Assembly: GCA_902514625.1 (NCBI GenBank)
Contig: CABXRK010000014.1
Coordinates: 1 to 43,174 of the forward strand
DNA from: an uncultured Bacteroidota bacterium
GTDB lineage: Bacteria; Bacteroidota; Bacteroidia; Flavobacteriales; Flavobacteriaceae
Length of the DNA: 43,174 bases
Direction of reading: 5' to 3'
Shown here: positions 1 through 43,174 of the stretch, piece after piece
How positions within the stretch are numbered: position 1 is the stretch's first letter
Layout of the letters: every line of letters begins with the position of its first letter
Notes under the pieces: generated by a model
Told to the model about the DNA's origin: nothing
Database searches by the model: none
The model's input: the letters and a program-made list of their open reading frames with translations, nothing else
Translations under genes and position numbers: made by a program

Positions 1-1950
1 ACAGGAACAGTTGGTTCAATTAAACCTGGAGGAGTACTTTCTTATCAATGGTATAAATCTACTGATGGCGCATCCTGGTCTCCTATTGGTGTTGGTGGTA
101 TTTCTCAAACATATACTCCTACAGCAGGAATAGTTGTTAACACTTTTTATCAAAGAAGAACTGTGAGTACTCGTGGAGCTAGTGTTTGTGATGAGTCAAG
201 TAATACTCAATTAGTAGCTATTTCTGGTGGTCCGATTTCAAATATTGTGGCATTTCCAGGTGCTATTACAGAAACGAATACTATAACCACATGTCTTGGA
301 GAAACTATACAATTTAATGCTTCAGGGGGCATCACTTATGAATTTCTTGTTGGCGGAGTAACTGTTCGTGCACGTTCTGCTGTAAGCACTTATACTTCTA
401 GTGTTTTAATTTCTGGTAATAAGGTAACAGTTAATAGTTATAATGCTGCAGGATGTGCTGTAGAATCGGATCCTATTAATATTAGTATTGCAGCAGTTCC
501 ATCAACTCTTCTTAATTCTTCATTAGCAGATGATATTACTTTTTGTACCGGTGAAAGTGTACTTTTCACAGCTGAGTCAGATATTGCTGCTACTAATTTT
601 ACATTTGCTGTTAATGGTGTCCCTAAGCAGGGTCCCAGTCTAACATCTACATATACTACTAGTGCATTAAATAATACTGATATAGTTAGTGTCACGTATA
701 CAACTCCTTCAGGTTGTAGTGTTTCAAAGGCACTTACTATGGTTGAAAATATTATTACTACTGCTGGTACTATTAGCCCAACTGTTAGAATAACAATATG
801 TTCTGGAGATACTCCTCCTAAGCTTTCTAGTACTGCGTTACCGACAGTTTCGGGTGCAACATCTTATAGTTGGTATACTTCTACAGATACTATAAATTGG
901 CAGGCTATTGCTTCTACTGATAGTCCTTCTTATTCACCAGGATCTTTAGATCAGACATCTTATTTTAAAAGGCAAGTTAGAAGCACTCTTAATGCTAAAG
1001 TCTGTACTGCTGACAGTAATGTTGTTGAAGTTTTTGTTACTGCCCCAATTACTGGTCTGGGGGGAACCATTTCAAATAATAATGAAGTATTATGTAAGGG
1101 CGATATTCCAACTAATTTAACTCTTGTTGGGGGTGCAGTTGGTGCTCTTATAACTTATCAATGGCAAAATAAGGAAGAAGGTGGTGCATGGACTAATATA
1201 CCAGGAGCAACCTCACTAAATCTTACTTTTTCCGCTGGAGTTAGTGAAACATACAGATATAGAAGAAAAGCTTTTGCTGCTGGTTCCGCTTCTTGTGAAG
1301 CAATTAGTGATGAACATTTAGTAACCGTTAATTCTATTAATGCAGGAACATTGGATCCTAATCTTTCTGCTAGTTATTGTTATGGAAATACAGCTCCTTC
1401 AATTGTTAGTTCTCCTAGCGGTGGAAGCCCTTTGGATGCTACTGGAAATGGAACTATAACATATCAATGGCAACAATCATTAAACAATGCTGTTTGGACT
1501 GATATTGCTGGGGAAATATCAGTTTCGCTTAATCCTCCAGCATTAATACAAACTACATATTATAGAAGGAAAGCAATCAGCAGTCTTTTTGATCCATCTT
1601 CTGCTTCAATTAAGATTTGTGAAGGTCTTACAAATACAATTATGATTACAATATTACCAGAATTAAGTAATGGGAATTTGTTAGCCGATCAAGATATATG
1701 TTCAAATGATTTACCAGATTCTATTCAACTAGTTGGGGCACCATCAATTTCAACATCTATAACATATCAATGGCAGAGATCAACAGACAAAACAAATTGG
1801 ACTACTATAGCGGGTCAATCTGCAGCTGTTTTACCTTTTCCTGCTGCTGCGGCACATAATCCTACATTTCCACAAACTTATTATAGAGCGCAAATTGTTT
1901 ATACTGGAGCTCCTGATCCTGTTGAAGTAGAAAAAACTTCTGTAAGACTA
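1..1950 (+). repeat. Ig-like protein repeats with YQWQ core, about 100-residue period
   Basis: Within the adhesin, the core Y(Q/S)W(Q/Y) occurs at about 43, 865, 1156, 1462 and 1765. The last four are spaced 291, 306 and 303 bases apart. Each unit has a Cys-containing start (for example CSGDTPP, CKGDIP, CYGNTAP, CSNDLP), the YQW core, a downstream W..I.G segment and a YYRR-like strand. Between the first and second cores (about 280-760) lie two related units of a different type, with C.GE....A and VNG motifs and a GC near the end. The copies are diverged in sequence, so the duplications are old. Confidence 0.75.
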
Positions 1951-4900
1951 TCACTTCGAGTTCCTGCTGTAGCTCCATCATCAGGTGTAACATATACGAT
2001 ATCCATTAATAGTCAGGATTATACTTTTGCTACTACTGTTGCTAGTAGTACAATAGATCATATTGGAAAAGAGCTTGCAAGATTGGTCTCTGTAAATCCT
2101 ATAGTAAATGCTAGTTATGATTCTACCACTAAAATTGTTGCTATAATAGCCGGTGGAGGCGCCTATAATGTTGCTAGAACATCAGGAGTTCCTTCAATTG
2201 CTGTTAAGTCTGATAGTCCAAGTTCGATGTTAGATATGAAAATATTTGTTTCTGGTTTATCCTCTCTTGCGGTTAAAAATCCTGCAGAAGCTAGTTGTCA
2301 AACTTATTCTGATATTATTGAAATAAAAGTCACTCAAGGGCCTATTCTTAACCAAACCAGCGATCCTCCAGGAAATTTAGCTGGCGCTGGTTATCAGATA
2401 ATTTGTCCTAATTCAAGAATTAATACTATTACTTATGAATTTGGTGGAGCTGCTGATTTTGTAGTTATAGAAAGGTTAAGTACTACTTTGAATGTAACAT
2501 CAACATCTGGAGGTACTGTTACTAATGTGGGTGGAAGAATTTTTGTTTCTGGTGGTACTGATTTTCAAATTTCTGGAGATCCTACATTTTTGTCAGGAAG
2601 CGGAAATATAAATAATTTTTCTATTACTACCTCTTCAACTACAAATGTTTGTGATTCAATAACTACATCATATACAATAGAAGAGAATTGGGATGTTGTT
2701 GCTCCTAGGTATATTTCAAAAAATGCAGGAGGATTTAATTCAAACTTTGTTGTTATTGGAGAAGGTGTTAAAATGTATAATAATACAATGTGTAACAGTA
2801 CTACTGTTGTTTCACAAACTTTCAGTGTTTGTTACGGTTATGCTAGTAAGGCAGATGCAGAATTAGAGTTTGAATGGCAGTTTTCTCCACCTGGAGCTTT
2901 TGGATCAGTTAATTTTGTTCCTGGAACTGGATCAAGTAGACAGGCGACATATTATTTGTCTCCTGGGTGGACGGGAATAGCAAATATAATAGTAAGAGCT
3001 AAAGGCTGTAATAATCTTGAAGGTCCTGATTTAACGGTTCCTATTCATGTAGTTCCTTATACTACACCTGCTGTAGTTCAAGCAACAATTCTTGATACCC
3101 CTGTTGCGATTGAGCGATGGGACGGTTGTATGTATATTGGACCAGAACCTACTTGTCAAATAACACAAGATTGGATTGATGATCTTATTCCTGGAAATAG
3201 ACACGGACCAACAAGATATTTTTCTTCAACTTTAAATACTAATACTAATGATTACGAATCTGTTGAATATCAACTTGCAAGTTTTGCTCCTGATGCCAGT
3301 TCTACAGCCACTTTCCCGGGTGTAATAAATTCAACTACTGGAATAATGACTTGGAACGTTGGTTGGGTTGGATCTTTTAGAGTTCAATCAAGAGCAATTT
3401 CATGTAATGGCGCTCCAACCACTGTTTGGAATGGAGGTAAATTAGTAGATATAGCTCCGTTAGATAATCCAATTGATGGGATTCAATTTGATGCAGCATT
3501 TGGAGAACCAAGATGTCCTATTCCTGCAGCAGGGTTCACATCAAAATTAAAAACTACGCCAGATCCAACTCCTTATCTGATTGATTGGTTTATTGATAAT
3601 TCAACAGCTTTAACTCCTGGAAGTTATGTTGCAACTCCAGTTGCTGATGCTGATGGAACTTTTCCGCTTCTTTCTAATGCTGATAAAACAGTAACGTTAA
3701 ATTGGAATCCTGGTTTTGTTGGAGGGGAAGTTACCATATACGCTGAAACAAGGGATTTAGCTTCTGATTGTCCATCTCCTAAATTTAGCAGAGTAATATA
3801 TATCCCTACAGCTCCTACAGCTTTACTAACTTCTGGAGGTGGAACTAATTTTCAACAAGTTTGTCAAGGTAGTGCAATTAATACGATCACCTATGAAATT
3901 AGAGCTTCTAGGGGTTCTTTTGGTTTTACGCAAGGAGCAACATCTTCATTTGTTACTAGTGACCCTCAGGGTTTAACTATAAATGAAATTGCAACTGCTC
4001 AGATTTCTTCATATACTATTGAGCCAAATGCATTGCATGCGCTTAATGCAGGTGAAGTATGGAATGTTTTTATTAATGGTGTGGTTTCAACTTTTACAAC
4101 TACTGATGCTAATACTGATACTTTAGGGCAAGGGCTTGCGGATGCAATTAATTCTAATACAAAATTAACTTCTTCTGGTTTAAGATCTGCAAATACTCCA
4201 GCTGTAACAGCTTCATATGTTGCGGCAAGTGATCAATTAGTAATAACTGAAAACCCTTCCCATGCGGGCTATTCATTTGAAACTTATGTTAATTCTACTG
4301 ATGCTCAACCGGGAGTTACTTTTGGAACAGCAACTAGTACTCAGGCTATAAGAACTCTTGTTATTGGTGGTACGGTTACTGATAATGCAACTGCTACAAC
4401 TTATGATTATCTAATAATTCCAGCTGTTTCTAGTGGATGCGCAACAACATCTTTTGGAGGAAGTATTACTGTAAATTCAAAAAGTTTGATGTCTTTTACG
4501 ACTGGAACTAATTCTGTTACCATATGTGATAGGGCTGATTTCAATCCAGATATACTTACTATAAGAGCTAATGATGCCACAGGTTTTACAGTAACTGGAT
4601 TACCTGCGGGCTTATCAACCTCAGTTTCAGGAACGGGTCCCATTGAAATTACAGTTAAAGGAAAAGTTGATTTAGGGGTTGCCGTTACAAATGTTTACCC
4701 TGTCGATATTACCCCTACTGGGAATCCTGGTGGATGTGCTGCTGATACAGAAAGAGTTAATGTGATTGTTAATCCAGTTCCTGTAATTGCTGCAACCGAC
4801 CCTGCTGTAGTTACTCAATCAAGATGCGTTAGTAATGCAATTGAAACTATAGAATTTGAAGTAAATAATATTAATTATAATTTAACTACAACGGCTAGTT

Positions 4901-7900
4901 CTTTATTTCCACCTGGAGTTACTGGTCAATTAATTTCAAGACCTCAAGTAACTCAATTTCAAATTGGAGGAACAAGCACTGCGGCTTCAGACACGTTTAT
5001 TTTAAGAATTAATGCAGCTTCTTCTGTTGTTACAACAGTTTTAGTAGGAGCTATTTTAAATGTTGATGCTTTAGGGGCAAAGTTGGCTACTGATTTAACA
5101 TCGACATCTACTCCTAATTTTACTTTTACTTTTGATGCTGCTACTGATTTAATGTCAGTAACTGGACCTGTTGGGATACCTTTTTATGTTACAATATCTG
5201 AAACTTCCGCTACTGTTACTGTGACATCTCCAACAGTTGTAACAACCCCAGCTATTTACAGGATTTCAGGAACACCTTCAGCTGCTACTACTGAAACAAC
5301 ATCATTTATTTATATTTTAACTACTGATGGATTATCATGTAATGGAGCAACAACAGTAAGTGGTACAATTACGGTATCTCCTTTAGTTGGAGGTTCTCAT
5401 GAATCTACCTCAGGAGCTAGAAATCAGACTCTTTGCGATAATAACCCTATAACTCCTATAGTTTTTAATTTAACCCCTGGAGCTGTTGCTATAATTCCTA
5501 ATGGAGCTAATCCTGCCTGGTTAGATATTCAACTTAATGGAGCTAAAACAACAGCAACTGTTTCTACAATACCAGCTCTTCAAAATGTTGGAATTGATTT
5601 CGAGACATCTTACGCTTATAGCTTTACATTAATTGGAGGCCCATGTGGAGCTGATCCAACACCTTTAAGTGGGGTAATAACTCTTAAACCAAACCAAAAA
5701 ATTGTTGTTCGAGCTGCTGCAACAGAGGTTCAAAGTGTTTGTGTTGATGATCCAATGATTCCAATTGAATATGATTTTTATGGATCTGCTGCTTCTGCAG
5801 CTTTTACACCAACTCTTAATTTACCAGATGGGGTAAATGGAGAGTACACTCCAAGAAAACAGATAATGAATGTTAATTTAACCGGTCCTGTTACTGGAAA
5901 TGCAACAGAAACATATACAGTTTATATTGACGGTTCTCCTTTTTCATTTATCACTAGTACTGTTACTAGAACGTTAATTCAAATTGGTAATGGATTAGCT
6001 ACTGCAATAAGTGGTAATCCTGATGTATCTGCAACTTTCACAGCAGGAGCATCAAATACAATAGTTATTACCGCAAGTGTAGCTGGGACTTCTTTCAGTA
6101 CCACCATTTTACCTAGTTCTAATGCCATAACATTATCTCAACCAATTTTAAGAACTAGTCCTGGTTTATTTGTTATTTCTGGGACTCCAACTTCAGCAGC
6201 AACCAATACTAGTTATAATTATTTATTGGTGACTTCCGGATCTTCTTGTGCTGTTGATAGTGCAACAGGAACAATAACAGTAAAACCTAAATCGCTTTTA
6301 ACACTAAGTTCTTTAGCTACAACAACTAATCAAATTTTATGTGATGAAACTGAAATTGCCACTATTAGTTATACATTAAATGGTGGTGCTACCGGTTACA
6401 CAATAACAGGATTACCTAATAATATTCAGCATCGATTAGATAATTCTACAAATCCCCCTGTAGTTTTAATATATGGAACTCCTATTACTGGTGATGTTGC
6501 TGATAGAGTTTATGGATATACTTTAACAACTGATGCTAATCTTGGTAGTTGTAATGAAGATTCAAAAACAGGAAGTATTACTATTAAGCCTAGTGAAAAA
6601 TTAATTATTTCTCCGGCAAGTGGATCAGATAACCAAACAATATGTGAAGGCTCAAATTTAGATCCGATTATTTATGAAATGTATGGAGGTGTAACGGCCG
6701 TTAGTCCTGTTGGGCTCCCTATAGGTGTTTCTACTCTTAGTACATTCACCCAACAAATTTCTAGAATTACATTTGGAGGGACTAATACAAGTGGAATTTC
6801 TACTGAAACATTTAGAGTTTATTTAAACGGAATTGAATTTAAATATGAAACTAATCAAGCAAGAACTCCTGCACAGGTAGCTACAAGTTTAAATGCTCTT
6901 TTAGATGCTAGTCCTCTAGTTTCTTCCTCTATTGCTGGACAAATTATTACTTTAACTGGGACTACTTCAGGTACTGGATTTACTATTAATTCAACTACAA
7001 GTAGTAACACAAATGTAACGATTTCAGATCCAGTAATAGTTCAAGGAACAGGTAAGATTTCGATTTATGGACCCCCTGGACCATCTTCTGTTGCTACAGG
7101 CACGCAAGAAACTTACAACTATACTTTAAATACTAATGGAGCTGTATGTTCTCCAACATCAGTTACGGGAACGATAATTGTAACACCTAAATCTACAATT
7201 AGTATTGTCTCAACTCCTACTCAAATTCAAACAGTTTGTGATGATGTTAATATAACTGATATTAATTTTACTTATTCTGGTGCTGCACAAGGTGCTCAAA
7301 TTTCATGGAGTCCATCTTTACCAAGTGGAATTAGCTTTACTTTTAATAATGTGGCAAAAACGGCAAAAATTTCTGGTAAACCCGATAATCTTAACGTTCT
7401 TGTTCCTACTGATTATACTTATACAGTTTCTACAACAGGTAATCTATCAAATTGTTCGGAAGCTTCAATTACTGGTACAATTACTGTTAATCCAAATGAT
7501 ACAATAACATATGATGCTTCTTCAGGTTCTAGAAATCAAACAGTATGTTCAGGAGCTGAAATTAATGAAATTAGATATCAATTGGGTGGTGGAGCTACAG
7601 GTGCAACTGTATTAGGTTTGGTCTCAGGTTTAGGTTATAGTGTAAATGCTTCAAATGTGTTAATTATATCAGGGACCGTAGATCCTGTAGCAGCACCAAT
7701 AGTTAATCAAAGCTTTACAATTTCAACAATTGGCGGATGTACTCCAGATATTTCTGAGGTCACTGGAGATTTCAATGTCAATCCTGTTTCTGGTTTAACT
7801 CTTACTTCAGGAGATCCTGTACAAGGTTCAGGGTTATGTAATGATGGAACTCAAGAAATCACTCCTATTGTTTATACTTGGAGTGGAGGTGCACAAACTG

Positions 7901-10900
7901 TAAGTATCACATGGTCACCATTTGATCCTGAATTTGATAATCAGAGTTTTGGCGTTCCATCTAAAACATTCCAAATTGCCGGTTCTACAACTGCAAATAT
8001 TTCTGCTACTACAGTTTTCTCATATCAGGTTTCTACTGTGAATTTAAATAGTTGTACTCCTGAAATTACTCTTTCAGGTCAAATTGAAGTTAACCCTAAG
8101 CCTGAAATTAATAAAACTGCTATTGAAGCTTTAGTTACAGATGAAACTTGTTTTAATGCTTCTGATGGAACTATTATACTTCCATCTTCTTCGTCTGCTG
8201 ATTTTGCAAATTTTGTTACTGGTGGGCAAACTGCAGTTAAACAAATAGATCAAATCACATTTACTGGTACATCAACTGTAGGGGATAGTTTTCAAATTAA
8301 TTTAGGAACTAAATCTTATACGGAACTAGTTACCACTACTCCTACTTTTAATCAAATAATTACAGATTTAGTATTTAAAATAAATAATTCGCCAGCTCCT
8401 AATTTAAGTCCAGTTACTGCCTCTGCAGTAGCAGGAAATATAATTCAGTTAGAAGCTAATGTTGCTGGGACTCCTTTCACTCCTGTTGTTAATGTTACTA
8501 GTTCGGATGTTGTAACTTCTACAGTTGCAACTACGCAAAATAATAGGGTTACTAATTATAGTATCGCATGGACCAAATCAGGATTGGCTGAGGCGGTAAA
8601 CCCTTCAGCCCTTGCTTCTGGAACCTATGATTTAAAGGTTACTCTTAACGGTTGTGAGTCTGAAACAGTGTCCTTTACAATTAAAGGAGCTACTGAGTTA
8701 AAAATTAATGATCTTCAATTATGTGGTGGAGCAACAACTGGTGCAATTTTAGGTTCTGTATCTGGTGGAGATGGTGTTTATAATGTTTTCCTATATGATG
8801 AAAATGGAGCTCTTGTTGCTACCCATCCTGATACAGGAACAGCTACTTTTACTTTTACTAATCTGGCAATTGTAGGTAAATCTTATAGAATTTTATTTAG
8901 AGATAATACATGTTTGGATGCCTCAAAATGGGCTGAACGTGATAATATAAAACTTGGAACGGAGATTCAATATGATGCCGCTAAAGTATTAATTGCAAAG
9001 AGTTATTGTGCTACAGCAACAGCCTCAAATGGAAGTATTAAAACATTACAAACTATTGCAGGTGTTCCTGTTTCAGCTTTTAGTGGTGGCACTGGAACCT
9101 ATTCTTACGCTTGGTATAAAGATGGAATTTATCGTGGAAATGGTCCTAATTTGGATGATCTTGAAGTTGGAACTTATTCTTTAACTGTTTCAGATACTGT
9201 TCTTAATTGTTCTATAAATCAAGAATTTACAATTGAGGGATATGATGCTTTAAAATTAAATGTTTTAGCTTCATCTGGACCAAATTATGAAGCTGCTTCT
9301 GGAGTAGGTACTACAACAGATGGAATAATAACTCTTAATTGTGAGACTGGTTTTGATAATGGTGTAATTAATGTTGAAGCAACAGGAGGAAAAGGAACAA
9401 CATATACTTTTACTTGGACAAAACTCCCTGGTTTGACTGGTCCAGCAGTGACCGCTGTAGGAGCTTTATCTAGTGCAGAGAATTTGACAGCAGGCTTATA
9501 TCGCATTACTGTAAGAGATCAAGGCCCAGATGGTTTATTTTGTGAAGCCACCAGAAATATTTTGATAAAACAACCATCTTCTCCTTCGGTATCTTTTGAT
9601 AATAATAATTCAAGTTATCCAAAATGTCCTGAGGAACCTTTAATATTGAAATTTATAGTTACAAATGCAGAAGCTGGGTTTGATTATGACATAAAACTTA
9701 ATGGTCAAGATGGAATTGGAGATTATGTTGCAAGTAGTGCATCTTCTGGTACTATAACTGTTACTTATCCATATTCAGATTTAGAATCTGTTCTTAAACC
9801 TATAGCTACGATGTCTTTAATAGATGGTAATGGCTGTGAAACTGCAGATTTTGCGACTAATATAACTTGGGATATACCTGTAAAACCAGAGGTTATATCT
9901 ACACACACAGATACTGATTGCGAATCTGGAGTTTTAGGGTCTATTTCTTTTAATTCAGTTAATGATCTTCCTCTAAATTCAAGAGTTCAGATATCAAACG
10001 TTGCAAAAGCATACAGTTTTGATGGATCATGGGGTGATTTAACAGGTGCAGATTTAAAAGAAAGATCAATTAGCCTGGAAAAAAGTGGAGAATATACATG
10101 GACTATTTCTCTTTCAGGAAGTAGTTGTCTTTCGGCTTCTGGATCTGAAGAATTATTAGATAAAAATCCATCATTAACTTATAGTATATCAAAAACTCAG
10201 GATATTGGATGTGGAAATTCATTTGGAATTATTGAAGTTTCAAACATTCAAAATTTAATTCCACCATTAAGTATTAGATGGGAAGAACGTTTAAGAGTAG
10301 ATGTTATTAATTCAAATCCTAGAGGCCCTGACTCTGATGGAGATGGATATATTAATTTAGATGAAATTTTACAATCAACTGATCCTTATACTAATATAGC
10401 CACTCAGACAACTTTATTAAGTTCATTGGATACAGATGGAGATAATTTAACTGATGCATATGAAAACACATACTCGTTAACTGATCCAAATCTTGCCGAC
10501 ACTGATGGTGATGGCGTTAATGACAAAGATGATGGTTATCCTTTAGATGCTTTACAAAAAGATTTAATTGAATCAGTGGAAGATTGGTTTGAAGTTCCAA
10601 GTTTAAATGGGAATTTAATAGCTTCAGGATTAGAAGTTGGAACATATAGAGCAAGGATTAGTGATGCAAGAAATTACTCAAATCCGATATGTGGAGGAGA
10701 GAATGTTACTGGAGCGATTAGTATAAAAGAAAAAGGTCTGAGGATACTTAATTTTAAAACCGAAAAAACCAGTTCAGATTGTGTTGACCCTGCTAATGAA
10801 CTTCATGATATCGTATTTAATATCGAAAATAATTTAGGAAATAATGCTACTTTTGAATTATCTCTTACAGGACCAAATGGTTCTCCTGATCTTTCAGGAG

Positions 10901-12681
10901 GAACTACAGCAGTATATGTTAAACCTGGAAATGCAGCATCTTTGCATAGGATAAAGAGTCAATCACCTGGAGATTATATTTTGACAGTTAGTGAGACAGG
11001 AACCTCAACCTGTGTTGAAACTTATAGTTTTACTATTATTGAACCTCTGAAATTAGAATATGCCGGAAGCTTAACGTTTGATCCCGATCCTTGTACTGGC
11101 GTTGTTAGTTCATTAAAAGCTGAAGTTTCAGGAGGAGTTCCTTATATAATTAATGGTATTGCTACTTATAATTATGATTGGTCTTATACAGCAAGTGGTA
11201 GTACTTCCCCTGATGCATCTTACATTGGAGAAACGATTACTGACGCACCTCCAGGAACTTATATTTTAACAGTAACAGATAGTCAAGGTTGTGTTGTAAT
11301 AATAGGAGATCCTACTAGTGTTACACCAAATCCAATAGTAGTTTCGTCTGACTCTACTAAAGATATTGTTGTTCAAGGTGGCCTTACTGATAAAGATGGT
11401 AAAACAGTAAAATCTCTTCCACCTGATTGTGATGCATTAACAGAAAATGGTAAAATTAAAATTGAAGTGACCGGAGGTCAGTTACCCCTACAGATTAACT
11501 GGTATATCGAAGATCTTTCAACTGTGAGTGTGACGAGCTCCGGTTCTACTTCAATTCCTGTTGGATATAAATCACTTGACAGTTATAAAAATCAAAAAAG
11601 TTTAACTGATTTATCTCCTGGAAATTATAAAGTTATTATTAAATCTTTAAATACAGTTTCATCATGTGGAAATTTAGTTAACAATTCTATTTATTATGAA
11701 GAGAATATTATTGTTGATCAAAACAGGGAATTATATGTAATGCAAGGTCCATATTTATCTAATGATCTTTGTAATAATGATCAAGGGGATATTACTATTA
11801 AAATTTTCGATAATAACAATGGAAGATTGAATTTCACTTATGACGGATCAAATATAGGAACTTATGATCCAACAGCAATTAGTACCACTACTAATCCTAA
11901 TATAACTAAAATAGATGCATTTACATATAATGTTAAAATAACTAATGCTTCTGAAGATTCAAGTAAAATATTAACAATTACAAATGTTGATAATAATTGT
12001 AGGGTTTCTGTTACTATAGATAAAAGACTTGGTCAAGCAGGATTTAAATATTCAACAACTCAAACTGCAACTAGTAGCGCTAACCCAAATCCTAGTTCAG
12101 AAATTAATGCTAGAGATGAGATTACTTTTGAAAATACATCTACTGACCCTTATGTTAAGTCAGAATGGATTTTTGGTGATGGCAGTTTGCCTGAAATGGT
12201 AGATTCTCTTACTTCAACTGTTACAACAATAAGGCATATTTATGGAATATCAGGGACCTATTTTGCTACTTTAAGAGTTTATAATTCTGTTGAATGTTAT
12301 TCTGAATTTACACAAGAAATTAAAGTTGGTAAAGGATATAATATCTTAGTTCCAAATGCTTTTACACCTTACGATGACAATAAAGTAAATGATATATTTC
12401 GTCCAATTTTCACAGGTTTTAAAACCATGAACTTTTCAGTTTATGATTATAGAGGGAATTTAATTTATTTTGAAAGCGATACCGATGTAACAATTAATGA
12501 TGGTGTTTGTGGTGTAGATAAAAAGAATCCAATTGAAATATGTGGATGGGATGGATTATTTAAAGGAAAAGAACATTTTTCTCCTTATTATATTTATACG
12601 GCTGTTGGTGAAGTTTCAACTACTGATCCATCAAAAAATAAAGAAATAGTAAAAAGTGGAACCTTTGTATTAATAAGATGA
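1..12681 (+). CDS. Giant multi-repeat surface adhesin with type B (gliding-motility-associated) C-terminal domain, 5' partial
   Basis: The frame is open from base 1 to the stop at 12679-12681, so the start lies upstream of the window; 4226 residues are visible. A GTG at 163 is only an internal codon, because homologous Ig-like sequence (a YQWY motif near base 43) precedes it. Order of modules: Ig-like units with YQW..W..I cores about every 100 residues (1-1950); mixed units including three W-(N)PG-F/W-V/T-G modules (2850-3800); a four-fold super-repeat (3853-7536) plus two plain units; SprB-like units with GTY..TV.D..C endings (8100-11750); an Asp-rich DxDGDG segment (10318-10560); a PKD-like domain with FGDG (about 12046-12330); and a C-terminal domain starting LVPNAFTP and ending in TFVLIR. 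That end is the signature of type IX secretion cargo, so the protein is probably exported and attached at the cell surface for adhesion or gliding. Ligand unknown. It is followed directly by a PorP/SprF gene, as for sprB/sprF of Flavobacterium. Confidence 0.93.
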   Translation, partial: TGTVGSIKPGGVLSYQWYKSTDGASWSPIGVGGISQTYTPTAGIVVNTFYQRRTVSTRGASVCDESSNTQLVAISGGPISNIVAFPGAITETNTITTCLGETIQFNASGGITYEFLVGGVTVRARSAVSTYTSSVLISGNKVTVNSYNAAGCAVESDPINISIAAVPSTLLNSSLADDITFCTGESVLFTAESDIAATNFTFAVNGVPKQGPSLTSTYTTSALNNTDIVSVTYTTPSGCSVSKALTMVENIITTAGTISPTVRITICSGDTPPKLSSTALPTVSGATSYSWYTSTDTINWQAIASTDSPSYSPGSLDQTSYFKRQVRSTLNAKVCTADSNVVEVFVTAPITGLGGTISNNNEVLCKGDIPTNLTLVGGAVGALITYQWQNKEEGGAWTNIPGATSLNLTFSAGVSETYRYRRKAFAAGSASCEAISDEHLVTVNSINAGTLDPNLSASYCYGNTAPSIVSSPSGGSPLDATGNGTITYQWQQSLNNAVWTDIAGEISVSLNPPALIQTTYYRRKAISSLFDPSSASIKICEGLTNTIMITILPELSNGNLLADQDICSNDLPDSIQLVGAPSISTSITYQWQRSTDKTNWTTIAGQSAAVLPFPAAAAHNPTFPQTYYRAQIVYTGAPDPVEVEKTSVRLSLRVPAVAPSSGVTYTISINSQDYTFATTVASSTIDHIGKELARLVSVNPIVNASYDSTTKIVAIIAGGGAYNVARTSGVPSIAVKSDSPSSMLDMKIFVSGLSSLAVKNPAEASCQTYSDIIEIKVTQGPILNQTSDPPGNLAGAGYQIICPNSRINTITYEFGGAADFVVIERLSTTLNVTSTSGGTVTNVGGRIFVSGGTDFQISGDPTFLSGSGNINNFSITTSSTTNVCDSITTSYTIEENWDVVAPRYISKNAGGFNSNFVVIGEGVKMYNNTMCNSTTVVSQTFSVCYGYASKADAELEFEWQFSPPGAFGSVNFVPGTGSSRQATYYLSPGWTGIANIIVRAKGCNNLEGPDLTVPIHVVPYTTPAVVQATILDTPVAIERWDGCMYIGPEPTCQITQDWIDDLIPGNRHGPTRYFSSTLNTNTNDYESVEYQLASFAPDASSTATFPGVINSTTGIMTWNVGWVGSFRVQSRAISCNGAPTTVWNGGKLVDIAPLDNPIDGIQFDAAFGEPRCPIPAAGFTSKLKTTPDPTPYLIDWFIDNSTALTPGSYVATPVADADGTFPLLSNADKTVTLNWNPGFVGGEVTIYAETRDLASDCPSPKFSRVIYIPTAPTALLTSGGGTNFQQVCQGSAINTITYEIRASRGSFGFTQGATSSFVTSDPQGLTINEIATAQISSYTIEPNALHALNAGEVWNVFINGVVSTFTTTDANTDTLGQGLADAINSNTKLTSSGLRSANTPAVTASYVAASDQLVITENPSHAGYSFETYVNSTDAQPGVTFGTATSTQAIRTLVIGGTVTDNATATTYDYLIIPAVSSGCATTSFGGSITVNSKSLMSFTTGTNSVTICDRADFNPDILTIRANDATGFTVTGLPAGLSTSVSGTGPIEITVKGKVDLGVAVTNVYPVDITPTGNPGGCAADTERVNVIVNPVPVIAATDPAVVTQSRCVSNAIETIEFEVNNINYNLTTTASSLFPPGVTGQLISRPQVTQFQIGGTSTAASDTFILRINAASSVVTTVLVGAILNVDALGAKLATDLTSTSTPNFTFTFDAATDLMSVTGPVGIPFYVTISETSATVTVTSPTVVTTPAIYRISGTPSAATTETTSFIYILTTDGLSCNGATTVSGTITVSPLVGGSHESTSGARNQTLCDNNPITPIVFNLTPGAVAIIPNGANPAWLDIQLNGAKTTATVSTIPALQNVGIDFETSYAYSFTLIGGPCGADPTPLSGVITLKPNQKIVVRAAATEVQSVCVDDPMIPIEYDFYGSAASAAFTPTLNLPDGVNGEYTPRKQIMNVNLTGPVTGNATETYTVYIDGSPFSFITSTVTRTLIQIGNGLATAISGNPDVSATFTAGASNTIVITASVAGTSFSTTILPSSNAITLSQPILRTSPGLFVISGTPTSAATNTSYNYLLVTSGSSCAVDSATGTITVKPKSLLTLSSLATTTNQILCDETEIATISYTLNGGATGYTITGLPNNIQHRLDNSTNPPVVLIYGTPITGDVADRVYGYTLTTDANLGSCNEDSKTGSITIKPSEKLIISPASGSDNQTICEGSNLDPIIYEMYGGVTAVSPVGLPIGVSTLSTFTQQISRITFGGTNTSGISTETFRVYLNGIEFKYETNQARTPAQVATSLNALLDASPLVSSSIAGQIITLTGTTSGTGFTINSTTSSNTNVTISDPVIVQGTGKISIYGPPGPSSVATGTQETYNYTLNTNGAVCSPTSVTGTIIVTPKSTISIVSTPTQIQTVCDDVNITDINFTYSGAAQGAQISWSPSLPSGISFTFNNVAKTAKISGKPDNLNVLVPTDYTYTVSTTGNLSNCSEASITGTITVNPNDTITYDASSGSRNQTVCSGAEINEIRYQLGGGATGATVLGLVSGLGYSVNASNVLIISGTVDPVAAPIVNQSFTISTIGGCTPDISEVTGDFNVNPVSGLTLTSGDPVQGSGLCNDGTQEITPIVYTWSGGAQTVSITWSPFDPEFDNQSFGVPSKTFQIAGSTTANISATTVFSYQVSTVNLNSCTPEITLSGQIEVNPKPEINKTAIEALVTDETCFNASDGTIILPSSSSADFANFVTGGQTAVKQIDQITFTGTSTVGDSFQINLGTKSYTELVTTTPTFNQIITDLVFKINNSPAPNLSPVTASAVAGNIIQLEANVAGTPFTPVVNVTSSDVVTSTVATTQNNRVTNYSIAWTKSGLAEAVNPSALASGTYDLKVTLNGCESETVSFTIKGATELKINDLQLCGGATTGAILGSVSGGDGVYNVFLYDENGALVATHPDTGTATFTFTNLAIVGKSYRILFRDNTCLDASKWAERDNIKLGTEIQYDAAKVLIAKSYCATATASNGSIKTLQTIAGVPVSAFSGGTGTYSYAWYKDGIYRGNGPNLDDLEVGTYSLTVSDTVLNCSINQEFTIEGYDALKLNVLASSGPNYEAASGVGTTTDGIITLNCETGFDNGVINVEATGGKGTTYTFTWTKLPGLTGPAVTAVGALSSAENLTAGLYRITVRDQGPDGLFCEATRNILIKQPSSPSVSFDNNNSSYPKCPEEPLILKFIVTNAEAGFDYDIKLNGQDGIGDYVASSASSGTITVTYPYSDLESVLKPIATMSLIDGNGCETADFATNITWDIPVKPEVISTHTDTDCESGVLGSISFNSVNDLPLNSRVQISNVAKAYSFDGSWGDLTGADLKERSISLEKSGEYTWTISLSGSSCLSASGSEELLDKNPSLTYSISKTQDIGCGNSFGIIEVSNIQNLIPPLSIRWEERLRVDVINSNPRGPDSDGDGYINLDEILQSTDPYTNIATQTTLLSSLDTDGDNLTDAYENTYSLTDPNLADTDGDGVNDKDDGYPLDALQKDLIESVEDWFEVPSLNGNLIASGLEVGTYRARISDARNYSNPICGGENVTGAISIKEKGLRILNFKTEKTSSDCVDPANELHDIVFNIENNLGNNATFELSLTGPNGSPDLSGGTTAVYVKPGNAASLHRIKSQSPGDYILTVSETGTSTCVETYSFTIIEPLKLEYAGSLTFDPDPCTGVVSSLKAEVSGGVPYIINGIATYNYDWSYTASGSTSPDASYIGETITDAPPGTYILTVTDSQGCVVIIGDPTSVTPNPIVVSSDSTKDIVVQGGLTDKDGKTVKSLPPDCDALTENGKIKIEVTGGQLPLQINWYIEDLSTVSVTSSGSTSIPVGYKSLDSYKNQKSLTDLSPGNYKVIIKSLNTVSSCGNLVNNSIYYEENIIVDQNRELYVMQGPYLSNDLCNNDQGDITIKIFDNNNGRLNFTYDGSNIGTYDPTAISTTTNPNITKIDAFTYNVKITNASEDSSKILTITNVDNNCRVSVTIDKRLGQAGFKYSTTQTATSSANPNPSSEINARDEITFENTSTDPYVKSEWIFGDGSLPEMVDSLTSTVTTIRHIYGISGTYFATLRVYNSVECYSEFTQEIKVGKGYNILVPNAFTPYDDNKVNDIFRPIFTGFKTMNFSVYDYRGNLIYFESDTDVTINDGVCGVDKKNPIEICGWDGLFKGKEHFSPYYIYTAVGEVSTTDPSKNKEIVKSGTFVLIR
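2850..3800 (+). repeat. Three-copy W-PG-G module in adhesin
   Basis: Three strands of similar design appear near 2950 (LSPGWTGIANIIVRAKGC), 3352 (WNVGWVGSFRVQSRAISC) and 3700 (WNPGFVGGEVTIYAETRD). Each is a W or L, a G-rich turn, then a beta-strand ending near a Cys or Asp. Spacing is roughly 350-400 bases. They lie between the YQWQ units and the super-repeat and look like a separate beta-sandwich type. Confidence 0.55.
3853..8130 (+). repeat. Four-fold super-repeat of Ig-like units, plus two extra plain units
   Basis: Each unit opens with a Q/V-x-x-C...I..I.(Y/F) motif: QVCQGSAINTITYEI (3853), VTICDRADFNPDILTI (4516), QSRCVSNAIETIEF (4816), QTLCDNNPITPIVF (5425), QSVCVDDPMIPIEY (5731), QILCDETEIATISY (6331), QTICEGSNLDPIIY (6634), QTVCDDVNITDINF (7228), QTVCSGAEINEIRY (7537) and LCNDGTQEITPIVY (7831). 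Spacings are 663, 300, 609, 306, 600, 303, 594, 309 and 294 bases. Long units (about 200 residues) therefore alternate with plain ones (about 100 residues), giving four super-repeats of 963, 915, 903 and 903 bases. The long units differ by an inserted module. An earlier related unit begins at 2395 (QIICPNSRINTITYEF). Confidence 0.8.
10318..10560 (+). other. Asp-rich, probable calcium-binding segment in adhesin (DxDGDG motifs)
   Basis: The encoded segment carries DSDGDGYINLDE, DTDGDNLTDAYE and DTDGDGVNDKDD, matching the DxDxDG pattern of thrombospondin type 3-like or dockerin-like calcium-binding loops. It lies inside the SprB-like part of the protein. Calcium binding, and stiffening of the stalk by calcium, is inferred from the motif alone. 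Confidence 0.7.
12331..12678 (+). other. Type B T9SS C-terminal sorting domain of adhesin
   Basis: The last ~115 residues begin LVPNAFTPYDDNKVNDIFRP, contain FSVYDYRGNLIY and CGWDG and end GTFVLIR. This is the layout of the gliding-motility-associated C-terminal domain (CHU_C / type B CTD). In characterised Bacteroidota such domains direct export through the type IX system and depend on a PorP/SprF partner, which is the next gene here. Confidence 0.9.
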
Positions 12682-13742
12682 TAAAAAAGAAAATAAATAT
12701 TTATTGTTTATCATTTATTGTAATGATTATAAGTGTAAATTTTTATGCACAAGAAGAATATATTGTTAATAATTCAAAATTTTTACAAAAAACAAACCCT
12801 AGTTATTTTGGATTTAATAGTTTGAATAATGTAGGAGTTCTGTATAATACTATGAATGTTAATGCTTATGATAAAATGGATACCAAGTATGTATTTGGCT
12901 CTCTTTCTTTTGAGAATTTAGATTTCAGTATAGGCTTAGATATTAATTCTTTTAAAATTCAGAGCACTGGATATAACACAACCTTAGTTAATTTAAGTTA
13001 TGTTTATAAATTACAGCTTGACAATAATTTATTTTTATTACCAGCTGTAACTATTGGTTTTGGAAGTAGAGGTGTTAATCCAGGAAATCTAATCTTAGAA
13101 GATCAAATAATTGGTCTTGGGATACCATTTGGAACTATAGGACAAGAAACAAACGATGAATTAGTGCTTGCGATGATTAATAAAGCAAATTATTTTGATT
13201 TAGGAGCATCTTTTTTAATACATAATGAGAAGTATTTAGCTGGTATGAGTTTAAAAAGGTTAAATAGACCCAATGTTTCATATGATGGGGAAGATGATAA
13301 TGTGACAAACAACTTGCCTATACAAATCTCAGTTCAGGGAGCTTATGAATTTGATTTAAATCCTTACGAAAGGAGATTTCTTCCTAGGTATTCTTATTTA
13401 TATACTTTTCTATCTTATACTAAACAAGATCAATCTTCTATAATTTTTTTATCACAGGATCTTCAGTTGGGTGAATTTTCATTTGGTTTAAGCCAACAAT
13501 TAGGAACAGGTCTTACTGGCACAGGTTTAACTAATATTGGAGTTTCTATAGGGTTAGCTGTAGAAAATTTTGATTTTGGTTTATTGTATAATTTTCCTAT
13601 TAGAAAACCTGCTACAGTTAGTTCAACGTCAGGTGTTTATTCACCAAGTATTTTTGAATTATTCATTACCTGGGACTTCAGTATTTATAGAAGAAATAGA
13701 AGGGGACAATATAATAGATTGACTACGGATAATTATTACTAA
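12678..13742 (+). CDS. PorP/SprF family type IX secretion outer-membrane protein
   Basis: A 354-residue protein with an N-terminal signal peptide (basic start MIKKK, hydrophobic stretch, likely cleavage near FYA-QEEY) followed by a predicted beta-barrel with many alternating strands. The region with LQKTNPSYFGFN and later SLKRLNRP matches PorP/SprF family style. The start ATG overlaps the adhesin stop (ATGA), so the two are probably translationally coupled. Known SprF proteins are needed for secretion or surface attachment of the adjacent SprB-type adhesin; by context this one serves the giant protein. It ends 7 bases from the convergent acyl-CoA synthetase gene. Confidence 0.9.
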   Translation: MIKKKINIYCLSFIVMIISVNFYAQEEYIVNNSKFLQKTNPSYFGFNSLNNVGVLYNTMNVNAYDKMDTKYVFGSLSFENLDFSIGLDINSFKIQSTGYNTTLVNLSYVYKLQLDNNLFLLPAVTIGFGSRGVNPGNLILEDQIIGLGIPFGTIGQETNDELVLAMINKANYFDLGASFLIHNEKYLAGMSLKRLNRPNVSYDGEDDNVTNNLPIQISVQGAYEFDLNPYERRFLPRYSYLYTFLSYTKQDQSSIIFLSQDLQLGEFSFGLSQQLGTGLTGTGLTNIGVSIGLAVENFDFGLLYNFPIRKPATVSSTSGVYSPSIFELFITWDFSIYRRNRRGQYNRLTTDNYY

Positions 13743-13749
13743 TAATAGT

Positions 13750-15531
13750 CTATGCATATATTTTATCAATAAGTTCTTTATATTTCTCCTCGACAATTCT
13801 TCTTTTAACTTTCATTGTAGGAGTTAAATGTCCAAGTTCAATGCTCCAAACTTCAGGTGTTAATTTAAATTTTTTAATTTTTTCCCATTGACTGAAATTA
13901 TCGTTATAAAAATCAATTTCTTTTTGAATAGTTTCAATTAGTTTATTATTATTACAGATATTTTCAATTTCATCATGTAGTTTAATATTTTTTTCAATAG
14001 CCCATTGATTAACATATTCAAATGAAGGTTGAATAATTGCTGCAGGCATCTTTTGACCCTCTCCAATTACAATAATTTGTTCGATGAAAAGCGATTGTTT
14101 CATTTGGTTTTCTATTAATTGAGGAGCTATATACTTTCCTCCTGAAGTTTTAAAAAGTTGTTTTTTTCTATCTGTTATTTTAAGAAAACCCTCCTTATCA
14201 ATAAAACCTATATCACCAGTATGGAAATAACCATTTTTAATTACTTCGGCAGTCTTCTTAGGATCTTTGTAATAACCTTTCATTACATTTGGTCCTTTAC
14301 AGAGAATCTCACCATCTTTGGCAATTTTAATTTTGACACCATCAATTGGTTTACCAACATATCCAATTTTAAGAGAATTATTTCTAAGATCACTTACAGT
14401 AAGTACTGGTGAGGTTTCAGTAAGTCCATATCCTTCAGCAATTGTTATTCCAGCAGCTGTAAAAACCCTAGCTAGTCGAGGTTGTAATGCTGCACTTCCA
14501 GAACATATAATTTCTAAATTTCCTCCCATAGCTTTTTTCCATTTTGAAAAAATTAGTTTTCTAGCTATGACAAGCTTTAGTTCATAAAAAATACCATTTC
14601 CACGATATGGTTGATATTTTAATCCAAGATCTACTGCCCAATAAAACAATTTTTTCTTGATTCCATTTAAAGTAGAGCCTTTTGCATATATTTTGTCGTA
14701 AAGTTTCTCTAATAATCTTGGTACTGCTGTCATAAAATTAGGGCAGACCTCATTAAGGTTTTCTGAAATTGTTTCTAAAGATTCTGCAAAATGAATTTCA
14801 ACACTGTTATAATAATAAACATATAGAATAACTCTTTCAAAAATATGACAAACGGGAAGAAAACTTAATGCTTTTGAATTTCCTATGTCTAAGGGTAATT
14901 TTTTAGAGCTTGATAAAACATTTGACACGATGTTACCATGACTCAGCATTACCCCTTTAGGTGTTCCAGTTGTTCCAGATGTATAAATGATGGTTGCAAT
15001 GTCTTCAGGGTTCACCTTCTTCTTATAAGAAATTAAATCTTTTTTATAAGAAGAATTATCTTCACTTTTAAGTAAAGTCCATGATTTACAGTAATTTATT
15101 AGATCAAAGGAAAATATTTCTTTGATTGTTGTAATCTCATTTCTTATCTGATTGATTTTATCATAAATAACTTTATCTGAAACAAAACAATAAATGCTTT
15201 CTGAGTGGTTTAGTATATATTTATATTCTCTAGCAGTTATGGTTGGGTATATAGGAACGGTTATAGCCCCTAATTGTAAAATTGCTAAATCCATAATACA
15301 CCATTCTGTTCTATTGTTAGTTGATATAAGAGCTATTTTATCCCCTTTATTAACACCCATTTTGATAAGAGATAAACTTATTTTTTCAACTTCTTCAAGA
15401 AATTGATTAGATGAGATAGAAATCCATTTATCAGCATATTTGGTTGATAGGGTTTTTTCTAGTGGTTGATTATTAACTTGAAATTCTAGAAATTCAAAAA
15501 GTCTAGTAGGATTCATTAGGGTATTTTTCAA
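13750..15531 (-). CDS. Long-chain acyl-CoA synthetase (AMP-forming)
   Basis: A 593-residue AMP-binding enzyme that activates fatty acids to acyl-CoA using ATP. Visible motifs are the P-loop IIYTSGTTGTPKG near residue 187, the adenylate motif EGYGLTETSP, the TGDIGFIDKEGFLKITDRKK hinge region and the KTSGGKYIAPQ motif. Length and motif spelling fit the FadD15-like long-chain group common in Bacteroidota. It lies 32 bases downstream of purL on the same strand, so it may be cotranscribed with it, although the functions are unrelated. Chain-length preference cannot be read from the sequence. Confidence 0.93.
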   Translation of the reverse strand: MKNTLMNPTRLFEFLEFQVNNQPLEKTLSTKYADKWISISSNQFLEEVEKISLSLIKMGVNKGDKIALISTNNRTEWCIMDLAILQLGAITVPIYPTITAREYKYILNHSESIYCFVSDKVIYDKINQIRNEITTIKEIFSFDLINYCKSWTLLKSEDNSSYKKDLISYKKKVNPEDIATIIYTSGTTGTPKGVMLSHGNIVSNVLSSSKKLPLDIGNSKALSFLPVCHIFERVILYVYYYNSVEIHFAESLETISENLNEVCPNFMTAVPRLLEKLYDKIYAKGSTLNGIKKKLFYWAVDLGLKYQPYRGNGIFYELKLVIARKLIFSKWKKAMGGNLEIICSGSAALQPRLARVFTAAGITIAEGYGLTETSPVLTVSDLRNNSLKIGYVGKPIDGVKIKIAKDGEILCKGPNVMKGYYKDPKKTAEVIKNGYFHTGDIGFIDKEGFLKITDRKKQLFKTSGGKYIAPQLIENQMKQSLFIEQIIVIGEGQKMPAAIIQPSFEYVNQWAIEKNIKLHDEIENICNNNKLIETIQKEIDFYNDNFSQWEKIKKFKLTPEVWSIELGHLTPTMKVKRRIVEEKYKELIDKIYA

Positions 15532-15563
15532 TTATATACAAAATAACAAAATAATTTTATGCA

Positions 15564-18500
15564 TTAAAATCTCGAAAGCCAATTGTATGCATTTTTAAAA
15601 GCATTTAGCCAAGGAGAAATTTCATCATTTTTGTTTTTTTCTAAATAATAAGCCCAATTCCAAGGAAAAGTAGACCTTTCTAGATGTGGCATCATAACAA
15701 GATGTCGACCATCTTTATTACATAGCATTGCAGCATTGTAGTCAGATCCATTTGGATTAGAAGGATAATCTTTGTAAGAATATTTAGCAGGTATTTCGTA
15801 GTTATCTTCTTTTAGAGGGAATGAAAATTTTCCTTCTCCATGAGCAGCCCATATACCCAAAGAGCTCCCCTCCATTCCTTTAAGCATTATTGACTTGCTT
15901 TTTTTTATATCAACAGAAGTAAAAATACATTCAAATTTTTCAGAATTATTACGAAGCATCTTTGGTTTTTTATTGTGTTCAGGTGTAATTAATTCCAACT
16001 CAACAAATAATTGACATCCATTACAGACCCCTAGAGATAAAGTATCATTTCTATTAAAAAAATTATTTAAAGAACTTTTAGCTTTATCGTTATATTTGAA
16101 AGCTCCCGCCCAACCTTTTGCAGAGCCAAGAACATCTGAATTTGAAAATCCTCCAACAGCAGCAATAAAATGAATATCCTCGAGAGTTTCCCTTCCTTCA
16201 ACTAAGTCCGTCATGTGAATATCTTTAACATTAAATCCAGACAAATACATTGCATAGGCCATTTCTCTTTCTGAATTACTTCCTTTTTCTCTAATTATGG
16301 CAGCATTAATTCTATTTTGAGAAAATTTTTCTAGTTTTCCTGAGAAATTTTTTGGGAATATATATTTTAAAGGTTGTTTAGTAATATTTTCTTTTCTTTT
16401 TAATGCTAGTTCAGGTTTAGTCTGGTGTTTATCTAGAAGAAAAGATTTATTAAACCATTTTTGTCTCATTTGATTTACTGATAATGAGATTTTTTCGGAA
16501 TGATTTTTTATTAGAATTTTCGGTTTAGAAATTACTTCACCTATTTTGATACATTTTATATTTTTCTTATTATATATTGAAGTTAAATCTTTTTTTGATT
16601 GAATTAGAATAGCAATATTTTCTGAAAATAATGTTGCTACAGTATCAGTTTGATTTAAATTAGTTAAATCTATTTTCAATCCTATATTATTTGTTGAAAA
16701 ACATAATTCTAGAATAGAAGTTATAAGTCCTCCTGCGCCTATATCATGACCAGATTCAATAATATTTGATTTAATTAGGCTTTGAGTAGTATTAAAAACA
16801 TCTTTGAAATAATTTGCATTTTTAATTGTGGGAGATTTCCCCCCTATATATCCAAGAGATTGAGAAAAAGCAGATCCTCCAAGTTTAAATTCATCATGAG
16901 TTAGATCAATGTAAAATAATGATCCACCAGAAAGTTTAATTACTGGTTCAACTATATTTTTTATATCTGAACATTCTCCAGCAGCTGAAATAATAACCGT
17001 TCCTGGAGCTTTGACCTCTATATCAGAATATTTTTGTTTCATTGATAAAGAATCTTTTCCAGTTGGAATATTAATACCCAATTTTATAGCAAAATCAGAA
17101 CATGAATTCACAGCTTGATATAATTTTTCATCTTCTCCTGGGTTATTACATGGCCACATCCAATTGGCTGATAATGAAATTGATTTTATTCCATTTTTTA
17201 AAGGTGCCCAAATTATATTAGATAGAGCTTTACCAATAGAATTAATTGAGCCGTGTCTCGGGTTTATAAGACTAGTTAAAGGGGAATGACCAATTGAAGT
17301 TGCTACGCCATGATTTCCTTTAAAATCAAGCGCCATTACTCCACAATTACTAAGAGGTAATTGAAGTTCCCCAACACATTGTTGTTGAGCAACTTTACCA
17401 GTTACACACCTATCTACTTTATTTGTTAGCCAATCTTTACATGCAACACTTTCCAATTCAAGAACATTATTTATATATTTTTTCAATAAGCTACTATCAT
17501 AATTCACTTTAGAAAATAAATTTGACATTTTATTGTCATTCATGATTGTCTTAGGGGAGCTTCCAAAGAATGCTTTTACATTAAGGTCAATCGCTTTTTC
17601 ACATCTTTTGCTTGAATCAAAAGTAAAATGATTATCATCTGTGACAACTCCAACTTCATAATATGGAGCCCTTTCTCTTTTAGCAATTTGTTTAATTATA
17701 TTGGTGTTTTTTTTGGAAACAATTAAACCCATTCTCTCTTGAGATTCATTTCCAATTATTTCTTTAATAGAAAGAGTAGGGTCTCCTAATGGTAAAAGAT
17801 CTACATTAACATATCCACCGGTTTCTTCAATTAGTTCAGTTAAACAATTTAAATGACCACCTGCACCGTGATCATGAATTGAAATTATCGGGTTATTAGG
17901 TAGCTCAAAGAGTGAACGAATAACATTGGCTACTCTTTTTTGCATTTCAGGGTTTGATCTTTGAACTGCATTTAGCTCTAAAGAACTTTTAAAAGAACCT
18001 GTATTAGCAGAAGATACTGCTGCTCCCCCCATACCTATTCTATAATTATCTCCGCCAAGGATTATTATTATGTCTCCTTTTTTAGGTCTTTCTTTATGAG
18101 CTTGATCGTTTTTGCCAATTCCAATTCCTCCAGCTTGCATTATCACTTTGTCATATCCAATTATGTTATTTTTTTCTTTATGTTCAAAAGTTAAAATAGA
18201 GCCTGTAATTAAAGGTTGTCCAAATTTATTTCCAAAATCGGAGGCTCCATTTGAAGCTTTAATAAGGATATCTAAAGGGGATTGATAAAGCCAATTTCTT
18301 TTTTTTATTTTTTTCTCCCAATAAGAATCAGAAAGCCTTGGATAGGGAGTCATATAAACAGCGCTTCCTGCCATCGGTAAAGAACCTTTTCCTCCAGCTA
18401 ATCTATCTCTAATTTCTCCTCCTGATCCGGTTGCCGCTCCATTAAAAGGTTCTACAGTTGTAGGAAAATTATGAGTCTCTGCCTTAAGAGATATGACACT

Positions 18501-19211
18501 CTTAATATTATTTATTTCATAAAAACTAGCTTTTTCTCCATTTTTAGGAGAGAATTGTTCTATAATAGGACCATCTATAAATGCAACATTATCTTTATAA
18601 GCTGAAATAATAGAATTAGAATTTATTTTAGAAGTTTTTTTTATTAAATCAAATAAACTTTGATCTTTTTTCTTATTGTCAAGGATAAAAATTCCATTAA
18701 AAATTTTATGTCTACAATGTTCAGAATTCACTTGTGAAAATCCAAAAACCTCAGAATCTGTCAAAGGTCTTTCCAATTTAAGCGATAATTTTTCCAGATA
18801 ATTTATTTCTTCGTCATTTAAAGACAAACCCTGTTCCAAATTATATTTTTTAATATTTATAATTTGAATAGTTTTTTTGGGGATAATATTAATATGAAAT
18901 AAATTTTGGTTTAATCCATTAAATTCATCAAATAGCATTGAATCATAATCTGAAACTTTTGAAATATGAGTGTAAGCTTCAATTCTCGATATCCCTTTAA
19001 TTCCCATATTTTGAGTTATTTCAACTGCATTAGTACTCCATGGAGTTACCATAGTTGATCTTGTGCCTACAAAGACACCCTCAATATTTTCATTATTTAT
19101 TTTAGTTTTATTAAAAAGCCAGATTAGCTTATTTATTTGGTTTTTATTAAGTTTTGAAAGGGTTTCAATAGCTAATACTTCATTTTCAGTATCACCAAAA
19201 AAAATTATCAT
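15564..19211 (-). CDS. purL: Phosphoribosylformylglycinamidine synthase, single-chain large form
   Basis: A 1215-residue enzyme for the fourth step of purine synthesis, converting FGAR and glutamine to FGAM with ATP. Its length shows the fused form, with synthetase and glutaminase in one chain instead of separate PurS/PurL/PurQ. Visible are EVFGFSQVNSEHCRHKIFNG, the ATP-site segment around ETHNFPTTVEPFNGAATG (near residue 245), IHDHGAGGHLNCL, and a C-terminal class I glutaminase with the nucleophile in GVCNGCQ (near residue 1063) and the PHLERSTFPWNW end. The start MIIFFGD is the first Met and has a 148-base gap upstream. No TAnnTTTG element was found in that gap. Confidence 0.97.
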   Translation of the reverse strand: MIIFFGDTENEVLAIETLSKLNKNQINKLIWLFNKTKINNENIEGVFVGTRSTMVTPWSTNAVEITQNMGIKGISRIEAYTHISKVSDYDSMLFDEFNGLNQNLFHINIIPKKTIQIINIKKYNLEQGLSLNDEEINYLEKLSLKLERPLTDSEVFGFSQVNSEHCRHKIFNGIFILDNKKKDQSLFDLIKKTSKINSNSIISAYKDNVAFIDGPIIEQFSPKNGEKASFYEINNIKSVISLKAETHNFPTTVEPFNGAATGSGGEIRDRLAGGKGSLPMAGSAVYMTPYPRLSDSYWEKKIKKRNWLYQSPLDILIKASNGASDFGNKFGQPLITGSILTFEHKEKNNIIGYDKVIMQAGGIGIGKNDQAHKERPKKGDIIIILGGDNYRIGMGGAAVSSANTGSFKSSLELNAVQRSNPEMQKRVANVIRSLFELPNNPIISIHDHGAGGHLNCLTELIEETGGYVNVDLLPLGDPTLSIKEIIGNESQERMGLIVSKKNTNIIKQIAKRERAPYYEVGVVTDDNHFTFDSSKRCEKAIDLNVKAFFGSSPKTIMNDNKMSNLFSKVNYDSSLLKKYINNVLELESVACKDWLTNKVDRCVTGKVAQQQCVGELQLPLSNCGVMALDFKGNHGVATSIGHSPLTSLINPRHGSINSIGKALSNIIWAPLKNGIKSISLSANWMWPCNNPGEDEKLYQAVNSCSDFAIKLGINIPTGKDSLSMKQKYSDIEVKAPGTVIISAAGECSDIKNIVEPVIKLSGGSLFYIDLTHDEFKLGGSAFSQSLGYIGGKSPTIKNANYFKDVFNTTQSLIKSNIIESGHDIGAGGLITSILELCFSTNNIGLKIDLTNLNQTDTVATLFSENIAILIQSKKDLTSIYNKKNIKCIKIGEVISKPKILIKNHSEKISLSVNQMRQKWFNKSFLLDKHQTKPELALKRKENITKQPLKYIFPKNFSGKLEKFSQNRINAAIIREKGSNSEREMAYAMYLSGFNVKDIHMTDLVEGRETLEDIHFIAAVGGFSNSDVLGSAKGWAGAFKYNDKAKSSLNNFFNRNDTLSLGVCNGCQLFVELELITPEHNKKPKMLRNNSEKFECIFTSVDIKKSKSIMLKGMEGSSLGIWAAHGEGKFSFPLKEDNYEIPAKYSYKDYPSNPNGSDYNAAMLCNKDGRHLVMMPHLERSTFPWNWAYYLEKNKNDEISPWLNAFKNAYNWLSRF

Positions 19212-19359
19212 TACTTAATAAATTAAAATGAATTTAAAAATACGTTTTTTAGATAATATTAAAGCAATCATATTTGATTTGATTCAATAAGTTTTAATGA
19301 TTTTATTCACATTTTTTATATTATTATTTTTGATTAATAGTTAATCATAAAACATCTTT

Positions 19360-21180
19360 TTATAAAGATTGCATTTGAACCAATTTGCTATAGTGATTAT
19401 TTTTTTTGATTAATTCATAATGAGATCCAATTTCCTCAATTCTACCATTTTTCATTACAATTATAGAATCAACCTTTTTTATTGTTGACAATCTATGAGC
19501 AATAATTATAGAAGTTCTTTGATTCATTACATTATTAAGTGCTCTTTGAACTAATTTTTCGGATTCAGTATCAAGAGCTGAGGTGGCTTCATCAAATATT
19601 AAAATTGGAGGATTTTTAATTATAGCTCTAGCAATAGACAATCTTTGTTTTTGTCCTCCAGAAAGTCTATTTCCTCTATCTCCAATATTAGTTTCATATT
19701 TCTTAGGGAAAGATTCTATGAAGTCATGAGCGTTTGCAATTTTTGCTGCTTTTATAACTTCACTTTTTGATGCTTTTGGATTACCTAAAAGTAAATTGTT
19801 CAATATTGTGTCGTTGAATAAGATAGATTCTTGACTAACCATGCCAATAAGACCTCTTATAGAATTAGCTTTAATACTCCTTATATCTATATTATCAATT
19901 AATATTTCGCCATTTTGGATCTCATAGAATCTATTTATTAAATTAACGATGGTAGTTTTCCCTGATCCTGACTGTCCAACTATAGCTATTGATTTCCCTT
20001 TTAAAATTGAAATTGAAAAATTTTTTAAAAGTTCATTTTTATTATATGAAAATTCCACATTTTTAAATTCAATTTTAGATTTAAACTTTTCAATTTTCAT
20101 TAAATTATTGGAGTTTATACTTGAATCATTAGTCTCAAGAATTTCCAGGACTCTTTCAGCAGCAGCATCTCCTTTTTTTATGCTATAGAATGATTTACTT
20201 ATTGATTTTGCTGGAGTAAGTATATTGTATGCTAAGGCCATAAAGGATATAAAAGTAGTTGCATTTAAATTTTGCTCTATTAATACCATTTTACCTCCAT
20301 ACCAAAGTAATCCTCCAATTACAGCTATTCCAAGAAATTCACTTAAAGGAGAAGCTATGTTTTGTCTATTTAAAAGTGTATTTGAAAATTTGAAAAATTT
20401 TGAAACTGAATTAGAAAATTTTTTAATAAATATATTTTCAGCATTAAATATTTTGATTATTGAAAGGCCACCAAGTGTTTCTTCAACAATTGAAAGGAAT
20501 TCCCCTTGTTCTTTTTGAACTTTTGTAGAAATTTTTTTTAAAACTTTTCCAATCCATGAAATAATAAGTCCAGAAATTGGTATGAAAATTAAAACAAAAA
20601 GAGTTAATTCAGAATTAATGCTAAACATTATTATAATTGTAAAAGTTATTGTCAGAGGATCACGAATTAAAAGTTCTAAAATTGACAAAAAGGAATGTTG
20701 GATTTCAATTACATCTGAAGTTATTCTTGATAATATATCTCCTTTTTTCTTATTAGAATAATAAGATATTGGTTGTTTAATTAATCTTTGATATAATTTG
20801 TTTCTAAGGTCTTTGAGTATTCCATTTCTTAAAAAAGTAATAAAATACAATGCAAAATAATTTGAAATGTTTTTAAGTAAAAATAAAGTTAAAATAAGAC
20901 TTATTGATAAAATTAATGCATTGATTGGATTCTCAATTACAGTTTTTGAAATATAATAATTAATAAAATTAATTATGTATTCTTTAAGGCTGAAAATGTT
21001 ATCATAATCAGGAGGGTCTTTAATAATTTCAGTGGTATTAAAAAGTACATCAAGCATTGGAATTAATGCCACAAAAGACAATGCGCTAAAAAGAGCATAT
21101 AGAATATTGAATAAAATATTAAGTAGTGCGTATAATTTATAGGGTATTGCAAAATATATTATTTTTTTAAAAAATTTCAT
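19360..21180 (-). CDS. MsbA-like ABC exporter, fused permease and ATPase
   Basis: A 606-residue half-transporter. The N-terminal half carries about five or six hydrophobic segments (first near residues 10-45) and an ABC_membrane-type domain. The C-terminal half has Walker A VGQSGSGKTT (near residue 403), signature LSGGQKQR (near 508), Walker B ILIFDEATSAL and the H-loop IIAHRLS. It probably works as a homodimer in the inner membrane exporting lipid or another amphiphile. It starts 1 base after the phosphosugar mutase stop, as the last gene of an operon with a glycosyltransferase, which favours an envelope glycolipid substrate. The substrate is not determinable from sequence. Confidence 0.93.
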   Translation of the reverse strand: MKFFKKIIYFAIPYKLYALLNILFNILYALFSALSFVALIPMLDVLFNTTEIIKDPPDYDNIFSLKEYIINFINYYISKTVIENPINALILSISLILTLFLLKNISNYFALYFITFLRNGILKDLRNKLYQRLIKQPISYYSNKKKGDILSRITSDVIEIQHSFLSILELLIRDPLTITFTIIIMFSINSELTLFVLIFIPISGLIISWIGKVLKKISTKVQKEQGEFLSIVEETLGGLSIIKIFNAENIFIKKFSNSVSKFFKFSNTLLNRQNIASPLSEFLGIAVIGGLLWYGGKMVLIEQNLNATTFISFMALAYNILTPAKSISKSFYSIKKGDAAAERVLEILETNDSSINSNNLMKIEKFKSKIEFKNVEFSYNKNELLKNFSISILKGKSIAIVGQSGSGKTTIVNLINRFYEIQNGEILIDNIDIRSIKANSIRGLIGMVSQESILFNDTILNNLLLGNPKASKSEVIKAAKIANAHDFIESFPKKYETNIGDRGNRLSGGQKQRLSIARAIIKNPPILIFDEATSALDTESEKLVQRALNNVMNQRTSIIIAHRLSTIKKVDSIIVMKNGRIEEIGSHYELIKKNNHYSKLVQMQSL

Positions 21181-21181
21181 G

Positions 21182-22885
21182 TTATTTTATTAATCCTTTT
21201 TTTATGTCCTCTATTTTTAAATTTAATTCTGAATTAAGTTTGTTGTAATTTTTTATAGATGACATTTTTTTATTGACTGAAATGTAATATTTAATTTTAG
21301 GCTCTGTTCCACTAGGTCTTATTGAAATCATAGAATTGTCCTCTAGAATAAATCTTAGTAAATTAGTTTTAGGTAAAGTTAGATAATCAATTTTATTTGA
21401 AAGTGTATTTTTAGATTCTCCTGTCAAATAGTCTTCAATTGTAATAACCATTATATTAGAGAAATATTTTGGCGGACTTTCTCGATAGGATCTCATTATA
21501 TTGCTTATTTCAATTAATCCTTTTTCGCTATTTTTATTAATCGAAATCAACTTTTCTTTAAAAAATCCATATTTAACATAGCATTCAATAAGATATTTAT
21601 GTATAGAGGACTTATTATTCTTAAGAAATATCCCTAAATTACAGGCTAAAAGTGATGAAGTAAGCGCATCTTTATCTCTTAATAAATCACCTACTAAGAA
21701 GCCATTACTTTCTTCTCCTCCAGCAATAAATTTTTCATTTGGAAAATCAGTTATCATTTTTGCTATCCATTTAAATCCAGTTAGACCTATTCTACAATTT
21801 ATATTGAATTCTTTAGCCAAATTAAGCATCATAGGTGACGAAACAATAGTTGATGCAATAAAATAAGAGTTATTTAATTTTATTTTTTCACTTTTTCGTT
21901 CAAGTAAAAATCTTGTCAAAATAATCATTATCTGATTTCCATTTAATAGGATAAATTTTTTATCTTCATTTTTAATAGCTATACCTAATCTATCACCGTC
22001 AGGGTCAGTTCCGATTACAATATCTGCATTAATAGATTCGGCTAGAGTAATTGCCATTTTTAGTGATTCAGGATCTTCAGGATTAGGTGATTCTACAGTT
22101 GGAAAATCACCATCAGGAGTAGTCTGTTCTTTAACTATATGAATATTAGTAAATCCAGCAGTTTTAAAAATTCGTGGAATTAGTTTAAAAGTCGTTCCAT
22201 GTATGGGAGTGAAAACAATTTTAAAACTTTTTTTATTAGCTATACTGAAATCAGCTAATTTACATGATGTTTTGATAAATGAATCGTCAATTACCTTATC
22301 TATATATGTTATATTTTTTTTTATAGGATTAAATAAAATTTCATTAAAATCAGTTGAAGTTATTTCATTTGCTATTTCTTGATCTTGCGGTGGGACAATT
22401 TGACCGCCATCTTTCCAATATATTTTATAACCATTATATTCAGAAGGGTTATGGGAAGCAGTTAAAACAATTCCACAGTGAGCTTTAAGTTTTTTTATAG
22501 CGAAAGATAGTTCAGGTGTTGGTCTAAGAGTAGTAAAAATATAAACGTTAATCTTATTTGCTGATAATACGTTTGCCACAACTTTTGATAATTTTTTACT
22601 GTTATTTCTAGAGTCATATGCAATAACTACTTTAATATTTTCTTTGTGAAATATTTTTTGTAAATATTTTGATAATCCTTGAGTGTTTTTTCCAATTGTA
22701 TATTTATTTATTCTATTAGATCCAATTCCCATTATGCCTCTCATTCCTCCGGTACCGAACTCAAGATCTTTACAGAAAGAATCATGGAGTAGTTTTGGTT
22801 TTTTTTGAATTTCTAGAACCTGAGCTCTTGTTTTTAAATCAAAAGGTTTTTCTACCCAAAGAATTGATTTTTCAAATGGATTCAT
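21182..22885 (-). CDS. Phospho-sugar mutase (phosphoglucomutase/phosphomannomutase family)
   Basis: A 567-residue enzyme of the alpha-D-phosphohexomutase superfamily. It shows the four expected loops: phosphoserine loop LTASHNPSEYNGYK (near residue 144), metal loop DPDGDRLGIA, sugar loop GGEESNGF and phosphate loop RPSGTEPKIKYY. The start region with FGTGGMRGIMGIG also fits. The length matches the larger PGM2-like forms of Bacteroidota. It interconverts hexose 1- and 6-phosphates for sugar nucleotide synthesis. Its start overlaps the glycosyltransferase stop by 4 bases, so coupling is likely. Whether glucose, mannose or another sugar is preferred is open. Confidence 0.92.
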   Translation of the reverse strand: MNPFEKSILWVEKPFDLKTRAQVLEIQKKPKLLHDSFCKDLEFGTGGMRGIMGIGSNRINKYTIGKNTQGLSKYLQKIFHKENIKVVIAYDSRNNSKKLSKVVANVLSANKINVYIFTTLRPTPELSFAIKKLKAHCGIVLTASHNPSEYNGYKIYWKDGGQIVPPQDQEIANEITSTDFNEILFNPIKKNITYIDKVIDDSFIKTSCKLADFSIANKKSFKIVFTPIHGTTFKLIPRIFKTAGFTNIHIVKEQTTPDGDFPTVESPNPEDPESLKMAITLAESINADIVIGTDPDGDRLGIAIKNEDKKFILLNGNQIMIILTRFLLERKSEKIKLNNSYFIASTIVSSPMMLNLAKEFNINCRIGLTGFKWIAKMITDFPNEKFIAGGEESNGFLVGDLLRDKDALTSSLLACNLGIFLKNNKSSIHKYLIECYVKYGFFKEKLISINKNSEKGLIEISNIMRSYRESPPKYFSNIMVITIEDYLTGESKNTLSNKIDYLTLPKTNLLRFILEDNSMISIRPSGTEPKIKYYISVNKKMSSIKNYNKLNSELNLKIEDIKKGLIK

Positions 22886-23835
22886 TTTTTTGGTGATAAA
22901 GATGAAATGATTTTATAACGATTAATGTTTGAGTGATTTTTAATTACAAGCTCTCCAACAAATCCAGCCACAAAAAATTGCGCTCCTAAGATCATTGTTG
23001 TTAAAGCGACAAAAAACTGAGGTCTATCAGTAATCAATCTTCCTTTAGTTTCAAAATATAATTTATCGATTCCTAAATAAAGAGCTGCTATAAATCCAAT
23101 AAAAACCATTATAGAACCTATTAATCCAAAGAAATGCATAGGTCTTTTGCCAAATTTATTAAAAAACCATAGGGTTATTAAATCTAAAAAACCATTAGTA
23201 AATCTTGACCATCCAAATTTTGTTTTGCCATATTTTCTAGCTTGATGTTTAACAATTTGTTCTTCAATTTTTGTAAATCCTTTTTGAACAGCAAGAACAG
23301 GGATGTAACGATGCATTTCTCCATATACATTAATATTTTTAATGACTTCACTTCTATATGCTTTAATACCACAGTTAAAATCATGAATTTTTATTCCAGA
23401 AACTTTTCTTGCGGCCCAATTAAAAAGTTTTGAAGGTATATTTTTAAAAATTAATGAATCATATCTCTTTTTTTTCCAGCCAGAAATTATATCCATTTTT
23501 TCTGAGATAATTCTGTTATACAAATTAATAATTTCACTTGGAGAATCTTGTAAATCAGCATCTAATGTGATTATTATGTCACCTTTAGATTTTAAAAAGC
23601 CAGCATGAAGTGCTTGTGATTTTCCAAAATTTTTTGAAAAACGAAGTCCTATTATATTTGGATATTTTTTATTAAGATTTATAATTTTATCCCATGAATT
23701 ATCACTACTTCCATCATCTATAAAAATAATTTCATAGGATAATGTTGTATTCTTTAATTCTTTAGAAATCCAATTATGTAATTCAAAAATAGATTCACTC
23801 TCGTTTAATAATGGGATTATAATAGAAAGGTCCAT
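22882..23835 (-). CDS. Family 2 glycosyltransferase, DPM1/ArnC-like, with C-terminal membrane anchor
   Basis: A 317-residue protein with a GT-A fold domain: SIIIPLLNESESI at the start, IDDGSSDNSWD, and the metal motif DADLQDSP near residue 94. Two hydrophobic segments follow near the C-terminus (FFGLIGSIMVFIGFIAALYL and a segment ending FVAGFVGELVI). This layout is typical of enzymes that transfer sugars to polyprenyl phosphate at the inner membrane. It overlaps the phosphosugar mutase by 4 bases. Sugar donor and acceptor are unknown. Confidence 0.92.
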   Translation of the reverse strand: MDLSIIIPLLNESESIFELHNWISKELKNTTLSYEIIFIDDGSSDNSWDKIINLNKKYPNIIGLRFSKNFGKSQALHAGFLKSKGDIIITLDADLQDSPSEIINLYNRIISEKMDIISGWKKKRYDSLIFKNIPSKLFNWAARKVSGIKIHDFNCGIKAYRSEVIKNINVYGEMHRYIPVLAVQKGFTKIEEQIVKHQARKYGKTKFGWSRFTNGFLDLITLWFFNKFGKRPMHFFGLIGSIMVFIGFIAALYLGIDKLYFETKGRLITDRPQFFVALTTMILGAQFFVAGFVGELVIKNHSNINRYKIISSLSPKK

Positions 23836-23873
23836 AATGTTTTTTTCATATATAAAATTACAAAAAAAACCTT

Positions 23874-24398
23874 CTATTCAGATTTAGTTTTTTTAATAAC
23901 TAATCCAGTAATTAAAGAAATAATAAATCCAAAGAAAAGACTAAATATTATTATAAACATTGATGATGTTCCAGGGCCAGAAAATTTTTTAGTCATTTCT
24001 ATAATATTGTCAATTTCTTGTTGAGTAATTTTAGGATTAGATTCAATCATTCTATCTTCAACGAGTAATAGGGTTTTATCCATCATTTCTGGATCTAAAA
24101 CATTTGACAATAAAAGAAAGAATAATATGCTAAGTATTCCACTAACTAATGAAATTCCTAATCCTATTTTTATACTTTCTGATAAAGATATATAACCCTC
24201 GTTTTTCTTTTTATAAGCTATTTGGGCTAAATAAATTACTGAAATAGCAATTGCAAGATTAACAAGGTTTACAGCAGTACCACCTTGATAGTGTTGATCC
24301 AGGATAAAAAGCATGAAACTAAACGCAATAGCTATTAATCCTTGAAGTGTTCCGTATTGTAAAGAATAATCTGAAATTTTAGGAGGTGAATTCTTCAT
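23874..24398 (-). CDS. DUF4199 family membrane protein
   Basis: A 174-residue protein with four hydrophobic segments: one after SLQYGTLQGLIAIAFSF, a second with VNLVNLAIAISVIYLAQIAY, a third with IGLGISLVSGILSILFFLLL, and a last one ending ISLITGLVIKK. The GYISLSESIKIG element before the third segment and the long loop before the fourth are typical of DUF4199, a family frequent in Bacteroidota. Molecular function is unknown. It is the first gene of a run with a glycosyltransferase, a sugar mutase and an ABC exporter, 38 bases ahead of the glycosyltransferase. Confidence 0.82.
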   Translation of the reverse strand: MKNSPPKISDYSLQYGTLQGLIAIAFSFMLFILDQHYQGGTAVNLVNLAIAISVIYLAQIAYKKKNEGYISLSESIKIGLGISLVSGILSILFFLLLSNVLDPEMMDKTLLLVEDRMIESNPKITQQEIDNIIEMTKKFSGPGTSSMFIIIFSLFFGFIISLITGLVIKKTKSE

Positions 24399-24449
24399 TT
24401 TTTTTTCTTTAAATTTCAGCTAATTTATGCAATATTTAGAAAAATAAAC

Positions 24450-24457
24450 TAAATTTG
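24450..24457 (+). promoter_or_regulatory. TAnnTTTG promoter element (-7) for rpmE2
   Basis: TAAATTTG matches the Bacteroidota -7 consensus TAnnTTTG and ends 22 bases before the L31 start codon. No TTG was seen at the expected -33 distance. Confidence 0.6.
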
Positions 24458-24479
24458 CGAGAATTTTAGAATTTATAAT

Positions 24480-24869
24480 ATGAGACAGGGTATACATCCA
24501 GAGAATTACAGACTTGTTGCTTTTAAAGACATGTCTAATGATGATGTTTTTATAACTAAGTCTACTGTTGATACTAAAGAGACTATAGAAGTTGATGGAG
24601 TTAAATATCCTTTAGTTAAGTTAGAAATTTCTAGAACTTCTCATCCTTATTACACTGGAAAGACTAAGTTAGTTGATACTGCCGGTAGAATTGATAAGTT
24701 TAAAAATAAGTATTCTAAATTTAATGTTGAGAACTCACCTACTAAAGCATCTAAAGAGGAAGCTCCTGTAGCTGAAGCATCTAAAGAGGAAGCTCCTGTA
24801 GCTGAAGCATCTAAAGAGGAAGCTCCTGTAGCTGAAGCATCTAAAGAGGATTCTACAAAGAAAGATTAA
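24480..24869 (+). CDS. rpmE2: 50S ribosomal protein L31 type B with repetitive C-terminal tail
   Basis: Residues 1-82 are a normal type B L31 (start MRQGIHPENYRLVAFKDMSN, later EISRTSHPYYTGKTKLVDTAGRIDKF). The zinc-binding Cys residues of type A are absent, as expected for type B. The family is usually 80-90 residues; here 129, because of an acidic, Ala/Pro-rich tail made of EEAPVAEASK repeats ending in SKEDSTKKD. The tail is likely disordered. The gene is monocistronic, has a promoter-like TAAATTTG just upstream, and ends 16 bases from the convergent lipoprotein gene. Confidence 0.95.
   Translation: MRQGIHPENYRLVAFKDMSNDDVFITKSTVDTKETIEVDGVKYPLVKLEISRTSHPYYTGKTKLVDTAGRIDKFKNKYSKFNVENSPTKASKEEAPVAEASKEEAPVAEASKEEAPVAEASKEDSTKKD
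24747..24850 (+). repeat. Perfect 30-bp tandem repeat (3.5 copies) inside rpmE2
   Basis: Units at 24747-24776, 24777-24806 and 24807-24836 are identical, followed by a 14-base partial copy (24837-24850). Each encodes A-S-K-E-E-A-P-V-A-E in register. The 30-base unit keeps the frame. Perfect identity at synonymous positions points to recent slippage or unequal recombination. Confidence 0.97.
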
Positions 24870-24885
24870 GTTTTAAATTAAATTT

Positions 24886-26508
24886 TTAATTTTCTTTATA
24901 GACATTTTTTAAATGGATTAAATTTATTGGACTCAATCCGATGTTTTTAATGTTCTTTTGAAAAAACCTTGTTCCTTGATCGTAATAAATTGGAATTACA
25001 GGAAGAGTTTCCATTATTAATTCATTCATTTTAGTGTAATATGATATCCTATTTTTAAGTTCAGTAATGCCAAAACTTTTTTCATATAGTGAATCATATG
25101 TAAAGTTTTTATAATGCGTGTAATTTGGACCTAAAGGAGAAAAATTTTTTGAGTAAAAAAGAGATAAATAGTTTTCAGCATCAGGATAATCAGCTATCCA
25201 ACTGGCTCTGAAAGCTTCAACTTTACCATTATTTTTAGCTTGTTTAAGAGAAGCAGTTGGCATCATATTAATAATTACTTTAATTCCAATTTTCTGAAGT
25301 TCTCTTTGGATGAATTCACAAATATCTATATAATTCGGATCGGTTGACAATGTGATTGTTGGATTCAAATTTGTTGTTTTTATGAATTCGTCAACCAGCT
25401 TTTTTGCTTTAATAGGATTATAAGTTATTGAATCTTCAATTAAATGACCAGAAAGTCCTTTTGGAACAAATCCTCTGTCGGCAGGAAATCCAATATGATT
25501 TCTTAAATATGAAATTAATTGATTTCTATCAAAACCAATATTTATAGCTTTTCTTATTTTTTCTGATTTTACAACTTCAGATTTTGACTCTAGATTGAAC
25601 CCAATATATTCAGTATTTAAAATTGGACCTTTTAACATTTTCATGTTTTCTGCATATTTATTTCTTAAATTTCCATTAGGAGTTAATAAATCATCTTTAA
25701 AGGAATTGTCAATGGACTTCATGAAATCTAATTCACCTTGTTTAAAAAGCATGAATTCAGTTTGAACGTCTGGCAAAAAAGTAATTGATATAGCCTCCAG
25801 ATAAGGTAATTTGTTATTTTTAATATCTTTTTCAAAGTAGTTTTCGTTTTTCCTTAGAACTAGTTTTACATTTTCTTTCCATTTTTTAAATTTAAAAGGC
25901 CCTGTTCCTATAGGATGATTTCTGAAATCTTGTTTATAGAAATCAGTAATCTCATGAGGAACTACAGAACAGTATCTCATAGATAAAAGTGATAAAAAAG
26001 CAGGGAATGGTTTTTTAAGGATTATTTCGAAAACGCTATCATTTAAAGCTTCATATTTTTTCACATTGTTTAAAACCCAAATTCCAGGTGATCCGATATT
26101 TTCATTCTTTAATCTATCAAAACTATATTTAAAATCATTGGCGATTACTTTTCTAGTTCTATTCTTTCCAAATAAATCAGAGCTATGAAAATAAACATCA
26201 TTTCTTAGAGTAAAAATATATTTTAATCCACTTTTATCAATTTCCCATCTCTTTGCTATTTCAGGTTTTATATTTAGTGAGTCATCAAGTTGTACAAGAG
26301 AATTAAACATTTGTTGTATGGGCCATATATTTTGAGGATTTCTGGCAAATGCCGGATCTAATGAAGTTATGTTTTTTGATTCATTATATCTGAAAATTTT
26401 GGAATAATCTATTTTTTCTTCAATTGGAGAACAACTCTTTAAAATAATTAGAATTAGAAAAAATATAAAAAATGTTATTTCAAAAGGAAGTATAAATTTT
26501 TTAATCAA
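24886..26508 (-). CDS. Oligopeptide-binding-type lipoprotein (SBP family 5)
   Basis: A 540-residue ABC-type solute-binding protein of the OppA/DppA family. The N-terminus has a hydrophobic signal ending in a lipobox-like LKSC (Cys near residue 30), so it is likely a lipoprotein. Family features are ITSLDPAFARNPQN near the start, LTKP-type repeats such as VFEIILKKPFPAFLSLLS, HPIGTGPFKFKKW and the C-terminal SWIADYPDAENYL segment. It presumably binds peptides or similar ligands. No permease or ATPase genes are adjacent, so its transport partner is elsewhere or it acts otherwise. It diverges from mtaB with only 43 bases between. Confidence 0.88.
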   Translation of the reverse strand: MIKKFILPFEITFFIFFLILIILKSCSPIEEKIDYSKIFRYNESKNITSLDPAFARNPQNIWPIQQMFNSLVQLDDSLNIKPEIAKRWEIDKSGLKYIFTLRNDVYFHSSDLFGKNRTRKVIANDFKYSFDRLKNENIGSPGIWVLNNVKKYEALNDSVFEIILKKPFPAFLSLLSMRYCSVVPHEITDFYKQDFRNHPIGTGPFKFKKWKENVKLVLRKNENYFEKDIKNNKLPYLEAISITFLPDVQTEFMLFKQGELDFMKSIDNSFKDDLLTPNGNLRNKYAENMKMLKGPILNTEYIGFNLESKSEVVKSEKIRKAINIGFDRNQLISYLRNHIGFPADRGFVPKGLSGHLIEDSITYNPIKAKKLVDEFIKTTNLNPTITLSTDPNYIDICEFIQRELQKIGIKVIINMMPTASLKQAKNNGKVEAFRASWIADYPDAENYLSLFYSKNFSPLGPNYTHYKNFTYDSLYEKSFGITELKNRISYYTKMNELIMETLPVIPIYYDQGTRFFQKNIKNIGLSPINLIHLKNVYKEN

Positions 26509-26513
26509 AATTT

Positions 26514-26521
26514 TATATTTG
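26514..26521 (+). promoter_or_regulatory. TAnnTTTG promoter element (-7) for mtaB
   Basis: TATATTTG ends 30 bases before the TTG start of mtaB. It lies only 5 bases past the start codon of the divergent lipoprotein gene, so its -33 region would fall inside that gene. No clear TTG was seen there. Confidence 0.5.
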
Positions 26522-26551
26522 CCATAAAATTAATCTTTTTTTAAAAATATT

Positions 26552-27928
26552 TTGAAAGTTACTGATATTTATACCCCTATTAATAAAAAGAAATCTAGAG
26601 TTGCATTCTACACTTTAGGTTGTAAATTAAATTTTTCTGAAACATCTTCTATTTCAAGAACTTTTAATTCTGAAAAATATATTAAAGTTAAGTTTAATCA
26701 ATGTGCCGATGTATATGTAATTAATACTTGTTCTGTAACTGAAAATGCAGATAAAAAGTTTAAAAAATTAGTTAAAAGTTCATTGAAAACTAACCCTTTG
26801 GCTTTTATTGTCGCTATAGGTTGTTATGCACAACTTCAACCTAAAAAAATATCAGAGATTGAAGGAGTAGACTTAATTCTTGGCGCTAACGAAAAATATA
26901 AAATCGAAAGTTTATTGAATAATATAAACAAAAATGAAAACACGTTAATTCACAGTTGTGAAATTGATAAATTAAAAGATTTTTCAACTGGGTTTTCATT
27001 AAGTGACAGAACCAGATCATTTTTAAAAATACAAGATGGTTGTGATTATAAGTGTTCATATTGTACAATTCCTTTGGCTAGGGGAGAATCAAGAAGTGAT
27101 TCAGTAGAATCAATAATGTTAAATGTAAAAAAAATTGCTTCTAATGGGATTAAAGAAATAGTTTTAACTGGCGTTAATATTGGAGACTTTGGTAAGGGGG
27201 GTAATTACAATAAAAAATATAAGAAAAATTTCATGGATTTACTTATTGAGTTAGATGAACTTAATGAAATTCAAAGATTTAGAATTTCATCAATTGAACC
27301 AAATCTTTTGACAAATGAAATTATTTTATTTGTATGTAATAGTAAATTATTTGCGCCTCATTTTCATATTCCTCTTCAAAGTGGCAGTGATAATATTTTA
27401 AGAAAAATGAAGAGAAGATATCTTTCTAAACATTACGAAAGCAGAGTCAAATATATAAAAAGTTTAAACCCTAATGCTTGTATAGGAGTAGACGTAATTG
27501 TCGGGTTCCCTGGAGAAACAAATTACGAGTTTTTAAAAACATATAATTTATTAGAAAAATTAGACATTTCATACTTACATGTTTTTCCTTATTCTGAAAG
27601 ACCTAATACTGATGCAATTTCATTTGACAAAGTTGTGCCATTAGATATTAGAGATAAAAGAAGTAAAGTTTTGAGAGATTTATCTGAAAGAAAGAGAATG
27701 ATTTTCTATAAGAGTCAAATTGGAAAAGAAAGGATAGTTTTATTTGAGAACTCTAATAAAAAGGGATATATATATGGTTTAACAGAAAATTATATTAGAG
27801 TTAGGGCTCCATGGAACCCAGAATTGAGTAATAAAATCATTAATACTAGAATTAAATCAATTGATGAAAAAGGATATGCAAGAACCGAAAATTACAGTTT
27901 TATGCCAACGGGCAATAGACTTTTATAG
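26552..27928 (+). CDS. mtaB: tRNA t6A37 C2-methylthiotransferase (MtaB-type radical SAM enzyme)
   Basis: A 458-residue enzyme that adds a methylthio group to t6A at position 37 of tRNA. The N-terminal UPF0004 domain has three cluster Cys: LGCKLN (Cys24), NTCSVTENAD (Cys60) and IGCYAQ (Cys91). The radical SAM motif CxxxCxxC lies at Cys164/168/171 in DGCDYKCSYCTIPLARG, followed by IVLTGVNIGDFG and PHFHIPLQSGSDN. The LGCKLN spelling separates MtaB from MiaB and RimO. The start is TTG: an in-frame stop occurs at 26531-26533 and no ATG precedes the conserved N-terminus. The 3' end overlaps the convergent GNAT gene by 37 bases. Confidence 0.93.
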   Translation: MKVTDIYTPINKKKSRVAFYTLGCKLNFSETSSISRTFNSEKYIKVKFNQCADVYVINTCSVTENADKKFKKLVKSSLKTNPLAFIVAIGCYAQLQPKKISEIEGVDLILGANEKYKIESLLNNINKNENTLIHSCEIDKLKDFSTGFSLSDRTRSFLKIQDGCDYKCSYCTIPLARGESRSDSVESIMLNVKKIASNGIKEIVLTGVNIGDFGKGGNYNKKYKKNFMDLLIELDELNEIQRFRISSIEPNLLTNEIILFVCNSKLFAPHFHIPLQSGSDNILRKMKRRYLSKHYESRVKYIKSLNPNACIGVDVIVGFPGETNYEFLKTYNLLEKLDISYLHVFPYSERPNTDAISFDKVVPLDIRDKRSKVLRDLSERKRMIFYKSQIGKERIVLFENSNKKGYIYGLTENYIRVRAPWNPELSNKIINTRIKSIDEKGYARTENYSFMPTGNRLL

Positions 27929-28185
27929 TTTTTGTTTTTTCTTAAAAATCTTGCAATTTCAGGACTTGTAGGAACAACTTTAATATTCTTATTACTAACA
28001 TACTCAAGAACTTGTTTAATAAACCAATCTTTAAATTCAGATTTGTTTATTTTTTTAGGTATTGTAATTTTAGTAAGGAAAATTTTTCTTTCTTGTTCTG
28101 CATATTCAATTGTAGCTAATTCTCCATCTAATTCAATTTCAAATTGTCTAAGAAAATCATTATTCTCAAGTTTAAGGTTATACAC
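27892..28185 (-). CDS. Small GNAT-fold protein (YidJ-like N-acetyltransferase)
   Basis: A 97-residue protein with the sequence style of the small GNAT-like family: FEIELDGELATIEYAEQERKIFLTKI near the start, then WFIKQVLEYVSNKNIKVVPTSPEIARFLRKN. The order beta-beta-beta, helix, VVPTSP strand and a helix matches minimal acetyltransferases of about 90-100 residues. Substrate unknown. Its last 37 bases overlap the 3' end of mtaB on the other strand. A TAAATTTG element lies 87 bases upstream of its start. Confidence 0.8.
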   Translation of the reverse strand: MYNLKLENNDFLRQFEIELDGELATIEYAEQERKIFLTKITIPKKINKSEFKDWFIKQVLEYVSNKNIKVVPTSPEIARFLRKNKNYKSLLPVGIKL

Positions 28186-28272
28186 TTTGATAGTATGTTT
28201 TTATTTATTGAATATTGTTAAATATCTCAAAAGAATAAAATGTATTAAATTTATAATTTTAAGAATAGAATG

Positions 28273-28280
28273 CAAATTTA
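28273..28280 (-). promoter_or_regulatory. TAnnTTTG promoter element (-7) for the GNAT-like gene
   Basis: Read on the minus strand this is TAAATTTG, 87 bases upstream of the ATG at 28185. No TTG lies at the usual -33 spacing, so this is a one-element prediction. Confidence 0.4.
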
Positions 28281-28318
28281 GTAATTTTTTAGTTTTCTAT
28301 CACTAACAAATCATTAAA

Positions 28319-29005
28319 ATGTGCCATAATAAATCAGTAAAGTATCTATACTTAATGCCAGGATTAGCTGCAAGTCCTGAAATTTTTGAATTTTTAAATT
28401 TTAATAAGAGCATTGAATTAATTAAACTTTCATGGATTCCTCCAAAATCTAATGAAAAAATAAGTGATTATGCCTTAAGGATGTCTAAGAAAATAATACA
28501 TAAGTATCCTTATGTTATGGGAGTATCTTTTGGTGGTTTATTGGTTCAAGAAATGTCAAGACATATAAAATTTAAAAAAATTATAATTGTTTCTAGTATT
28601 AAATCAAATAAAGAAATGCCCTTTTCTATGATTATGGCAAAAAAAACTAAAGCTTATCTTATGTTTCCTTCTAAATGGATTAATAATTTGGAGGATCTTG
28701 TTTCTTTTGTTTTTGGCAAATTAGTAAAAAGGCGAATTAAATTGTATAAGAAGTATTTATCAGAAAGAGATCCTAAATATTTAAGATGGGCCATAAATGA
28801 ATTAATTAATTGGAATAGAACAAAATTTTCAGAAAAAATAATTCATATCCATGGAGATAAAGACAATATTTTTCCAATTAGTAAAATCAAAACCCCTATA
28901 ATTATAAAAGGGGGAAATCATGCTATGATTTTAATTAAAAGTAGTTGGTTTAATAAAAATTTACCTTTAATATTACAAGATGATTTTTTAAGAAAAAATA
29001 ATTAA
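28319..29005 (+). CDS. Alpha/beta-hydrolase fold protein
   Basis: A 228-residue protein with an alpha/beta-hydrolase layout: LYLMPGLAASPEIF near the N-terminus (oxyanion-side loop), nucleophile elbow GVSFGG (Ser near residue 70), an acid-containing IHGDKDNIFP loop and a GGNHAMI His loop near the end. This gives a complete Ser-Asp-His triad. Substrate unknown; esterase or thioesterase activity is plausible. It is 5 bases upstream of the lytic transglycosylase gene, suggesting cotranscription. Confidence 0.8.
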   Translation: MCHNKSVKYLYLMPGLAASPEIFEFLNFNKSIELIKLSWIPPKSNEKISDYALRMSKKIIHKYPYVMGVSFGGLLVQEMSRHIKFKKIIIVSSIKSNKEMPFSMIMAKKTKAYLMFPSKWINNLEDLVSFVFGKLVKRRIKLYKKYLSERDPKYLRWAINELINWNRTKFSEKIIHIHGDKDNIFPISKIKTPIIIKGGNHAMILIKSSWFNKNLPLILQDDFLRKNN

Positions 29006-29010
29006 GGGTT

Positions 29011-29913
29011 ATGAAAAAAATTTTGTTTGTGTTTCTTTTTTTTTCTGTAGTTATATTTTTATTACAGAATTTTGATTCTATTCAAAAAGAAAGTGATGGC
29101 TTAAAATCAAATGGAATTTATTCTGATTACAAAGTGTATCCAATCAAAACTCCCGATTCAGTATCTTTTGCTGGTGAGGTTGTATTATTAAAAGATAATG
29201 ATTTAATAGAGAGAATGGATAGAGAGCTATTGGTTAACACTTATTGGCAATCAAACATGATGTTGTTGATTAAAAGAGCTAATAAATTTTTTCCAATTAT
29301 TGAACCAATTCTTGAAGAAGAAGGAATCCCTAATGATTTTAAATATTTAGCAGTTATTGAAAGTGGTTTGCAAAATAGCCGTTCTCCAAAAGGAGCTAAG
29401 GGTTTTTGGCAAATACTTAGAACTACCGGTAGAGAAATGGGATTAGAAATTAATAATAATGTAGATGAGAGATATCATTTAGAGTTATCTACCAAAGCCG
29501 CATGTAAATATTTAAAAAAAGCAAAAGAGAAATTAGGATCCTGGACTCTAGCTGCAGCTGCATATAATAGAGGTATTAATGGAATTTTTCGAAAACTCGA
29601 ATTACAACAAGTAGATAATTATTATGATTTATTATTGGGATTAGAAACTAAAAGGTATGTTTTTAGAATTTTAGCAGTTAAATTAATTTTATCTAAACCT
29701 TTTGATTATGGTTTTATTTTTGATGATAAAGACCTTTATTATTCTGAAAGTTTAAGGTCATTTGAAGTAGACACACCAATAAGCAATCTTTCAAGATTTG
29801 CTTTAAAAATGGGAATAAATTATAAAATTTTAAAAATTCATAATCCATGGCTAATCGAAAACCACCTTAACAATAAGTCTAGAAAGTTATATAATATTAA
29901 GATCCCAAATTAA
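29011..29913 (+). CDS. Lytic transglycosylase (SLT domain, MltD-like)
   Basis: A 300-residue peptidoglycan lyase. A hydrophobic N-terminal segment (KKILFVFLFFSVVIFLLQNF) suggests export or membrane anchoring. The SLT domain shows the catalytic Glu in LAVIESGLQNSRSPKGAKGFWQ, then GLEINNNVDERYH and SWTLAAAAYNRG, the classic family 1 motifs. No full LysM domain is present, unlike E. coli MltD; the C-terminal ~45 residues after SFEVDTP are of unclear fold. It likely cleaves glycan strands during growth or division. Confidence 0.9.
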   Translation: MKKILFVFLFFSVVIFLLQNFDSIQKESDGLKSNGIYSDYKVYPIKTPDSVSFAGEVVLLKDNDLIERMDRELLVNTYWQSNMMLLIKRANKFFPIIEPILEEEGIPNDFKYLAVIESGLQNSRSPKGAKGFWQILRTTGREMGLEINNNVDERYHLELSTKAACKYLKKAKEKLGSWTLAAAAYNRGINGIFRKLELQQVDNYYDLLLGLETKRYVFRILAVKLILSKPFDYGFIFDDKDLYYSESLRSFEVDTPISNLSRFALKMGINYKILKIHNPWLIENHLNNKSRKLYNIKIPN

Positions 29914-29921
29914 GTATTAAA

Positions 29922-30437
29922 TTATATTTTTTTAAGTTGTTGTTGAAGCATTTTGATTTGTTGGTTTAACATTCCATGCTTATCAAGTTTTTTTGCTTCA
30001 CTTAATAAATTAACAGCTTCTCTTTTTCTTCTTTTTTGCATTAAAATTCCTGCCAGGCTCATCTTAGCCATTGCCAAATCAGTAGACATAGATAGTCCAT
30101 ATTCAATTGCTTTTTTAAAATGTTTTTCTGCTTCAGTAAGATTGGTTTGAGAAGAAATAATTCCATGTAGATAATAAAAGTATCCCTGTTGTTTTTTTAC
30201 TAAATTTTTTTTTGGATTGGAAATTCTATTAAGCCATTTAAGGGTTCCTTGGAAATCTTGCTTTCGCAATCTTAAGAAAGCCATAAATATAAATTCATTT
30301 TTAAAATATAATAGAATAAATATACCAGATAGTAAAAGACAAAATATTCCGTTCCCTGTATAGCTTTCCATAAATTGGTAGATACTATAAATGAAACTTA
30401 TAATAACTAGGACTAATTTAAAAGATTTTGGAATCAT
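29922..30437 (-). CDS. Small membrane-anchored TPR-like protein
   Basis: A 171-residue protein. Residues about 8-55 hold two hydrophobic segments (KLVLVIISFIYSIYQF and a following IFCLLLSGIFILLYF). The rest (60-170) looks helical and repeat-like, with GYFYYLHGIISSQTNLTEAEKHFKKAIEYG and AMAKMSLAGILMQKRRKREAVNLL resembling TPR helices. Function unknown; it may scaffold an envelope or ribosome-linked complex. It ends 8 bases from the convergent lytic transglycosylase gene and diverges from rpmH. Confidence 0.75.
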   Translation of the reverse strand: MIPKSFKLVLVIISFIYSIYQFMESYTGNGIFCLLLSGIFILLYFKNEFIFMAFLRLRKQDFQGTLKWLNRISNPKKNLVKKQQGYFYYLHGIISSQTNLTEAEKHFKKAIEYGLSMSTDLAMAKMSLAGILMQKRRKREAVNLLSEAKKLDKHGMLNQQIKMLQQQLKKI

Positions 30438-30449
30438 TAATTTTTTTCA

Positions 30450-30457
30450 CAAATTTA
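30450..30457 (-). promoter_or_regulatory. TAnnTTTG promoter element (-7) for TPR gene
   Basis: Read on the minus strand this is TAAATTTG, 12 bases upstream of the ATG at 30437, predicting a very short 5' leader. The adjacent spacer is occupied by the palindrome at 30459-30482. Confidence 0.5.
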
Positions 30458-30458
30458 A

Positions 30459-30482
30459 TAAAAACAATTCGAATTGTTTTTA
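30459..30482. promoter_or_regulatory. 24-bp perfect palindrome between divergent promoters (candidate operator)
   Basis: Two 12-base arms (left arm TAAAAACAATTC) pair perfectly with no spacer. It sits 1 base from the -7 element of the minus-strand TPR gene promoter and 8 bases upstream of the -33 TTG of the rpmH promoter. That is where a dimeric repressor or activator could act on one or both genes. Binding is inferred only from symmetry and position. Confidence 0.5.
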
Positions 30483-30490
30483 AAATCGAC

Positions 30491-30520
30491 TTGTCTTAAT
30501 TAAAAGTTATTGTATATTTG
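30491..30520 (+). promoter_or_regulatory. Bacteroidota-type promoter (-33 TTG, -7 TATATTTG) for rpmH
   Basis: TTG at 30491-30493 and TATATTTG at 30513-30520 are separated by 19 bases, matching the two-part Bacteroidota consensus. The ATG of rpmH follows 51 bases later, leaving a leader of about 45 bases. This is one of the two most complete promoters in the window. Confidence 0.75.
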
Positions 30521-30571
30521 GCGACGATTTAGACTTGGTAACTAGTAAATAGCATTTCTAATTATTTTTTT

Positions 30572-30730
30572 ATGAAAAGAACGTTTCAACCATCTAAAAG
30601 AAAGAGAAGGAATAAACATGGCTTTCGTGAAAGAATGTCTTCTGTTGGCGGAAAAAAAGTTTTATCTAATAGGCGTTCTAAAGGAAGAAAAAAAATTTCT
30701 GTTTCATCTGAACCAAGACATAAAAAATAA
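30572..30730 (+). CDS. rpmH: 50S ribosomal protein L34
   Basis: A 52-residue basic protein starting [20 protein letters not shown], with the L34 core [25 protein letters not shown]. It is too short for a typical ORF cut-off but unmistakable. It is flanked by a strong promoter-like sequence upstream and an intrinsic terminator 20 bases downstream. It sits next to carB, not next to rnpA or dnaA as in many bacteria. Confidence 0.97.
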
Positions 30731-30750
30731 ATGAATAAAAGTATTTTAAA

Positions 30751-30787
30751 AGGGTATTACTTTTTTTTAAGTAATACCCTTTTTTTA
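30751..30787 (+). terminator. Intrinsic terminator after rpmH
   Basis: A perfect 12-bp stem (AGGGTATTACTT at 30751-30762 with its complement at 30769-30780), a 6-base T loop and a following T run (30781-30786). It is the clearest Rho-independent terminator in the window. It ends only about 25 bases before the carB start. Confidence 0.9.
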
Positions 30788-30811
30788 TATATTGAAAAAG
30801 TTTAATTAAAA

Positions 30812-33661
30812 ATGCCAAAGAAAAAAAATCTTAAAAGAATTTTAATAATAGGATCAGGTCCAATTATTATTGGTCAAGCTTGTGAGTTTGATTATTCTGG
30901 AACTCAAGCTCTTAGATCTTTAAAAGAAGATGGTATAGAAACAATTCTTATAAATTCTAATCCAGCAACCATAATGACTGATCCTAAAATGGCTGATCAT
31001 ATTTATTTGAAGCCGTTAAATACTAAGTCAATAATTGAAATATTAAAGAACCATAAAGTAGATGCTGTATTACCAACAATGGGAGGTCAAACGGCACTAA
31101 ATTTGTGTATTGAAGCTGATGAAAAAGGAATTTGGGAAGATTTTGGAGTTAAAATAATTGGAGTTGATATTGACGCAATTAATATTACTGAGGATAGGGA
31201 AAAATTTAAACAGCTTTTAAAGAAAATTAATATTCCTGTTGCACCTGCTGAAACTGCAAATTCTTTTTTAAAAGGCAAAGAGATTGCTCAAAAATTTGGC
31301 TTTCCACTTGTTGTTAGACCTTCATTTACATTAGGAGGAACAGGTGCTTCAATAATTTATAATCCTGGTGATTTTGATAAATTATTAACTCGGGGACTTG
31401 AAGCTTCTCCAATACATGAAGTTATAATTGATAAAGCTTTAATGGGATGGAAAGAATATGAATTAGAATTATTAAGAGATAATCAAGATAATGTTGTAAT
31501 AATTTGTACTATTGAAAATATGGATCCTATGGGAATTCATACTGGTGATTCTATTACTGTTGCTCCTGCAATGACCCTTTCAGACAATACTTTTCAAAGA
31601 ATGCGAGATATGGCTATTAAAATGATGAGAAATATTGGAGACTTTGCTGGGGGTTGTAATGTTCAATTTGCAGTTAGTCCAGACGATAAGGAAGACATAA
31701 TTGCAATTGAAATTAATCCAAGAGTTTCTAGATCTTCAGCTTTAGCTTCAAAAGCTTCAGGATATCCCATTGCTAAAATTGCGGCTAAATTAGCAATTGG
31801 CTATAATTTAAATGAATTAGAAAATCAGATAACTAAATCAACTTCAGCTTTATTTGAACCTACTGTTGATTACGTGATTGTTAAAATTCCGAGATGGAAT
31901 TTTGATAAATTTGAAGGATCAGATAGGACTCTTGGCCTTCAGATGAAATCTGTTGGAGAGGTTATGGGTATTGGAAGATCTTTTCAAGAGGCTTTACACA
32001 AAGCAACACAGTCACTTGAGATAAAAAGAAATGGCTTGGGAGCTGATGGTAAAGGTTATAAGTCATACGATGAAATAATCCATAAATTATCTAATCCAAG
32101 TTGGGATAGAGTTTTTGTTATATATGATGCAATACAAATAGGAATTCCTTTATCTAGGATTTATGAACTTACAAAAATAGATTATTGGTTTTTGAAACAA
32201 TATGAAGAGTTAAATGCCTTAGAAAATCAAATTACAAATTTTAAAATAAATACTATAGATAAATCTCTTTTATTAGAGGCTAAACAAAAAGGTTTTGCTG
32301 ATAGACAGATTGCGCATATGTTAGATTGTTTAGAAAGTCAAGTTTATAAGAGAAGGAATGAATTAGGGGTTCAAAGAGTTTATAAACTTGTGGATACATG
32401 TGCTGCAGAATTTTCTGCGAAGACACCTTATTACTATTCTACTTTTGAAGAGACGATGCAAATTGAAGGTAATCCCCCATATAGTGATAATGAGAGTAAA
32501 GTATCTAAAAGAAAAAAAATTATTGTTTTAGGATCCGGACCAAATAGAATAGGTCAAGGAATTGAATTTGATTATTGTTGTGTTCATGGAGTTCTTGCTG
32601 CTTCTGAATGTGGATATGAAACTATAATGATTAATTGTAATCCAGAAACTGTCTCAACTGATTTTGATATTGCTGATAAACTTTATTTTGAACCAGTTTT
32701 TTGGGAACATATATATGATATAATTAGACTTGAAAATCCTGAGGGAGTAATTGTTCAATTGGGTGGTCAAACTGCTCTTAAATTAGCTGAAAAATTAGAT
32801 AGATATGGAATAAAAATAATTGGTACAGATTTCAAATCACTTGATTTAGCAGAAGATAGGGGAAGTTTTTCTACTTTACTTAAGAAAAATAAAATCCCAT
32901 ACCCAGATTTTGGTGTTGCTCAAAATGCTGAAGAAGCTTTAGAATTATCTAAAAAATTAGATTTCCCAATATTAGTTAGACCTTCTTATGTTTTAGGTGG
33001 TCAGGGAATGAAAATAGTTATTAATAAAGAAGAATTAGAGGCACATGTAGTTGATTTATTAAGAAAAATTCCTAATAACAAATTATTACTTGACCATTAT
33101 TTAGACGGTGCAATTGAAGCTGAAGCTGATGCAATATGTGATGGTAATAGTGTTTATATTATTGGGATTATGGAACACATTGAACCTTGTGGAATTCATT
33201 CTGGTGATTCAAATGCTACGTTACCTGTTTTTAATTTAGGAGAATATGTTGTTCAACAAATTAAAGATCATACAATAAAGATTGCTAAAGCTTTAAAGAC
33301 TATTGGCTTGATTAATATACAGTTTGCAATTAAGGATGATAAGGTTTATGTAATTGAAGCAAATCCAAGAGCTTCTCGGACAGTACCATTTATATCTAAA
33401 GCTTATGGTGAACCTTATGTGAATTATGCAACTAAGGTAATGTTGGGTAAAAATAAAGTTTCGGATTTCAAGTTTCAACCTAAATTAAATGGATTTGCTA
33501 TTAAGCAGCCAATTTTCTCTTTTAACAAATTCCCTAATGTTGACAAACAGCTTGGACCTGAAATGAAAAGTACAGGTGAAAGTATTTTGTTTATAGAGAC
33601 TCTTAAAGATGATGAGTTTTATGACTTGTATTCTAGAAGAAAAATGTATTTAACTAAGTGA
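30812..33661 (+). CDS. carB: Carbamoyl-phosphate synthase large subunit, without C-terminal regulatory domain
   Basis: A 949-residue enzyme making carbamoyl phosphate for arginine and pyrimidine synthesis. The two homologous synthetase halves are both present: the first begins RILIIGSGPIIIGQACEFDYSGTQA, the second IIVLGSGPNRIGQGIEFDYC near residue 570. ATP-grasp motifs (VVRPSFTLGGTGA; ILVRPSYVLGGQGM) and metal-site EINPRVSRSSAL and EANPRASRTVPF segments are intact. It ends just after FNKFPNVDKQLGPEMKSTGE, whereas E. coli CarB (about 1073 residues) continues with an allosteric MGS-like domain. The missing domain implies no regulation by UMP or ornithine at that site. carA is not in the window. 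DUF6580 follows 26 bases later. Confidence 0.96.
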   Translation: MPKKKNLKRILIIGSGPIIIGQACEFDYSGTQALRSLKEDGIETILINSNPATIMTDPKMADHIYLKPLNTKSIIEILKNHKVDAVLPTMGGQTALNLCIEADEKGIWEDFGVKIIGVDIDAINITEDREKFKQLLKKINIPVAPAETANSFLKGKEIAQKFGFPLVVRPSFTLGGTGASIIYNPGDFDKLLTRGLEASPIHEVIIDKALMGWKEYELELLRDNQDNVVIICTIENMDPMGIHTGDSITVAPAMTLSDNTFQRMRDMAIKMMRNIGDFAGGCNVQFAVSPDDKEDIIAIEINPRVSRSSALASKASGYPIAKIAAKLAIGYNLNELENQITKSTSALFEPTVDYVIVKIPRWNFDKFEGSDRTLGLQMKSVGEVMGIGRSFQEALHKATQSLEIKRNGLGADGKGYKSYDEIIHKLSNPSWDRVFVIYDAIQIGIPLSRIYELTKIDYWFLKQYEELNALENQITNFKINTIDKSLLLEAKQKGFADRQIAHMLDCLESQVYKRRNELGVQRVYKLVDTCAAEFSAKTPYYYSTFEETMQIEGNPPYSDNESKVSKRKKIIVLGSGPNRIGQGIEFDYCCVHGVLAASECGYETIMINCNPETVSTDFDIADKLYFEPVFWEHIYDIIRLENPEGVIVQLGGQTALKLAEKLDRYGIKIIGTDFKSLDLAEDRGSFSTLLKKNKIPYPDFGVAQNAEEALELSKKLDFPILVRPSYVLGGQGMKIVINKEELEAHVVDLLRKIPNNKLLLDHYLDGAIEAEADAICDGNSVYIIGIMEHIEPCGIHSGDSNATLPVFNLGEYVVQQIKDHTIKIAKALKTIGLINIQFAIKDDKVYVIEANPRASRTVPFISKAYGEPYVNYATKVMLGKNKVSDFKFQPKLNGFAIKQPIFSFNKFPNVDKQLGPEMKSTGESILFIETLKDDEFYDLYSRRKMYLTK

Positions 33662-33687
33662 TTAATAGATTCTTTAATTAATTTTAA

Positions 33688-34194
33688 ATGAAATATTTGA
33701 TAAAATCAAACTTTGAAATAATACTAATAAGTTTTTTAATTGTTTTTGCTGTTTTATCTAGATTAATTCCTCATCCTCCTAATTTCACTCCAATTGGAGG
33801 TATAGCTATTTTTGGAGCCATAAAGATTACTAATAAGTATTTAGCTGTTTTACTTCCTTTAATTTGTATGTTTATCTCTGATTTATATTTAGGATTCACT
33901 TTAGTGAGTTTATTTGTTTATTTTTCATTTTTTTTAATTTCATTAATTAGTATACATATTAAAACTAATACCATAAATAAGGTATTTTTAAGTTCATTCA
34001 TATTTTTTTTTATAACTAATTTTGGTGTTTGGCTTATTGGATACCCTTTAACATTAGAAGGATTCATTGCTTGTTATTTATTAGCAATACCTTTTTATAT
34101 AAATACAATCTTAGGTGATTTTTTTTATACGTTTTCTTTAATTTTCTTTTATAAAATTTCCGTGAATTATTTTATGGTTAGATATAGAAAATAA
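33688..34194 (+). CDS. DUF6580 family membrane protein
   Basis: A 168-residue hydrophobic protein with about five membrane segments. The motif RLIPHPPNFTPIGGIAIFGA near residue 28 and the following FISDLYLGF are typical of this family of small putative transport proteins. It follows carB by 26 bases on the same strand and ends convergent to the S41 protease gene. Substrate unknown. Confidence 0.82.
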   Translation: MKYLIKSNFEIILISFLIVFAVLSRLIPHPPNFTPIGGIAIFGAIKITNKYLAVLLPLICMFISDLYLGFTLVSLFVYFSFFLISLISIHIKTNTINKVFLSSFIFFFITNFGVWLIGYPLTLEGFIACYLLAIPFYINTILGDFFYTFSLIFFYKISVNYFMVRYRK

Positions 34195-34255
34195 AATTGT
34201 AATTATCAAATCCGCTGCAGAAAGTAAAATGCATCTTGGGATTAAATTAATTATT

Positions 34256-35746
34256 CTATTTTAGATTAAAATCCTCTTTAAACATTCTCATTTTTGATTC
34301 ATTTTCTGGATTGATTACATTTCGACTTTCATTAAATATTTTTTTAGGATATTTCTTTGATGAACCTGTTATTTTAGAAATAGCTTCAGCAAGTAGAGGC
34401 TCATTAATTTCTCCTAAAACACCTAAATTAAATATATCTTCTTTTATTTCAATATCTGGAATCAGACCATCTGAGTAATCAGAAAAACCATCCTTATTAG
34501 CCATTTTTAAAACAATAGGTTGCATGGCATAATCATGTTTAGGGTTTTTTGTTCCATCATTATCTATGTAATCATAAAGAGTTACTGAGCCAACATTTTT
34601 CCCTGCTGTTTTATATCCTATATGTACAACATCAATATGTGAACTAAGTCCATTAATTACAAGTTCACTAGCAGAAGCACTTCTACCAGATGTAAGTATA
34701 TAGATCTTTTCTAAGTTTAAAGCAGGTAAGTTGTTTCCTGAAAATGTTTTGTCAGTAAATAAATTTACTAACCTATCTGGAGCTTCACTTTCAAAGTATG
34801 TAGTTAATTTTGAATTCCAAATCTCTTTAGTAAACACCTCTCCTTTAAATTGTCCAGTAATCATACTTGCTAGATATGTAGAGTTATTAACTGAGCCACC
34901 TGGATTATATCTTAAGTCTAAAACAAGATCAGTCACATTATTTGATTTAAAATCATCAAATACAGAAATAAGAGGATCTTCAAAACTTGATAAAAATCCA
35001 TTATATAGTAAATAAGCTATTTTTTTATCTTGAATTTCAATTATTTTATTTGTGTGAATAGGATTTTCCTGAAAATCCTCAATTTTAGTTAATTCAACAG
35101 ATTTGCCATTAGATTTAAAGGTACTATTTTCATAATCAGCCATATTAAGAGTATATGAAATATTGCCATTCAATAACTCAATCCAATTATCTACAGTTAG
35201 CGGTGTATCATTAACCGCATAAAAGATGTCTCCTCTTTTAATATCTTGTTCAGAAGCATTTGATTTGGGTTCAATATAATAAACAAAACCTATTAACTCA
35301 GGGCAACCTGAACAAACATAAGATAATCCAAAATCCATACCATTAGAAGAAGAAATACCAGATAATTGATTTTCTAAAGTTTTATAGTCTTTTTCTATCC
35401 AGCTCCATCTATCATCTTTATATTTTAGACTCTCGAAAAATTTTTCTGAATCAGAATAAGTTTTAAGAAATTCAAGATAGGTTGAAGCATCATTAGATTT
35501 AGCGTCACTTAAATTAGCGACATCATTTTGCCAGTAATAGTATTGATTTAAATTTTCCCAAATAAAATCATTTATTTCTAAATAAAGAGTATTATCAATA
35601 GACTCGCTATCAGCTTCTGGACTTACTATTGTAGTATCGGGAACAAAGTTAATTATATTATCATCGGGATCATTTTTATTACAAGACTTTAATGATAGAA
35701 AAATTATAACAAAAAAAAATAATTTTAAAATGTTCTTTGTTTTCAT
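34256..35746 (-). CDS. S41 family (C-terminal processing) peptidase, lipoprotein
   Basis: A serine peptidase of the CtpA/tricorn-core type. The preferred start, MKTKNILKLFFFVIIF, gives a standard signal peptide with lipobox LKSC (496 residues). An ATG 39 bases upstream (35785) overlaps the purB stop as TAATG and would add MFKFISMYNYILI; it could allow coupling but spoils the signal. Domains in order: S41 N-terminal segment with DFIWENLNQYYYWQ, a PDZ-like part with GDIFYAVNDTPL, and the protease core with DLRYNPGG and the catalytic Ser in SGRSASASELVINGL; the Lys is likely in TAGKNVGS. Targets unknown. Last gene of the purB cluster. Confidence 0.9.
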   Translation of the reverse strand: MKTKNILKLFFFVIIFLSLKSCNKNDPDDNIINFVPDTTIVSPEADSESIDNTLYLEINDFIWENLNQYYYWQNDVANLSDAKSNDASTYLEFLKTYSDSEKFFESLKYKDDRWSWIEKDYKTLENQLSGISSSNGMDFGLSYVCSGCPELIGFVYYIEPKSNASEQDIKRGDIFYAVNDTPLTVDNWIELLNGNISYTLNMADYENSTFKSNGKSVELTKIEDFQENPIHTNKIIEIQDKKIAYLLYNGFLSSFEDPLISVFDDFKSNNVTDLVLDLRYNPGGSVNNSTYLASMITGQFKGEVFTKEIWNSKLTTYFESEAPDRLVNLFTDKTFSGNNLPALNLEKIYILTSGRSASASELVINGLSSHIDVVHIGYKTAGKNVGSVTLYDYIDNDGTKNPKHDYAMQPIVLKMANKDGFSDYSDGLIPDIEIKEDIFNLGVLGEINEPLLAEAISKITGSSKKYPKKIFNESRNVINPENESKMRMFKEDFNLK

Positions 35747-35784
35747 TATTAGTATATAGTTATACATAGATATGAATTTAAACA

Positions 35785-37128
35785 TTAAATTCCATAATAA
35801 TTAAAAGGAGTAATTAATTTTAATTCTGCTTTAATTTTAGAATCTATTTCTAGTCCATCAATAAAGCAGGTAATAATTTCGTGATTAATTTTGTTATTTG
35901 TTCTAGTTAAATTTTTTAATTTTTCATAAGGATCTTTGTATCCTTCTCTTCTTAAAACAGTTTGAATTGCTTCAGAGATTATAACCCAATTATTATTTAA
36001 ATCATGATTAATTTTATCTTTATTTACTAGTAATTTTTTAAGACCAATATCAGTTGACTGAAAAGCTATAATTGAATGTCCAAAAGGTACACCAATATTT
36101 CTAAGTACAGTACTATCTGTTAGATCTCTTTGAAGTCTTGAAATTGGAAGTTTATTTGAAAAAAAAGTAAAAATTGAATTAGCTAGGCCAAGATTCCCTT
36201 CTGAATTTTCAAAATCAATAGGATTTATTTTATGAGGCATTGCAGAAGATCCAACTTCGTTTTGATTTATTTTTTGTTTAAAATAATCCATTGAAATATA
36301 GGTCCAAAGATCTCTATTAAGATCAATTATTATCGTATTAATCCTTTTTAGATTATCACAAAGAGATGCAAAATAATCATAATGTTCAATTTGTGTAGTT
36401 GGGAATGAATAATTTAATTTGAGATTGTATTCAATAAAATTTTCAGCAAATTTTTTCCAATCTATATCAGGAAATGCAACATTATGGGCATTAAAGTTTC
36501 CAGTTGCCCCTCCAAATTTTGCTGCATAAGGTATTTTTTGTAAATCATTTTTCTGAAGAACAATTCTTTTTATAAAAACCTCTATTTCTTTTCCCAATCT
36601 AGTTGGGGAGGCTGGTTGACCATGCGTATGTGCTAACATTGTAACATTTCTTGAATTTTTTGCAAGATCTTTTAATGAATATATCATTGAATTTAGATAT
36701 TCTAGATATACAGAGTTAACCGCTTCTTTAATTGATAATGGGATCGCAGTATTATTAATATCTTGAGAAGTTAATCCAAAATGAATAAATTCTTGATATT
36801 CATCTAGATCAAGTTTTTTAAATTCTTCTTTTAAATAATATTCTATAGCTTTTACATCATGGTTTGTTTCTTTTTCAATTTTTTTAATCTCTGTTGCAAC
36901 ATCTGAGTTAAAATGTTTATAAATTGATCTAAGTTCCTCAAATAAAGAAGAGTTGAAACTAGATAGTTGGGGTAATGGTAATTCACATAATGCTATGAAA
37001 TATTCAATTTCTACTTGCAGTCTATATTTTATAAGTGCTTCTTCTGAAAAAAAATTACCTAAAGATTTAGTTTTACTTCGGTACCTTCCATCTATTGGAG
37101 AAATGGCATTTAAAGTATTAAGTTTCAT
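35785..37128 (-). CDS. purB: Adenylosuccinate lyase
   Basis: A 447-residue member of the fumarase/aspartase superfamily acting twice in purine synthesis (SAICAR to AICAR, adenylosuccinate to AMP). Visible are the start LNAISPIDGRYRSK, HFGLTSQDINNTA, MLAHTHGQPASPTRLGKE with the catalytic His, and the signature loop GSSAMPHKINPIDFENSEG near residues 288-306. The spelling with PIDGRY and a length near 450 fits the E. coli-type branch. A -7-like TATCTTTG lies 20 bases upstream. The downstream S41 gene may start on the purB stop codon. Confidence 0.97.
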   Translation of the reverse strand: MKLNTLNAISPIDGRYRSKTKSLGNFFSEEALIKYRLQVEIEYFIALCELPLPQLSSFNSSLFEELRSIYKHFNSDVATEIKKIEKETNHDVKAIEYYLKEEFKKLDLDEYQEFIHFGLTSQDINNTAIPLSIKEAVNSVYLEYLNSMIYSLKDLAKNSRNVTMLAHTHGQPASPTRLGKEIEVFIKRIVLQKNDLQKIPYAAKFGGATGNFNAHNVAFPDIDWKKFAENFIEYNLKLNYSFPTTQIEHYDYFASLCDNLKRINTIIIDLNRDLWTYISMDYFKQKINQNEVGSSAMPHKINPIDFENSEGNLGLANSIFTFFSNKLPISRLQRDLTDSTVLRNIGVPFGHSIIAFQSTDIGLKKLLVNKDKINHDLNNNWVIISEAIQTVLRREGYKDPYEKLKNLTRTNNKINHEIITCFIDGLEIDSKIKAELKLITPFNYYGI

Positions 37129-37148
37129 TATATCTGAAATATATAATG

Positions 37149-37156
37149 CAAAGATA
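37149..37156 (-). promoter_or_regulatory. TAnnTTTG promoter element (-7) for purB
   Basis: Read on the minus strand this is TATCTTTG, 20 bases upstream of the purB ATG. No TTG was seen at the expected -33 spacing. Confidence 0.45.
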
Positions 37157-37214
37157 TGGTTCTTAACTTATATTGAAAAATGATTTACACTGATATTTGT
37201 TTATACCCAATAAT

Positions 37215-37982
37215 TTAAAGTTTAAGGACTCTATACTCTTGATAACAATCACTAATAGCTTCAAGAATTTGGAGGTCGTTAGCATTTTTAATAAAAGAAT
37301 CAGAATAATTACAATTTCTAAGAATTTCTTCAATGTCAAAAGTATTGATTTTTAATAGTTGCGAAATAATTTCTCTATTGAATTTAGAGGCAAGTAGGTT
37401 TTTTATTTCATCATCTTCTCTCATCTTTTTAAGCTTTCTCATTTGTTTTGGATTTTTTCCAAATAAATTATAGAGTAAGTTTGTAGGGTTAAATATTGAT
37501 CCAATAGCTTTTGAAATTGATGATTCGTTTCTATTTCCGGCTTCATAACCCGAATAAGGCATTCCAGCTATCCTATATCTTCCAGCAGGATTTATAGGCA
37601 CATTTTTTACATCAATTTCTAGAAATCCAGTTAGCTGGTATGGTTTAATAATTATTTCTTCAAGAGCATATGCAAGTTCAGTTAGTTGAAATTTAGGATT
37701 ATCATATTTCATCATGTCGTTAGTAACAGGAACCTTTAATGGTTTATAGCCTAAATATGAAAAGTATAATGTGTCATTTAAACTTACTTTTATCTCAAAA
37801 ACTCCACTTTTATTTGTAATCACACCATCTATATTACTTAAATTAATCACATGAACTCCTGACATTCCTTTTTTTGTAATTTCATTTTCTACAGTTCCAA
37901 TAAGATTATAATTAATTTGTTGACTCAATAAAAGTTTGGAGCTAATAAAAATAATTATAAATAGCAATAAATTATTTTTCAT
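37215..37982 (-). CDS. Exported protein with carboxypeptidase-regulatory-like domain
   Basis: A 255-residue protein with a signal peptide (NNLLLFIIIFISSKLLLSQQ). Residues about 25-110 form a CarboxypepD_reg-like beta-sandwich: GTVENEITKKGMSGVHVINL, GVITNKSGVFEIKVSLNDTLYFSYLGYKPLKV. The C-terminal half is charged and helical with no domain recognised. Such domains occur at the N-terminus of TonB-dependent receptors and in stand-alone periplasmic proteins of Bacteroidota; no receptor barrel follows here. Function unknown. It lies between rdgB and purB on the same strand. Confidence 0.8.
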   Translation of the reverse strand: MKNNLLLFIIIFISSKLLLSQQINYNLIGTVENEITKKGMSGVHVINLSNIDGVITNKSGVFEIKVSLNDTLYFSYLGYKPLKVPVTNDMMKYDNPKFQLTELAYALEEIIIKPYQLTGFLEIDVKNVPINPAGRYRIAGMPYSGYEAGNRNESSISKAIGSIFNPTNLLYNLFGKNPKQMRKLKKMREDDEIKNLLASKFNREIISQLLKINTFDIEEILRNCNYSDSFIKNANDLQILEAISDCYQEYRVLKL

Positions 37983-38036
37983 AATATTATAATCTTATTT
38001 TTTTTATTATGAATAAGCTAAATTAACAGAAATAAA

Positions 38037-38618
38037 TTAAAAAAAATTTTTTTTGATAAACTCAACTAGTTTTCTTATAGCTATTGATCTATGGCTTATT
38101 TTATTTTTAATTTTTGATGAAATTTCGCCGAAAGTTTTATCATATCCATCTGGAATAAAAATAGGATCATATCCGAAACCATTAATTCCTTTTGTTTCTT
38201 TTGAAATATAGCCTTTGATTTTTCCTTTAAAAAAAATATTTTCTTTATTAATGTTAAGAGAAATTACAGTTTTAAAATAAGCTAATGGTTTCGTCTTTTT
38301 TTTAAGTTTCTCCTTTAGTTTTTTTATATTATTAATATCATTTTTTGGTGTTCCGGCAAATCGAGCCGAATAAATTCCTGGTGCACCATTTAAACATGGA
38401 ACCTCTAAGCCGCTATCATCAGCAAAACAATCTATTGAATATTTATTTGAAATGTATTTTGTTTTTATTTGAGCATTTTCTTCATATGAAGTTCCTGTTT
38501 CTTTTATTTCATCAAAAAACCCTATGTCCTTTAAACTCAATATTTCAATTCCAATTGGAATTATTTCTCTTACCTCTTTTAATTTACTTTGATTATTTGT
38601 GGCAAAAACAATTTTCAT
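38037..38618 (-). CDS. rdgB: Non-canonical purine NTP pyrophosphatase (RdgB/HAM1)
   Basis: A 193-residue house-cleaning enzyme that hydrolyses dITP, ITP and XTP to monophosphates. Motifs are FATNNQSKLKEVREI at the N-terminus, DDSGLEVPCLNGAPGIYSARFAG, GFGYDPIFIPDGYDKTFGEI and SHRSIA near the end. All are standard for the family, and the length is normal. The start overlaps the rlmH stop by 1 base (38618), so the two genes are probably cotranscribed. Confidence 0.96.
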   Translation of the reverse strand: MKIVFATNNQSKLKEVREIIPIGIEILSLKDIGFFDEIKETGTSYEENAQIKTKYISNKYSIDCFADDSGLEVPCLNGAPGIYSARFAGTPKNDINNIKKLKEKLKKKTKPLAYFKTVISLNINKENIFFKGKIKGYISKETKGINGFGYDPIFIPDGYDKTFGEISSKIKNKISHRSIAIRKLVEFIKKNFF

Positions 38619-39094
38619 TATTTATGATGATATTTAGTGTTATTTAAAATAGAGCAACTTCTATATATTTGTTCAATTAAAAAAAGCCTTATCATTTGAT
38701 GTGGAAATGTCATTTTTGACAATGCAATATGATTTTTATATTTTTTCAAGATTTTTTCCTCAAATCCATATGGTCCACCAATTATAAATACAAGTTTTTT
38801 TATTCCAGATATTAATCTTTTATTTAAAAATTCAGAAAATTCTTCTGAGTCATAATTAAAGCCATTTTCATCCAAAAGAACAATGTAGTCAGAGTCTGAA
38901 ATTGAATTTTCAATAAGTTTTGCTTCAATTTTTTTTTGTTCGTTAATTGATAAAGATTTTTTTCCTTTAAAGCCAGATTTAATTTTTTTTATTGAAAAAT
39001 CCATTTGCATTTTGACTCTAGATGAATATTTTTCAATTATGTTATCGAAAATAGATTTTTCTTTTTTCACGATGCATATCACTTCACATTTCAT
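38618..39094 (-). CDS. rlmH: 23S rRNA (pseudouridine1915-N3)-methyltransferase RlmH
   Basis: A 158-residue SPOUT-class methyltransferase that modifies helix 69 of 23S rRNA. It shows IVLLDENG near residue 78, the SAM-binding knot loop FIIGGPYGF near residue 105, and the conserved end ALSKMTFPHQMIRLFLIEQIYRSCSILNNTKYHH. Length is typical of the family. It is the first gene of the rlmH-rdgB pair and diverges from the YihY gene across a 102-base gap. Confidence 0.96.
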   Translation of the reverse strand: MKCEVICIVKKEKSIFDNIIEKYSSRVKMQMDFSIKKIKSGFKGKKSLSINEQKKIEAKLIENSISDSDYIVLLDENGFNYDSEEFSEFLNKRLISGIKKLVFIIGGPYGFEEKILKKYKNHIALSKMTFPHQMIRLFLIEQIYRSCSILNNTKYHHK

Positions 39095-39155
39095 ATGTTA
39101 AAAGTACAACAAGACTTTTTTTTATAATAATTTTAATTGTAATAAACCTTTTCAA

Positions 39156-39176
39156 CTATATCTTTAAAAGATATAG
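39156..39176. promoter_or_regulatory. 21-bp palindrome in the rlmH/yihY divergent promoter region (candidate operator)
   Basis: Arms CTATATCTTT (39156-39165) and AAAGATATAG (39167-39176) pair perfectly around a single A. It lies 5 bases upstream of the -7 element of the YihY gene, in the region RNA polymerase would contact. It may be the site of a dimeric regulator. Inferred from symmetry and position only. Confidence 0.45.
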
Positions 39177-39181
39177 ATTAG

Positions 39182-39189
39182 TAAATTTG
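39182..39189 (+). promoter_or_regulatory. TAnnTTTG promoter element (-7) for yihY-priA
   Basis: TAAATTTG ends only 7 bases before the ATG at 39197, so a transcript from it would be nearly leaderless, or the real start would be Met5 at 39209. Confidence 0.5.
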
Positions 39190-39196
39190 TTCAATT

Positions 39197-40138
39197 ATGA
39201 AGAATTTTATGAAAGTAAAAAACATTCCTCTTGTTAAAGATTTTATTAAATTAATAAAAGAAATTAAGGTTCCAGGATTAAATAGCCTATCCTTTTATGA
39301 TTTATTTGAGCTATATGTTTTAGGGATTATTAATGGCATATTAACCGTTAGAGCTGGAAGTATTTCATTTAGTTTTTTTATGGCGTTATTCCCTTTTTTA
39401 CTTTTTATTTTAAATTTAATTCCTTTTATTCCAATAGACAATTTAGAAATAATTGTTTTTGATTTTATTGAAATAGTACTTCCTAATGAAACTCAGGATT
39501 TTTTTTCAGATATTTTTTTAGATATTAAAAATAAGCCAAGGGTTGGCTTACTTTCTTCAGTTTTTATTTTGTCAATTTTTTTATCTGCAAATGGAGTGAG
39601 TTCTGTATTTAGTAGTTTTGAAGAATCTTATCATGTTCAATTGTCAAGAAATATTTTAAGACTTTACCTTTTTTCGATTGGGGTTAGTATACTTCTAGCA
39701 ATTCTTTTGTTATCAGCTATTTCATTTTTTGTTTATTATGAAATTTATATTCTCCAAAACATTAAGGAATTTGTTCCAAGTGAAATAAATTTAATTAGGT
39801 TAGGGCAAACTATATTTTTTTGTTTTAGTATTTATTTTTCAGTTTCAATTTTATATTATTTCGGAACAATTGAAGGAAAAATTGCAAAGTTTTTTTCACC
39901 GGGAGCTCTAATGACTACAGTATTAATTATAATTAGCACATTTTTTTTTGGTATATATGTTGAAAAGTTTTCTACTTATAATAGACTTTATGGATCTATA
40001 GGAGCTTTATTAATTTTTATGCTTTATATATGGATTAATTCAATTTTATTACTTCTTGGATTTGAACTTAATGCTACTTTAAATAGATTAAAGAAAAATT
40101 CTATAAAAGATAATTTATACAAAAAAAGTGAAAAATAA
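39197..40138 (+). CDS. YihY/BrkB family inner-membrane protein
   Basis: A 313-residue membrane protein with about six hydrophobic segments. Family marks are LTVRAGSISFSFFMALFPFLLFILNLIPF near residues 50-80, SANGVSSVFSSFEESYHV, and the final YGSIGALLIFMLYIWINSILLLLGFELNA. The family was once linked to ribonuclease BN by mistake; its function is not established. The stop overlaps the priA start (TAATG), implying cotranscription and perhaps coupling. Confidence 0.92.
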   Translation: MKNFMKVKNIPLVKDFIKLIKEIKVPGLNSLSFYDLFELYVLGIINGILTVRAGSISFSFFMALFPFLLFILNLIPFIPIDNLEIIVFDFIEIVLPNETQDFFSDIFLDIKNKPRVGLLSSVFILSIFLSANGVSSVFSSFEESYHVQLSRNILRLYLFSIGVSILLAILLLSAISFFVYYEIYILQNIKEFVPSEINLIRLGQTIFFCFSIYFSVSILYYFGTIEGKIAKFFSPGALMTTVLIIISTFFFGIYVEKFSTYNRLYGSIGALLIFMLYIWINSILLLLGFELNATLNRLKKNSIKDNLYKKSEK

Positions 40139-42588
40139 TGAATTTTTTTATTGATGTTATTATTCCACTTCCTTTATCTAATGCTTTTACTTATTCAGTT
40201 TCAAAAGAAGAATTTGATTTTTTGGATCTAGGACATAGAGTGGGGGTTCCCTTTGGAAAAAATAAATTATTTACTGGAATTATAATTAAAAAACACAAAA
40301 TTCATCCAGAAGGTTACGATCCTAAATCTATTGAATCTATTCTAGATGATGTGCCAATAGTTACCAGAACACAATTAGAATTATGGAAATGGGTTAGTAA
40401 ATATTATCTCTGTTCTATTGGTGAAGTTTTAAAAGCATCTATGCCAAGTTCATTGATTTTATCAAGTGAATCTAAAATAACAAAAATTAAAAATAAGATA
40501 ATTGATATTAATTCTTTGTCTGATGATGAGTATATTATCTATGAAGCGTTACAAGTTAGAGATTTAAGTATTGAAGAAATAAAAAGTCTTTTTGATGATA
40601 AAAAGGTGGTATTTATCGTTCAAACTATGATAGAAAAGGGTTTAGTGAAAAATCATAGTCATTTAGTTGAAAAATATAAACCAAAAAAAAATCTTTATTT
40701 TAGGTTATGTGAAAAATATATTACCAGAAAAAGTTTATTAAAATTAATAGACCAATTATCTAAAGCTCCAAAACAAAAACAAATCTTAGTTTCTATACTT
40801 AATATAGATTTGGAATTAAATTCTTGGATTAAGGATAGTGTTTTGAAAATTAAAAGTGGATCTTCTAGTTCAATTTTTCAAACACTAATAAAGAAAAATA
40901 TTTTAGAAAAAAAATATTTAATTGAAAGCAGGGTTGCAGATAAAATACATGATAATATAATTACGAATAAATTATCTAAAATTCAATCAGATGCGCTTCT
41001 AAATATTAAAAAATCTTTTTTGAATAATGATGTCGTATTATTGAAAGGTGTCACATCTTCAGGGAAAACAGAAATTTATATGGAAATGATTCAAGATAAA
41101 TTAGATAATAATAAGCAAATATTATATCTGTTACCTGAAATATCTTTAACTACCCAAATGGTAAGAAGGCTTAAAGATAGATTTGGATCAAAGGTTGTGG
41201 TTTATCATTCTAAATTTAACAATAATGAAAAAGTTGATATATGGAGGCAGATTTTAAATAATAAAGATAATGCAAAGATAATTTTAGGAGCAAGATCATC
41301 AGTTTTATTGCCCTTTAATAATTTAGGTTTGATAATAATTGACGAGGAACATGAAAATTCTTTTAAACAATTTGATCCATCTCCCAGGTATCATGCTAGA
41401 GACTTAGCAATTTATTTGGGTAATTTATTGAATGTAAAAGTTATTTTAGGTTCAGCAACTCCTTCAGTAGAGACTTTTTATAATGTTAAAATTGGTAAAT
41501 ATGGGCTAGTTAAACTTCTTAAGAGGTATGGCGGTGTTGAGATGCCTGAAATTAGATGTATTGATTTGAAAGAAACTTATAGAAAAAAAAACATGAATGG
41601 TTTTTTTTCAAATGAGTTGATTAACGAGATTAATAAATCTTTGAGCAATAATAAACAAGTTATTTTATTTCAAAATAGAAGAGGTTATGCTCCAATTATT
41701 GAGTGTGTTGATTGTGGGTATATTCCTCAATGTCCAAATTGTGACGTAGCTTTAACTTTTCATCAATTTAATAATCAAATGAAATGCCATTATTGTGGAT
41801 ATAATATTTCTAAGTTGGATAAGTGTTTAAATTGTGGAGGATTAGATATAAATCATAAGGGGATTGGTACTCAAAAAATAGAAGAACAAATAAACAACTT
41901 ATTCCCTGGAGTTAATGTGGCAAGAATGGATTGGGATTCAACAAGAGGAAAAAAATCCTTTGATAAAATAATTGATTCTTTTACAGAAGGAAAAGTAAAA
42001 ATATTAATAGGAACTCAAATGATTACTAAGGGATTAGATTTCAAGAATGTTAGTTTGGTTGGAGTTTTAAATGCAGATTCATTAATGAATTTCCCTGATT
42101 TTCGATCTCATGAAAGAAGTTTTCAGATGATTTCGCAGGTTGCAGGTAGAGCTGGTAGATCAAAAGATAGAGGAGAGGTCATTATTCAAACATTTTCTCC
42201 AGATCACGATTTGTTAAAACAGATAGTTGAAAATGATTATGAAGGAATGTTTAAAAATCAAATTATTGAGAGGGAAATTTATAAATACCCTCCCTATAAT
42301 AGATTAATTAGGATTACATTAAAATCTAAGGATTATAATAAAGTATATCAGGGATCTAATTGGATGGGAAACTTGTTACGTCAATCATTTGATAAATCTG
42401 TTTTAGGGCCAGTCTCCCCTTATGTTTCAAGAATACGAAACCAATATAATAAACAGATTTTGATTAAATATTTCGAAAATAAAAATAGAAGGAAAACAAA
42501 AAAGATAATTTCTTTAGCAATTAAAAGTTTTTATTCCATTGCTAGTTTCAAATCTATAAAAATCTCTTTAGACGTTGATCCCTATTAA
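40138..42588 (+). CDS. priA: Primosomal protein N' (replication restart helicase PriA)
   Basis: An 816-residue superfamily 2 helicase that reloads the replisome at stalled forks. The N-terminal DNA-binding part begins FIDVIIPLPLSNAFTY with GHRVGVPFG. The helicase core shows Walker A GVTSSGKTE (near residue 304), DEEH (near 402), GSATPSVET and, in the second lobe, GTQMITKGLDF and QVAGRAGR. Between the lobes is the eight-Cys zinc region (about residues 523-567) with CVDCGY, CPNC, CHYCGY and CLNCGG. All key motifs are intact. It overlaps the YihY gene by 1 base. Confidence 0.97.
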   Translation: MNFFIDVIIPLPLSNAFTYSVSKEEFDFLDLGHRVGVPFGKNKLFTGIIIKKHKIHPEGYDPKSIESILDDVPIVTRTQLELWKWVSKYYLCSIGEVLKASMPSSLILSSESKITKIKNKIIDINSLSDDEYIIYEALQVRDLSIEEIKSLFDDKKVVFIVQTMIEKGLVKNHSHLVEKYKPKKNLYFRLCEKYITRKSLLKLIDQLSKAPKQKQILVSILNIDLELNSWIKDSVLKIKSGSSSSIFQTLIKKNILEKKYLIESRVADKIHDNIITNKLSKIQSDALLNIKKSFLNNDVVLLKGVTSSGKTEIYMEMIQDKLDNNKQILYLLPEISLTTQMVRRLKDRFGSKVVVYHSKFNNNEKVDIWRQILNNKDNAKIILGARSSVLLPFNNLGLIIIDEEHENSFKQFDPSPRYHARDLAIYLGNLLNVKVILGSATPSVETFYNVKIGKYGLVKLLKRYGGVEMPEIRCIDLKETYRKKNMNGFFSNELINEINKSLSNNKQVILFQNRRGYAPIIECVDCGYIPQCPNCDVALTFHQFNNQMKCHYCGYNISKLDKCLNCGGLDINHKGIGTQKIEEQINNLFPGVNVARMDWDSTRGKKSFDKIIDSFTEGKVKILIGTQMITKGLDFKNVSLVGVLNADSLMNFPDFRSHERSFQMISQVAGRAGRSKDRGEVIIQTFSPDHDLLKQIVENDYEGMFKNQIIEREIYKYPPYNRLIRITLKSKDYNKVYQGSNWMGNLLRQSFDKSVLGPVSPYVSRIRNQYNKQILIKYFENKNRRKTKKIISLAIKSFYSIASFKSIKISLDVDPY

Positions 42589-42661
42589 TATGGAAATTAT
42601 TATTGTTTATTAATTAAATTTATTTTAAAATAAATAATTTCAAATAAAGAGACAATAAATT

Positions 42662-42692
42662 TTGAATTCTTAAAGTGTTTAATGTATTTTTG
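42662..42692 (+). promoter_or_regulatory. Bacteroidota-type promoter (-33 TTG, -7 TATTTTTG) for rpsF-rpsR
   Basis: TTG at 42662-42664 and TATTTTTG at 42685-42692 are 20 bases apart, close to consensus. The rpsF ATG follows 19 bases downstream, so the leader is short. Together with the rpmH promoter this is the best match in the window. Confidence 0.72.
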
Positions 42693-42711
42693 CATGCCTA
42701 AATAAAAATAT

Positions 42712-43050
42712 ATGAATCATTATGAAACTGTTTTCATTTTAAATCCCGTTTTATCTGATAAACAGATAAAGGAAACAGTTAAAAAATATCAAGATTTACT
42801 TAAATCAAAAGGAAGTAAGTTTTTTAACAAAGAGGATTGGGGCCTTAAAAAGTTAGCTTATCCAATTCAAAATAAAAAAAGTGGATTTTACCATCTTTTT
42901 GAATATACTTCAGAAGTTGATAGTATAGCTCCTGTTGAAGTTGAATTTAGGAGAGATGAGAGAGTAATGAGATATCTTACTGTAAAATTAGATAAGCATG
43001 CAGTTGCTTGGGCCGAAAAGAGAAAAAAGAAATTAAAGTTAAAATCTTAG
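42712..43050 (+). CDS. rpsF: 30S ribosomal protein S6
   Basis: A 112-residue protein with the S6 start MNHYETVFILNPVLSDKQIKE, central EDWGLKKLAYPIQNKKSGFYHLFEY and the RRDERVMRYLTVKLDKHA end. Length is normal. It is first in the usual S6-S18 order and is preceded by a good promoter. The spacer to rpsR is 3 bases. Confidence 0.97.
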   Translation: MNHYETVFILNPVLSDKQIKETVKKYQDLLKSKGSKFFNKEDWGLKKLAYPIQNKKSGFYHLFEYTSEVDSIAPVEVEFRRDERVMRYLTVKLDKHAVAWAEKRKKKLKLKS

Positions 43051-43053
43051 TTT

Positions 43054-43174
43054 ATGGCAAGCATTGATGAACAAAATTCAAATAAGAAGGAAAGTGAAAT
43101 AAGATATTTAACTCCTTTAAATATTGCAACTACTAGTAAGAAGAAATATTGTCGTTTTAAACGTTCAGGTATTA
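43054..43174 (+). CDS. rpsR: 30S ribosomal protein S18, 3' partial
   Basis: The first 40 codons are visible before the right edge. They read MASIDEQNSNKKESEIRYLT followed by PLNIATTSKKKYCRFKRSGI, the usual Bacteroidota S18 N-terminus with the YCRFK motif. It follows rpsF by 3 bases. The order S6, S18 and then often L9 suggests that rplI may lie beyond the window. Confidence 0.95.
   Translation, partial: MASIDEQNSNKKESEIRYLTPLNIATTSKKKYCRFKRSGI

Follow-up and report, generated by a model that had tools for sequence, protein, structure and literature searches.

The central repeat array of a giant flavobacterial surface adhesin, probably T9SS-exported, was found to consist of Ig-like units of two ancestries, odd and even in position, with a separate domain of ~100 aa nested within four of the five odd units. 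The window analysed (43,174 nucleotides; GCA_902514625.1) is contig CABXRK010000014.1 (G000:C14) from base 1, and the ten units share frame 1 of one ORF, which spans window 1-12681. Because this ORF is open at the 5' end of the contig, the adhesin N-terminus, with its signal peptide, is missing. Regular alternation of long and short spacings had been reported in a first-pass annotation, and is confirmed here as real, old and common to relatives. In the model that we favour, the repeat would be a pair of Ig-like beta-sandwich units from old odd (A) and even (B) lineages, copied as A-B blocks. Four of the five A units would bear one ~100-residue domain (strands, one helix, strands) in one hairpin, and inserts in four of five blocks would produce the 600/300-base alternation. 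We regard the model as a whole (A-B pairs, nested inserts, phage/flagellar-type fold, export with PorP/SprF and pendant arms) as likely. The features are as follows.

1..12681, + strand: giant surface protein ORF, 4226 aa (ORF list; 5' open)
1960..2226, + strand: insert in upstream Ig-like unit (profile and leave-one-out test)
3853..4515, + strand: unit 1, odd type, long; insert 3997-4341
4516..4815, + strand: unit 2, even type, plain
4816..5424, + strand: unit 3, odd, long; insert 4939-5247
5425..5730, + strand: unit 4, even, plain
5731..6330, + strand: unit 5, odd, long; insert 5854-6156; structure modelled
6331..6633, + strand: unit 6, even, plain; modelled together with unit 5
6634..7227, + strand: unit 7, odd, long; insert 6748-7044
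7228..7536, + strand: unit 8, even, plain
7537..7827, + strand: unit 9, odd type, without insert; in a starred 12-row set, all odd
7828..8112, + strand: unit 10, even type, plain, last of the array
8233..8535, + strand: insert in the first SprB-like unit after the array (profile and leave-one-out test)
12085..12318, + strand: PKD domain (PF18911) ahead of the C-terminus; 32.7 bits, cut-off 27
12349..12678, + strand: divergent C-terminal signal, probably T9SS type B; CHU_C 13.3 bits against a cut-off of 27
12678..13742, + strand: PorP/SprF family outer-membrane protein; PF11751 68.4 bits, cut-off 22.3

Units 1 to 10 measured 221, 100, 203, 102, 200, 101, 198, 103, 97 and 95 aa (the end of unit 10 was set by hand), i.e. 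198–221 aa for the long units of the window versus 95–103 aa for the plain Ig-like units. These lengths match the spacings and super-repeat lengths (963, 915, 903 and 903 bases) of the first-pass annotation. Nine of its ten unit starts lie exactly 3 residues before the Cys, but the tenth (7831) lies only 2 before, the matching start being 7828. The stretch 7537-8112, taken earlier as a reversion to plain 300-base units, is a fifth odd/even pair that lacks the insert and not a run of unrelated plain units. A Pfam search of window 3301-8700 returned no families at E up to 0.1; Pfam and NCBIfam gave the array units no useful name, and no PKD family was present among the nine families matched by 27 block rows.

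A profile-detectable insert was present in 4/4 long and 0/6 plain array units. The protein carries six inserts, in units 1, 3, 5 and 7, in the upstream unit (called Ig-like by appearance, as Pfam names nothing there) and in the SprB-like unit, where the insert place is filled in all five relatives aligned. Each of the six, when omitted from the model in turn, beat 500 of 500 of its own shuffles. The iterated insert profile was built from hits that included a fragment of L043 (G053:C59), a weak hit in a seemingly unrelated calcium-repeat-like protein that was excluded from later steps. In alignments the insert falls between two adjacent strands of the plain unit, and across nine arrays unit length was 90–127 aa for plain, 193–230 aa for one-insert and 315–327 aa for two-insert units. 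By alignment and by structure models alike, what makes a unit long is a second, different fold set within a plain unit; the long unit is not a longer Ig domain.

The long units, when aligned, offered no stretch conserved enough for searching genome contigs, and relatives were sought with the C-terminal region of the protein. Matches were present in 27 and 26 genomes, and nine of these supplied the arrays that were counted. Weak hits (e.g. G288, G442, G297) were excluded, as was L089 (G404), where two inserts matched but nothing was convincing as an array unit; the partial arrays of G084 (L037-L039), L042 and L090 fall outside the nine, and L035/L049 (G068), which repeats the G342 pattern, was not recounted. 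Within the genus itself the protein was found in three of four genomes, its own included; the contigs of the same-genus genomes G003 (L044) and G001 (L045) end within this gene, short of the array. The alternation, for which the first-pass annotation knew of no exact described match, is not exclusive to this protein: G310, from another genus, has the same eight-unit start (LpLpLpLp, L long and p plain). An LpLp order is kept in three relatives, and in three, inserts occur in consecutive units. Even units carry inserts in G055, G351 and G388, some units of relatives carry two, and insert positions vary between lineages.

Phylogeny of long against plain units, as had been proposed, was performed on cores from which the inserts had been removed, using 90 of the 96 units in nine arrays (six near-identical L036 units were omitted), and yielded mostly two families by odd/even position. 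The odd/even label required 5 changes on the core tree compared with 30.5 when shuffled, with 0 of 500 shuffles as low; the figures were 6 versus 15.3 (0/500) for plain units only and 5 versus 30.5 (0/500) with the junction columns removed. Shuffling ignores kinship, and therefore orthologues make any position label appear clustered. The core and insert trees rest on 97–99 columns, in the core tree 44 of 87 inner branches are open, and the wrong side of its main branch holds eight rows (four even units of G351, two of G055 and one of G310, plus odd unit 5 of G023). Same-parity identity was higher in 8/9 arrays, with permutation p < 0.05 in 7/9; the signal is weak in the window alone (28.1 vs 25.7% identity, p 0.03), non-significant in G342 (p 0.23) and absent in G023 (p 0.76). 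Weak unit starts were placed by eye. Two units, number 2 of L047 and number 10 of L051, escaped the regular expressions. The number of units is even in each of the eight complete arrays, a count that is not made of independent cases because the arrays are related. Clustering of the window's long units with their own plain neighbours, the pattern named earlier as contrary to a two-unit block, was not seen in the core tree.

Since the cores split mostly by odd/even position and 8/8 complete arrays are even, the two-unit block is both real and old, and its earlier description as the duplicated element agrees with the odd/even families of the nine arrays and with recent two-unit copying in G351. 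Strict every-other placement of four long units among ten accounts for 4 of 210 possible placements, which by count alone is suggestive only. The alternation goes beyond chance because the insert occurs in all long and no plain units, the leave-one-out scores are high against shuffles, and the pattern recurs in relatives. Those 4 placements in 210, the window's own p of 0.03, and the inserts outside the array and in the even units of G055, G351 and G388 would also suit a coincidence in which inserts were gained and lost singly among equivalent units, with no two-unit block. Yet insert-free host cores divide by parity in nine arrays, plain units alone included, and complete arrays are uniformly even, so that we consider coincidence improbable.

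The window's four super-repeats had been read as an amplification, but a recent event finds no counterpart in the DNA: direct repeats of at least 40 bases in window 1-20000 form only four families, of which three lie entirely within the ORF and none has the block spacing. In the insert tree (70 rows; insert matches of at least 20 bits, eleven proteins), setting the six window inserts apart takes 6 label changes, the same as after shuffling. Three of the six pair with the same unit position in other genera and a fourth with their upstream region; the upstream insert groups with the upstream inserts of G342 and G361 (support 88). In G310, inserts 1 and 3 fall apart from inserts 1 and 3 of the window, and those of window unit 7 and the SprB-like unit have no resolved placement in this tree. 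Window units 3 and 4 each join the unit of the same number in four relatives (starred supports of 98 and 96). Long-versus-plain DNA identities were gap-inflated and left unused, with the exceptions of G351 (9/10 units long), where identity at two-unit distance is 72–83% over units 3-8, and of one 100% identical unit pair, two units apart, in G023. These two cases indicate that recent two-unit copying does occur, and the window's four blocks are similar in length; nevertheless, the lack of block-distance repeats, the label changes of the inserts and the grouping of units 3 and 4 with their counterparts make it very hard to believe that one long-plain block was recently copied four times in this genome. 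We conclude against recent amplification, because the window inserts do not group mutually and several group by position with relatives.

Structure prediction of one super-repeat, an analysis proposed in the first-pass annotation, was run on units 5-6 (pLDDT 86.0 for the block, 89.1 for the insert) and returned the insert as a distinct fold nested in the Ig-like unit. In the block model, residues 41-145 are matched by the sheath domain of phage Mu (Z 12.3, rmsd 2.1, 101 residues); the sequence-drawn insert bounds, set earlier, were 42-142. Sheaths, nozzles and flagellin gave Z values of 9–12 over most of the insert. The fold is shared by flagellin 9atl (Z 9.0, rmsd 2.4 over 93), FliC 4nx9 (Z 8.8) and FliD 6kty (Z 7.6, in the middling range of the structure comparison). 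As modelled, the insert has the fold of the nested domains of contractile sheaths, T7-type nozzles and flagellin/FliD.

Profile comparisons point the same way. With E values of 1 or lower (4.3e-9 for the best), 24/40 inserts but 0/24 control host units matched the PHROG tail sheath family (phrog_165); the match positions, given for one member, were 107-179 of 493. With a FliD D2 profile, the first 23 ranks were all inserts, above other stretches and reversed decoys, at low scores (best 17 bits), and Pfam PF07196 (Flagellin_IN) weakly matched one of 40 inserts (E 0.0068). The ORF itself is not a phage tail sheath, as the rest of a sheath is absent and the ORF is an Ig-like array. Judged by profile similarity, the insert probably shares ancestry with the sheath, nozzle and flagellin/FliD domains. 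A simple fold reached by convergence, without common ancestry, seems to us a distinctly weaker reading: it would fit the best PDB profile hit of the insert, which is not a sheath but the ice-binding adhesin repeat MpAFP_RII (2.7e-5), the appearance of protein G and designed Top7 at weak E-values, the 17-bit FliD ceiling, and a Foldseek search of the PDB with no insert match below 1e-3. Our guess is that the ice-binding and RTX adhesin hits are partly compositional. Against convergence, profiles match both ways at corresponding residues, host units remain without a match, and the Z values hold over most of the domain in sheaths, nozzles and flagellin alike.

The insert thus resembles the contractile sheath insertion domain (phrog_165; Mu, A-1(L), PhiTE and Milano structures) in fold, length, profile positions and nesting, but its host is an Ig-like adhesin unit. 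To FliD D2/D3 and the flagellin outer domains (PF07196; in FliD between FliD_N and FliD_C) it is alike in fold and reciprocal profile matches, but the Flagellin_IN match is confined to one copy. The phage-flagellum fold link is already published: PMC10457771 likens the insertion domain of the XM1 sheath to FliD, and PMC10172136 the FD domain of crAss001 gp36 to FliD/FliC; unlike the present case, the passages on these domains do not mention bacterial adhesins. Within the portions retrieved from open-access full texts (subscription papers and preprints lying outside this scope), no sheath/FliD insertion-domain link was reported for adhesins. The array also recalls BAP-type giant adhesins, with arrays of 80–110 aa Ig-like modules (PMC4647330), although the abstract of that work, as far as covered, has no nested second fold.

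Export of the stalk by T9SS, with the neighbouring PorP/SprF protein, is suggested by the gene context. The PorP/SprF gene lies directly downstream and overlaps the adhesin stop codon (TIGR03519 87.4, just below the cut-off of 90.55). CHU_C (PF13585) scored below its cut-off at the adhesin C-terminus, and a CHU_C search of the genome found three places, the window not among them; NCBIfam gave no families for window 11800-12678 at E up to 0.01. The C-terminal region aligns with the C-termini of relatives. The SprB repeat (PF13573) reached 22 bits in window 8101-9600, below the cut-off of 28. As in type B T9SS substrates (SprB and others of Flavobacterium johnsoniae) in the passages drawn from PMC12618676, this is a very large surface protein with an SprB-like repeat, a PKD domain, a type-B-like C-terminus and porP/sprF directly downstream. 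It differs in that its C-terminus is under the CHU_C cut-off, and A-B Ig pairs with nested domains are unmentioned in those passages.

The inserts would hang off the stalk as regularly spaced pendant domains, and may bind neighbours or keep them apart, with no part in carrying the chain. Alternatively, they could be ligand-specificity modules whose spacing has no role, a proposal compatible with the A-B anatomy. Insert positions that vary between lineages, even units bearing inserts in three lineages and units bearing two would accord with it. However, among 40 insert copies there is no invariant column (one glycine alone is nearly so) and hence no sign of a binding or active site common to them, and no enzyme family stood out in family searches of the inserts; we hold this alternative to be possible but the less probable one. 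More speculatively, one pendant module may have passed between phage tails, flagellar caps and giant bacterial adhesins, in every case set within a structural host domain. In marine Flavobacteriaceae it would sit on a two-domain ruler, with arms at a fixed step along the stalk; these might have been traded between phage and host, and might meet the same ligands on surfaces.

The odd length pattern is explained by two repeat lineages copied as a pair, one with a nested second fold. This offers a model for how very long adhesins may grow by blocks while their side domains keep defined places, and would place the phage-sheath/FliD insertion domain in a third kind of exposed structure.

The giant adhesin occupies the start of the window; the window itself is contig 14 in a source genome of 1.25 Mb and 63% completeness. 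All ten unit starts listed in the first-pass annotation lie in frame within this gene, and the alternation of long and short units that it described was confirmed in the sequence; alignment and modelling showed, however, that a long unit is a plain unit with a nested domain of phage-sheath/FliD type. When long units (1, 3, 5 and 7) were aligned with plain ones, the plain unit was found to be cut in two by ∼100 additional residues, placed between the strand following 'LPxGV' and the strand 'ISGTP'. The Ig-like units of the array have two conserved Cys each. A profile of the insert identified six copies in the window protein, and in leave-one-out profiles each of the six outscored all 500 of its own shuffles.

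Giant adhesin ORF (window positions) and its insert copies (protein residues).
1–12681: giant adhesin, 4226 residues, first ORF, open at the contig edge
654–742: insert in an upstream unit of Ig-like look
1333–1447: insert in unit 1
1647–1749: insert in unit 3
1952–2052: insert in unit 5
2250–2348: insert in unit 7
2745–2845: insert in the SprB-like unit after the array

Since the first copy lies in the upstream Ig-like-looking unit and the sixth in the SprB-like unit, the insert occupies three host contexts. In the SprB-like unit (window 8233–8535) the insert site was occupied in all five relatives aligned there, including two (G053 and G021) whose protein held no other convincing copy; this may be the oldest insert site.

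The PHROG tail sheath family matched 24 of 40 inserts at E ≤ 1 (best 4.3e-9) and none of 24 control host units. Against the PDB, the insert profile matched named tail sheaths with values between 8.8e-4 and 1.4e-3, behind an ice-binding adhesin repeat as top match (2.7e-5). In one genome from the family of the window it also matched a protein, L074:1171-2685, that is itself a tail sheath (phrog_165, 1e-99); phage-host exchange might be sought there. The search across the phylum added proteins of 480–600 residues, and FliD was found in seven of nine sequences tested, namely eight of these proteins and the L074 sheath. A profile of 12 FliD segments, run against eleven adhesin proteins with 72 inserts and against the same sequences reversed, placed inserts alone at ranks 1–23, with low scores (≤17 bits). 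Passages of two published articles describe sheath or capsid domains akin to FliD (PMC10457771, PMC10172136); no report tying a sheath/FliD domain to adhesins was found in the limited literature available as open-access full text.

Modelled alone, the insert (pLDDT 89.1, pTM 0.82) runs in the order strands, helix, strands, and among solved structures phage tail proteins scored best.

Structural matches of the insert model.
Cyanophage portal-tail 8i4m: Z 11.6
A-1(L) sheath 8kee: Z 10.8, rmsd 2.3, 90 residues
PhiTE 9cba: Z 10.7, rmsd 2.0, 84 residues
Mu 9khy: Z 10.5
T7 tail: Z ∼10
Flagellin: Z 9.0
FliD: Z 7.6

Foldseek taken by itself gave weaker results, with no match to the insert below 1e-3 in the PDB and seven among viral models, one a named tail sheath. 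For the modelled pair of units 5 and 6 (pLDDT 86.0, pTM 0.70, with relative domain placement uncertain), the top match was a Mu domain over residues 41–145 (Z 12.3, rmsd 2.1, 101 residues), which is the insert as bounded beforehand from sequence, while the modelled host units resembled numerous folds of Ig and cadherin type as well as two SraP adhesin domains. The alternating lengths are due to a nested domain of the phage-sheath/FliD type.

With the own genome counted each time, the six-copy insert profile matched 7 of 149 relatives, and one built from 40 copies had matches in 27 of 397 family genomes and in 26 of 395 from the phylum. Several copies were also seen in very long ORFs from another family of the phylum (L092 of G636, 15320 aa; L091 of G720, 10321 aa). 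Units were counted in nine arrays, with weak unit starts set by eye and a similar unit upstream at window residue 799 excluded from the run.

Arrays in the window protein and its relatives (L, one insert; D, two; p, none).
Window protein: LpLpLpLppp, 10 units
G342: LpLppppppp, 10 units
G310: LpLpLpLppppppp, 14 units
G361: LpLppppppppp, 12 units
G161: LpLppppppppp, 12 units
G055: LDLLLDLp, 8 units
G351: LLLLLLLLLp, 10 units
G388: LLLppppp, 8 units
G023: LpLppppppppp, interrupted by the contig end

The unit number was even in all eight complete arrays, which are akin and hence not eight independent trials. Loci from five named genomes (L047–L051) had the G342 pattern wherever readable; two of these loci share their contigs with G068 and G342. 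In G023 (L036), units 7–12 are similar plain units up to the contig end, one pair two apart having 100% DNA identity; this tail is either a recent expansion or an assembly limit.

The earlier proposal that a two-unit block was the amplified repeat holds for the host units, which split into odd and even lineages in a quick tree of 90 unit cores (inserts cut out, 99 columns, half of the inner branches open). The odd/even label required 5 changes, whereas shuffled labels averaged 30.5 and none of 500 shuffles came as low; orthologues inflate contrasts of this type because label shuffling is blind to kinship. The values were 5 and 30.5 again with junction columns dropped, and 6 and 15.3 for the 55 plain units alone. 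A starred branch parted 51 rows (44 odd) from 39 (38 even), and the window's units all fell on the side of their own parity, five odd (plain unit 9 included) and five even. Of the eight rows on the wrong side, seven were even units, four from G351 (a starred group by themselves), two from G055 and one from G310; the eighth was odd unit 5 in G023. Within single arrays, same-parity identity was the higher in 8 of 9 (p < 0.05 in 7 of 9), clearly in G351 (44.7% versus 27.3%) and weakly in the window (28.1% versus 25.7%, p 0.03); this within-array contrast was not significant in G342 and absent in G023. Odd units that lack the insert in G342, G361 and G161 (unit 5 onward) clustered with window unit 9 (96*), so these lineages seem to have expanded a block without inserts rather than lost inserts.

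A tree built from 70 inserts placed window inserts 1 and 3 with the corresponding inserts of G342, G361 and G161 (support 84 and 90, respectively). In it, window insert 5 joined its G310 counterpart (86), and the upstream insert joined upstream inserts of G342 and G361 (88). This tree gave no resolved placement for insert 7 or the SprB-unit insert, no pairing of G310 inserts 1 and 3 with their window counterparts, and no grouping among the window's own six. One array that does show recent copying is that of G351, where the inserts of units 4, 6 and 8 are mutually close, as are those of units 3, 5 and 7, and where DNA identity across units 3 to 8 is 72–83% two units apart versus ∼60% one apart.

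Two same-genus contigs stop short in this region: L044 (13248 bases) starts within the adhesin gene, like the window, and L045 (11497 bases) likewise ends before reaching the array. Array regions seem to be break points of these assemblies. Elsewhere in the window, the carbamoyl-phosphate synthase large subunit (30812–33661, 949 aa) matches a 1058-position model only to 916 and is followed by an ORF for a DUF6580 protein; the synthase thus seems to lack its C-terminal domain.

Directly after the adhesin ORF lies a PorP/SprF family gene, the stop and start codons overlapping. Type B T9SS substrates are described, in part of one article, as exported with a cognate PorP/SprF protein whose gene is often directly downstream (PMC12618676). 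The window protein resembles them in this downstream partner and differs in a C-terminus that falls under the CHU_C cut-off. T9SS export is likely from these sequence features, namely the PorP/SprF partner, a PKD domain and the C-terminal region, which can be aligned with the C-termini of relatives though it scores below that cut-off.

The array of Ig-like units would form a stalk. In phage sheaths and flagella the corresponding domains point outward, and by analogy we infer that the inserts would hang from the stalk as pendant domains, in this protein from every second unit, where they might, as a guess, bind glycans, each other or adjacent stalks. This anatomy would imply a fixed step, roughly two Ig domains long. 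The window protein is a known kind of giant adhesin in a previously unseen variant.
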